The position numbers and the translations under genes are program-made. DNA of 64,000 nucleotides, taken from NCBI RefSeq assembly GCF_026151205.1, contig NC_087078.1, positions 5,535,675-5,599,674 of the forward strand, given 5' to 3'. A model generated the notes under the pieces. The model was not told the origin of the DNA. It saw only the letters and a program-made list of their open reading frames with translations, and made no database searches. This stretch comes from Bolinopsis microptera (taxonomy: Eukaryota; Ctenophora; Tentaculata; Lobata; Bolinopsidae). Shown here piece after piece: positions 1 to 64,000 of this stretch; positions within the stretch are counted from its first letter, which is position 1; every line of letters begins with the position of its first letter.

Positions 1-141
1 CTATAATTCTTATTTTTATGCTCAATGTTTCGTAGACCACGTTTGAAAGTTTCAAAACGATCTCGGACTGAATATGTTACTTGGATTGTAAAATTTACTG
101 CAACTGTTCTTGTGAAGTTGGTCTTGATTTTATCTAGAATC

Positions 142-862
142 TTTTTTGGGGGGGGGGGGGGGGGGGGGGGGGCCAACCATATTAAAGTATATTAAAATGT
201 AGGATTTTTCCCGATTTTGACCCGGGGATATACTTTAATATACTTTAATATACCTACAATATACTTTAATATCCCTATCTCCTTGGAGGCCTACTTCAAA
301 AATTGTTGCCCAAAATAAGCTTGAAATGCAATTCTTAATCTATTCCAAAAAGTTCTTGAAAAAATATTGAAAACTGATGGAGTTATTTCAATTTTAATGA
401 AGTCATTTTGGCTAGTATTCCGAACCGAGATATTATGTGCAATTTTCCCAATTTTGTTCATGGAGGTCTTTTTACTTAGTATCCACTATATTCAACAAAC
501 ACTGAGTTATATCTTTCACATAGAGTTAGTCTCATTAAAAAATATTGAAATTTTATCGAATTTGGTCAAAAGCGAATTTGGGCAAAAGCGTATGCCCAAA
601 TATGGGCATACTTTTTAAAGCTCATAGCTCAGCCAATTTTTGACCAATCTGGATGGAAATTCATGTACTAGTCCTAAAACAGGCTTATCTTGCGAATCTG
701 AGTGAAAAATATAGTTCATCATGTAAATCTTAACGAAGAATATAAATCTTCTAATTGTAGGTATATTAAAGTATATTAAAATGTAGGATTTTTTCCGATT
801 TTGACCCGGGGATATACTTTAATATACTTTAATATGGTTGGCCCCCCCCCCCCCCCTTTTTT
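142..862. mobile_element. Foldback (MITE-like) element with G25/C15 caps
   Basis: A run of 25 G (148-172) followed by CCAACCATATTAAAGTATAT is mirrored at the right end by the inverse, ending in GGTTGG and 15 C (842-856). Six T flank both sides (142-147 and 857-862), a possible target duplication. Inside each end lies the same ~80-bp segment in direct orientation (about 178-255 and 760-835), centred on GATTTTGACCCGGGGATATA and itself near-palindromic. No transposase ORF is present. I read it as a non-autonomous foldback element. The homopolymer lengths may be assembly estimates. Confidence 0.6.
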
Positions 863-895
863 GTACTGAAAAATAACCTCCTACCCAATACAGAA

Positions 896-1727
896 ATGAG
901 TTCGTTACTTTTGCTGCTACTAGCGTGTTTGGTGGGCGTGGCACATTCCTGCTCCTGTGCCCGAAGGAGGTACAATGCTGAGGTTTGTGACGACAGAGTA
1001 AAGTACATCATCAAGGTGAAGATAGAACAGGATCTTGATGATAAGGAATCATTTAATGATGATGACCAGGTACGTAATTTCAAGTCCATTTCAATTGGAA
1101 TTTCCGGCAGCTTCGATAACAATCCTCGGCCTCTTTTATGTATTTCTTTTCTTTCGTAACACAAAGTTAGTAAGTAAAAATTCACATTAAGTCAGCTTCC
1201 CATATCCAGAATCTTTCAATAATTGTATTATCCAGGGCGACGTGGACTCCTATGTTTGGCCGCCTCTCACTACCGACATGCCGACCACAACCACCACGGA
1301 CTGGTACAGGATCCGCCGAGTACGAGCCAAGATCCTCCACTTCTACAAAGGAAAAGGAGAACTGGGCACGGATATAATCCTGGAGAGTGGCATGATGGAC
1401 TCCATGTGCGGTATTGGTGCCTGGCTGACCCCCGGAGAGAAGTTCGCTCTTTCAACCAACAGTCTGGAGGTAGCCAAGATGGGCCTCTGTTCCTTCAACT
1501 TTGTGGTTGGAGGCTGGGAATGGGACCAAGTGGAACCAGTGCTGAAGAACCATGACTGTGACTGCAAGTTACAGGCGTGTCGGATGAGGGTAAACAGAAA
1601 AGTACTCCGAGGAATGTGCAAGGATACCGCTGCTTACTGCGCTCAAGATGACAAAGGGAAGTGTAGGTGGTACAATGCTGAGTCTATAGAATCTTGTAGA
1701 CTTCCCCCGTACATGAGAAGGAACTGA
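896..1727 (+). CDS. TIMP: Tissue inhibitor of metalloproteinases (TIMP)-like
   Basis: Two exons, 896-1069 and 1236-1727, join in phase 0 (donor CAG|GTACGT, acceptor TATCCAG|GGC) to give 220 aa. A hydrophobic signal peptide (residues 1-18) is followed directly by Cys-Ser-Cys. In TIMPs the mature N-terminus is a Cys-x-Cys whose free amine chelates the catalytic zinc of matrix metalloproteinases. The next Cys lies ~13 residues on, followed by a beta-strand-like VKYIIKVKI, as in the TIMP/netrin OB fold. The second exon carries about ten Cys and a C-terminal CRWYNAESIESC stretch resembling the TIMP C-subdomain. The acidic linker at the exon junction and a PTTTTT run look lineage specific. The protein would be secreted and inhibit extracellular metalloproteases. 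The start codon lies 34 bp beyond the foldback element, so that repeat sits in the promoter or 5'UTR. Confidence 0.85.
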
Positions 1728-2430
1728 ACACTCGGACCCTGCCAAGAGCAATTACTTACAAGAACAAATTTATTCCAAAGAACTGTGAAGAAAGGACGCC
1801 CATGTTTTCCTTAACGAATGATACCCGTACAATATTTATTTGAAATATTTACAATTTACGAAGAGGTATAGCAAATATTTATCGTTCTGAACCACCACGA
1901 GAACTCGATCCACTCCATGCATGGTTGGTAATATATCACGAACACTTATTACGTGGTTGATATTGCGTACACTTAAAACGAGCTGATGATATGATGTGTT
2001 TATCCGTTTGTTGTAACTTTTATCCTAAATTTATAGTATTTTTAGAAAAATGACAAAAGTGTTTTGCTGTGGCCTGTGTCCAAAATCAGATTTAATCCTG
2101 GTACAATGAAAATAATTAAGAAAAAATTGGAAAGATCTAAAAATTATAAAAACGTTAACACTTGTCGGTGATTGTTCGAAAAACTTGAGCACTAGCAAGA
2201 CCCTAGCATTGAACGAAAAAAAAACAATACAATTCAGTCCAAATGATATAGAGAATTGCGTGCATATTCCCCAAAATTCTTTAATTTAACAGTTACAATT
2301 GTTTATATTAACACAAAATAGAATTGCGTATATTTTATCTATTTACAAATATCCCATCCCTATCAGTTCTTTATCTTGTTCCTCTCACTTTGCAGGGAGT
2401 TGAAGATTGATCATTATTTGGATCTTTTCT
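1728..2430. other. Intergenic, convergent 3' flanks
   Basis: This ~700-bp AT-rich gap separates the TIMP stop from the last exon of the minus-strand LOTUS-Tudor gene. A TTTATT near 1834 would be an AATAAA on the minus strand. No further coding signal was seen. Confidence 0.5.
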
Positions 2431-5400
2431 TCATCGTTTCCTGTTGACTTGCATTAAATTCTTCAGAAATTCAGAAGACGAATTATTTGCACCGCCCTAA
2501 AAAAGCAAAATGTCACATCACAGGAATGTGGGCAAGAAACCCCCAAGAAACCATGAATTATCACTGATTGAGCGTGCAGCGTGGCTCATTGTTACTTGTT
2601 AGATATCCTAAAATGATTACAGAAAGTTCTTACATGGTTAGGGAGAAGCGGGGCGTCCCAGAGATTGGAAGTTTGAGGAGGGTTTGTAACTTGTGGTGTG
2701 GGGACTGGGTTGTCAACGTGGAGGGAGGATATGTTAATGTGGCTGTTATCAATAGTCGGTGTGTCCTCGTCCGCCAACCAATCGTTCAACCCTGTGGAGG
2801 TCTTGTACTTAAAATATATATCACATGTATAAAGCGTATATTATATATACCAATATTATGATTAAAGAAGTGGTCATCATGTACAGAACATAATATCGCT
2901 GAGTGAAAAATGTGAACTCACAGTCATCGTCATCATCTTCGTCGTCGTCATCTACAGTGAAGCTGTCATTTGGAGTTGATGGGGCGTTGTTAATAACACC
3001 ATTAGTAGGAGAGATGTTCTCTGCAGATCCCACAGCTACCAAGACATCACTAAAGTGTCTATCTTCATCATCGTGCGTATCTATAACGTTCAGTTCGACC
3101 TCCTGTGAAAAATACGTCTTTTGAAATGTGGGTTGTGACAGAAAACTCTCTTCGCATTTATCCATCTCTTTGGATCACTACCCAGACAAACTAAAAGCGT
3201 GGGGTGACAGGATGATTAATCATAGTGTTATTGCAGTGCAGTAGCAATCTTCCGTCACGTTGAATGTTTCGCAGGGTACTGCAACACACTGACAGGTGAA
3301 TCTGACACAGTGACACTTGACAGGTGAATAATTTTAAACTTAAATCGCTTAGCTGCCAGCCATCCGCGGTAGGACACGATCAGCCAGAGCGATCGCTATA
3401 AAGCTAAGCTAGCTGCGCGCGCGTGCTCACGCGCATATCTCCGGTAGTCACCGGCTACACTTTCATAAAATGATTCACGTTTGTTGTTCGCGCGTGCCGC
3501 AAAGTCCCCACATCTGACAGTCAAACAGGGTTAGACTACCCATGTAGGAGATTGCAACGAGTCACAGATCACTGATCACATATTATTACTATATCCGACC
3601 AAGCGCGAGCGTTAACAGCTAATTCAACATAATGTACATTCTTAATAAGTAGTAAAACGAACCTGATCTGACTCGAACATGATCTTGGCGTAGTACAGTT
3701 TATCAGTGTGCTTTGGTCCAAAGACATCCCGACTTTTATCGTCCCAAGTCTTGCTATTGAAGGGTCGAATATCGCACAACCCACACCGTCGAGTAAAAGA
3801 TTTGACCAGTCGAAACTGATCATTGATCCTGAACAAGCACGCAGGCGCAACTTGTGATTTCTCAGCAGTGTCGACGGCACGAACGGCAACAATATCTGCG
3901 TTAATTGTAGACTCCACTACCGCTCTGTGATAACGATCGTGTTCGTCTCGATATACACACAATTGATCCTTTTTGTAGGGTGGTGAGAGACTGTGCTTCA
4001 CTCTGTTCATCCTCACATTGTAGAACTGACTAAAAATAGTTTTGGAAAATTAGGTGATTGAAATTTGAACAAGTTGTGATGAGATGTATAATATCACGAT
4101 TCCTCCATGTCCAACAATCAGTATACCTTATCAGTTATCACGGAAAAACAATCTTACAAGCAGTTAAATTAATATATAAAAAAATAGAAGCTTAAATCGG
4201 GAGGTACCGGATACAGCGTTACTAACACTTCGCCTTATTTAACTTTAATTATCACATACTTTAGTTTTTGAAAGAACTGTTTGTATTCTTCCGTCGCTTC
4301 AGGCGAATCTTTGTAGAACCACACGTAAAACTCGTTCGGTGAGTATATTTCCTTTATATAAATGATAACAAATTCTCCATCTGCTTGGAAATCCTGAAAC
4401 AGAAAAACTTGCTATTATAACAAACAAAGCAGTCGCTAAGAACATACTCTGAATATAGTTTGGCTATACGACTTGTACACAAGTCTCACAAAAACCTGAA
4501 GAGACTATTAAAGTTCAATGATATGATGTAAAGTTGCTATGAAAAGCAAGTATCAACTATAAGAAGCATCTCGTAAACAATAACCAGTGTATCACATGAT
4601 CAATCTCTTATAGTTCAAGTTTCAACTATATAATTATATATACTATTGTATATAATATACAATAAGAACTCTATAAATTATATCTGCACAGTATGAGTAA
4701 CTAAGAACATGAGCAATTACATTTAACAGGTTACCGATCACACAATTTACCCTAAAGCCGAGTGATATCTCCTCTTTTCCAGTCAGCACAGGTCTATCAA
4801 CAGCTGCTTGTCCCTTCAAAGAGGTTTCCTTTTTCTGGTAGGATGTCGTCTGTCCTGTTGAAGAAGATGCCCGATTCTGTTCAGGTGATATATAATGTTG
4901 TGCTGCTGCTCCAGACATGAGGGGGCCATTGCGCGGCTCAGAGAAACCAGGCGGAGCGGCAGGGGCCTCTGGGGCTATCTCAGCGATCAACAACAGTCCA
5001 GCTGCGAGTGTGAAAATTAGCGTTATATGACTCGAGTTACACGACAATTATTACTGATTGTTCTAAATAATAAGCTCGCGAATGATGTTGCAAATATTCA
5101 ATACTATGGTTGAAGCTGTAAGAAAATGATATCTATTATTACTGGATAATTTCATAATTTAGCTAATTGGCTAATTAAAGGATTCCTCGTATTCATTTAT
5201 CCGGTTTGAAGATATCTCACCATTGGTGCGTGTCATTGATACCATCTCACTGTAGTTAAAGAAGATGTGCCACAGTGACTTGTAACCGTAATCTGCTGCT
5301 ATTAGTTTCCGACTATTTCTGAAGAATAGCGTGAAGTTTGAACTTAGTATCAAAATGGAAAATGAGTTGTTCTGATTGGTAAGTTTGTGTCACGTGGTGT

Positions 5401-5932
5401 GAACTGTGATTGGTTGATAAAGTTGAATTGATATATTTTTCATGTACGGTAATCGAAATTCATACCGTAATCGAAATTATCTCAATATCTAATAAAACAG
5501 AATAGACTGCATTTATGATTATAATGGGTAGTCTAAAACAGTGGTTAAACTTACAATCGTTGGTAAACGTTATCGAATTCTCCGAGCAATAAACCGTTAG
5601 GATCTGAGTTTAATGTGCTGTAGATGGAAAGTAATACTCTATACGATAAATCCTGACCTGAAATGAGACATTCTTTAATATAAACAGTAACAAAGAATTA
5701 AAATAGTTAATGATGCAAATATGTTAAGTTTTCGAAAGACGCGACATAAATGACAGAAATAACTTGATTCAAGCCAGAGCTGGTTTTGATCGTTGGAAAT
5801 TAAATTTGTACCCTTGTGTTTGAGGTGAATAATCCATGAATTATTGTCGGATTGTCTGATTTTAATCTCATCAATAAGGTCGAGAAGTTCAGCGGCAGAG
5901 CTCCTACCAAACAACATCACGTCTATGTTAGC
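2431..5932 (-). CDS. LOTUS (OST-HTH)-Tudor domain protein, TDRD5/TDRD7-like (5' end not found)
   Basis: Nine minus-strand exons join in phase: 5932-5812, 5657-5555, 5318-5221, 5001-4751, 4393-4260, 4029-3663, 3102-2922, 2791-2634, 2496-2431 (1479 nt, 492 codons plus stop). The first three encode the end of one LOTUS-like unit (SAAELLDLIDEIKI) and a full LOTUS domain: NGLLLGEFDNVYQRL, then DYGYKSLWHIF. A Pro/Ala-rich linker follows. Exons 5-7 form an extended Tudor domain: SPNEFYVWFY, the core DQLCVYRDEHDRYHRAVV, and the flanking strand EVELNVIDTHDDEDRHFSDV. A very acidic stretch (DDDDEDDDDD) and a low-complexity tail end the protein. LOTUS domains bind Vasa-type helicases or G-rich RNA and Tudor domains bind dimethylarginine on Piwi proteins, so a germ-granule/piRNA role is likely. 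There is no start codon in the first exon; the N-terminus lies upstream and was not identified. Confidence 0.8.
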
Positions 5933-6369
5933 CTGGGGACGAACAATTGGTTTGTTAACACGATTTTAAATCTCCAATGACGTAGAGAATTTAATTTTCT
6001 GAATTTTTGTTATGTTATCCGAAGTTTTGTGATTTTAATTGTTCCCCTCATTCTTGTACGTACGAGTTTTATGAAAACAGTAAAACCCATAACTTTGGTC
6101 TCCAAGGATTGTATGGAGCTTTACGAATTTATCTATTAATTGTATAAGATAACATAATATGAGGATATCAACCTAACACAAATGAAAAGTAAGTGACGAT
6201 AAGTGAAACTGTCATGATTTCTGCGTACTGACTTTTTATCACAATTCGAACGGGCAGCAGCAACCGACGGAATTTACTTTGAAAATAAGGAATATATCAA
6301 AGTGGCCCAGCATTAAGCCTAATGGCCCATTGTCCAGTATTGTTCATCAGATCGCCTGAAATTCCCAAT

Positions 6370-7488
6370 TTAAGTATTGAACTCATATTTGACGGCCACA
6401 ATAAGTTCTTGAGTGTGGATATATTCCCTCGCAATGGTCTTCAACGTATCAAAGAACACCTGGTTACTTTTCAAACTAGGAGTTAGACTGCTGGCGTGAC
6501 CAGCCCCAGGAATTACGACAAATTCCAGCAGCCTACCAGCCCTCCGTAGCCTGCCAGCAAGCCTGGTAGCCTCTGTAATGTACTGATCAAACTCACACTC
6601 CATTATAATTGTAGGAGGGAATTTCTCCAGCAGCTTGTCACTAGCCTTACCCGGGAACAGATGAGGACTGGTCTTCTGCTCCTCCCAATCAGCAGCTATA
6701 CAATATTTCCATATCTTCCTAAACGAGGCTGCATTATTTCGTTCTTCCTTTGTCATGGCTTGCGTGTCAGAGAAACAGTAATCATCTACCATAGGAACAC
6801 CAGGTATAGCCAGTTTGACTAGATGACTTTCATCATTTTCAGCCAGCATGACCATGGTACCAAGACAGATGTAGCCCCCGCCACTATCTCCAGCGATGAC
6901 AATCTTAGCAGGATCCACCCCCAGACTCTCACCATTCTTGCTTATGTACTTGACGGCTTCGTAAAAATCCTTGACGTTATTTGGACACCGCGTTTCTGGT
7001 GCAATGCGATAGTCAACGTTGTACACAACAACCTTGAATTCCACAGCATAATGCTTCAAGAGGGCGTCGAAATCAGAAGCAGCCATGGCTATAGCGCCTC
7101 CCCCATGAGCGTAGATGTAAGCGCAGTTTTTTGTCCCACCCTGCAGATCTTTAGGAGTGTAAACTTCAACAGGCACATCAAAATTTCCATCATGTGAAGT
7201 TGGGATTGTGATTGAAGTTGTGATCGTTTGCTCGACACTGTCAGTGAACTTATCACTGGCTTTGAGTATATCTGCATAGGGGGCACATAGTCCGCGCATC
7301 ATATCCACAAATGCCTTGTTAGATTCATCATCGTGATTCTCTATCAGCTCGAGTGACTTCTCAAACATCTCCTTCATCTCCGGTGACGACTCTATCAGCT
7401 CCTCTTGATTTTCCATCGCGTTGACATCGTCATCAAGTTTACCAGTAGGCTTGAAGTGGAAGAGATCCTTCGAGACCACCCTTGACAT
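6370..7488 (-). CDS. Alpha/beta hydrolase, hormone-sensitive-lipase family carboxylesterase
   Basis: A single-exon ORF of 372 aa. The oxyanion-hole motif HGGG is at 128-131, nucleophile Ser202 lies in GDSGGG, the acid is probably Asp301 (CEFDQY) and the base His331 (GAGHAS). This is the HSL / alpha-beta-hydrolase-3 layout of esterases that cleave short acyl or arylacetamide esters. The ~90 residues before the core form a charged N-terminal helical cap, and there is no signal peptide, so a cytosolic enzyme is expected. It lacks introns although its neighbours are intron-rich. It lies on the same strand as, and just upstream of, the LOTUS-Tudor exons whose 5' end is missing, so it may be nested in that gene's intron or be a retrocopy. 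The C-terminal ~15 residues look diverged. Confidence 0.88.
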   Translation of the reverse strand: MSRVVSKDLFHFKPTGKLDDDVNAMENQEELIESSPEMKEMFEKSLELIENHDDESNKAFVDMMRGLCAPYADILKASDKFTDSVEQTITTSITIPTSHDGNFDVPVEVYTPKDLQGGTKNCAYIYAHGGGAIAMAASDFDALLKHYAVEFKVVVYNVDYRIAPETRCPNNVKDFYEAVKYISKNGESLGVDPAKIVIAGDSGGGYICLGTMVMLAENDESHLVKLAIPGVPMVDDYCFSDTQAMTKEERNNAASFRKIWKYCIAADWEEQKTSPHLFPGKASDKLLEKFPPTIIMECEFDQYITEATRLAGRLRRAGRLLEFVVIPGAGHASSLTPSLKSNQVFFDTLKTIAREYIHTQELIVAVKYEFNT

Positions 7489-9473
7489 TTCACCTTCAAA
7501 GCATAGATTAATGTTGGTTCACGTCATTAGTCAATATAATATAAACACTCGAAAGATCGTTCATGTGCGAGAAACTCAATGAATATGGTAAGAAAAGTTA
7601 CAGCAAACAAAACGTCAAATCAAACATCTAAACTAGAGTTTAAGAAAAATAGAAGATTGCTTAGTATTAGTAGGCAATAAGAAAGATAACTGCATAAAAC
7701 AAGAACATCTTATATTCAGCGAGCCAGAGCAGTAAGAAGGCAGCAAACATATGCTTGATAAACCTCACCGTTGAGCAGTAAGCACGTACACATAAAAAGT
7801 AGCTTACTTAGCAAGCACATTGCACAGTTTCTTCTACGATGAAAAGCGTTCTAATAGTTACTGTCTATCAATTGCCTAATATTACCTTTAAGTTTTGTAG
7901 TTGCCATAGGGACAACGCGAACGTGATATATTACTTGAATTGTAATCAGGTGGCTCATAGATTTCGAGCGTGCTAAATCACTCAACACTCGATCTTCTAA
8001 ATTTTTCTAAAAGGGCCCCCCGATAGTTGAAACCAACAGGAATCGATGTATTTTCGGACGCTGGTTCCGAATCAGCCCGGCCCCGATGATATAGGGTAAA
8101 AATATCTCGATCACGGGATATGACCGTATAGGGAAGTTTATCTAATTTCTCGTCAGGGTTACGGTTTCAGCATAATATAATAGAATTAGTACGAAGGTAC
8201 GATCGGTTAGTACTTACAATTAGTATTGTACAATTATAATAGAACCACAAACCTTCACAAGCAGCCAGTGCTGTCAGGGGGTTAATTATACGATAAATAG
8301 AGTATCGCTGACTACTATAATTCAAAATCTTACACGCAATCTGTTGCTGTAACACGATTTATTACGATCTAATAGCTAGAATTTTATTCATAAACTAGAA
8401 TTGACCAAAGGAAACAGGTGAATCGTTGAATAACTGGTAATTGAGTAGAAACTCTCGAAATACGCAACAATTAACAATAAACGTGTAGCTCTGGCTACGT
8501 TTCCACTATTCTTGAGTAACGGTTTTTTTCCCAAAACCAAACCAAACGTGTCACTGCAAGAACTGCCACAAACAGGGCCCGCAACCAGTGACTGCACTGC
8601 GTCACGTGATACCACATGTAGAACCACGCTGTACCGCACGTCGCAGATGCACCACTCTAAAGTGTAAACCACTGCCCTCAGCCCACCAGACCTACACGTG
8701 CTACTAACTAAGCAAAACTACAGATAAACCTACTCGGCAAAACTACTAATCTACACTAATCATTTCCAACGGCTTTTTCACTAATCTATTTGGTTGTATC
8801 AGATTTCAGCATTGTGTCTGATAGAACAGTAATGGTGAAAAGTGTGTCTGATAGAAAAGTAATGGTGAGAAGTGTGTCTAATAAGAAATGTAAAGTTAAT
8901 CTGAATAGAAGCAACAAAGGTTCTAAAATAAACGGTGAAATATGTTAAAACAGCTTTAGAGTAGAATTTACTCTTTCTTAAAACATTAAAAGGGGAAACA
9001 AACACTATCTCAAGCCATTATACACTTTGGCCCTCCGCTTAACTAGACACACACACACCTAGACACATACTATTCACATACTATACCTAGACACTAAAAC
9101 CACTGATCATCCTACAACAACTGTTCTAAAAACCTTAAGAAATACTCGACCCTATTAAGTTCCCTCACGTCCTACCTTACAAGACTAAATAATGCATTGA
9201 AATTCAAAATATCGAAACACGCTTTTGTTTTTTCCGCACCTGGAATGTTATCGTCAGGTAACATCGCATCGAAACTATAAATTAAGCGCTTTCTTCCAAT
9301 TGAAATTTATGACACCAATTGAACCAGCTAGTGCAAATAGTAACGTAATTTAAGTATAGCCCATGAAAATAACGCCTGTTCTTATAAAGTCATATAGATT
9401 ATAGATGCTAAATAAGGGCGAAATGAATCGTCTTCAGAGTAAGAGCTTCAGATAAGAAAATCGCACGGTTAAC
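7489..9473. other. Intergenic/intronic AT-rich stretch with small repeats
   Basis: No supported gene. It holds three tandem copies of a ~30-bp unit containing GTGTGTCTGATAGAA at about 8812-8890, and at 8040-8110 one copy of a dispersed unit also found near 21320. If the LOTUS exons on either side belong to one gene, this would be intronic. Confidence 0.45.
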
Positions 9474-10625
9474 TCAAAACAGAAGATTTATCAGAATGAA
9501 GGTAGGAAACAATATTCCATGAGCGGTTTTTGTTGCAAAGCGATAACTAGAAGCAGTGTTTTCCAGTCCTTGGCACGGCGGTGGCTTGATAAAGTTGTTG
9601 AGACAGGTGAACTGGTAAGTAGTGGCGTTGTTGTGCTCCCTAGCCTCGTATCCGGGATTACATGCCACAGTGATGTTACTTCCGGGTAGGTAGAATGGTA
9701 CTGATGAGTTTTTCACTACCATTCCGTCATCTATCTGTATCCCTTTGTGGCATGGTTCTTTAAGCGTTTGAACTGTGTCAAATACCAAGTCTTGTAACGT
9801 TTCTTTACAACCTGGACAGAGGGCTATTGGATCGTACTTGGTGTTTATTTCTAATGTATAGTAATCGATTATGCCACCTGGTATTGAGTGCCTTAGTACT
9901 ACCAGTTCAAATATTTGGAAAGTAGATTGCGAGCAATTCCTGAGAACAACAGATCTTCCAGGAACAGAACCACCTTGAAAAACCTCCATGCAACTTTTTG
10001 AAGCCTTGTGTTTGATCCTTACCCGGATGGAGTCGATCCAGTTGACAATCCAAAATGAAGTGTCCAAACATGCACTCCACTTGAGATTCAACGTCTTATT
10101 AACTCCTAAACATTTACCCGTGTCTCCATTTGTTATGAGGGCTTCTTGCTTATTTATTCTATTTCTCATTTCGTCCAAATCAATATACTTCGCTTCCAGT
10201 GATCTTTGGACAGGTCTGATACACTCAATATCCCCAATGGTGGTGAACTCCCAATGGCGGTGAACATCTATAGCTGGAAGATTCTTCAACAAGGTGCACA
10301 TATTAGTATAGGATTTGAATACCAAGTAGTTGCAGTGGTCAGAAAACTGGCAGTACTGTTCACATTGTTCCAAGGAATCAGCAGGAAACTGGTTGATCGG
10401 ATCATCACAGCAAACCATCTCATGTAGCTGATAGCATGATTTCTTCAGGTCTTTAAGAAGGCCGATCTGTGGAGTCATTCCGGTGATTAAATTGGTCGAA
10501 CTGTTCTTTTCCAGAGTTCCCGCTCTAGTTGGCGGTGGAAGTGATCCCAAGGCAGGTAGAAGGAGGACCAGGATTATTTGTAGGAGCAGGTTTAACCATC
10601 CCATCCTTGTGTGATCACTGATCAT
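9474..10625 (-). CDS. Secreted or GPI-anchored PAN-like / beta-trefoil-like / CCP protein
   Basis: An intronless 383-aa ORF. Residues ~8-28 are a signal peptide (LLLQIILVLLLPALG). Residues ~63-135 have a PAN/apple-like pattern (LEQCEQYCQFSDHCNYLVF, then a Cys ~10 residues on). Residues ~168-275 look like a ricin-type beta-trefoil or similar lectin-like unit (GKCLGVNK, SCMEVFQGG, VVLRNCS). Residues ~293-354 fit a sushi/CCP module (ITVACNPGYEA, FTCLNNF, PPPCQ). A C-terminal hydrophobic segment after a Ser/Ala-rich site suggests a GPI anchor or a short membrane anchor. Several N-x-S/T sites fit an extracellular protein. The function is unknown; carbohydrate or protein binding at the cell surface is an inference. 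Met8 is an alternative start. Confidence 0.75.
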   Translation of the reverse strand: MISDHTRMGWLNLLLQIILVLLLPALGSLPPPTRAGTLEKNSSTNLITGMTPQIGLLKDLKKSCYQLHEMVCCDDPINQFPADSLEQCEQYCQFSDHCNYLVFKSYTNMCTLLKNLPAIDVHRHWEFTTIGDIECIRPVQRSLEAKYIDLDEMRNRINKQEALITNGDTGKCLGVNKTLNLKWSACLDTSFWIVNWIDSIRVRIKHKASKSCMEVFQGGSVPGRSVVLRNCSQSTFQIFELVVLRHSIPGGIIDYYTLEINTKYDPIALCPGCKETLQDLVFDTVQTLKEPCHKGIQIDDGMVVKNSSVPFYLPGSNITVACNPGYEAREHNNATTYQFTCLNNFIKPPPCQGLENTASSYRFATKTAHGILFPTFILINLLF

Positions 10626-11545
10626 AGAGATTAGAAAACAACTACTAAGTTTTAAATGAACTTTATCTTCCGATACAACGAATTTATTGACAATTTGAAT
10701 AGGTGTGATGCGTTGGTTGCTCCTTCTTTTATCTCAAGTACAATGAAAAATATGAGCGATTAATATAAATGCATCTTTCAAAAACTGTGCCTCAATGGTC
10801 TCTACGTAGAAATGATTCGTAGTCTTTTTTTTTCACTTTTTATTCTTAACTTGGAATAATTGCATTCGAACTTAATGTTGACTTCTACAAACATTCCTTT
10901 AATTTAATAGCTCTTTCATGTACCCGGACGGGCCTGATGCTGACCCTGGTCATTAGAAACACCCCTAAAAGTTCGTTTTTTGACAAAAAATTAAAACTTC
11001 TGTAGTCTCATTTCTGTTTTAGTTACGCATTTGATTCTTGGTATGCGTATAGAAGATCGATACAGCTTTAAAATAAGACGTTCGGCGACCTCTTAGCTCG
11101 GTCATTAGACTCAGTAGGAGTGGTTGAATGTCAAATATCATATAATGCTTATCTTAAAAGTTCTTCCTGTGACAATCTTCTAAAGTTTAATTGGGAAAAA
11201 CGTGGTCCATCTCGAAAAATTAACTTGATTATATAATAATTAAATCGGCTGAACCAACAAAAAGCAAAAGCAACATTAACGTTGGGGCCGTTAAGGCTTA
11301 CGAACACAAAATTCAGAATGTTGGGAATTCAACGAACTTTTTTCTTGGGATTCATTCTTGAATTGGGATAATTGAGTAGTAGTAAATTTTGCGGTTTATA
11401 GAGGTTCCAAAATATAGTGTATTAAATAAATCACATTGGGAGGATATAAACCGCGTGAGTGATATTAAAAAAATTGAAACTGGAGATAAAAGACTCACGG
11501 CAGTCTGAAGACTGGATAAAGTCATGGTATAATCTGTTGTGTTTC
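10626..11545. other. Non-coding stretch
   Basis: AT-rich, with no ORF I can support. It separates the PAN/CCP gene's start from the 3' end of the RRM-LOTUS gene, both on the minus strand. Confidence 0.4.
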
Positions 11546-14500
11546 TCAGGGCAGGTTATAACGTTTGTCTTTAGAGTCTGGAAATTCAGCAGATTTGGAG
11601 ATGTCTTTAGGGACGATAGGTGGAGCCGGTGGAGCTGGGGTTTAAAGACAGTTAGAAACATTACAGTGATCACATTATAGCTTGTATCAATCATTGTTCA
11701 GACTATATATTTGGAGCGAAGAAGCTCCACAATTGTACTCTCCAGAAATAAGCTCAAATGTGGAACTTAAGAAAACACTTGCAACCTCACTCTTTGTTCA
11801 GCAGTTCGTGGTTCTAAACAATACAATGAAGGTAACGAAAGAAAACAACTTGATACCGGACCCCTAAACAAATCGAGAACATGCAAACTGAAATTAAATG
11901 CTGACTTCAGTCTGTTACCTAGACCTGGTCTATTAAATTGCTGACTTCAGTCTGTTACCTAGACCTGGTCTATTAAATTGCTGACTTCAGTCTGTTACAT
12001 GGCCTGGTCTATTAAATTGCTGACTTCAGTCTGTTACCTGGTCTATTAAATTGCTGACTTCAGTCTGTTGCCTGGTCTATCAAATTGCTGACTTCAGTCT
12101 GTTACCTGGTCTATTAAATTGCTGACTTCAGTCTGTTACCTGGTCTATTAAATTGCTGACTTCAGTCTGTTACCTGGTCTATTAAATTGCTGACTTCAGT
12201 CTGTTATCTGGTATATTAAATTGCTGAATTCAGTCTGTTACCTGGTCTATCAAATTGCTGACTTCAGTCTGTTACCTGGTCTATTAAATTGCTGACTTCA
12301 GTCTGTTATCTGGTATATTAAATTGCTGAATTCAGTCTGTTACCTGGTCTATCAAATTGCTGACTTCAGTCTGTTACCTGGTCTATTAAATTGCTGACTT
12401 CAGTCTGTTACCTGGTCTATTAAATTGCTGACTTCAGTCTGTTACCTGGTCTATTAAATTGCTGACTTCAGTCTGTTATCTGGTATATTAAATTGCTGAA
12501 TTCAGTCTGTTACCTGGTCTATCAAATTGCTGACTTCAGTCTGTTACCTGGTCTATCAAATTGCTGACTTCAGTCTGTTATCTGGTCTATTAAATTGCTG
12601 ACTTCAGTCTGTTATCTGGTCTATTAAATTGCTGACTTCAGTCTGTTACCTGGTCTATTAAATTGCTGACTTCAGTCTGTTATCTGGTATATTAAATTGC
12701 TGAATTCAGTCTGTTACCTGGTCTATTAAATTGCTGACTTCAGTCTGTTACCTGATCTATCAAATTGCTGACTTCAGTCTGTTATCTGGTCTATTAAATT
12801 GCTGACTTCAGTCTGTTACCTGGTCTATTAAATTGCTGACTTCAGTCTGTTACCTGGTCTATTAAATTGCTGACTTCAGTCTGTTACCTGGTCTATCAAA
12901 TTGCTGACTTCAGTCTGTTACCTGGTCTATTAAATTGCTGACTTCAGTCTGTTACCTGGTCTATTAAATTGCTGACTTCAGTCTGTTACCTGGTCTATTA
13001 TCAGGTGGAGTCTCGTTGAGCACCATCCATCTACCATTAAGATGCCTCAACTGCTGGATCAGTGCCAGGATGTCCACTAGGTACCTCTTCTTAGTGATAT
13101 CACAGAGATGTTGCATACTGGGAATTATACTATAAATTGATCTCAAAAACTTAGCAGTGAAAGCAGTATTAATGACATTCTCACTTTTCAGAACTAAGTG
13201 CCTAATATAATTAAGATAGAACATCTAAACAGTTTTATTCCTGTTCCATATGATCGAGGATAGTCAGGGCTACAAAACCTGACCAAGTTTAGCTCAATCC
13301 AGTACTGCGCGTTCAAGATATGAGGTTAAATATACCAAAAATAGAGGTTTTCTGGTGTGACATCATTGTAAATTATTTGGAGTATAACCTCAATATCTCA
13401 CAAACTATACATTTGTGGTCTTTCTGAGTTACACTATCTGTTTCCTTTGGCAATTTCGGTTCAGAGTCAATTAAGTTTGAAACAAAATCTCAGTATATGT
13501 GAAAGGACTGAGGATATCAAGTTTGTAAAAGCGCGCGCGCGCGCGCGCGCGCACACACATATAATGACCTCATATCTTCCACATTTAACGATTTTTTATA
13601 GAAATTCTTTCACCATCCTGTAGCACTCATGTGCTGAGTAGGATAGCATTCAAATCATGTCTTTAAAAGATTTAGATAGATACTGAGGGAGAAAATTCAT
13701 GTTTGTAAAAGCGCGCGCGCGCGCGCGCGCGCGCGCATGGCCCAGACTATATCAATGGACGGCCACGGGAGGATAAAAGTACTTTCATACACACCAGCAT
13801 GCTCATTGATGGCTTAAAATGAAGCTAAGACATACTCCTATCAGATCCACCATAAGTTAGATACCATAATAATCATTAAATGTGTCTAAAATGAGGAAGC
13901 TTTGACAAGTGCGAGTGGTTTTGGCAAATTTTGGTATAAAATGGGCCCTGAGATCATATTTTTCTCATTAAAATCACATATATCACGAATATTCATGTGT
14001 GTTGGGTGTATCCTCATTGGTATCAACCATTTCAATCATCTAGAGCAGCTTTCCTGATTCTTTATCTCATGAAAATGGGCAAAAAAGCTCATAAATAGTC
14101 CAAAATCGGTCATTTTCGCCGCTTTAATAACCTCATTCCTGGCACCCAGAACACTTTGGGTACTCAAAACATGATTTTTCGGATACCTCAGACCCCTAAC
14201 TAGCACATGGAGCCAGAAAGAACAGCATGTAGGGACTTCTAAATTTCCATGGTTGAGAACCCAATGTCACACTATTCGTTCATTAATCCTGCTTTCACTG
14301 TTAGATAACCAAATAAATTGTCAGCACGAAACATGAAACCACGGTATTTTACAACCGAGCAAAGGAGATGTAAATCTTTATAATATGTTGTCGAAAAATT
14401 CTGACTCACGGGAAAGGCTCCTCGTAAAGTTCCGAATACTTTAACTTTACTTCGTCAGTACTGAGCCCTTCTGGACAGGATTTTATCACTGTTACAATCC

Positions 14501-16226
14501 TCCGCTTGTGCTTATCCGGGAGTTCTAGAGGCTGTTGAAATAGGCTGATTATTGTTATTACAAAATATTACGTGCAAATATACGGGTGGGGGACGGGGGT
14601 TTGGACTTTAGGGGCGGAGAGTTCATTTTGTCAAGACAACCTATTATGTCAAAAGTTGTAGAACTATTTTTACTATTAATAGCAACCCCACAAACAGCAT
14701 CAGGTTTGTCGGATGATTTAAACAACAAATTACCTCATTGTTCAATTTGTTTTGCATCTCGAGAACCTTGTGCTTTGGCTTGAAGAAGTTACCGAACTTC
14801 GCCTGAAATCTCATCGGAATGGGCCTTGCATTAGGCGCGTTCTTGCTGCGAGTTGCCTGGTTCATTTGAAATATGTGTGCGGTTTTGGCATCAGGAACAC
14901 CATGGAATATTGCTATCGCTCCATTGTTCCACGCCTGTGGAAGTGAGGATTTAACTCGTAAATATAATGAAACAAGAGAAATTTGGAAATAAATAAAATG
15001 TTGGTCTATAATCTATTCATTATTATATAATAGTCATTGTACGTATTATTAAAATAAAATTTACAAACTTATTGCAAGGAACTATATAATTATAATATCA
15101 TCAACAGAATGTGCCACTGTTGAACTATATACCGTAACAGGCATCCCCATAATTTAAACATGTGTATAATTAATGCATACAATTAACGGTCTAAGGTGAC
15201 ATTTAACTAACCTCGTAATCAATACAATCCAGGTTGTCGTTGCAGAAATCCGTCAAAGTTTGATAATTGATCTTTCTGATGTCATCAAAGATTGATTCAC
15301 CCGTTAATTCCTGATAATTATTCATGAACCGCATGGCATCAAGGCCCTTCTTCTCTGTCGCCAATAATGAGCGCACATTTCTTCTTATGTCTTTCACTTT
15401 ATCAGGCCTTCTTGGCGCATTTGATTGAGAAGGTTCATTATTAGATCTATGAGGTATGGCAGAAGCTGATCCATTATTGGATCTATGAGGTATGGCAGAA
15501 GCTGGTCCATTATTTGACAACGTGTTAGCACGTGGTTCATTTCTGGACCAAGACTGTCCAGTATTAGCACGTGGTCCATTATTGAATGATCCAGTGGAAG
15601 TATTTGGTCTATTAGTAGGTGCCATCTGTTGTTGAGGTCTAAGGGAAAGATGGTTAAGCTTAAAATCATTATAACAAGGTTTAAGCTACTAAAACCTTCA
15701 TTCCTTCACATCGACATCAGAAATTTCAAAGAATTTTACAATTATTCAACAGTTATTCAACAGTTATTCATACCTGATGTTCACATTTGGAGGTACCTGC
15801 TGAAATAATAACTATCATAATGGTCCACAAAATATCATAATTTGATTTCTGAGATAACCTGAACGGATAATTTCCTATTGTGAAGAATTTAAAATCAGCC
15901 TTCTTGCTAAATAACAAAAACTGAGTTGTTCTGTAACAAATAATCAGTAAATCCTAAAAATTATCAGTATTATCTGCAATAAAATGATTACTCACGAGCT
16001 GGGCATCAAGCGCAACATGCTGCCCTCTCAATCTGGGTACTTGAGTTTTTATAAACTCCACCATTTTTAGTCCAGTAGCAGGATCTGCAAAGTCGATGAC
16101 GGTATCGAATGGGTCAGTGTTGTTCACTGCATACTTTGTGAGGGAGAACCGATTGTTCATCAACAAACGTACTAGATCTTGCTCCATCCCCCGTGGACAG
16201 TGATAAACTTTTAAAGAAAGTGACAT
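11546..16226 (-). CDS. RRM-like plus two LOTUS domains protein
   Basis: Seven minus-strand exons join in phase: 16226-15996, 15799-15774 (26-nt microexon), 15638-15212, 14856-14734, 14531-14410, 13117-12990, 11634-11546. The total is 1146 nt, 381 aa plus stop. Exon 1 looks like an RRM (LKVYHCPRGM at the start, VIDFADPATG as the third strand region). Exon 3 has an Asn/Ser/Pro-rich linker and LOTUS 1 (RSLLATEKKGLDAMRFMNNY, then YQTLTDFCND). Exons 5-6 encode LOTUS 2 (TVIKSCPEGLSTDEV, then RYLVDILALIQQL). The last exon is a short Pro-rich tail. RRM followed by LOTUS repeats recalls MARF1, and LOTUS series also open TDRD5/7. An RNA-binding germline role is inferred. An acceptor AG precedes the first ATG by 3 nt, so a 5' leader exon probably exists. 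The last-exon stop may be a true end, or a further splice to the LOTUS-Tudor exons may exist. Confidence 0.72.
11900..13000 (-). repeat. 34-bp minisatellite (about 32 copies) inside an intron
   Basis: Tandem units of CTGACTTCAGTCTGTTACCT + GGTCTATTAAATTG. The first three units are longer because of an insertion near AGACCT. A variant carrying TTATCTGGTATATT followed by GCTGAATTCAG recurs at intervals, giving a higher-order pattern. The right-hand end overlaps the splice donor at the 3' edge of exon 13117-12990, and every unit read on the minus strand contains the same exon-end/donor string AATAGACCAG|GTAACAG. Confidence 0.95.
13531..13736. repeat. Paired (GC)n tracts
   Basis: Alternating GC runs at 13531-13552 (continuing into ACACAC) and 13711-13736 are each preceded by GTTTGTAAAA and start 180 bp apart. 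The shared flank suggests they are two copies of one unit, not independent slippage. They lie in the intron between the exons at 14410 and 13117. Confidence 0.8.
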
Positions 16227-16570
16227 GTCCTGTAACCAAGTTTATATAATTAAAATAAGAAACTATGAATGAGAGATTACTGATAAGACTATCAAATACA
16301 TCAGATCATGGCAATTTCCATCTTTCCAGTAAAAAAAACTACCCAGTATCTCATTTATTTTGTAATAGGTCGCTATCCAATATATAAGCTTGCTGACAGA
16401 GGGAAAAATATACTATCAGTTGATACCCAATTTAAAAATAATTTTTAAATGAGAATTAGAATTATAACCAAATTTACACAGAAATACAATAAACATTTAA
16501 AAATTTAAAGAAGCTTCAATCTGCTGTACAGGATGGATGATGATTAATCACTCTACAATCGACTGTCCCA

Positions 16571-16652
16571 CAGTGGCGTAACATTGCCTGTTGGCGCCCC
16601 CCCTGAAAAAGCGACCCTTCCCTTTTGGAGAGGCCCTTTGTTACGCCACTGC
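16571..16652. mobile_element. Short MITE with CAGTGGCGTAAC terminal inverted repeats
   Basis: CAGTGGCGTAAC at 16571 and GTTACGCCACTG ending at 16652 are exact inverses, enclosing a GC-rich ~58-bp core. The same left end recurs at about 16905 (CAGTGGCGTAACGAAAGG), followed by G tracts. CAGTGGCGTA ends resemble hAT-type elements from established knowledge. I did not see a clear 8-bp target duplication. Confidence 0.6.
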
Positions 16653-18376
16653 TATCATATGACTTTTTTAACCCGTTCTATGGCTGGCCCTGAACGACTA
16701 CGTATCTGAAACCCTAACCATCTAATCTGATCTCAACCCTAACCCTAACACAATCTCTAACAAAAGCATATGCTGAAACCCTCACCCAACCGAGAAATTA
16801 GACCAACCTCCTTATACAGTCATATCACGTGATTGAGACAGTTTTTTGCCAATATCTCGCCAGGGGAGCATTTAAACCCATGTCATGGGGGGGGGGGGGG
16901 GGGGCAGTGGCGTAACGAAAGGCCCCGCTGACCCTGCTGTGCGGGGGGGGGGGGGGGGGGGGGGGGGGATTGGGCGCCGTCTTAGGGGGGCGCCAAATCG
17001 TCGTTTAAATGTGGGACAATTTCGAAAACTTAACTAAAGTACTAGCAAAACTGCGCGTTTTGCTCTAGATACGCACTTTTTTAGAGATTTTACCGGCGAA
17101 TCCTCTAAAATCATTCTAATTTTAGGGAGGGGCACCAAAAGGGGAGGGGGCGCCAAATCTCGAAGATCGAGTGTAGAGTGATTTAGAACGCTTGGTGCAC
17201 GACATTCAATTTAGTCAAAAACTGTTAATACTGATTTGATTCTAAGGACTGATTGGTTGTAAGAATCAAAGAATCAATCAAAGAATCAAAACATATAATA
17301 ATAAATTGATTGAAATAAATTTTCGTGCACATACAGAATGAATGGTTAATAATTTAATATATATGTAGACCAAGCTCTGTGCACGGGATGCTTCCTGGAA
17401 GAATCCAGTTCTTTTAGCGGGGCACCCTACCTAAAGCCAAATTGAGATATAATAATCATATTCCTAGGGAAATAATCAGAAATCGAATACCAATCAAATA
17501 ATATGATATATAGGAGTAGTAAGTTCCATATTTACTATGCAAAATGCCCCAACCACATAGTGTAAATTTATATAAAATTCAAATTCCATATCATCATTAA
17601 ACCTCAATAGTCAATATAATAGCCCAAGCAAAATTAAATAACTTCTTATATACCTTACTGTCATACTACAAATTAATTAAACATTTGAAATCTGTTAACC
17701 AGAGAATAAATTTCTAAACCTAATGCAAGTGAAATAATTTAGATGCAATAATGAATGCCTAATGTGAGTATCATCTGTCAATGTCCTTGTAAAACAGTCT
17801 GTACAAGAGATATGAGTAACTAATATAGAAGAAAAAAACAGGAAGTTGTCGTCTGTTGAAAAATAAATAAAATATCTAGAATATAGATTAGAATATAAAA
17901 TAACATTCAGTCAATGTGTCGTCAATAAACTGTACAATTATCAAATGTTAAAACTGGGTGATATAGTCACCAAAAATAAATACTAAGTATAATAAGTTAA
18001 TAAATTAAATGTGGTCTATAAAACTACCACTAGGTATAATAGGTCAATAAATTAAAAGTGGTTTATAAAACTACCACATAAATATTAAGCTCATGACTAT
18101 GGTAGAGTGAGTTACAACTAGAAAACTGTGGGCATGAAAGCAACCATTACAATGTTATGAATAAAATAATAATAATAATAATTTAAACTTATAAATTATA
18201 GTGGCACAACAACTTAAAATGCACAGGTGTGCCACGAAAACAAGTCAGGATACAAGAAAACCTGAAAAGCAATCCACATTTAGGTTCCAAACCATAGAAA
18301 ATTGCAAAGACTTGATACACTAAATTACAAGGTTAAGGGTATGCACTTAACAGTAGAAACGTTGAAAAATAGTAAA
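16653..18376. other. Repeat-rich non-coding stretch
   Basis: Contains a few interstitial CCCTAA-like telomere-type units near 16735, long G runs near 16888-16903 and 16944-16968 following a second CAGTGGCGTAAC end, and AT-rich sequence with (TAA)n near 18170. The AT-rich part from about 17340 may be the 3'UTR of the LINE fragment at 18377-18604. No host gene seen. Confidence 0.4.
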
Positions 18377-18604
18377 TTAATTAATATCAAAAGCACGTTT
18401 AAAAAGAAACGTTTTCAGATACACTTTAAAAGATTCCAGTGACATGCAATTCTTAATTTCAAGAGGCAGCTCATTCCATAATTTAGGGCCAACTTTCTGA
18501 AACGATCTTTCTCCATACTGTGAATATACTCTTGGTTCAGTCAAATAGATAAGATGATTATAATTGGCATATTTAAACATATCACTTAAATAATCTGGTT
18601 CCAA
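18377..18604 (-). pseudogene. LINE reverse-transcriptase C-terminal tail fragment
   Basis: A 75-aa ORF whose middle, YGERSFQKVGPKLWNELP, followed by a stretch ending LKTFLFKRAF, matches the C-terminal tail commonly seen in CR1/jockey-type LINE ORF2 proteins. No RT catalytic motifs remain, so it is a 5'-truncated copy with its 3'UTR probably at lower coordinates. Confidence 0.6.
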
Positions 18605-19378
18605 TAAATTGTTGTTCCAAAAAGATTTGTTGTTCCAGACATATTAGTGTAACGCTATTTAGGTGTTAGCCATTTACCGTGTTCATTATCAGACAGCAGT
18701 CGTCTTTGGAACGCTGCCCGCCTCCAGGAAAATGAAGACTTGCTAAGAGCCTACAATTTAAAACCTGGCTCTACTGAAAATAATAATTATTCAAACAATA
18801 TACACATAATATAACAATAACCCTATATAAAAATTCTATATAAAAATTCTATATAAAAATTCAGTAAAAAATTTCATAAAAACGGCAGTTTGTTGTAGTA
18901 GTAAAAGTAGCCAATTCTCTGCTGAAACAACTAAGTTTTGTGCTGAAAAACAAAGTTTTATTATAACTAGTGCCATAATTTGGTATCGAACGTTTTCAAT
19001 AACTTGTACAACGTTGCACGGCTTAAGCTTTGCATGCATCCCCTTCACTGGCCCGGATGCATCAATGAGATGATAGGTCGGGCAGCATTTGACAAGTACA
19101 ACTGGTAACACAAACATACATTTAGTGTTCATAAAAAAATTGTTCGCTTTTTGAGAAGACTTTTTACTGTACGTGCTACTTTGTGATATTATATCGTTTC
19201 ATTTCGTCAGATATTTGCTTTGTTGTATACATATATAAATATAATTATAACTCGTGCAAGTCCGAAATGGGCCGTGTGCTGCTTCTAGGAAGTACATATG
19301 ACAATGCATATCAGCACACTGTTGGCTTTCTTAGAGACCTGATGAGAACCAAGCGGAAATCATGATTGCCTGGTAAGC

Positions 19379-19575
19379 AAGTTCACACTCATTCCGAATG
19401 GCGGTAGACTTTACAGCTACACTGCAGCTTACACTGTAGTGGGAATCGCGTCACTGATATCCTCCGAGCATAATTACCAGGATAAATCCTGTACCAATCA
19501 CAGCTTGGTGACCTGGCCTGCCTGCCTCAGACGGGGTTTGAAGTAGGAGTACCACTACACCACCCGGCCGACAAA
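19379..19575 (-). mobile_element. Possible tRNA-derived SINE
   Basis: On the minus strand from ~19570 the sequence GGCCGGGTGGTGTAGTGGTA fits a Pol III A box (TRGYNNAGTGG). A degenerate B-box-like CTTCAAACCCC follows only ~13 nt later, closer than in intact tRNAs, so an internal deletion is likely. A ~150-bp non-tRNA body follows. No A-rich tail is obvious. Tentative. Confidence 0.35.
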
Positions 19576-19782
19576 AATATAAATATAGTATCCGTGAAAG
19601 TTTTGAACATCAATTGCAAAATCAGGGGGAAAAATTTAAAAACAAGCAGGACAGATTGTTTGTGTAGCGCTCGATCGCAGCACTTTTTCTCAAAATATAT
19701 TACATGTACATATTAGCCCGAAGCAAGTGCTACGTTGCTCTAACCAGAGCCCTCTGGTTGCGCTCTAACCAGAGCCCTTTTG

Positions 19783-19844
19783 CTTTCACATAGCCATGTG
19801 TATACGCGTACTGCGTCATATATATACACATAGCTATGTGAAAG
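19783..19844. repeat. 22-bp inverted repeat (stem-loop)
   Basis: CTTTCACATAGCCATGTGTA (left arm 19783-19804) is matched by its inverse at 19823-19844 with one mismatch over 22 bp and an 18-nt spacer. It could be the end of a MITE or a cruciform-forming site. Confidence 0.75.
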
Positions 19845-21774
19845 TGCTATGGATCAGTTAGTCCATTAACAATGTCCATTAGTCCATAACAATAGACAAT
19901 GTTTTTGTAATTAAAGTTTAAGTCCTTCAGCTCAGTTAACAGCTTGATTCACGCGACGATGTCAATCCTTCGCACCTCGGCGAGGCTCAGTGGTGCATCT
20001 CGCCGATCTACCGAGAAGACTTTTTGATGCGCGGCGCACCCGGCGGTCCAGTTAATCAAGTAGTGCTTTGAGCTACAATTAACAGCTAGTTGACAATTTA
20101 AAATTTGTTTCCCTATTCTTAATTGCCGAAGGCAAAAAGATCGTAGGGAATAAGTAATTGGATTTGGATATATGAGGTGGCCCGATGGACCTGCAGTGAC
20201 GACAAAAGTCTGCTCCTTCGCAATATAGATCACTCCCAACTCCCCTATTATATAATTAAGTTTATAGGAAGCGTGTGTTATGCTGCGCGCGACGCTAGCC
20301 ATGTGTTAATTAATTACAGTGAAATTCCTCCTTCGCAAAGTTATTTTCCGCAATTTTCTGGATTCATTTATTGTTGATGCGCGGCGCTGCATTGGTCAAA
20401 TAAATCGTCAATTTTTTCCCGATCCATGACTCGTGCCGAAGGCACAAAAGAGTCAAGGACAAGGGTTAGCGAACGAGGTTTTTTTGTATATGGTAGCTTT
20501 GCGACCGTACCTGCGAGCGTGCGACCGTACGTGCCTGCACACACTGTAATCGCCCACGTGACTACCTGCGCAAAGTTATTTTGCGGAATAATTCGAATTA
20601 AATAATTGTTGGCGCGCGCGCGGCGCTGAACTGACCAAGTACATGGTTAATTTCACCATGTACATATCCCACTAGGCACTAATTGATAGCATACTATTAT
20701 TATTTTGAGTTACTTATACTATTTTTCACAGATCCGTGTCGGGTGTCAGGTTGCATAAACAATAAGCATATGGTTTTTAAAAATATACACGATTTTCAAA
20801 TTAAATATGGAATTATATTAACTTGGTGGCGCTCGGCCTGTCACTTCGCCATATCTGCATACTTATAAACAGTAAAAACTGGGGTCCCCAGGTTGTATAG
20901 AATATGATAAAATACGCCATCACAGATCGGGAAATTGAGCGGCCATGCACTTAAAAAAAAGCGGCCGCATTTTTTGTTACTATGCACGAATCCCACTCAT
21001 TTATAAAAAACATAGTATGTAAATACTAAATATGGTGCTTTTTTTTCAGTCACACTTTTCACTCAAAAGAATTAATGCCATAATGGTACAAGTACATGGT
21101 AGGGAAAATTGATCGTGCGTGGTTAAACCGCGGCGAAATTTTTGTTAAAGAATCATTAGCCATGACCAATTTGATGATAATAATAATAATGATAACCATC
21201 GTTTATGGTTTATTTGTTATTTTATACAAACATGTACATGTGTCTGTCGCTCCTACCAAATCGCTCGCCCAAATTTTAAGAAAATTCTTGTGAAAAGGCC
21301 CTTTAGGCATGAAAGTAATCTAGATCGGTGTATTTTTGGACGCTGATTCTGAATCACCCCCATGACGTAGAGTTAAAATTCTACCCTGGAGAGTTATGGG
21401 CAAAAAACCGTTTTGGTCACGTGACAGGCTAGTAAAACGTGAATTCGATTATTTAGGGCTCGGGTTAGAGTTAGGGTTGTGGTTGGAGGACTTCGCCGCT
21501 TCGATGCGCCGCGCAAACTAGCATTCTTGCTTCGCATCGACGATCGTTGCTCTGCTTCGCAAAGCAACGATCTCGACGGATTGACATCGTCAATCAAGGG
21601 TTGTGGCTAAGATTATGGATAGCTTCGGGGTTATGGTTATATTAGGGTTGGGATTAGGGTTTATGTAAAACCGTTTTGTAAGGCTGCAAAACCAAACAAA
21701 CCAAAGTCATGTGAAATTTTTTGGCGAGCGATTTAGTAAGAGCCTCTGTCTGTATGTCTACGCGTATACTGCAT
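19845..21774. other. Non-coding, diverged short repeats
   Basis: No convincing gene. Two related segments near 20330 and 20570 share CAAAGTTATTTT and a nearby GCGCGGCGCTG. A segment at 20825-20895 containing CGGCCTGTCACTTCGCC has a relative at 36385-36445, beside the large LINE. TTAGGG-like degenerate repeats occur near 21460-21660. Confidence 0.4.
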
Positions 21775-22155
21775 CCCAAGCAAGAAACCTTACTGGTAGG
21801 GGCCTAACTTCAAAAATAAAAGAAATAGAAACGTCTCATGGTTTTCAACAAAATGTTTGTTTTGTAAAAATAACGTTTCCTCCCCAGGAGGAAAATTCAA
21901 GACAACGTAGATTTTGAATTATCGCGAAAAGTCTTATTTTGGGCCTTTTAAAAGTGCGCAGCTTTAACTTTGCGGATTTTTGTTCTCTGATAGGCTGAAT
22001 CTTATTACGTGGTACGTAATGCAATTGCATTATTGGAATGTTTGAAGCGTGCAAATGCAATAAGCTAACGATGAACGAGCGCGCGCGGGGTTCGACAAGC
22101 TGTGCATGTAGACACTAGACGTGATAACCTGTAGTAATATTGCCAGCCAGTAAGG
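21775..22155 (+). repeat. Dispersed repeat family R1, copy 1
   Basis: Begins with AAACCTTACTGGTAGGGGCC and runs to CCAGCCAGTAA. The whole segment reappears in reverse orientation at about 26080-26500 with moderate divergence and indels. No ORF is conserved between copies, so it is probably a non-autonomous element. Confidence 0.75.
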
Positions 22156-22249
22156 TCTGGGCCGATTGCAACAAAAATTGGTAAGCTTACTCATAGACTT
22201 ACAAGGAAAGTGTCCGAAAAATGTAAAGCATATCCAACCATCAAACATT

Positions 22250-22800
22250 ATTTTACAGCTAAAAGCAGCGTATTTTGCCCCATTTCGATCACTATATCAA
22301 TTAGACTCCGCGCGATATCCACCAAATTTTTCGGACAGTTGTGAAAGCCCTATTGGAAGGTCGTCGCCAATTTTCAGAATGATCTCATTCAAGGAACTGA
22401 AGATATATCCTAATAATACGGCAAAAATCAATTGTCAACGAATTTGGTTGACCATTGTTAATGGTCTGGCCCGGCGCGCGCTACTTTGTAGCACTTGCCA
22501 TCGGGCCAACATTTCGAGAAGAAAGCGGCGCGCGCTACTTCGAAGAAATTTAGACGAGTAACATCCGTCAACGAATTTGGTCAAATTTGGTCAAATTACG
22601 CGACTTTTACAGCTAATTTTGCTTCAAAAGCCCGGCACCATCAAATTGCAAATATGGCACATAATAAGCGAAACTCACAGATCTTTCCAAAAAGGTATGA
22701 CAAATTTGGTATTGTGAAAATTCTCACTGCAGTCTCTAGAAAACGATGGTACAAAAATGTTTAAAATCCGAGGAAGTTTATTTTTATGGTGCACCCCCTA
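22250..22800 (+). repeat. Repeat family R2, copy 1
   Basis: Starts TTACAGCTAAAAGCAGCGTA and ends near AAGTTTATTTTTATGGTGCA. It matches 23145-23520 in the same order, with an extra ~130 bp (around 22436-22572, GC-rich, containing GGCGCGCGCTACTT twice) in this copy only. Short ORFs overlap it but their frames are not shared with copy 2. Confidence 0.75.
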
Positions 22801-23144
22801 GTATAGAAGTACAACAATTACAAATCCCAAATTTTCAAAATTTACCTCTAGTCTAGCAGGTTAGGGGCCATCTTTGCAAGAGGACTTCGCCGCTTCGACA
22901 TTCGGCCGGTGGTCCGAAAATTTGCGATTTTGGCCGACGTCCTAAGTAGATGGCCCCTTACTCCAAATTGCGTTAGAATTTGAGATAATTAGTGAGCGTA
23001 GGTTGTCATACGTTGTATGACCCGCCGCGCACGAGTGCGCAGCTCCCCCTGTATCGTCGAAACTCTAGTGAAGCGACCGTGGGGGTCACCACGTGATACA
23101 AAGTGTAGGTAGGTGACCAGTTAATTACGTTACGTGAACTTATG

Positions 23145-23520
23145 TTACAGCTAAAAGCAGCGTATTTTGCCCCATTTTTATCACTATATCAACTCCGATA
23201 TCCACCAAATTTTTCGGACAGTTGTGAAAGCCCTATTAGTATTGGAAGGTCGTCGCCAATTTTCAGAATGATCACATTCAAGGAACCGAAGATAAATCCA
23301 AATAATACGACAAAAATCAACGAATTTGGTCAAATTACGCGACTTTTACAGCTACTTTTGCTCCAAAAATATGGCACCTAGGCGAAACTCCCTGATCTTT
23401 CCAAAAAAGTATAACAATTTTGGTATTGTGAAAATTCTCACAGTCTCTAGAAAAAATTGGTACAAAAATTTTTAAAATCCGAGCAAGTTTATTTTTATCG
23501 TCCACCCCCTAAATGCTAAA
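23145..23520 (+). repeat. Repeat family R2, copy 2
   Basis: Direct-orientation partner of 22250-22800, lacking its GC-rich insertion. The two lie ~340 bp apart, which suggests local duplication or paired insertion of one family. Confidence 0.75.
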
Positions 23521-23633
23521 ATAACCGAATCTGATTAAGCCTAATCAAAGTGCTCCTGACTCTGAGGAGTAATATAGATCACAACAGCACAACACTGTAA
23601 CTCTGCATTTAAGCACGTGCACCTAAGCACCAG

Positions 23634-23720
23634 GCACGTAGCCAGGGGGGGGGGGGGGGGGGGGGGCTAGGGGGGCGGCAGCCCCCCCCCGGAAAAAATC
23701 GAACCCCAGAAAAAAGATAA
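23634..23720 (+). mobile_element. GC-rich foldback element end
   Basis: CAGGCACGTAGCCAGG is followed by ~21 G, then CTAGGGGGGCGGCAGC and a C run ending GGAAAAAATC. The inverse of the same motif lies at about 24064-24115, so the two could be the ends of one ~480-bp element or two separate copies. Confidence 0.5.
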
Positions 23721-24000
23721 GCCCCCTAGTCCCCATGGGCGCCTGGTAACTGGGCTGTGTTTATGACTGCAGTCAGTCAAAGATTTGAACTGTGGATTAG
23801 TAAATATATGTCATTAAATCCAAGCAAACATTCTAGAAGACTTCTATAATTATAGTCAATAGTGTCCCCTAGACCGTAGGAAATGTAAAAATCTTAAGAC
23901 GATGAGGCCTGAGTAAGTCGTAAATTCTGATTGGAGAATGCAGATTGCTGTTGTGAAGTTACCAAATTTACGTGAGTACTTGATTCTTTTCAATCCCAGT

Positions 24001-25470
24001 TTATTGCTGTCCTACAAATTTCTTTAATGCCAAATGTCGTCTAAAACACCCTGTTTCGCAAAAATTTCCGGGGGGCTGCGCCCCCCCTAGCCCCCCCCAA
24101 GGGGGGGGGCTAGGATCGTCTCCCAAATTATCAGCATCATCGGCAATTGACTCCTGGATTGGCCCTCCTTGAGTAACAATTTGTCTGCCCGGGTTCATGT
24201 TTTTCAGCCCGAACCTGAACAAAGTTATGTTATCAAATATTTATAATCTCTGAAATCTGAATACCCATAAGAATTAGATCTTGATTTGAAAAGATTTTAT
24301 GACAGATTGCAAGTGGTAGAACCAAATCCAGGCAGAGGCTTAGTTCCTGGGGGAAATTGTGCTTACCTTGTACTGAGTGATTCTCCCGGGACTTTGAACT
24401 TGAAGACCTTGACAGCATCCACAACACCTCGCTGATGTCTCACAATAGCGATGTAGTTTGCTGGTGTAGCCCACACTTTTGCACTCAAGTAGTCCTTGGT
24501 TAAGGCTTCATCATCACTTCCAATATCAATACTAGTGGCCCATCCTGAGGATAATAAATTCAGCCTGATGGTGTTGGGTTATTGTCCTGTAAATGATAAA
24601 GATAACGAACGCAGCTTCGCCATTTGCCCATTTATTTCTATAATGCGAATAATTTTTATCGATACCAGAACCACAATGAAGTATGAACAATTCACAATTT
24701 TTGACATTTCGACATAAAAATTACTTTAATTTTCATTTTTGTCGTGAAATCCCCAAATCGATGGCACAAAATGGCAACACTTAAATCTACCAGTCCCAAT
24801 TCAAAAAGCATGATAATAATTTCTTACCGACAGTGTATCCGAATATGTGTCCGTCGGCAGGATTGATGTTCATCCCCAGGCGCCATGTCCCCAGCTTTTT
24901 CTCACATGACTGAATCTTCTCTGCAAGTACCCCCTGTCTGACATCAAGGGACTGAATCTTCTCTCCAAGAACTCCTTGTCCATCATCAAAGGACTGGATC
25001 TTCTCTCCAAGAACTCCTTGTCTGTCATCAAGGGACTGGATCTTCTCTCCAAGAACTCCTTGTCCGTCATCAAGGGACTGAATCTTCTTTCCAAGAACTC
25101 CTTGTCCGTCATCAAGGGACTGAATCTTCTCTTCAAGAACTCCTTGTCCGTCATCAATCTTTTCTCCAAGAACTCCTTGTCTGTCATCAAGGGACTGGAT
25201 CTTCTCTCCAAGAACTCCTTGTCCGTCATCAATCTTTTCTCCAAGAACTCCTTGTCTGTCATCAAGGGACTGGATCTTCTCTCCAAGAACTCCTTGTCCG
25301 TCATCAAGGGACTGGATCTTTTCTCCAAGAACTCCTTGTCCCTTCTTGAGCTCACTCAGCTCATCTTTTATCGCTTGTAACAGCTGCTTGGTCCCACCCT
25401 TAGACTTCTTTGACTTTGCTGCATATAATACTCCGACTAAAAAAGTTACAAAGATAAGAAACTTCATCAT
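24001..25470 (-). CDS. Secreted coiled-coil protein with 14-residue repeats; C-terminus from a repeat element
   Basis: Three minus-strand exons join in phase: 25470-24828, 24544-24367, 24214-24001 (1035 nt, 344 aa plus stop). Residues 1-17 are a signal peptide. From about residue 44 there are eleven units of GQGVLGEKIQSLDD, two of them shortened to 11 residues (missing QSL), with G/R alternating at position 1. The heptad spacing of V/L/I fits a coiled-coil rod. A C-terminal domain, spread over all three exons (GTWRLGMNINPADGHIFGYT, VWATPANYIAIVRHQRG, FGLKNMNPGRQIV), is a family I do not recognise. The final ~38 residues (PSPPPWGGLGGAQPP onward) are read from a GC-rich dispersed repeat. Stop TAA overlaps AATAAA (CAATAAAC), which could serve as the poly(A) signal. 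Probably extracellular structural protein. Confidence 0.7.
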
Positions 25471-26079
25471 AAATTCGAATTGTAGAAATGATAATTTTGT
25501 TTCTAGTCTCTTATCTACACTTATATAAGTATAAGGTCGTATGAATGGAAAAACCTGATGAGGTGGTTACTATTGTAATTTCTAATTTCTGTCGCGTTAG
25601 AGGATATTTTTCGTGTGATAGTTCATCAAAAATTTGACCAGCCCGTTAAAATTAAATGCAATAATTATAGTCATTATAACTAAGATAAATTACAGACAAC
25701 TGTCTCTCTCACTTTCTCTCTCTGTCGGTTACGGTCAACAGTTTCTGGCCACAAATTTGATGATGTGGTTGAGTTTACTGTTGATAATTTCCTCCATTGT
25801 AAGAAGTATAATATTTATTAATTTGTAAACCTTTATAATTTTAACGTGGCTTCAAGAGGCAGGACACTTCAAAACAGGACCGTGTTGCTATTTTTAGAGA
25901 TTAAATGACAAACTGGGGTCTGAGATAGAACTGTAACATTAGGCATTAGCAGGTGGGAGTGGTCACCATCATAAACCGACAGCACAGTAATTATTAACAT
26001 TAGAGCTTTTCAAATATAAGTTAAACAAAGTCTTGCGTTAATACGTCGATAGGGTGTGGAACTGTGCAATACTGCAATA

Positions 26080-26500
26080 ATAGCACCGGCAGCGCAGCTT
26101 AGCTCCTTTTGCTTCAGCCTCAGCAAAATTTACTGGCTGGCGGTGTTACTAGAACTAGAAGTGGTTTACTTTAAACGGACGGGTCGAGCTCGCGACATTA
26201 AGCTTGATTTGCACGCGTGGCGCATTCCAATATCCAAGCAGCTAGCACGTGACACAATTCAGCCAATCAGAGTACAGAAATCTGCAAAGTTAAAGTTGCA
26301 AACTTTTAATCGGCCGAAAATGAAACTTTTCTGGAAATTTTGAGATAACTCAAATTTACAATGTCCCTAATTTTCCTCCTGGGGAGGTAACCTTAGTTTT
26401 ACGAAACGAACATTTTGTTGAAAACCAGACGTTTCCAGTTTCTATCTCTTTTATTTTCGAAGTTAGGCCCCTACCAGTAAGGTTTTCTGGGTGTAGCTGA
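26080..26500 (-). repeat. Dispersed repeat family R1, copy 2 (inverted)
   Basis: Reverse-orientation copy of 21775-22155. The shared landmark is TCTGCAAAGTTAAAGTTGCA (the inverse of the segment near 21960) and it ends with AGTAAGGTTTTC near 26485. Confidence 0.75.
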
Positions 26501-26932
26501 CGCGGAGTAGGGTATTTTGGTTCAAACTTAAGACTTTAAAGAATTAGAAGTAGCCGTTTTAATCCTCCAAACCTACGACTTTAATGAACTGAAATTAGCT
26601 GTATTTCGCCGTTAAACTAAAGGTTATACTGTTTACTTAAAGTTCATGAGTGGGTCGTAATTAAAAATCCAATTTGACAAGAAGCGGGGCTCATCGGCTC
26701 ACTTAACGTCACTTGTCGGTCAAGCTCAGTTGAGCGACCCTGTCTTGCGACTGGACAGCAACATGAAGCATATGATCCGTGTTTGACTTGTACTAGCCCT
26801 AATTGGGTATTTCGTCATCAGTCATGCGTTTATATGGGCCGCCCGTGGCTTTACGATTTACACCCAGTGACCATTTAAGAAAGTGAAGGTGAACTTTTTC
26901 GCTGTCCAGAAGGCTAATTTTCTTGAGAATTT

Positions 26933-27346
26933 TTAAAATTTTGTTTTTGTGTCGGGATCCATATTGAGATCGACTTGTTTTGATATGTGTTTTATGATAG
27001 ACATATTAGGTGTGTAAATAGGCGCTCTGTAAAGAACGATAGGTTTAATAAGACCATCAAAGAGTGTTGTTAGAGAGCGGAATGATAATTTGGATTTGTT
27101 TACTGAGCTTTTCATGGCATAGAGTGCACGCATGGCTTTCTTTTTGAGCTCAGTTCGGGCATTTGTGAATGAGCCGGATTTGTGTATTTCGATTCCTCGA
27201 TAACAGTATGACTCGACTTCTTCTAACAAGTGATTACCAATTTTGAGGGGAACCGGCTGATGATTATCAAAACGGGCATTAAATTTCATGAGTTTAGTTT
27301 TATCTGCATTAATTTCGACGCCCCATTCCGAGCAGAAATTGTTCAT
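26933..27346 (-). pseudogene. LINE ORF2 fragment (RT thumb region)
   Basis: 137 codons on the minus strand. The order WGVEINADKTKLMKF, YCYRGIEIHKSGSFTNARTE, LFDGLIKPIVLY matches the region just after the RT domain of the large LINE at 34870-35230 (GLEVNIKKTKI, YCYLGIIFHRNGSFTAANTE, LFDSLIKPILLY). It is a diverged relative of that family, truncated at both ends. It abuts the MULE fragment without a gap. Confidence 0.8.
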
Positions 27347-28070
27347 GAGTGACTACGAGAGAGCCCTGATCAACGCTGTGGAGACAACCTGGCCCACTAC
27401 TACCAAGAGAGGATGCTTCTTCCACCACAAGCAAGCACTTTGGAGGAAGATGCAGCAACATGACCTAGTCCCGGAATACAACGCAGAGAACTCAGCAGTA
27501 CGGAAGTACTTTCAGATGATCGGTACTGGATACCTGGACGCAGCTGAGAGAATGGATTCCTTTGCTGACTACTACGAACGTACCTGGGTCGGAACAAAAA
27601 CTTCCTCTTCCCTCTACACACACTGGATCTGGAATCAACGGGATGCTGTCATGGCCGGACTCCCCAGAAGTTCAAACATTGCTGAGGGTTGGCACAACGG
27701 TTTTCGATCCTTGATTGGCTGCACCAGGCACCAACCCTACTATCTGGCGATTTATCGACGTCCTGAAGAAGGAGCAGGATCTAACCCAGTGGAAGATCAA
27801 CCAGAAGATGCTCAGACAACCAACTCCTCGCCGACTGAAGAAGTGGACCGATTACGACCGTCGCTTGAACGCTGTGATTGATTGCTACGATGATTATGAC
27901 AGAATGGACTATTTGAAGTGTGTTGGAACAATGATTTTGATTTTGAATTGTTTTTTGTTGCACTTTAGTTCGTGTCGCACAACAGTCCAGGTAGCGTACT
28001 AAAGCGCGACAGTGTCGGCCTTGAAAATTCTCTGTCGCACTACAGTACGGTGTGCGACACGTACCCTAGT
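27345..28070 (+). mobile_element. MULE transposase C-terminal fragment, frameshifted
   Basis: From 27345 the frame reads SDYERALINAVE, then GCFFHHKQALWRKMQ and SSNIAEGWHNGFRSL, as in MULE transposases. Near 27715-27745 the reading shifts by one frame to NPTIWRFIDVLKKEQ and RRLNAVIDCYDDYDR, which continues the same protein family to ~27930. The upstream catalytic core is missing. After the ORF, GTGTCGCACA (27971) and its inverse TGTGCGACAC (28051) may be remnants of the terminal repeat. A dead copy. Confidence 0.75.
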
Positions 28071-28077
28071 GCGAAAC

Positions 28078-28498
28078 CACATAGTCAACGTTATAAATAG
28101 TATTTTAAACAAAGGATACTTCCTCTCGGAGAAGGGACGATATGATAAGCAGTATTATTTATGCTACAGAGGGCTATTGAAGTTTCCCAATACTTGGATT
28201 CACTAACTGACCGAGTCTGCAGTACTTAACGTTATATCACACTTTTAGTGTTTCTATATTTAACTGCATACTACAATAAAATAACCTTCACTCCTGAAGT
28301 TCACCATTTTAAATAGCAGCAGCGTTCAAGCCCGTCTCAGTAATCAAACGTATGTACATATGTACTAGTAATTTTAGGAACACCTATATTATATTTTGTT
28401 TATATATCATTTATTATATTTTATTTCAACCTTATTTGAGGCTTGAGTAAGGATCGTTTTTTACAAACTTTGAGAAGCAATGTCATATTACATGCATT
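28078..28498 (+). repeat. Dispersed repeat family R3, copy 1
   Basis: About 420 bp starting CACATAGTCAACGTTATAAA and ending near AGCAATGTCATATTACAT. A second copy in direct orientation lies at 36828-37239 with small indels. No ORF is conserved. Confidence 0.85.
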
Positions 28499-30371
28499 AA
28501 GGGGAGATACACCAAAAACGTTTGTGCTCCGAACATCGATTTTATTTTATATTATGGTTAAATAGACAAAAAGAATAAGATTGCACACCTTCACAATTTT
28601 CTAAAAATATTCCCTCATCGAGAAACAAAATATTTTTCTTTTTCGAAAATTTTTAAAATTTGGAGAAGTCTGTCACTGTAATACCGATAGTTCTGCTATT
28701 TTAAAAGTTTTTCGACTGATTTTTTATTGAACATTACTTACAATCCGTACAAGAAGCCATTAAAAGGATTATATAATTGAACGATAAATGACGAAGTTAC
28801 AGACCAAACAAGGTCGAAAAAATAAAAATTGAAATTTTTCCCACTTCTAAAGTTGTACATTTCACCAATCACCCGGGTCAGCAGATATCGCTTCAAAAAT
28901 TCTTGTGAGTGTAGCTGATGATCATATCAAACTTTTTGGAGTAGGATTTCTCTCAGATTTGAGTTTTAAGCTATGCAATGTGGCCTCAAACGACTTAGTA
29001 AAATTCATCGTAAAAAAGGGCAAAAAAGGCAGATTTAAGGCTTAAAATGCCTATAACTCAAAAAGTATCAGTTTTTTTGAAATTATTTTTACAGAATCGT
29101 AATCAACTTGGTAAGACGAATCTTTTAGTACCAAGTAGGTGCTTTTAGAAGACAAATTGTCTTAAATAATTTTCAAGCTCGAACACAAGGGTCCCCCCTT
29201 GAATAAATTTTGTACAAATTGTACACATTTTTTTACAAATTTTGTGTCTTTAAATATTATAAATGTCGTACTAAAAGATTCGAAGCCCATAAGCAAATTT
29301 TTTTTAAATCGGTCGGTGGTAAGTGGTTTAATTGATGGTTTTGTACCAAAAATGTGACATAAAATAGCTTGAGCAGAACGGCAAGAGTTACGGGGCTTGC
29401 TCTCTCTCTCTCTCTCTCATTACTGTATATGTAGCGTCATAATTGGGTTAGCCCAGGAAGATTCGCTGTAATTTTATACCATAAGCTTATTAGGGGAGGA
29501 GGGACTGTTAGTGTTTGGGGTCTGTTTGGACTGCAGAGAGAGAGAGAGAGTTCATACTTTCAACACTACTATATAACAAATAATTTGAGGATGTACCATG
29601 GAAGTCTAGAGTACCCGCAACAAAAAATGCAGCTGTAAACGACTTGGTAACGGGGTGCATGTGAGCTCTGGGGGCCAGTGGCATCAGAAGACTGGCTATC
29701 AGCCTTGAAAATAAGATGAGTTCTTTAGATTCATGTCACATCTGCACTGCATCTTCAATCTCCATCACAATGACACAAACACTTTCTCCTTCACTACCCT
29801 ACCCTACCCTAGCCTAACCCTACCCCTCCCTCCTTTTACCTGTTGCGGGTACTCTGGACTGCATGGACATCCTTGAATAGAGATATTTTATATAGTAGTG
29901 TTGTGGTATTATACTGTGTACATGTATATATATTCTATCCTATATATCAATATATTCTATATCTATATTATATACTGTATCTTTTATATACAAACTTTTC
30001 CTTACCCCCGCCTCCCCTTCCTCTATAAATTGTACTCAAATCCCACACCCAACCTACTATTGACTTACTAAATAACCTCTATATCTCTACATTGGGCCAT
30101 AGCAGTCCACCCCGCTCCCTTCCCCTCCCTCCCCTATTCCACCAAGCACCAACATCTCTCCAAATCACATCATAAACTTTCATGTAATTAGACCTTGTGT
30201 TCCTTTTTTATTTTATTTTGAAAATGATTTTGTTTAACTTTACCTCTTTACCTGATATCACTCACCCCTGTCAAAACTGTGTTACTCTCATTATCTTATT
30301 TTCAGGCTGTTGGTTGGTTTGATGGTGCCCTTGCCCCCATCTCATTATGTGCTCCCTACCATCTATTCTTC
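28499..30371. other. Non-coding stretch leading into the LINE
   Basis: Holds (TC)n at 29400-29418 and (AG)n at 29536-29550, inverses of each other, and a 17-bp inverted pair around GAGTACCCGCAACA (29612) and TGTTGCGGGTACTC (29841). Pyrimidine-rich sequence with CCCTA units follows (29795-29835). The last several hundred bases are probably the 5'UTR of the LINE; its 5' boundary was not determined. Confidence 0.4.
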
Positions 30372-32561
30372 ATGCAAGACAGAACTCTTACTGAAGATAA
30401 TTCTCGATCAACGAGATCGAGAAACAACTCCTCTCCCCTGGATGGAAATGTTATTGACTTTACGAAACCTATCACCATCACAACGCCCGGATGCTATGTG
30501 CTTAGCAATCCTGACTCTGGTTGTAGAATCAGTCTCTTTCAGGATGTGTTTGCAAGCCAACTGTGTGACCAATTTTCCTCTGAAATCGAAAATACTGGCA
30601 CCCTTAAACAGTACAACACAATCCATAGGCAGTCTCAGGCGCCACTTCCAAGACTCTCGTCATGGTTTGGACCCGTAGACTATGCGTTCTCAGGAATCGT
30701 AATGAAAGCTAATTCTGTCTCCCAATGTCCTCGCCTTATTGCAGCATATCAGAACATGGCCGAAAACCTCTTCACACCCAACAACATTGATTGCTCCTCT
30801 GACTGCTTTTTGATAAACCAGTATAGGACTGGACGTGATTCCTGTGGTGAGCACAGTGACAATGAGCCAGAGGTTGACCTCTCAAAACCTGTCGTTACTC
30901 TGTCACTTGGCCAACAGCGCTGCATGCTCATCAGAGAGGCTAAGAACCCTGGAAATGCCATCACAGTCAAACTCGACCAGGGTTCAGTTCTTGTAATGCA
31001 TGGTACTGATTTCCAAAAGAAATATACGCACCAAATACCCAAAGATAATGTGATCACTAATTCACGTATCTCTGTGACCTACAGGACCTGCAGCTCCACT
31101 TTCCTAAGAAACCGAAGTGCCCTATCTACACCCCTGAAAGAGATATCTATCACTCCTATACTCGCCCCCAAGACCCCTGGAGTCTCAGGCTCACCATCGC
31201 TACCTCTGCACAACAGACGTAGATCCTCCTTGTCTCTGTCTAGCTTCTCACAAGTTGACACCAGCTCAGTTGGGTCTCCAGTGGCCAGTAGTTCTCCTTC
31301 CATAACCAGCAGTAAAACATCAGTCTCTGATAGTGATACATTGCCTCTCAGCATAGAAGCCATGCTTGAAGCCATTGATCTAATGAAAGACAAAACCGTG
31401 AAAAGCGAACTTTCTCGCCATGGCAGCACAAACTCTGGAACCCCTCTGCATTGTAAGAAAAGACTGAAGAAAGTTGCGAAAGCATGTCACAAACGCCTGA
31501 GCACGCTTCTTGTTGAGCCTCCAGTAGTCTCAGCTGAGCCCGAATGCGTTACCCATTCCCTCCAAACTTTGGAAAACTCTGTTATTGATCTACAATCCAA
31601 AATAAGTCTACAACATAGCACCCTCCAAACACTTGTCTTATGTTCTGACAGTAATTCCACTCAAAAAGGTAGTGTCAGCCCCCCTAACCTGTCTAATGAA
31701 CTCAACACTATGGACAAGAGACTTGAAAAGTTAGAGGATATAATGAGCAGCATAAACGAAAAACAACATGAAACTGCTACCTCCCTTAAAGCCTTCGAAG
31801 CAGATGTCACTGCAATCAAGAACAAAGTAGATGACTCTAAGGCCTGCCTACAGTCTCTCCAGCTTAATGACCGCACCACCCCATCCAGAAAAAAGCCATC
31901 ACCTCATCCTCAAAACCAGAACCACCCAACCCACAGCCCTAGTAGACAAACGCGAAAACCAAAAAAGGTTCTACTCCTACATGACTCCCAGATGAACAAC
32001 TTTCTACCTGAGTCATTTTCCTCTGGGTTCAAGGTGGAAAAAATGAAAGTAGGCTCTTATTATACTGACATGATAAAAGAGCACTGTATGAGAGATGTCA
32101 TTAAACAGCCAGAGGTCGACTGTTACATTCTCCAGCTTGGAGTCAACGACTACAGATACAGAACCTGCTCTGTTAATAAAGCGATTGAGGATGCAAAATC
32201 AGTCATCGATAAACTCCTCTCGAGCTCCAGTGCAAAGGTTGTCATCTCCCTACCCGCCCCAACCCCTGGATTAATCAGTGAACTTACCAACCAATTTGTC
32301 TCAGAAATAACCCTATTTGTCTCAGCTAAAAGAGGGTTAAGTGACTTTTACCGCCGCCTATATACTGTAAACAATACTGGGAACTTCTCCCGTGCCATCT
32401 CTGCTGCTGAGTCATCCCAAGACTCTCCTAACCCGTTGAAGGAGGACCAACTTCATGTCTCAGAGTATGGTTTGAAAAAACTTTGTTTGAATATTAAACT
32501 TGGCCTATACCGTGCCTTTGGTATGAGATCCCATAGAAAGCAGCCCCCTACAGAGCGTTAG
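30372..32561 (+). CDS. LINE ORF1: AlkB-like dioxygenase, coiled coil, SGNH hydrolase
   Basis: 729 aa from the first ATG. Residues ~30-245 look like an AlkB-type Fe(II)/2-oxoglutarate dioxygenase: iron ligands H161 and D163 (GEHSDNE), distal H220 (THQIPKD) and a closing SRISVTYR with the usual two Arg. A Ser-rich linker (~250-340) and helical segments (~340-510, including MDKRLEKLEDIMSSINEKQH) follow. Residues ~530-725 are an SGNH/GDSL-type esterase: Ser539 in HDSQ, N592 in QLGVND, D692/H695 in DQLHVSEYG. Esterase-bearing ORF1 proteins with coiled coils are known in CR1/L2-type LINEs; AlkB domains repair alkylated nucleic acids in cells and some plant RNA viruses. Here the fusion would act on the element's own RNP, by inference. 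The reading frame stays open upstream to 30279. Confidence 0.85.
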   Translation: MQDRTLTEDNSRSTRSRNNSSPLDGNVIDFTKPITITTPGCYVLSNPDSGCRISLFQDVFASQLCDQFSSEIENTGTLKQYNTIHRQSQAPLPRLSSWFGPVDYAFSGIVMKANSVSQCPRLIAAYQNMAENLFTPNNIDCSSDCFLINQYRTGRDSCGEHSDNEPEVDLSKPVVTLSLGQQRCMLIREAKNPGNAITVKLDQGSVLVMHGTDFQKKYTHQIPKDNVITNSRISVTYRTCSSTFLRNRSALSTPLKEISITPILAPKTPGVSGSPSLPLHNRRRSSLSLSSFSQVDTSSVGSPVASSSPSITSSKTSVSDSDTLPLSIEAMLEAIDLMKDKTVKSELSRHGSTNSGTPLHCKKRLKKVAKACHKRLSTLLVEPPVVSAEPECVTHSLQTLENSVIDLQSKISLQHSTLQTLVLCSDSNSTQKGSVSPPNLSNELNTMDKRLEKLEDIMSSINEKQHETATSLKAFEADVTAIKNKVDDSKACLQSLQLNDRTTPSRKKPSPHPQNQNHPTHSPSRQTRKPKKVLLLHDSQMNNFLPESFSSGFKVEKMKVGSYYTDMIKEHCMRDVIKQPEVDCYILQLGVNDYRYRTCSVNKAIEDAKSVIDKLLSSSSAKVVISLPAPTPGLISELTNQFVSEITLFVSAKRGLSDFYRRLYTVNNTGNFSRAISAAESSQDSPNPLKEDQLHVSEYGLKKLCLNIKLGLYRAFGMRSHRKQPPTER

Positions 32562-32613
32562 ATTAACCCTAAAATTCAAGAAAAAACAAGTATCACGAGA
32601 TCAAGTCGCTGTG

Positions 32614-35600
32614 ATGTCCTGGAACATCCAGGACAGCACAGGAGACGGGTCTAACAAATTTGAAAATAGCGAATTTTTGTCAATCCTCAAACAAGCTAAC
32701 ATTCTTTGTCTTCAAGAAACAAAGAAGCAAGTTAAGATTGAAGGATACCTCTCTTTTAATAGCAACCGCAAAAATTCACGCTCAGGGGGGTCTGCATTCT
32801 TGCTGAAAATGACCTAAGAAAAGGTGTCTCTAGTGTGCTTTGTAATGAATCTGATGACATTATTGTTGTTAAACTGGACATGAACTTTTTTAAACTTGAT
32901 TTTGACCTATTTTTGGTATGTTATTATATTAGCCCTGCATACTCGTCCTATGTCAAGAAGAATCCAGATTATACTGCTAATACCTTCTCTGCTCTTGACT
33001 CTATCTGTACCAGACTACGTCAAAAGGGAGAAGTTATTATGTGTGGCGATGCAAATGCAAGAACTGGAAAACTCCCAGACTATATCCTTTCCTGTAATGC
33101 ACCTGCCATCCATGACATCTATAACGACATTGGACTCGAGCACGACATAGAAGAACCAAGAAACAATTCTGACCTTACAATATCTGAACCCCACTGCCAA
33201 CACTTCCTTGACATGGTTATCAATAACCAACTCAAAATTCTCAATGGTCGTACCCTTGGGGACACCACTGGAAAAATGACCTGTCACAAATACAATGGAA
33301 GCAGTGTGGTTGACTATTTTGTAATCACCTCATGGGCAAGAGATCATGTAAACTCTCTCCAAGTAAAAGAGTTTACATCATACTCTGATCATTGTCCACT
33401 AGTCTTGAAACTCACTACATTTGAACCATTTGTCGCAAACTTCCAGCTCCCAGACTTTTCTAACTTTCCTTGTGGCTATAAGTGGGACAGCAACACCTCC
33501 CATTCACTATTTAAAAAAGCCCTTACCTCGCCCGAAATTATCAACAATCTGGAAAGCATTGTGACAAATGAATTTAGCAGTACTCTGGAGGGCAATCACG
33601 AACTGAACGATGCAGTCATAAAATGTCTCCACAGTGCTGCTGATATAGCCCTAAAAGTGAAAAAGCCTCCCAAAAATTCTGCCCGTAAAAAATGGTTTGA
33701 CCCACAAGTCAACTCCTCGCGGCGGAACCTTAATAGGCTAGCAAATCGGCTTGGTAGTAAGCACTGTAACAGTATCCTCAGACGAGAATACTTTAAGCAA
33801 CGCAACAAGCATAGCAATTTTGTAAACAGTAAGAAAGTAGCATTCCTTAAGAAGCTAAATGAAGCTATAGAAGAAGGTCACATACTCGACTGGAAAAAAT
33901 TTAAACGGCTCAAACAAGAACATGACACTAGCCCCTTACTTGACAAATTTGATTTAGCTAGCTTCCATGACTTCTTTGCATCCCTTTATAAAAAACCAGA
34001 CCAGGAGCCAGATCTCACTCACCACAATCACAAACATTACCCTGAACCACCAGATCTGGATATCCTAAATAAGCTCATGTCAGAATCTGAAGTGACCTCT
34101 GCCATCAAAAATCTCAAAAAAGGTAAAAGTTGCTCAAACGACTTGATATCCAACGAGATGCTTCAGAGCGTGACTCCGCTTTGTCTCAAAGCCATCCTCA
34201 AAAACTTCAACCACTCACTGGTCTCCGGTTACTATCCATGGCACACCAGCATCATTACTCCTATTTACAAGTCTGGCAACCCTTTCAGCCCGGACAACTA
34301 CAGAGCAATAGCTGTTGGTAGCTGTATGGGTAAACTGTTTTCTAGCATCTTACTTGAGCGTCTCCTGCACTTCAAAAAGCTCTACTGCCCTGACCCAAAA
34401 GAACAACTAGGGTTCTCGAAGGGTGCTCAAACAAATGACCACGTTTTTACCCTTAAGACAGTCATTGACAAATATACCAAGGTTAAGAAAGCTCGCATCT
34501 ATGCATGCTTTGTTGATCTAAGAAAGGCCTTTGACACTGTATGTAGGGACCTCCTTCTGCACAAAATCACATGCCTTGGAATAACTGGAAACTTCTTCAA
34601 TTGCCTAAGTGATATGTATAGAAACTCAATAGCTCATATAAAAATCTCCAAACTCTTGTCCCCTAATATTGACATTGGAAAAGGAACAGAGCAGGGACAC
34701 CCCCTATCACCGGACCTTTTTAAAATCTATATCAACGACTTGTCATCTCTCCTGAAATCTGTTGCTGATTATCCTATTCTAGCTGACGTCCTAATATCAC
34801 ATCTGCTCTGGGCTGACGATCTTGTCCTACTTGCCCTAAGTCCCAAGGCCTTGCAAGACAATATAAACATCCTATTCGACTTCTGTAACTCTATGGGCCT
34901 TGAAGTAAACATTAAAAAAACCAAGATTCTCATATTCTGCCCTCCTAAAAGAAAACAATCCTATGAAACATTCATTTTGGGAGGCCAGCCCATCCAACAC
35001 ACCGAAAAATACTGCTATCTTGGCATTATATTCCACAGAAATGGATCTTTTACAGCAGCAAATACTGAACTGAGGGCCAAGGCTCTCCGTGCTCTCTATG
35101 GCCTCAAAGGCAATATCGTCAAAGATGCCCTCTCTCACCGTTCACTATACATTCTATTTGACTCTCTAATAAAACCGATACTGCTCTATGGCTGCCAAAT
35201 CTTATGTCCTCACTCAAAAACCATGAGATACCTCTCCAAAACAGATAGCAAAGCCAACCCCCAGCATACTCTCAGGTACATCTCACAAGACCACTATGAA
35301 AGATTCCACCTTAGGTTTATCAAGTGGTCCTTGTCTGTCCATTCAAAAGCATCAAATATAGGCTGCTGGGGCGAAAGTGGGCGCCACCCCCTCTTCTTTG
35401 AAGCCTGCAAACTTGCAATAGATTTCTATAGTCGCCTTGAAAGCACTGAAAATGAACTTCTCTCCGCTGCATTTCACGAGCAGATTATGCTGGGCCTTCC
35501 TTGGTACACCAACATCTCTAATCTTCTCACCAAATATAACTTCCCCCACTCATCCTCTTCAAAATCCAAGCTCTCTACCCAAATCAGTCACAACATGAGG

Positions 35601-36101
35601 GAAGAATTTGTGGATACCTGGAAATCTGCCAAGGCATCCTCACCTAAATTAGAATTCTACAATCAAATTAAACATGATTTTGAACCAGAAACATACTTAG
35701 GAGTGGTTAAGATCCCCGATGCTCGGAAAAGCTTAACAAGGTTTCGTATTAGCTGCCACAATCCTTACATTGAGAGGGGCCGTTACGAAACCCCTCTAGT
35801 ACCAAGAGAACATCGATGGTGCACTTTTTGCTTTTTCAGCAAGGGGCTTAAGCCTATTGAGGACGAAATTCATGTTCTAACTGACTGTTTACTCTACTCC
35901 TCAATTAGAGAAAAATTTAACTTCCATCCCGAAAATATTACTGACCTAGCCGGTTTGCTATCCGATAAAACACTAGACCCTACAAAATTTACTGCCACAG
36001 CAAGAGCAATCCATTCAATTCTCTCTGTGAACGAAAATTTTACAGCCTACTATAAGAGCCCAGATTTCCACTCAAATACTGGCCAATGCATAATGCTATA
36101 G
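32614..36101 (+). pseudogene. LINE ORF2: AP-type endonuclease and reverse transcriptase, one frameshift
   Basis: Starts 52 bp after ORF1. The endonuclease begins SWNIQDSTGDG and LCLQETKK (catalytic Glu), and the frame is lost at 32790-32817. It resumes in another frame just before 32835 with GDANARTG, VVDYFVIT and SDHCPLV, so the fold is complete apart from a one-base-type shift. The RT shows SPDNYRAIAVG, ACFVDLRKAFDTV, GTEQGHPLSPDLFKIYINDL and WADDLVLLA. After the thumb, a Cys-His cluster (CTFCFF, then EIHVLTDC) resembles the C-terminal zinc motif of L2/CR1-like ORF2s. It is otherwise intact over ~1150 codons, so the insertion is probably fairly young. Family placement in the CR1/L2 group is by motif only. 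Confidence 0.88.
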
Positions 36102-36270
36102 GACCTCAAAAATAGTATTATAAAACATTTCTATTTTATCCCTACACATTTGTAAATAACTAGAATTGTGTAACCTTAAATTATTTCAGAATTATAACTA
36201 TTGTGAATTCTGCAATAAAATAATTATCACTTTTGTATCCTTGTATCCTTGTTGTATCCTTGTATCATAC
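36102..36270 (+). repeat. LINE 3'UTR and TTGTATCC microsatellite tail
   Basis: A short 3'UTR ends in repeated TTGTATCC units at about 36232-36266 (one unit with an extra TTG). CR1/L2-type LINEs typically end in a short microsatellite instead of poly(A), so this marks the 3' end of the element. Confidence 0.75.
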
Positions 36271-36827
36271 GACAATGTTATGCGTGTTTTCAAATATAAT
36301 AGGCGGGTGTGGTGCGGAATTAACAAGGGTTAATTTCTATAACGATTTAAATAAAAATGGAAAGCGGTTCAAGACTTACTGGGCGGCGCTCAGCCTGTCA
36401 TTCCGCCAAATCTTTATGAACATAATAGCCTGGAGTCCCCAGGTAATTCAAGACGGGAGTGATGAGGTGTAATAGTCGGTGTGCAGACCTTATGATCATG
36501 GAAGGTGGTGCCTAATGGCTAATAGTAATAATGACTTAATTATTCACTAGTATTATATATTAGGGTTTTAGCAGTTGCTTCACAAGGTCATTCACAAAAA
36601 TTGTATCAATTGCAGTGATCGATAATGTTGAGAAGTCAGAAAAACGATAAACAATGATAGTTTATTCAATTATCATCAACGATATTTTCAGCCATTTCCA
36701 TTTCATACCATTTGCCCATATTTAACTCTCATGTTTTCAGCTCTGGTCCTGCATATTGCTGTTATTCTTTATTAGTTTGTATAAAATCTGATATCATCAC
36801 TGCTGCTATTATGCACATACTATTATG
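36271..36827. other. Non-coding gap
   Basis: Contains the second copy of a short dispersed unit (36385-36445, GGCGCTCAGCCTGTC) related to 20825-20895. Nothing else supported. Confidence 0.4.
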
Positions 36828-37239
36828 CACATAGTCAACGTTATAAATAGTATTTTAAACAAAGGATACTTCCTCTCGGAGAAGGGACGATATGATAAGC
36901 AGTATTATTTATGCTACAGAGGGCTATTGAAGTTTCCCAATACTTGGATTCACTAACTGACCGAGTCAGTACGTTATATCATCACACTTTTAGTGTTCCT
37001 ATATTTTACTGCATACTACAATAAAATAACCTTCACTTCTGAAGATCACTATTTTAAATAGCAGCAGCGTTCAAGCCCGTATCAGTTATCATACTAGTAA
37101 TTTTAGGAACACCTATATTATATTTTGTTTATATATCATTTATTATATTTACTATATTTTATTTCAATCTTATTTGAGGCTGGAAGCGTAAGGATCGTTT
37201 TTTACAAAGTTTGAGAAGCAATGTCATATTACATACATT
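36828..37239 (+). repeat. Dispersed repeat family R3, copy 2
   Basis: Direct-orientation partner of 28078-28498. Differences include a CAGTACGTTATATCATC rearrangement in the middle, loss of a ~16-bp block near ATCATACTAG and an extra ACTATATTT. The two copies flank ~8.3 kb that includes the LINE. Confidence 0.85.
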
Positions 37240-37672
37240 TAACTACCGTATATTACCGGACTTTATTTGTACGGATATTAATTGAACGCTGGAGGCCCTA
37301 GCATTCATTTTAATGTCCGTTCAAATAAAGTCTGTCCAATTCAAAGTCCGCTGAATTTTTTCTTCGAATGTTTTTCACTACGAACTTATTTTCCAAGATA
37401 TTATTGCTTTTAAAAATCACTATCAGTCAATGTCAATTTCCATCATCGGACTAAATTATATCGACAGGTTTATTGTTTACTACTGTTGCAATTCGTTCAA
37501 GTATTGTTAACTAAATACCCTTTGGCGAAATCATATAATCTTTATTAGCATACCGTAACTGTTTAACTGTGAAGTTGTGATTATTACTCACCTATTTCAT
37601 ATTTGATTTCTTGTTTTTTTAATGCAAACCTTTAATTTAGCAAAAGACTATGAATCTGCAGAAATAGGAAGA

Positions 37673-40600
37673 ATGAAAACTATCGTGAATCTCCAACTTT
37701 CTCTACTCGTCTCTTTATGTCTCGTTACAAAGTCACATGCGGGTAAGATACGTTTAAAAAATTACATTAACGATTTTTAAACACTGATTTCGAATCATCC
37801 CACTATATCCAGAGAATGTGTTTAAGTAATTAACACGACACGTGATAGTCGACAGTATTAATCATCATGACATCATCCGTAAAAACCCAAAATCGCTATA
37901 TTCAGGTACCTAAAATATGGTAAAAGCGAGCGACCTATTTCATTTTCGGTATCATTTTGCAATCGAAGTGGATAATTTAAAATAATATCATCAAACTAGT
38001 CTGTTATTTTAAAATCGCAACATTTTATGAAATTTGCAGATGAACCAGTTGAAGGTGTCAGTTTGTTCGGCGTTATCAGTGAGTTTGGTGATGACGTACC
38101 CCCAGGTGAGAGAGGATTGCTGCTTTACAAGGGTAGTACAGTGTGTGACGACCCTTTTAGTACCTCTGCAGCGAACGATATCTGCAAACAAATGGGTTAC
38201 ACACGGGCGATGCTTTGGGATAGTGGAAATTATCCTCTCGACTTTCAAGAAAGATTTGATATCGCATTTACAAAGGTTGATTGTAGGCTTGACGCGGATG
38301 ACTGGCGAACCTGTCAAGTATTTACTATTCACAGCACCTGGTGTAGTCATTTCAGCGATGTGTTTCTAACTTGTACAGCAGGTATTTACAATATGGTATT
38401 ATAATCCCTGTAGAACTGTTGTTTATTATTAATATCAAACTAAAATCTCCGTCGTGTCTGAAGAAGTAGAAACGAAGCAGCTTAAGTCAACAAAGTTAAA
38501 AGTTACACTTTTAGCTATTGTTGATAATTGGATAAATTTTATTTGCTTTTACAGCATTTCCGGATAAAACGGACCACATTGGGTAATGAAAATAAATAAA
38601 TTGGACTTGAATTGAGATTTTCAAATTGCGTCAAGTTAATTATTTACATCATGTTCCACGTGTTCTTTTCATGACACTTCTACTCTGAATTTTTGTTTTG
38701 TTTCAGGAAATAATCAGAACGGAGAAGATATTTCACAAATTGCCGGTACGTATATGAAATTATTAGCACACGAATTGTGCAATTATTTGCAAACGAATTA
38801 TGCGATTAGTTGCACATGAATCAAGCGATTGAAGGCAAATGTGATGATGAAGCCATTAAACAAATCTGAATGTTTTAGAACTAAGTCAGGGTTCCTCTAC
38901 CAATGGGCTTAAAAGAATTAATAGTCAATGAGCTCCAAATCTCATGCAATACTCAAACTAAGGCCCAACATCACTGCACCAGTATTATGAATTATCATGT
39001 AGAAAGGAAACCACTCTCATCGCTCAATTCCCATTTAGAGATTTTAGTCCAACGTCTTCGGACTACAACCTCCTTTTATACAAATTTGATTAAAATAAAT
39101 GTGTTCTGACTTATGCACTATAAGATTAAGACCGGAGATGACGTAAAGATAAAGCGAAATTTCTTGGACAACCCTAAACTTATATTCAATTCGAAACGAG
39201 GACCATTTATCGTTCACAAGAAAATTAGGCCCACCAACTTTACTATTAAAATTCCAGGAGAAGCATTCAAGATTTATCATTGCCGTAAATCTCAAACCTA
39301 TCGGTACACAAATAACTGAGACTAAAACGGCTAAGTATGAACTGGAGAGTGTGCTCCAACTTTCGGAATCAATGACAATAATTTCACAACCTCCTACATA
39401 ACTGAAGAAAGAACCTGCTGAACTAGTGTCAACCCTAGACACTAACACTTTTACCAGTAACGTGTTTAACCCACCAACACAACCCCTCCGCAAGCAACCC
39501 ACTTACCATCTTCTAGCACAAACCCTCCGCAAGCAACCCACTTACCATCTTCTAGCACAACCCTTCCGCAAGCAACCCACTTACCATCTTCTAGCACAAC
39601 CCCTCCGCAAGCAACCCACTTACCATCTTCTAGCACAACCCCTCCGCAAGCAACCCACTTACCATCTTCTAGCACAACCCCTCCGCAAGCAACCCACTTA
39701 CCATCTTCTAGCACAACCCCTCCGCAAGCAACCCACTTACCATCTTCTAGCACAACCCCAACGCAAGCAACCCACTTACCATCTTCTAGCACAACCCCTC
39801 CGCAAGAAACCCACTGACCATCTTCTAGCACAACCCCTCAGCAAGCAACCCACTTACCATCTTCTAGCACAACCCCTCCGCAAGCAACCCACTTACCATC
39901 TTCTAGCACAACCCCTCCGCAAGCAACCCACTTACCATCTTCTAGCACAACCCCTCCGCAAGCAACCCACTTACCATCTTCTAGCACAACCCCTCCGCAA
40001 GCAACCCACTTACCATCTTCTAGCACAGACCCTACCAGAACCTTAGGAACCTACTAGGACTTCATCAGGGCGACCTGTACAAAAAACTATATTCCTGGGT
40101 GTCGTTTAATTATATAATTAAATATGAGTCATTCTAACATTTTAAACATAAACATTTAACATACCGGACATTGCGTGAACTGCGTGAAAAATAACAATAT
40201 AAACGTAATGTTATACTTTTGCAGATAAAGCATTTAAAGGAGACGTGGTGTTCAGTCTGGTCAGTACTACTGGCGATGAAGTTCCGCCCGGTGAGAGGGG
40301 ACTATTACTTTACAAGGAGGGCATAGTGAGTGACTATTTATTTAGCAGTAATGCAGCGACCGCTATCTGCAAAGAACTGGGTTACATACGGGCAATAAGC
40401 TGGACCAATAAAGCTTTCGATCTGATTTATTTTTCTTCGGATTATCGGAAACAACTTGATGTCACACTGACTGCTGTAGAATGCTCTACTGATGAGTGGA
40501 GATCTTGCACGTATTTGACACATGAGATTAAGAAGATCTTGTACGCTCGTGACACAACATATGTGTCACTAACTTGCACTGCAGGTATTTTAAATAAATT

Positions 40601-43600
40601 CTTATTTGGACGACCGCTTAATTTCCCGGCCCTTGATTGACGATTTCAATCCTTCCCAGCTCGTAGCTTTCGTACTATCTCGTCACGGTGGTGGTGAGAT
40701 AGTACGAAATGATGCGAGAAGCATCATTTCAGACAATCCCACAATTTGCATTGGAAATATGTTACCATTTCAGAGTTTTTGTGGGAATTTAAGAAAGCAA
40801 GTCTTATTAAGGTGGTAAACGGAATGAAAACAGTTACTGATAACGAAGGTCTTCTAGTTGTAACTGTGATAAGTAACAAGGATCAGAAAGTAATAAACGG
40901 AACCGTCTGCAAGGATTATTTTGACTGGCATTCAGCAAACCTGTTTTGCCAGTCTATTGGCTATATGTTTGCTGAATGGGGAAGCTACCCAAGAAACTTG
41001 GAATATGCCCCTAAGTAAATTTTGCGTTCATTGTTCAACATTCTAAAAGATATCCAAAATACTATGAAAAGTAATATTTGTACACTTAAATAACCTGGTT
41101 CAACTTGATCATTTAATCAAAAATCTGAGCTTCTTTGCGCTGAATAATTATGTGTACTTTATAAAACAGTGACGAAACATCGCTAGCTTAAATCAATTAA
41201 AGGTTATTATTAATAATAATGATTATTACTAATAATAATAGTATTCACTGTTTAGATCTTGGCTGAATAAAACAAAAGGAGGTGTACCGATTATAATGGA
41301 TGATGTGCGATGTAGGCTGAACGATACAAATGTAACAATGTGTGATATGAGGATAATGAAACACAACTGCGACTATCAAGATAACATCTGGCTCCACTGT
41401 TTTAATCAAACAGGTATAATACAAAAATATGTAATTGAAATGCTGTTTTTATTGTCACATTTCTTAACTATTGATTAATGCGTAATGAGTTCGATTATGG
41501 TGAGTTAATAAGAAAGATTTACATTCATACATTTTTCAGGGTGCACTGACATGAAAACAATGAAACCTAAAGAACAAAATTGTTCCACCGTAAATATACG
41601 TGGATTTTTGAAAAATATCTGCTTCGATGTTAGAGAAAAACACTTTTATCACATGTGTGGGAACACAAGCATATCATATGAAGTGAGTAGAACTTTGTAC
41701 AGAAGCACTGGTTTCTACAAGCTATCCAGTGTTTCGTCTGTGTGTGATAATGACCCTTATGTTTATCAGGCATGCGGGTTCAGCACCAAAATAACAAGAA
41801 ACTCACACTTCATGTGTGGTGGCTACTTTCTTACTGATAATAAACAAGGAGTAAATAAATTTGTTGAGTGTAACAACGAGTGTGACATTGGTAAAAATGT
41901 CTCAAGCGGAGAAAAATCAAAGCGTCCTCGCAAAAGAGACGCAACTATATGCAACGACAAGTGTGATGAGAGGAATTGTGAAGATGAGAGCAAGTGTAAC
42001 GGAATAAAATACGGAATTCGTTGTACCGTAAATCGTATCATGACTTATATACCTCCATCCTGGATATGTGACGGACATGCGACATGTGACGTTGGGGAGG
42101 ATGAGGAGCACTGTGGGTTAATTGATAACACAACACAAACCTGTATGCATTTCACTTTCAGTACTACTTATACTGCACGTAAGAGTAAAAAGATTGTCCC
42201 CATGTTGAGCAACACCAAGTGTAGTGTGTTTGATTTTAGAGATAGTTGGGTACACCCATACTGTGCTGACTTCCTAGACCAAACAAACTGCACTGATGTG
42301 ACCAGAGTGGGTGGTTACTGTTTAATGGGAGGTTACCTGTCTGGTGTATCTAAGTACGTGCTCTGTGATAGTCCCAATTTAGAGAACGATCAAAATACTG
42401 AACCAGCTCCTATCACTCTTTGTGACGATAATCTCAATAATGAGTGTTTTTCGCCGTCTAGACATTGTGTGGTTCACAAACACAAACTCTGTGACGGAGT
42501 TAGTGATTGCATAGACGGTAGTGATGAAAAAGACATCTGTCGTTTTACTACTGTGGGTCACTTTAAATGTAACCGCACTTTTAATGTTGAAAAATACATG
42601 GAAATACCTGTATCTTGGATATTGGACACCCAAACTGACTGTTTAGATGGCGAGGATGAAAAACAGATTGGTTACTGTTTGATTAATGGTTCTATGTCTA
42701 TCGTCTCAAAGTACGTGATCTGTGACAGTCATTTGAATGGCCGCACACGAACTCCGTTATGCGACGATAAGTTAGATACTGAATGTATCTCTTCATCTAC
42801 TTTCACAGACTGTGTGGTCCACAAACACAGATTTTGTGACGGAGTTTATGACTGTAGTGATGGTAGTGATGAATCTCACGATATGTGTAGTCGTACTACA
42901 TCAGATAACTTTCAGTGTAAACGCATTTTCGGTCCTAATAAGTACTACGAGGTACCATTCTCCTGGATATGGGACAACCAAACTGATTGTGTGGACGGTA
43001 AAGATGAAGAAAGAAAGGATATGTGGAAATCGTGTGGAGATCAAATTGAAGGGACATATAGGGTGGTATTACGAAATGAAACTTGCAAAAACGTATTTCT
43101 GTGTACAGGATTACATTACGTTGAGTTCGATCTTCTTTGCGACTATGTTACCATGGATTCGTGTCAAATTGAAAATAAGGTATGTATGATATCGCGAGAT
43201 TTCCCAAAAATCGAAACGTCTGCTGTGAATGAAACTTGTTCCGCACGGGATTTGTGTAAATCAAAAGACGTGTTTAAAGATACAACATGTCATATCAGGG
43301 AATTTAAAAGATCGTCAGGGGATGTTTTTGGTGTCAGAACAATGCTTAATGCTCCTACCTCCAAAGTGGACTGTAGTCTTCTATTTGGAGAATACTATGT
43401 GTTCTTGAGCTGTATGGATTTGTGTCTAGATTCCATTTGTCCTCTTGCAAATAAAATAATTCAATATGATTCATGTCCGCGACAGTATCCTGACCGAGTT
43501 TACACTCTCGCAAACAACTCTTACCTGACTTTTGTCGTTAAGTCTGAGGCAGGTGAATATGAGAATAACTATTTCCAATGCGCAAACAATATATGTGTAA

Positions 43601-45015
43601 TGTACAGCCAGGTATGTAACCTTGTGAACGATTGTGGTGACATGTCAGACGAACTAAATTGTACAAATCAAATGGTTTGTGAAAACACTAAAGATCTTCC
43701 AGACGCAAAGAAGCAGCTGATTGCTTACTCTCAGAAATGTGACGGGATATTTGACTGTTTTGACCTATCCGATGAATGTAATGAGTCTTGCGGCAAGGAA
43801 ATCCTTGACAACTGGTTGTTGAAAGTCATATGCTGGCTTTTTGGGATTTCGGCGGTCATTATTAATGGGATAACAGTAACCAAGGTAGTATGTTCTATCA
43901 AAGAATGTAAAACAGGTGGTGTCTTGTATACCAAGGTGCTTATTATCCTCATCGGAATAGGGGATTTTCTAATAGGCGTTTACTTGATAGCACTCGCTGT
44001 CTTCGATAGTATCATTCAGGGAAAGACTTACTGTAGGAACCAAGCTGAATGGTTATCTGGGAACGTTTGTGCTATCTTGGGAGTAGTAAGCACAACAGGG
44101 TCACAGATTTCCCTTTTTGCTATGACTGCATTGAGTCTCATAAGGATGTCTGGAATTATAGGGAGTTCTTCTATGACTGGTTCGACACTTGCTAATAAAA
44201 AAGAGCAGACCAAAGCGATTTTGATGGTGTTGACAATCGTTGCTACTTCACTCACAATAGCTTGTGGACCCTTAGCTCCTGTACTCGAAGATTATTTTGT
44301 GCAAGGAATGTTTTATAACCCTAACTACAAGGTCTTTATTGGATTTCCCAACAAAGTCAAACATATCGAGATTCTCAAAGAGTACTATGGGCCAAAAAAC
44401 ATTTCCGAAGGGTTAACCTGGAATGAGATTGGGGATAAGGTGGACGGAATGTTTAGCCAAGATTACGGTTACTTGAGCAGAAGTCCTGTTCACTTTTACG
44501 GAAATGATGGTGTATGCCTGTTCAAATATTTTGTTCGTCGAGATGATCCAAGAAGAAGCAGAGGATCAGAAGCAAATGGTGTATCAGACATCAAAGGAAA
44601 TGCGATGGTGTGGGTCATGTTGACTATTAACCTTTTCTGCTTTGTCCTAATATCTCTGTCCTACATGATTATCGGCATCCTTAATTCCAAATCGTCAAAG
44701 GACTCAGGTCAGGACGACAACCCAGTGAGAGCACGAGAAAACAGGGACATACAAATCAGGATTGCGAGTATAATTGGTACAGATTTCGCCTGTTGGGTGC
44801 CATTCATCATTATAAGTGCTTTACACAATCTTGAGTTGATTGATGCTACTTATTGGTACGTTACATTTGCGATGTTTATGTTACCTATAAACGCAGTCAT
44901 CAACCCTCTGCTGTATGACAACACTATAAAAGAGTTTCTCTCTGACAAGGTTACCAGCATTTTCATATCCTTGCGGCAGTTAACAACTCGGACAACTATA
45001 GAAGTTGAGGGTTAA
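37673..45015 (+). CDS. SRCR-LDLa-seven-transmembrane receptor
   Basis: Seven exons join in phase: 37673-37742, 38040-38381, 38707-38745, 40225-40584, 40774-41014, 41256-41413, 41540-45015 (4686 nt, 1561 aa plus stop). A signal peptide is followed by two clear SRCR domains (GERGLLLYKGSTVCDD; the second begins with the same GERGLLLYK), a diverged SRCR-like unit (NGTVCKDYFDW), then a Cys-rich region with about seven LDLa-type modules (for example HKLCDGVSDCIDGSDE). The C-terminal ~430 residues form a rhodopsin-class 7TM domain: TM1 from WLLKVICWLFG, TM2-3 with GDFLIGVYLIALAVFD, a long second extracellular loop, TM6 with FACWVPF and TM7 with NAVINPLLYD. TM2/TM6/TM7 resemble LGR/relaxin-type receptors, which also carry LDLa, but no leucine-rich repeats are seen. 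Ligand unknown. Introns host a Gypsy scrap and a minisatellite. Confidence 0.83.
38880..39330 (+). pseudogene. Gypsy-type LTR retrotransposon scrap
   Basis: The frame at 39113-39319 reads KTGDDVKIKRNFLDNPKL, then GPFIVHKKIRP and a closing KIYHCRKSQ. This resembles the chromodomain-like or integrase C-terminal tail of Gypsy pol proteins. The preceding frames are broken. It lies in the intron before the second SRCR exon. Confidence 0.5.
39475..40030 (+). repeat. 39-bp minisatellite, open in two forward frames
   Basis: About 14 copies of CCCCTCCGCAAGCAACCCAC + TTACCATCTTCTAGCACAA. Because 39 is divisible by three, frames stay open across the array: one reads LRKQPTYHLLAQP, the other the mucin-like PPQATHLPSSSTT. 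Neither frame has an upstream ATG or a splice acceptor joining it to the receptor, so I treat it as non-coding. Confidence 0.92.
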
Positions 45016-45688
45016 GATAACAAGACGGCGTCCACGCACAGTGCACAGTGACGACGAGATTAGAGGAGGTCTGCACGGAAACGAGCGAGCTAAACCACTC
45101 TACACACTGCTACAGTAGAGACTAGAGAGGCTGTAGAGTCTCCAGTCTACACCTAGAGAACGTGTCTAAGTGGATCAAGTGATAGTCGAGTGTATAGAGT
45201 GAATAATCATTTGCATTCAGTCAACGATGCAAATATTTTCAAATTGATTTGATTTTCATGTAATAAGTACAAAAAGTTGTTTGCAAAAACAAAAAAAAGC
45301 GCAATTTTTTTGCAATTTTGATCGGATAACTTGTTTAATATTGTTATTTGTTTGATGTAGGTTTCTAAAAATCCGGACGTCCGGAAATTTTCATGGCAGA
45401 ATTAACAAAAAAGTCGCATTTCTTTCAACTCTCTTTCAACTCTTTGACACTAATAAGCAATCACTCTGTAGGTTAATAGATCCCTGTATTTTGAACGAGT
45501 ACTTAAATGTAATTGTGCTAAACTTGTTCGACACTAATATTCGATATTACAATATTGGTGATTATAGATATAACGTCATTCACAGCCTTAGTTTCGGTCA
45601 GATGATGGGTGAGAAAAAAGAAGATAAGCAGCGGACTAGAAGAAATCCAGTAATATAAAGTGTCATATTTCTGTCTTTTATTCTCGCA
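45016..45688. other. Receptor 3' flank
   Basis: The 3'UTR and intergenic sequence after the receptor, with a purine/pyrimidine-mixed 150-bp start (GTGCACAGTGACGACGAG) then AT-rich DNA. No other gene seen. Confidence 0.4.
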
Positions 45689-46063
45689 ATGTTTTCTTTC
45701 ATTTGTCTCCTACTTTTATTTGCGACCTCATCTGCTGGTATTCAACAAGAACAGTTAGTTTTTAAATCCTTCTCTATACTCTTCAAAACTTTGTATCATT
45801 TAATACTAGCAAAGTTGTCACAAATTTTCGAAAGAAATCCTGTTAGTTAAACTCGAGCTCCAACTCTTTTGCAGAACTGCCTTGAAGAAAGTAAAATGAC
45901 CTCCAGTTGGTTCCCAAGTTGTTTGGAGGACGGTAGCTATGCGCCTGTACAGTGCAGTGGAAATAACTGTTGGTGTTCCCTTGGTAACGGAACTGTTATT
46001 ACTGGCACAGTTACACCAGGGGATACCAATCTGTTCTGGGTTATAGAGCTGTGTTGTTTGTGA
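45689..46063 (+). CDS. Small secreted thyroglobulin type-1 domain protein (tentative model)
   Basis: An ATG at 45689 opens a signal peptide (MFSFICLLLLFATSSA) with a donor at GCTG|GTATTC. The downstream segment, about 45865-46063, encodes a thyroglobulin type-1 module: an initial Cys, then PSCLEDGSYAPVQC and CWCSLGNGTVITG, ending in a stop. Tg-1 modules often inhibit cysteine or aspartic proteases. The strongest acceptor (TTTTGCAG at ~45873) does not keep phase with that donor; a weaker AG at ~45858 (CTCGAG|CT) does. The exon join is therefore uncertain, but the domain itself is clear. The final Cys pair (ELCCL) is unusual. Confidence 0.55.
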
Positions 46064-47334
46064 TTATTAAATTTTAATCGCTCTTAAAGACGCAACTTCA
46101 AGCAGCTATATAATTTATACCTTTCTTTATTAAATCTAAACTTCTCTGCTAATTATTTTAATTTACGTTACGCGTTTATAGCTCATTATTTGTGCTATTT
46201 ACAAACAATAAAGACGTTTCCATGGACAGATAATTATTTGCATACTCACAGGGATATTATAATTTATGAATATGTTGTATTAGCGCTATAGCGCTGTATA
46301 TTACCAAACCTGGCCTTGCTATTCTGTTGCAAGTCTCGGAAGAAACCTTGGCATGTTATTCGTATCGTGATTATTACTTATTTTGTAAGATAAATGTTGT
46401 GACAATGAGAGTAGAATGATATTATGTCTGCTGTCATACTTGTCATAATCGCACTTCACTTATGTCGTTTTGAGCGCAAATTTGGATTATTGGGCGATTT
46501 TCAAAGAATAAATACAACGCTTTCTTAAAGATTGACAAACCAACAAATATCAATTTAAATTTCTGTACATAATCTCACAAATTATACAAATCAAGGAGCT
46601 TGTCGTTATTAGTTGGTCGACTTGATTAAGCGTTAAATAATTGAGAAAAATAACTCATTATGAACATCCTCAGTTCCGTTCATCATAAACAAATCTGCGA
46701 CCTTTTTTAAATCAAGCATTGAACTGAACATTTTAATTTCCTAATTTAGATGTATATATAAATATATATATAGTTGGTTAGTGAGACAGGGGAAGAACTT
46801 TATACGATCACGTACTTTGTACCAAAAAACAATTGAATTAATTGACTTATACATAAACAGCTTCTGTAAACTACAACTATCAGCAATAAGCATGTCTTTT
46901 GAAGAAAGTAACTCCTAAATCTGCAAAGGCTACGAAACAGACTTATTCAATCAATATATTTTCAAAACTTAACAATAACATAATATCAACATAAAATCTG
47001 ACGTCAAATCCCGAAACCCGGGCCACACTAAAGCAGTACTTGATGCGGTGGTAAAACGCACATTTTACTGTAGAAATCGAACAATTTTCTCAGACAATTT
47101 ATCCTATCACTAAGCAGAGGAATTATAAGTTTCTCTTACATTATCTAGGGGTGCAGGTGAATGGACTGGATGCTGATTTCCGCAATAAAATGAGATGACT
47201 GTGATTAACCCTTTCAAAGAGCAAAATTTAAATAATATAACAGGGAAAATAACTTAAAGGCCCCTGGTTTCTTGCCAAGCTGTTTGGTGTACACTAAGCA
47301 CAAGGCAAGGTAGCCAAGGTATGAGGATGGGGAA
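46064..47334. other. Intergenic, AT-rich
   Basis: About 1.3 kb between the thyroglobulin-domain exon (+) and the 3' end of STIM (-). No ORF or structured repeat beyond short AT microsatellites (near 46750) was seen. It should include the STIM 3'UTR. Confidence 0.4.
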
Positions 47335-49009
47335 TCAAATTTGGTCGGCTTGGTGGAGCAGATCCTGCCACTTCTGATCCGAATTTAGCCTGCTCTCTCT
47401 CACTAACCTCCACAGGTTCTTACCCTTTCTTCGTTTCTCAATGTGACTTGAATCGTCGCTATCAGTAGAGTCTTTGTGTCCGTTCACTCTGTTTTTCATC
47501 TTGGCTAGATCCTTGACAGCATTAGAGGAGGCAATTCTTGGGATTGATCCAGCTGGGGAAGTGAGATCAACAGATAAGTTTGGAGTGCTACCGTGTATCT
47601 TTGAAGACGAAAATTTAGGTTTTTCCCTGTTCTTGAGGCTTTGTGTTTGTTTGTGTGATCCGTTGTAGGTGGACAGTTTGGAAGGATTAGAGTTGGATCT
47701 ACCGTATGTGCTGGGTTCAGGAGAGGAATTACTGTCCGATCCTGCTAACGAGATTGTGCTACCAAACTCCGCGTCATCGGATGCTGTAATGTTGAAGTTG
47801 CATAGACTCTCTATTCTCCGCCAACGCTGAAATTATAAAAATTATATGCTTGAATAGTGAATATATGATATATTGAGGGGATGTAACTCAGGCAAAATTC
47901 AGCACGCTAAGAATCAAGATATTAAATTATCCTGTCAACTTAAGGCACGCCACATACAAAAAGCACTTACCGATGAAAGTTCTTGAAGATCAGAAGTTGC
48001 CTCAATGAGAGCTGTTCGGGCGCTACAAATCCTGTTTTCAACAGCTTCCAGAGCATTCCCGTGTATCATCTTCAGCGAGCTTACTACCCCAGCGCGTTTC
48101 TTTTTCATCTTCAGGCCCTGAATAATGGAATATTTTTAGAAAATGAACTCAATTCAGGGTGTGAGATTGTGAACTTGTCTAATATTGGAAGCTACGAGCA
48201 AACAATTCCTGATCGCAAAAAAGACAGCGTCAAACAATTAAATTCTGGAAATTCTCACCCATTGCTTTGCTTCTTCCAACTGCTTGTCTGCTGCTGCCTT
48301 CTTAAAGTTGTACTGCTCCCTTTCTTTTCTATAAGTTGTCTTCAGATAAGACTGTAGTTCTCTGTTTACTGACGAGTTCTGACATTGTTTAGCTTCTGCG
48401 TTAAATAAAGCCAGTCGAACCTGGGACACATTATTGCTAAAACAAATCATTGGGATCGTTATAAAAACTTAAAAACTTTATTAAGCGTTATGGAACCGCA
48501 AATTTCGATAAAACGGTTCTAAAATTCATTCAGGAACGAAAATAGAGGTAACATCCTGAAATCCAGCTAAAGGCGGATGATGATTTCAAAGATAATGAAT
48601 TAAACACCATGTTCAATAGGACAGTTACCTGAGCAGGATTTTAGAAAACTAAAAACTGACCTGTTCTAGCTCTTCCTCTGCCAGTCTAAGACGTTCTACT
48701 TCTGTTTTGGTTAGCTCTCGTTCTTTTGACAACCTCTCAGCTTCGTTCTGAGTGTAAAATATACGTTAGATTAAACTGTACTTTTCATTAAGGCATCCGA
48801 TCTGATATTCTCAATGTAATAATTCCTAGATAAAATTACGGAATCACAGGCGAAAATTAAAGAGCTGGTTGACACTGTACTTGAAAGTATGAAGAATGGA
48901 TATCATAATCGAACAAACTTTAGCTTGATTAATTTCAATCTTCAGCTTCTTTTCTAGGCTTTGTTTCTCTTTGACAACCGTTTCGTTTTTCTTTTCAGCC
49001 TCATGCAAC
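47335..49009 (-). CDS. STIM: Stromal interaction molecule (STIM), C-terminal cytosolic part
   Basis: Five exons in phase: 49009-48919, 48747-48661, 48420-48259, 48117-47971, 47826-47335 (stop TGA). They encode coiled-coil 1 (LHEAEKKNETVVKEKQSLEK, then ERLRLAEEELEQ) and the CAD/SOAR region: VRLALFNAEAKQCQN, ELQSYLKTTYRKEREQYNFK, KKKRAGVVSSLKMIHGNALE, and RWRRIESLCNF, the counterpart of the RWQQIEILC end of human SOAR. A Ser/Pro/Asn-rich tail follows and ends KWQDLLHQADQI. STIM proteins sense ER calcium through EF-SAM and open Orai channels through SOAR, so the activating module is present. EF-hand, SAM and TM exons were not found in the window. The next upstream sequence holds a Penelope-like element, so the N-terminal exons must lie beyond it or be lost. 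Confidence 0.88.
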
Positions 49010-49204
49010 CTGCAAAGCATCGAGTGTTAATTTTGGAACGCAAGTAACGTTGATATATTCGAAATATGTGTGTTTTAAATGACACACCAATTTTAACGGG
49101 AAACACGATAGAATATATGTGCAAAATTTACTCGGTATGTTCTGTACAATAATATGAGCTAATTTTAACACCTTTTTAGAACGAAGCACGATTTAACACC
49201 GCAC

Positions 49205-52200
49205 CGATTTAACACCGCAATTCCAGTCGCAAGCCTGGGACCACTACTAGCATAGTCACAACATCTACAAAGCTGCCATATAGCCTGACTGACAATTTTC
49301 TCGACTGACTGACAATGTTTCTTCTTTTTCCCCATTTAGAATACAAAGATTAGTACATTTTAGCTTATGATTAATATTATATTTTTACCTATAGTTTACT
49401 TAGATTACGTCCGTATCATGGTATCAAGTACTGGTGGTCGGTTCTTCCGCCCCGTTGGATACATAATTGATAGCTTTTCTTGATATTGCTCTATAATTAC
49501 ATTTATATCTCTCCCGGCCATTGGTTCCGAGATTTGGTTGATCTTTGTTTTCTTGGGCGCCCTCCTTGAAGTCTTGTTGTTGTACATACATCTCCTGATT
49601 TATCCTGTATTTACCTGTTTATTTCATTTTCTGGCGTGAGCTGTCCGCCATGCTACGGTACGAGAAACAGCGGCAGTGCAAGATCCGGTTCTAAGAGATT
49701 TTTATGGTCGCGAAGAATCTCGCCAGGCTACACTGCGTCGGTGGGAGAACTATTTAGGTTCATGACATCTAACGCCCGCCCAATCATGGCAGCCCCATGA
49801 CAATAGGTTGATGTCCGACCCGTTGTCCTTGGCCTATCTCGAGTCGTTGGGTCTAGGCGGAAACGCCGAAAGGGATGATGTTACCTTCTTGACTTAAACG
49901 TAATGGTAAATTTTTCTCAAAATCCTTGAATAAATGGGTAACCCCTAGTAATGTCTTTTCTAGCACTTTTAGATGTTGCAATGGTAGAGGTTGTCTCACT
50001 TGCAACAGTTTTAATCCTGTTAATACATTTAGGAGCAGTACTTTTAATAATGATTTTATCTTTGGACATACAAATTTTATATTTAATTGTAAAACTAATA
50101 ATGTTATTTATGTTATTACCTGTTCTACCTGTAAAAAACAATATGTTGGAGAAACAACTCAACCACTTCATAAAAGAGTCAATGGCCACAGAAATTGTGT
50201 CAAAGCCAAATCATCCACATTTTTATATGAACATTTTAATATTCCTGGTCACGTCTTCTCAGATGCTTCCATACAGATTGTAGATTATGTTGATTCTGAC
50301 ATGTCCACCGATGTCAAAAATGATTTACTTCTCCTGGAGGATTACTGGATAGAGAAGCTTGGGACAGCATTCCCTCTTGGTCTTAATGACAAGAAGAAAG
50401 GAACGGGCAACATCTCCCAAGATCGGGTTATGAATTATTTTAGTGGACAGATTGCTCGATACAAACGTGGCAGAGGGAATGGAAAGAAGAAAGTTCAGCC
50501 TAAGAAGTCTCTGGATACCATAGAGTCTGATATTAACAGGCTGAAAGATAACATCTCTTCAGAACATTCCATATACAAAACATTAAAATGTTATAGCTTA
50601 TCAGATTTAGACACTCTCTACTCTTTGAGTCAAAATAATTCAGGATTGATTTACAACGTATGTTCCTCTTTCTGTTCAACATTTTCCCCCAAATACCATC
50701 AGAACAAATCTGAATCCAGTAATAGAGAATTTATAATTGTTCCATTTAATTGCAAATTCATTGATAATCTTAACCTAAAATCTATTTTCTCTGACACCTC
50801 AGTCATTGATTTGCTTCCCATTTTGATTCAGTCTTTTACACCATTACAGATTTATTATGAGTATAATGATCCTATAAGTCTTTCTATTTGTAACTATGCT
50901 TCATTCTTAAAGAAACTTTCTATTTCTGATATTAAATCTATTTTAGGTAGTCCATGCGATTGTCACTCCTCCCCTTTCAATTATCCTCCTCATGGACATG
51001 TAGTTACTGGTAATTTAGATATTGTTGATAATGTTGAACTTATGGAAGTACTTTCCTACGGTTGTAAATACAGAATTCCCACATTTAAGTCTCCAGATGA
51101 GATATATATGTCAGTTACCGAAGCTGTCGATAAATTTATAAAATCAAAAAGTAGAAAGTACTGTCAAAAAGAAGTAAAGTTCAGCGATTGGAAGGAAAAA
51201 GTGTTATCAATAGTTTCCAATCGTATTGAATATTACAAGAAAAACTTTCCTGAAACATTTGAAATAAAAGAAAACACACTGGAAAAAGATGATGTTAAAA
51301 GAAGTCTTAAATTGCTGAAAAGTAAATACATTATTTGTAGTATCGACAAAGCTTCTGGTAATTTTTCATTTATTTGTAAAAAGTTTTATGTAAAAACTCT
51401 TGTCAATGAAATGGGTTTTGATCCTAATACTCTAGAATGTATAGGTAATGATACATATAAACCCTGTAGCGAAGACGAGACTCATTATGTCAATAAAATA
51501 TCTGAGAGTCTAAAGGAGAGATTTAATGTACAAGTTGAAGATAAAAACTTGCGACTAGCACGCATCTTCTGGAACCCTAAGCTTCATAAGAACCCTTACA
51601 AGGCGAGGTTCATTGCAGGTGCCCGTTTTTGCGTTACGAAACAACTTAACGTCCAAGTTAACTGTTGTCTGAAACTTTTGAGGAAATACTTCAAGAAATA
51701 CTGCGAGGCAATCTACAACAACAGCGGTATAAACATGTTTTGGAGCATAGATTCCTCAAGTGAATTCCTTGAAGCTATCAAAAATAGCGATGTTTATAAT
51801 ATACAAGTATATGATTTTACTACTCTTTATACCAGATTAGACTTGATTGAAGTAGAGAATATGATTAATGAAGTTGTTGATTTAATATTTTCAGACCGTA
51901 ATAGATATATTTGTATTTCTAAAAGAGACAGTAATACATGTTTCTTTTCCAATAAAACCTATGATTGTCATGCCTGCTTTAGTCAAGATGACCTAAAAGA
52001 GGCTGTTAAATTTATTATTTATAACACTTATGTCGTCTTCGGTGGGATTGTATTCATACAAACCAAGGGTATTCCTATGGGCGGAAATTCAAGTTCCCCT
52101 ATAGCTGATCTCACTGTTGGCAAAAAGGAATTTAATTATATGAAACGTTTACTTCAGGAAAAGAAAATGGGATTAGCAAAGATATTATCCAATAATAAAC

Positions 52201-53235
52201 GATATGTTGACGATTTATCTATTATTAACTACCTTTACTTTCATAAATTGATTAAAGATATTTATCCTAATTCATTGGAGATGGAGCGAGCTGGTTCCAA
52301 TAATAAAATCATTAACTACCTTGATTTAAATATTAATATTTCCACAGAAGGACTAGAAATATCAGTGTATAACAAAACTGATGATTTTAATTTTCATGTT
52401 GTATCCCTTACATTTCCTCACAGTAACATCCCAACCGAGGTTGGCTACAACGTTTTTTCAAGTCAAGTTCTTAGATATGGTAATGTTTGCACTAGATTGG
52501 ATATCTTTACCTCCCATCTTCACAAAATATTCAAAATTCTAATTGATAGAGGATATAGCCGTGATAGACTGATTAAAGGCATTAAACGTTGTCTGAGGAA
52601 ATATGATAACGTTTTCAGGAAGTTCGGTATTCTAGATGACCGTAACATTATTAAAGAACTCCCCTGATATCTTTTGATTTATTGAAACACGGGTACTAAC
52701 TCTGCTAAACTGAACAAATTCTGAAACTTAGGTGAATAAGTGTACAACGTGCTAAACCGAAGTTCAGACTGACCAGTGAAAATGGGCGAGCGTACCAAGT
52801 GTCATTTTAATTAGAAGTTTTAGTCAGTGATTTATTATTGAAGCTTGTAATTACAATATCTAATGCTCCTATAAATACTTTAATTAATTGTTTGTCCCGT
52901 TATTCTTTTTCCTTCCTCTTTTCCTTGTCATCCCCTTTAGTTTTAAGATTCTTGCTATAAATGGCTACAGCTAACACTATTAATGCTAAGTACCAAACAA
53001 CAAGTGGGAGGTGGATCGTTGGTACCATTAAATCGATTTAACACCGCAATTCCAGTCGCAAGCCTGGGACCACTACTAGCATAGTCACAACATCTACAAA
53101 GCTGCCATATAGCCTGACTGACAATTTTCTCGACTGACTGACAATGTTTCTTCTTTTTCCCCATTTAGAATACAAAGATTAGTACATTTTAGCTTATGAT
53201 TAATATTATATTTTTACCTATAGTTTACTTAGATT
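49205..53235 (+). mobile_element. Penelope-like element with N-terminal GIY-YIG (Naiad-type order)
   Basis: A ~4.0-kb element bounded by direct repeats of 202 bp at 49205-49406 and 53034-53235 that I read as identical base for base. Between them is one long plus-strand ORF. Direct pseudo-LTRs are a hallmark of Penelope-like elements. A 16-bp unit (CGATTTAACACCGCAC) is repeated once more just outside the left copy, at 49189-49204. The element lies next to the STIM coiled-coil exon, in the antisense direction. Confidence 0.85.
49893..52667 (+). CDS. Penelope-like protein: GIY-YIG endonuclease then reverse transcriptase
   Basis: The frame is open from 49893 (after TGA) to 52667, ~924 codons, with no early in-frame ATG. 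The N-terminal ~160 residues hold a Cys cluster (CNGRGCLTC) and a GIY-YIG nuclease: NVIYVITCSTCKKQYVGET, catalytic Arg in HKRVNGHR, catalytic Glu near LLEDYWIEKLGT. A ~400-residue linker follows, then the RT: ARIFWNPKLHKNPYKARFIA, DFTTLYTRLDL, GIPMGGNSSSPIADL, YVDDLSIINY, NYLDLNINIS. In canonical Penelope proteins the GIY-YIG comes last; the order here is that of the permuted Naiad/Chlamys group, with a Cys-rich finger inside the nuclease. The missing ATG could mean a 5' frameshift (an out-of-frame ATG is at 49904) or a separate upstream ORF. No internal stop, so the copy is recent. Confidence 0.85.
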   Translation, partial: LKRNGKFFSKSLNKWVTPSNVFSSTFRCCNGRGCLTCNSFNPVNTFRSSTFNNDFIFGHTNFIFNCKTNNVIYVITCSTCKKQYVGETTQPLHKRVNGHRNCVKAKSSTFLYEHFNIPGHVFSDASIQIVDYVDSDMSTDVKNDLLLLEDYWIEKLGTAFPLGLNDKKKGTGNISQDRVMNYFSGQIARYKRGRGNGKKKVQPKKSLDTIESDINRLKDNISSEHSIYKTLKCYSLSDLDTLYSLSQNNSGLIYNVCSSFCSTFSPKYHQNKSESSNREFIIVPFNCKFIDNLNLKSIFSDTSVIDLLPILIQSFTPLQIYYEYNDPISLSICNYASFLKKLSISDIKSILGSPCDCHSSPFNYPPHGHVVTGNLDIVDNVELMEVLSYGCKYRIPTFKSPDEIYMSVTEAVDKFIKSKSRKYCQKEVKFSDWKEKVLSIVSNRIEYYKKNFPETFEIKENTLEKDDVKRSLKLLKSKYIICSIDKASGNFSFICKKFYVKTLVNEMGFDPNTLECIGNDTYKPCSEDETHYVNKISESLKERFNVQVEDKNLRLARIFWNPKLHKNPYKARFIAGARFCVTKQLNVQVNCCLKLLRKYFKKYCEAIYNNSGINMFWSIDSSSEFLEAIKNSDVYNIQVYDFTTLYTRLDLIEVENMINEVVDLIFSDRNRYICISKRDSNTCFFSNKTYDCHACFSQDDLKEAVKFIIYNTYVVFGGIVFIQTKGIPMGGNSSSPIADLTVGKKEFNYMKRLLQEKKMGLAKILSNNKRYVDDLSIINYLYFHKLIKDIYPNSLEMERAGSNNKIINYLDLNINISTEGLEISVYNKTDDFNFHVVSLTFPHSNIPTEVGYNVFSSQVLRYGNVCTRLDIFTSHLHKIFKILIDRGYSRDRLIKGIKRCLRKYDNVFRKFGILDDRNIIKELP

Positions 53236-55594
<2,359 letters not shown>

Positions 55595-57923
55595 TCACGC
55601 GGTCTGTATTATGTTGTCATGTGGTCTGTATTATGTTTTAAAGCAAATCAACATGATTTGAAAAAGACTTGGAAACTGATAAACGGTTTACTAGGTAGGA
55701 AGAGATCAAACAGATTACTAGTTTTTCCTAATCAAGATGCAGCGCATAATTTTAATTATTATTTTGTTAATATTGCTAATGATCTTTTACTAAAAACGTA
55801 TGGTGAAAATGCTAACGCGGATTTAACAGATTTTAATAAATATATGCCTGAGAGGAACATAAGCGAGCTATCGGATATTAATTTTTCAAGTGAAGAAATA
55901 AATAATATTATAAGTAAGCTTAATAATAGCAAGGGTACGTATTATTCTCCTAGGGTCCTCAAACTTTTAGCTACCACTTTAAGTCCTTTACTGGCTGATA
56001 TTTTTAATAAATGTGCAAATGAAGGTTATTTTCCGAAAGAATTAAAAGCAGCAAAAATAATTCCTTTGTATAAGAATAAAGGATCTATTTCTGATATAAG
56101 CAATTATCGTCCTATTTCAATGTTACCTGTTTTTGCTAAGATTTTCGAGAAGTTAATACATAAAAACGTATCTGATTTCTTTAATAAGCACAATCTTTTC
56201 TGTGATAATCAGTTTGGTTTCCGCAGTAAGCACTCAACCTTTCATGCACTTGTTTCAGCAGTAGAAAATCTTCATGATGCTATCGATAATAAGAATTTTA
56301 CATTAGGTATATTTATAGATTTTTCCAAAGCTTTCGATACAGTGCGGCATAATATCTTGTTAGAAAAGCTGGAGAACTATGGTATTCGAGGAAATGTCAT
56401 TAAATTATTAAACAGTTATTTATCAGATCGGTTTCAGTATGTTAGCTATGGGGGATTCGAAAGTTGTCTCTTGAAAATAACCTGTGGTATTCCACAGGGG
56501 TCAGTGTTAGGCCCCCTGCTCTTCATTATTTTTATCAATGATTTGGCAAATATTTGTGAGCTAAATTTATCCTCTTTGCAGATGATTTAAACCTTTTTCT
56601 TCAAAATAAAGACCGAAATTTACTCTACAAAAATGCTAATGAGGTATTATCAAAGATTCACGACTATTGCTGCTTAAATAGGTTAATCATTAATTTTGAA
56701 AAATGCTGTTTTATGGAATTCGGAAGTAGTAAAGTTCCTAAGAATCAAAAGTTTGTTGGAATACTTAACAACCAGTTTAATCAAGTGAATAAGTGTAAAT
56801 TTTTGGGAGTCATTATTAATTCTAATTTAACGTGGAATGATCATATTACCTATGTAATAACGCAAGTTTCAAAATCTTGCGGATCACTCTACTCCATAAG
56901 TTCTATAGTACCAGCCAAAGTGTTAAGACAAGTATATATTTCACTTGTTCAACCATATTTAATGTATTGTATACCACTGTGGGGTGCTGTTTTTCACCAT
57001 CCTTTGCTGCAAAAACTGTTTGTGTTGCAGAAAAAATGTATTCGTATTGTGAGTAGAAAAACAATAAAGATTGATCACAAGTTTCAACATACGAAACCAA
57101 TGTTCTTTCGTTTGAAATTATTAACCTTGTTTAACTTATTTACATACTTTACTGGATGTATTGCAATGAGGCTACTTAAAGAACAAATTCCTGTTGATGT
57201 TTATCGCCGGTTTAGCAAGTCAAGTAGATCATGCAGACTTCTATATCCTAAATTCTCAATGTCTAAGACCAAGAATAGTAATTTTGTTTTTAATGCATCC
57301 AAAATTTTAAATTATCTCCTTGATCATGATGTACCGTATCATATTTTGTCAATTTCACTATTTAAAAAGAGATTTAAGAACCATTTGCTTCATATACAAA
57401 ACCTAGGGCTAAATGGGGATCATGGATGGCTACCATGTAATCACGATATCTTCTCGAATGTATCAATTTCATAAAATAAGTTAATTTCAACTAGGGAAAT
57501 ATAAATTGAAGTTAATGTTTTGGGGACGTTTGTGTGTTTTTTGTGTGTATTTTATTGTGAGTATTTAAAACAAGATGGGGACTATAATTGTAACGGTTTA
57601 AGTGTATACGTCTTTATTAATGTTGCCTCCGATTTCACTACACTGACAACATTCACTTTTTATTTTTTGTGTTATTTTTTACTTGAGATCTCATATCATA
57701 AAATTTTACCATCGCGATACGGGTATTAATTTACCTCCCAGCGGTGAGACACCGCTTCCCTCCATCGCCATGTTTGAAGCTCTCCCATCATCTGTTCTAC
57801 TTCAGAGGGAAGTGATTTATTTTATATTTTAAAATTGTTATTATTCCAGTATAACAAATAAATTTTCTAATCGTGTAAAATCGTGTAAATTATGTCACGT
57901 GTTCTGTATTATGTTGTCACGTG
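55595..57923 (+). mobile_element. 5'-truncated LINE with target-site duplication
   Basis: Two 29-bp flanks, 55595-55623 and 57895-57923, match at 26 positions around TCTGTATTATGTTGTCA. A third, partial TCTGTATTATGTT sits just inside the left flank at 55625. The 3' end of the insert is AATCGTGTAAAATCGTGTAAA, a short tandem tail. The insert carries only the RT part of ORF2, as expected for incomplete target-primed reverse transcription. Confidence 0.8.
55625..57474 (+). pseudogene. LINE ORF2 reverse transcriptase, truncated and frameshifted
   Basis: The frame to 56590 contains the pre-RT helix KKTWKLINGLLGRKRS and RT motifs NYRPISMLPVFAKIFEKL, IFIDFSKAFDTVRH, CGIPQGSVLGPLLF. A one-base-type shift near 56565-56580 moves the catalytic FADDLNLF into another frame, which continues to 57474 with KFLGVIINSNLTWNDHI and a tail KKRFKNHLL. 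The endonuclease is absent. RT motifs fit the jockey/CR1 superfamily and differ clearly from the AlkB-bearing LINE, so two LINE lineages are present. Confidence 0.85.
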
Positions 57924-60119
57924 ACGGTATTAAACACGTCGCAAGGGGATTACAGTGGGGCGCACTGTCTATAATCTTATCTTTGGGCTCTCAGTATTTA
58001 TACAAAACATCCAGGCAGCGTATTAAGTGAGGTATTAGCAACTGAACGCCTCATATTACCTCGCTCCCCGTCCATTCCACACGCTTGTTTCACGAGAATC
58101 ACCCGCATTAATATGAACTCATAGATCCATTTTAGCACGGGCTCGCGTCCCTTTAAACATGATATGATCTCGTGCAGAGAGCTCAAGTACACCTTTAGTA
58201 TTCTATCACACATAAAAATATACGCATGGCAAGTAGACCGCTTCGTTCACGTGGGGTGGCTTGATGTTGGTACTTGTCAAACCTAACATCTGATGTGGCT
58301 GGTAGTCATCTATCTAAAACCATCCAGTCCCTATCAGTAGTTACCAGCAACATGTCAATGACAGAACGAGGAGGGTAACAATCCCTCGGCCTCCCCCACA
58401 CTAAGATACTTTGGTCCCAGAGTCCCAGGTGGTGGTGATTTCTTTTAGTATAATTGCTATCCTTTAAAGGTTTAAAAAAAATACGCTGTCTTTCTGACTA
58501 ACGTCAACACGTGATCGTTGGTCTAAGCGCAATGTGGCTAATGGACAGTGGACACACGAACTAATGTCAGCTTTGTTCAAGAAGACGTTAAAATTGTCTT
58601 TAGTCTCACTTTTAGCTTTTATACAGAGCGCTCAGTGGACAAAATATTTTACTGGTTTTGAAGTGAGTGTTGACTGCGTATTCATAATATTATAAAGGAT
58701 TGTTTTAAATCTTTGTTGTTCGCAGTTTGTTTGTCGCAGTTTCTAATCATTGTTGTTTTGTAAACGGTCGCGGTTGTGATGAAAAAATTGATCGATTAAT
58801 TAAAGATATCGCAATTCCTACAATTATCTATGTACTTATAATCCGACGCAAGGCAAGAAATAGACGAGCAAACTTTATTTCCACTAAAAGGGAACCCTGT
58901 AAGGAATCCTGTGCTTTGGTAGGTATGAAGATATTTAATGGCCCTATTAACAAATCAAAAGTTTATGGGTTGTAAAGTTTGCTGCCCACGATGTTTTTAA
59001 AGAAACTGTACGACACTTGCAAGAATAATTGCAACTCACGTAACGAATCTATGCACAGTTTTCCCATGTAAAGGTATAAGATTGGGCGAGGCTGACTTGT
59101 GACATCAGAGCGGGCAAATGGCTCAGATTATAGCTCTGTCGGTCAGTCCATCTTAAAAGCAACCACTCCCCTAAAGACTGCCCTCTGTAAATGCGTCACT
59201 GAATGCTATATTATAATTATGGTTCTAAGAAATAATAGGGTGAACAATGAAATAACGTGATTTCCTCTCATATTCCAGCTAGGGTTCTGAATTCTCTGTT
59301 TTTCAGGTCCACTTGCAAGGCGTCTGTTTTATTGCTACTCTAGCTGAGTAGACGGTTGATCACAAACTTATTTCAACAAGTTTCAACATGGTTTGGTTAT
59401 TGGTATATTCTGCTGAAGTTAAATCAAATGCCTCAAAAACTAATTAATTCAGTAATATGTCAGTGTGGCTTGCCCCTGCCCCCTTGTTCTCGTATCCGAC
59501 TTGAAAACTGTTTGGGACTAGAAGAAATATTTCGAGAATAGGTTCTAAAAACAATTTTACGACATCTAATATCCAGATATCTTCGCCAATTTGGCTAAGA
59601 TTTAAATCAGCTGTGACAAACTGGTAAAAAATCGTATCGCCGAAAGAACCAACTCTCTAGCGTACGTGTAACGCGTGTTATTGCAATAATAAGCTGTGGC
59701 CTCGTGACGTCACTAAGTCCCTCAGCGCGCGCTTGCATAGCGTAATACATTGCAAATGTTTATCATCGTCAATAAAACACGTGTAACTCTCTCGAATTTT
59801 AGAATTATGACTATTTCCCTAGTTCTCCAAAATCCTTATAGTTTTGGCTAGCACCCTAACTAAAGGAATAGCTGATTAGATGTACAGTGCTCACGTCAGG
59901 ATTTTAAACAGTGACATAAGTTCTTGAACAGTGGCGGGTGAATGTACGGTTAGAAAGTTTCTGCTATTACAAGTTATGTCATATGTGATAATTTTGGATT
60001 GTTTTCATTGCTTCTTACACACGCAGGGAGACTGTACCGATTATATTTCCCCAGTCCATTAAACTGGATTTGTTTTGTTTAAAATTGATCTGCCCAGAAA
60101 GCGTACGAATATTCGTGTA
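57924..60119. other. Intergenic/5' flank
   Basis: About 2.2 kb with no gene I can support. Small ORFs (for example 58727-58975, VIIRRKARNRRANF) lack signal, domain or splice context. Confidence 0.4.
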
Positions 60120-63100
60120 ATGGTTGTGTGGCAAGCAGTTCTGCTGTTGTGTGACTGTTTTGCAGTCGGGATATCAACAGGTAAGGGACCAGAATTAATT
60201 CGATTCACCGTTAAAATTAATGAAAATTCCGGAGAATGGTTGCTTGTGTGTAATTAAGGTTACTTTGAGGGGGGGGGGGGCTTACTTACGTCAAAATGTT
60301 AGCGCAATTTCTACAGAGTCATTCTATTGAGGGTTATTACTTCGCAAGATCATTAGACTTATTCAGATTTCAGAAGCATTAAGACTCTCAACAAACTTGT
60401 AATCTACATTTCAGTCGAATCAGGTCAAGAACTGATTGTCGACAGATCGGAATCATTCAATCATTATAACAGATATGTAGCGGCTAATGCACATGACGGG
60501 GACTACAACACTTTATACAGTGTTAAAGATGGTGAAGTGGCTGGAAACTTTCTGAAGTTGTATCTCACGCAGCAGTACAATATCGGACAAGTTAAGATGA
60601 CCGTCAGAAAAGACTGCTGTAAAGAGAGAATTGTGAATACAGAGGTGTTCGTTTATTCTACTTTGCAAGGAGAGCAAATAGTCATGAGCTGCGGTAAAAT
60701 TACCGGTGAGCAGTCGAGGTTTCTCGATAATTTGGAGATAATTACTTTCTGAACTTGTTTGGCCTATTTTTTTTTTGGCCCGGAGTATGCTCTAGGAATA
60801 AGAAGCATCCCATCATTTTTATACAAATTTGTATTATTATCACAGCGGAGAGACCCCCTGGTAACAAAGATATTGAGGCACGGACATATACTCTGGACTG
60901 TGATGGGGCGATAGGAGATATGGTGTATTTGACAGACACGGATTACAAACTTGCTGAAGGCCACAATTTTGTGGAAGTTAAGATTTATGGTCTTGGTAAG
61001 CGATACATCATAAATAAATAAATAAGGTACATAAAAGCTCAAATATACTAGCAGAAACCCGTGTTTGTCAAGATAAAATAATATTTATTTATTTTGTGCT
61101 TTTGACACCACTTGGGGGTACAAATTTCAGGACCTAAAGTTCTTATTTCTTGGCCAATTTTTATTTCTTCATACTTTACTGGTCAAAAGACAATAAAAAC
61201 ATTCGAATCAACCAAAAAAGTTTCGATGGTATAGGAACGGTTTTCGTTAAAAGTTGCGTTAAAGTTGATTTCGTGGTGTCAGTAAAACGGTAACAGATAT
61301 ATCATATCGTCTCGCTTTATATATACTAGTAGGAACCACCCGTCTAACCCTTAAGTGGAGTCAAACCTCAAGAGACTAAAATAATTATTACCTATTTAAT
61401 TCGCGTTTTTGACACCACGTCTTTGGGGTCCAAATTTTGGGCACTAAAATTCATATTCCTTGGCCAATTTTTTATTTTTTCGTGCTGATTTAAAGGCCAT
61501 TAAAGCATTTGAACCTGTCAAAAAAGTTTAAGTTGTATTATATATATATATCTTTTACGGTTATTGAGGAAAGTCGTGTTACAGTTGATGCCGTGGTGTC
61601 AGTAAAATGGTACGGATAAATATATTATATACATATACGTATATATCACCTCACTTTATATATGGGTAATATATAATATGTATATACTATATATTATATA
61701 TTATACAAAATGAAACGACCGGTTGAGTCAGACAAATGTTTCAATCATGATACAAAACCATGATATCATCAGTGACAACTGAGGTATAGGAACTAAAATC
61801 AAAATTACAAAGCTAAAAATTAACATAAACATTCACTCGTGAAACAATACTAGGGGTTAGATATATGAGTCATTAGATTATAAAAGGAATTTCCGTTTAT
61901 GGCGGCATTTTGTGAGGATTTCCGTCCTGGAGTTAAGTAAGTGTGGGTCAGAGGATCGAAGTAAGATTTCTAATTTCTCAGACGTGCACAGATCGCAGCT
62001 GTTCTGGCCGGCTCTGTATCCGTGTCCACGTCTGATTATTTTCCATTCGATCCTGAATTCTAACCCACGGTCTTTGAAGGACCAGATCTTCTCCGACAGT
62101 TTGGTTCTATTTCGGTACCGCTCCAGGCGAAATGATGACGTGTGCCCGTTGTACCGGTCCTTGAATGTGCCCTCCGTCATTCCGATGTAATGGTGCTTCT
62201 CATTTTCCGTACGGAGGGTCGCCATGTATACCACAGACTTCGATAGGCACTTTCCGTCTAATGGGCAGGAGTTCCTGGAGCGGCAGTTGCACTGCCGTGT
62301 GGTGGGTTCCTGGGTTTCCTGGTGCTGACGAAGCAACTGCTTGTTCCGGGATTTTATGAGGCATTCCATGTTTTTCATACAGCTGTATGAGACTTTTACA
62401 CTGTTCCGGTTCAAGACGCCAACCACAATTATTATATATTATATATATTTATTGCATCCTTTTTTCAAGTTAACAATAACTGTACTACTTTCAATCAGAG
62501 TCATTAGAGTCATTTCTTCGTCTCGTGAATTTAGTGATAGCTAATTTAGTTATAATTGAGAACAAGATAGTCGCTCATACAACTAACATATCATCTGCTT
62601 CAGAGCTTTGTCCTGCTGGAAGTTACAATGGAGAAGGGACATGTGGTCCCTGTGCAGACGGTACTATCAGCACAGCTGGGTCTACAAATTGTGCGGCTTG
62701 TCAGGAGGGGACTCAGGCGAATATAGCAAATACTGTATGTGGTGAGTATTTTTGAAATATTCCTGCAATTCATAACTTGGAGTGCGAATACTTGTTTGAT
62801 ATTTATATTTTACCTGCCATAAACTAAGAAATAAATAACCATGTTCCAGAGCCCTGTGGAGATGGACAGTACAGAAGTTTGGACATAACTAAATGTGCTA
62901 CATGTGAGGACGGGTTTGTACCAAACTCTGCTAAATCCGCTTGTGGTGAGTCAGAAATATTCAAAATATTCAAGGATTTTATGATTTATCGGTCGGAGAG
63001 TTCTAATTTTTGCCTCAATTTCATGTTCAATAAATTACAAGGATTTAGGATTCACATCGTCAAGCCCAATGACTCCAACACGGGACAGCCATGCTGTTAG

Positions 63101-63923
63101 TTGAGTTGCCATGGTACTTTGATTAGAAATTTGCACTTGCAATTTCATCTGAATGACAAATTAAATATCAAATTAAATATCTCTATTTTATACAATATTC
63201 AGATGAGTGCAAAGAAGGAACATACAGGAGCTCAGGAATGGCAAATTGTGCGAGCTGTGATGTTGGAAAAATACCAAACTCTGATAAAACTGCTTGTGGT
63301 GAGTTACTTATTCAGTGCAGAAGAATATTTTCTTTTCATGAATTTATATTTAGTGATAGCTCATACAATTGACATAATATATCAGAATCTGTTTCAATTT
63401 GAGTTAATATATATTCATTCAGCTTAACATTAACAGTCGTTGTGAAAACAATCAAAAACCCAATCAACCTTCTTCTAACCCCAGTCACCTGCGAAGCTGG
63501 AAAGTATCGAACACAGAGTATGTTAACTTGTGAAGTTTGTCCAGTGAACAAATACAGTTCACAACCTGGGTCAGCATACTGTTCAACCTGCCCACTAGGA
63601 AAAGTTTCAAACACAGACAGGACTTCTTGTGGTGAGAAACTTTTTTATTCTGTTTTTTTAAAACAATTTAGTCCATCTTTGATTACTTGCTTCTAATTTG
63701 AAAAATAAAGACAAACAGTGATATTGAATTATTCACCTGTTTTCAAAATTTACATTTCCGTAAATTAATATTATTTTAGATGTTTGCCCTGCTGGAACGT
63801 ACAAGAGCTCAGGAATGAACTCATGTGATCCCTGTGCAAACGGTGCTATCAGTACAGCTGGGTCTAGAGAGTGTTCTGCTTGTCGAGTGGGGACTCAGGC
63901 GAATATAGCAAAAACTGAATGTG
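60120..63923 (+). CDS. Secreted F5/8-type (fucolectin-like) domain plus GCC2/GCC3 Cys-rich repeats; continues past the window
   Basis: Eight exons: 60120-60180 (signal peptide MVVWQAVLLLCDCFAVG), 60415-60705, 60846-60995, 62604-62741, 62850-62945, 63202-63298, 63485-63631, 63780-63923. All introns are phase 1. Exons 2-3 form an F5/8-type-C-like module (AANAHDGDYNTLYSV, FLKLYLTQQYNIGQVKMTV, ending FVEVKIYGLG), most like fucolectin/tachylectin-4 domains. Each later exon is one Cys-rich repeat of the ephrin-receptor-like GCC2/GCC3 type (CPAGSYNGEGTCGPCADG; CEAGKYRTQSMLTCEVCP). The last donor (GTGAGT at 63924) shows that more exons follow. It probably encodes an extracellular lectin-like or receptor protein. 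Intron 3 contains a PLE fragment. Confidence 0.8.
61085..61670. repeat. Diverged tandem duplication of ~300 bp
   Basis: 61085-61350 and 61391-61670 share in order TTTTGACACCAC, TTCTTGGCCAATTTT (TTCCTTGGCCAATTTTT in the second), CAAAAAAGTTT, and GTGGTGTCAGTAAAA. Moderate divergence. It lies in intron 3 of the F5/8 gene. Confidence 0.7.
61722..61779 (-). ncRNA. Hammerhead ribozyme motif (PLE-associated)
   Basis: On the minus strand: stem I 5' arm GTTGTCA, core CTGATGA (61772-61766), a stem-loop ATCATG...CATGAT (stem II), GAAAC (61742-61738), a tiny stem III/loop ATTT, the cleavage triplet GTC (61733-61731), and stem I 3' arm TGACTCAAC. Stem I pairs as GTCA/TGAC, a TC bulge, then GTT/AAC. The first stem-II pair would be a U-U mismatch, otherwise the layout is canonical. 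Very short stem III is typical of retroelement hammerheads. Confidence 0.75.
61878..62426 (-). pseudogene. Penelope-like element, C-terminal GIY-YIG fragment
   Basis: A minus-strand ORF of up to 182 codons. It contains QCNCRSRNSCPLDGKCLSKS (Cys cluster), VVYMATL and HHYIGMTEGTFKDRYNGH (GIY-YIG core with its Arg), a later LSEKIWSF and a Glu in CTSEKLEILL, ending KCRHKRKFLL. No RT is attached, so it is 5' truncated. Here the nuclease is at the C-terminus, i.e. canonical order, so this is a different PLE lineage from 49205-53235. The hammerhead motif lies ~100 bp downstream in its 3'UTR, and AT-rich microsatellites flank both sides. Confidence 0.75.
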
Positions 63924-64000
63924 GTGAGTTCAAAAAAGTATGGTAAAATTTATCAGATTATTGATCAATAAACTTAATGGATTTGTATTTTGTACAAAGT

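What the first reader, a model, noticed from the sequence alone, without database searches (positions are those of the whole stretch)
30372..32561. LINE ORF1 combining an AlkB-like dioxygenase with an SGNH esterase
Seen: HxD (H161/D163), distal H220 and the RxxxxxR-like SRISVTYR close an AlkB-type active site, followed by a coiled coil and an SGNH triad (S539, N592, D692/H695). All key residues appear intact. Known: AlkB domains remove alkyl lesions from nucleic acids, including in some plant RNA virus replicases; esterase ORF1s occur in CR1/L2 LINEs. Inference: the element may carry a repair or demethylation activity for its own RNA or cDNA, or counter host RNA modification. I cannot tell whether this fusion has been described.
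Basis: partly seen in the sequence, partly recalled or inferred. Interest (0 to 1): 0.88.

Follow-up and report, generated by a model that had tools for sequence, protein, structure and literature searches.

The report
AlkB-esterase protein in comb-jelly transposons
In a comb jelly, a jumping gene encodes a protein that joins an intact-looking AlkB-type nucleic-acid demethylase to a lipid esterase, and the same pair recurs in many other jumping genes of that genome, including a quite different DNA-transposon type, which suggests that these elements may guard or clean up their own RNA or DNA.

Summary
The window is Bolinopsis microptera (ctenophore). ORF1 (30372-32561) of a young LINE holds an AlkB-type 2OG-Fe(II) domain (PF13532, E 2.3e-23; nearest solved relatives ALKBH3, then ALKBH2) with H161, D163, H220, R232, R238 intact, a coiled coil and an SGNH esterase (S539, G590-N592, D692, H695). 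These residues are invariant in 23 aligned rows (the window and 22 homologues, 40-94% identical). Against its 81% relatives AlkB is the most constrained domain (dN/dS about 0.05; esterase 0.15; linker 0.3). I read 15 LINE ORF1 types with AlkB+SGNH, 14 of them in five deep ORF2 lineages; AlkB domains occur at 332 loci or more, three host-like. Helitrons of this genome, and three database Helitrons, carry SGNH and AlkB in the Rep-helicase frame. One LINE pair shares 98% of ORF2 but 55% of ORF1, breaking at the ORF junction: ORF1s are swapped. Ten open-access paper searches turned up one AlkB-bearing transposon lineage (orchid Gypsy). Most likely function, untested: an ALKBH2/3-like demethylase acting on the element's single-stranded intermediate.

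The parts
29551..36269 (+). LINE copy (approximate limits)
   Evidence: L047 copy aligns over window 30073-36269 at 98.5%; copies L004, L005 and L006 extend the match to 29551
30372..32561 (+). ORF1, 729 aa: AlkB - linker - coiled coil - SGNH
   Evidence: stop-to-stop frame from 30228
30507..31097 (+). AlkB-type 2OG-Fe(II) dioxygenase domain, residues 46-242 (Pfam match 62-238)
   Evidence: PF13532 2.3e-23; ALKBH3/ALKBH2; dN/dS about 0.05 against 81% relatives
30852..30860 (+). HxD iron ligands H161, D163
   Evidence: invariant in 23 rows
31029..31031 (+). distal iron ligand H220
   Evidence: invariant
31065..31085 (+). RxxxxxR (R232, R238), 2-oxoglutarate binding (role recalled)
   Evidence: invariant
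31557..31886 (+). coiled-coil region, residues about 396-505 (limits chosen by me)
   Evidence: weak matches to coiled-coil models; dN/dS 0.10-0.17 against or among 81% relatives
31968..32531 (+). SGNH/GDSL esterase domain, residues 533-720 (S539, G561, G590-N592, D692, H695)
   Evidence: S539, G561, G590, N592, D692, H695 invariant columns; aligned with the SGNH blocks of 13 other transposon ORFs
32614..32817 (+). start of the ORF2 endonuclease, in another frame than the rest of ORF2: this copy's ORF2 is frame-broken; copy L047 has one uninterrupted frame of 1191 codons
   Evidence: read from the sequence; frames
32763..36101 (+). ORF2 open frame: endonuclease remainder and reverse transcriptase
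   Evidence: PF14529 1.3e-9, RVT_1 2e-28 at residues 505-756
36230..36269 (+). 3' tail of short repeats (TTGTATCC-like), no poly(A) seen
   Evidence: read from the sequence; 3' limit of the match to L047

Best explanation
SHOWN (by sequence): ORF1 of this LINE is a two-enzyme protein, an AlkB-type 2OG-Fe(II) dioxygenase plus an SGNH esterase joined by a linker and a coiled coil. Its active-site residues are intact and it is under purifying selection, strongest on AlkB when compared with its 81% relatives. The AlkB+SGNH pair is carried by several deep LINE lineages and by Helitrons of this ctenophore, and LINE ORF1s are exchanged as units. INFERRED: the coiled coil multimerises ORF1p on the element's RNA and the esterase ties the particle to membranes or lipids, as measured for the ZfL2-1 ORF1p. 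The AlkB domain, being ALKBH3/ALKBH2-like, oxidatively removes N-methyl groups, most likely N1-methyladenine and N3-methylcytosine, from the element's own single-stranded nucleic acid. That would be the RNA template in the LINE, where such lesions stop reverse transcription (recalled), and the single-stranded DNA intermediate in Helitrons. A shared need to keep a long single strand clean would explain why two unrelated transposition mechanisms keep the same enzyme.
For: Domain and nearest relatives. Ligands invariant in 23 rows of the window family and across eight further ORF1-type proteins, including the HxDxE motif that is shared with ALKBH3. ALKBH5 and FTO do not appear among the listed PDB matches. 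dN/dS by domain, window against L007, window against L008, L007 against L008: AlkB 0.050, 0.059, 0.053; SGNH 0.155, 0.136, 0.162; coiled coil 0.131, 0.166, 0.096; linker 0.29, 0.30, 0.33. Helitron AlkB 0.13-0.27 in five pairs against 0.44-0.62 for its linker. Helitron frame with GDSL 8.6e-11, AlkB 2.4e-17, Helitron_like_N 2.8e-23, PIF1 3e-24; three database Helitrons with these four domains. ORF1 swap at the ORF1/ORF2 border. ZfL2-1 ORF1 esterase binds liposomes and its coiled coil dimerises (PMC3905857, abstract and section 12 read). A Gypsy-borne AlkB demethylates m6A RNA in vitro (PMC9289625, abstract and discussion read).
Against: No activity, substrate, expression or structure data. The substrate inference rests on distant sequence kinship to ALKBH3/2. 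In the other families the Pfam match starts only at model position 44-66, so lid regions that set substrate choice may differ. RNA binding by ORF1p is not shown, and the ZfL2-1 esterase did not bind oligo-(A) RNA (PMC3905857 abstract). AlkB is not always the most constrained domain: window against L005 AlkB 0.124, SGNH 0.112 (few changes); L044 against L022 AlkB 0.23, SGNH side 0.18; in Helitron pairs AlkB and SGNH are about equal where both could be measured. Human L1 is reported to be suppressed, not helped, by the eraser ALKBH5 (PMC7873242, start of abstract in the listing). P0096, an isochorismatase protein with no transposon domain seen, falls among the transposon AlkBs, so LINE AlkBs may have been acquired twice.
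Confidence: 0.55

Rival explanations
1. The AlkB domain erases a host silencing mark, such as m6A/m1A on element RNA or 6mA on element DNA, to escape host control rather than to repair damage.
For: The orchid Gypsy AlkB has m6A demethylase activity and its authors argue for a role in host surveillance of transposons (PMC9289625). Presence in LINEs and Helitrons fits a common host defence; a DNA mark would be common to both classes.
Against: Nearest relatives are ALKBH3/ALKBH2; ALKBH5 and FTO are not among the listed matches. In human cells m6A is reported to favour L1 and ALKBH5 to suppress it (PMC7873242, abstract start in listing). No evidence here that ctenophore transposons carry such a mark.
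Confidence: 0.25
2. The AlkB fold is kept for nucleic-acid binding or particle structure, not catalysis.
For: No RRM or CCHC match was listed by Pfam for the LINE ORF1s scanned, so some other part must bind RNA. One database sequence, P0091, shows Q at the first iron ligand.
Against: Invariance of the iron and 2-oxoglutarate ligands and dN/dS of about 0.05 point to catalysis.
Confidence: 0.08
3. The dioxygenase acts on proteins or lipids in concert with the esterase.
For: Both an AlkB and an SGNH profile match 93 of 101 database proteins; some 2OG enzymes hydroxylate proteins (recalled).
Against: Sequence kinship is to the nucleic-acid AlkBs; HxDxE is shared with ALKBH3.
Confidence: 0.05
4. 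A passenger gene fragment or an assembly artefact.
For: None found.
Against: AlkB loci on contigs C1 to C13, Mnemiopsis homologues, purifying selection.
Confidence: 0.01

Closest known systems
Type IV (esterase) LINE ORF1, e.g. zebrafish ZfL2-1 (PMC3905857; classification PMC4120745)
   Same: Coiled coil plus SGNH esterase upstream of an EN-RT ORF2; PDB 4c1b (ORF1-encoded protein) matches the SGNH half of profile A2 at E 0.0095
   Different: No AlkB domain is mentioned: 'alkb' and 'dioxygenase' occur 0 times in the text of PMC4120745
Phalaenopsis Ty3/Gypsy AlkB (2-ODD) ORF (PMC9289625)
   Same: A transposon with a retained AlkB domain; m6A demethylase in vitro
   Different: [quoted passage not shown] no esterase mentioned in the parts read
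AlkB of plant RNA viruses (Alphaflexiviridae, Betaflexiviridae, Closteroviridae), as cited in PMC9289625
   Same: Selfish RNA replicon with AlkB; RNA repair proposed
   Different: Viruses, not transposons
Human ALKBH3 / ALKBH2 (PDB 8jnr, 3rzh)
   Same: Best sequence matches; same Fe and 2OG ligands; HSDxEP motif with ALKBH3
   Different: Host repair proteins; the ctenophore has its own ALKBH2 (L009, 3.9e-60) and ALKBH3 (L010, 2.5e-39)
texim SGNH genes captured by fish Helitrons (PMC4021074)
   Same: Helitron associated with an SGNH hydrolase
   Different: Passages read describe a captured gene and no AlkB

Membership tests
AlkB-like 2OG-Fe(II) dioxygenase | Pfam 2OG-FeII_Oxy_2 over curated cut-off | tested here: met
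   83.9 bits against 31.2
AlkB-like 2OG-Fe(II) dioxygenase | HxD...H and RxxxxxR ligands intact and conserved | tested here: met
   H161 D163 H220 R232 R238 invariant in 23 rows
AlkB-like 2OG-Fe(II) dioxygenase | double-stranded beta-helix fold | not testable with these tools
   structure prediction switched off
AlkB-like 2OG-Fe(II) dioxygenase | demethylase activity | not testable with these tools
   needs biochemistry
ALKBH5/FTO m6A erasers | closest sequence kinship to ALKBH5 or FTO | tested here: not met
   neither among the listed PDB matches; ALKBH3 and ALKBH2 lead, ALKBH1, ALKBH8 and AlkB follow weakly
LINE (non-LTR retrotransposon) | ORF2 with endonuclease and RT | tested here: met
   this copy's ORF2 is frame-broken, L047 is uninterrupted
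LINE (non-LTR retrotransposon) | dispersed copies, many 5'-truncated | tested here: met
   63 matches, many holding only C-terminal parts of ORF1
LINE (non-LTR retrotransposon) | target-site duplications | not tested
   -
CR1/L2 (Jockey superfamily) clade | RT groups with named CR1/L2 references | not testable with these tools
   no named reference RTs held; window ORF2 is 22-26% identical to the 13 other LINE ORF2s compared
Type IV esterase ORF1 | SGNH blocks with catalytic S, G, N, D-H | tested here: met
   no Pfam GDSL match in this copy
Helitron (for L049 and L042) | Rep (Helitron_like_N) and PIF1 helicase | tested here: met
Helitron (for L049 and L042) | terminal sequences and AT insertion site | not tested

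The most novel reading that the evidence does not exclude
AlkB+SGNH is a shared transposition accessory module of ctenophore mobile DNA. It sits in LINE ORF1s, is swapped between LINE families, and passed between LINEs and Helitrons, so that RNA-moving and DNA-moving elements now use the same nucleic-acid demethylase on their single-stranded intermediates. It would be a new ORF1 type and, as far as the searches here show, the first demethylase common to class I and class II elements.
Probability: 0.45. Interest if true: 0.92.

Novelty: new variant of a known kind. Interest (0 to 1): 0.83.

Why it matters
It would be a new type of LINE ORF1 (dioxygenase plus esterase), present at hundreds of loci in an animal from one of the earliest branches, and shared with Helitrons. 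It makes a standing question testable: whether chemical damage or methyl marks on transposon nucleic acid limit transposition strongly enough for elements to carry their own eraser. The genome also offers an internal contrast, an esterase LINE without AlkB (L057).

Tried and rejected
Viral relatives: a scan of IMG/VR with A1 found none; a scan with A2 could not be made. L011/L048, an AlkB frame next to an SGNH frame, was considered as the source of the module. It groups with host ALKBH3 (99/92) and its SGNH has one full copy plus ten partial matches, so it looks host-like; a link is unproven. Clade naming of the reverse transcriptases was dropped for lack of references. The idea that the GDSL hits whose frame lengths were absent from my AlkB lists are esterase LINEs without AlkB was mostly wrong: of four taken, L056 has PF13532 (4.8e-16), L054 and L055 share its H..D..E..H..R..R columns although Pfam does not call PF13532 there, and L057 shows no AlkB.

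Tree caveats: the long Helitron branch makes its exact place inside the LINE AlkBs unsure; the group of 39 rows apart from host ALKBH3 (95/84) holds P0096, in which no transposon domain was seen and which joins the second LINE group, so two acquisitions by LINEs are not excluded. For this reason I lowered the novel case from 0.50 to 0.45 on checking. The mutual order of the five ORF2 groups is unresolved.

Papers: ten searches of the open-access library. I read the abstract plus one section of PMC3905857 and PMC9289625; passages only of PMC4120745, PMC5408684, PMC12221973, PMC8141815 and PMC4021074; listings with abstract starts for the rest (PMC7873242 included). Subscription papers and Repbase Reports were not searched, so 'not described' means not found there.

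In one search the profiles were built from 14 of my own ORFs; the strict HxD...RxxxxxR pattern was met in 89 of 101 database proteins. Of the 12 misses, P0068, P0077, P0079 and P0097 had both motifs by the looser pattern, P0091 has Q for the first H, and seven (P0021, P0080, P0090, P0092-P0095) were not placed.

Full report
WHAT IS THERE. The 729-aa frame at 30372-32561 carries an AlkB-type dioxygenase domain: PF13532 at residues 62-238, E 2.3e-23. Its nearest solved relatives are ALKBH3 (1.5e-14) and ALKBH2 (3.8e-7); with a 23-row profile these become 1.3e-28 and 1e-14. Residues N149, Y151, H161, D163, E165, H220, R232, R238 and S539, G561, G590, N592, D692, H695 are present and invariant in the alignment of the window with 22 homologues, 40-94% identical to it. 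A second frame with endonuclease and reverse-transcriptase matches follows. The element spans about 29551-36269, and a 98.5% identical copy lies on another contig. In the window copy the first part of the endonuclease is in another frame than the rest of ORF2; copy L047 has one uninterrupted frame. The genome is that of the ctenophore Bolinopsis microptera, inferred from contigs C9 and C2 having the same lengths as the contigs of two NCBI-named Bolinopsis microptera proteins; two Mnemiopsis leidyi proteins are 49% and 54% identical.

IT IS UNDER SELECTION. Between the window family and its 81% relatives (domain dS about 0.6-1.0) the AlkB domain has dN/dS 0.050 and 0.059, and between those relatives 0.053. 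The SGNH domain has 0.14-0.16, the coiled coil 0.10-0.17 and the linker 0.29-0.33. Against the near-identical copy L002 AlkB is again lowest of the larger domains (0.041), against L005 it is not (AlkB 0.124, SGNH 0.112; few changes). In other LINE families AlkB has 0.16-0.23.

IT IS NOT ALONE. PF13532 matches 151 places of this genome in one capped search. Joined with rows, at least 332 separate loci match an AlkB domain; three of them (L009-L011) look host-like (see Tried and rejected for how rows were chosen). I read 15 different LINE ORF1 types in full: the window and L039, L040, L041, L043, L044, L045, L046 (Pfam), L050-L053, L054-L056. Each has an AlkB segment and, after it, an SGNH segment. 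PF13532 is called in 13 of the 15; in L054 and L055 the AlkB part rests on alignment with L056. Pfam GDSL matches are sub-threshold or missing in several, but the SGNH blocks of the window, L039-L041, L043-L046, L050-L053 and two Helitrons align with Ser, G-x-N and D..H. L040, L044 and L045 also show a PHD finger below cut-off. One GDSL-bearing LINE, L057, has a coiled coil and SGNH but no AlkB match. Some families look young: with the L041 ORF1 as query 10 of 76 matches are full length, 98-100% identical and without stops, four of them with the same top score on four contigs; with the L043 ORF1, 22 of 82 are full length and uninterrupted at 96-100% and 16 more at 65-67%.

FIVE DEEP LINE LINEAGES. 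The ORF2 proteins of 14 of these 15 types (L050's is broken and was not placed) fall into five groups whose members are about 21-33% identical across groups in local alignments: the window; L041; L039/L043/L051 (with L046); L054/L055/L056; L040/L044/L045/L052/L053. The mutual order of the groups is unresolved. The window ORF2 is 22-26% identical to the others. L039 and L046 give a direct view of ORF1 exchange: ORF2 98% identical, ORF1 55%. At DNA level the identity is 97.7% from position 2737 of L039 on, right before ORF2, and about 70% or less upstream; five further copies (L014, L015, L019, L026 of one type, L031 of the other) show the same break.

HELITRONS. L049 holds one frame of at least 3214 aa with Lipase_GDSL_2 (14-179, 8.6e-11), AlkB (512-645, 2.4e-17), DUF6570, Helitron_like_N (1798-1998, 2.8e-23) and PIF1 (2435-2641, 3e-24). 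Ten loci of the genome match the Helitron-type AlkB at 72-100%; Rep and helicase were read in two (L042, L049). Three database proteins of 2478-3181 aa at 47-74% identity carry the same four domains. The order is SGNH then AlkB, the reverse of the LINEs. Helitron AlkB has dN/dS 0.13-0.27 against 0.44-0.62 for the Pro/Ala-rich linker; where SGNH could be measured it was about equal to AlkB. In the AlkB tree the transposon domains stand apart from host ALKBH3 (95/84), in a group that also holds P0096, an isochorismatase protein; the Helitron domains sit with the LINE family L050 and P0101 inside the second LINE group (100/100, but on a long branch). A member of the L050 family is 37% identical to the Helitron domain over about 205 residues. 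This suggests passage of the domain between a class I and a class II element; the direction is unknown.

DISTRIBUTION. Three protein searches gave 101 database proteins; 93 of 101 match both an AlkB and an SGNH profile. Only Bolinopsis and Mnemiopsis are named among them, so confinement to ctenophores is not shown. One IMG/VR scan found no relative of the window family.

HOW IT MAY WORK. Shown: sequence competence, selection, module sharing. [quoted passage not shown] the coiled coil multimerises it; AlkB, being of the ALKBH3/2 kind with the HxDxE motif, removes N1-methyladenine and N3-methylcytosine from single strands. These lesions block reverse transcription (recalled), and single-stranded DNA is exposed to them during rolling-circle transposition (recalled). 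Host-mark removal is the main rival; the orchid Gypsy AlkB, which demethylates m6A in vitro (PMC9289625), is the precedent, while for human L1 the eraser ALKBH5 is reported as a suppressor (PMC7873242, abstract start in the listing).

COMPARED WITH WHAT IS KNOWN. ORF1 types I-V of the Jockey superfamily include PHD and esterase types; the paper's text holds neither 'alkb' nor 'dioxygenase' (PMC4120745, passages). That paper finds esterase ORF1s only in two vertebrate groups, whereas PMC3905857 reports them in CR1, RTEX and Penelope-like elements over many animal phyla. GDSL ORFs occur in rotifer LTR elements and Terminons, again with no 'alkb' in the text (PMC5408684), and SGNH genes ride on fish Helitrons (PMC4021074, passages). 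In the listings I saw no paper that describes AlkB in a LINE or a Helitron; most listed papers were seen only as title and abstract start. I therefore file it as a new variant of a known kind: LINEs and Helitrons with a new enzyme module.

Noticed in passing
L039 and L046 (C5:18133300-18139900; C3:20034500-20041800): Two LINE families share a 98% identical ORF2 but have 55% identical ORF1s, with a sharp break just before ORF2: a clean case of ORF1 swapping.
   Followed up: yes
L048 3455-4345 and 5054-5914 (C5:22263000-22272500): AlkB frame akin to host ALKBH3, followed on the same strand by a separate SGNH frame with one full copy in the genome; possible host relative or domesticated remnant of the module.
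   Followed up: partly
L057 566-1843 and 2573-6001: LINE with coiled coil plus SGNH ORF1 but no AlkB match; its endonuclease start looks L1/Tx1-like (recalled resemblance).
   Followed up: partly
P0096, P0097 (database proteins): 1162-1179 aa proteins listed with isochorismatase and AlkB domains (P0096: AlkB 2e-34); origin unknown; P0096 falls among the transposon AlkBs in the tree.
   Followed up: partly
P0101 (database protein): 2249 aa protein with an N-terminal AlkB, 63% identical to the Helitron query over 23% of it, but no other Pfam match at E 0.01.
   Followed up: no
window 49893-52667 +: 924-aa frame with a GIY-YIG match (1.5e-5).
   Followed up: no
window 55496-57474 +: Reverse transcriptase split over two overlapping frames, probably a broken retroelement.
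   Followed up: no
window 27288-27881 +: MULE transposase fragment upstream of the LINE (5.8e-6, just under cut-off).
   Followed up: no
window 41512-45015 +: 1167-aa frame with an LDL-receptor A repeat and a rhodopsin-type 7TM end, a large-ectodomain receptor candidate.
   Followed up: no
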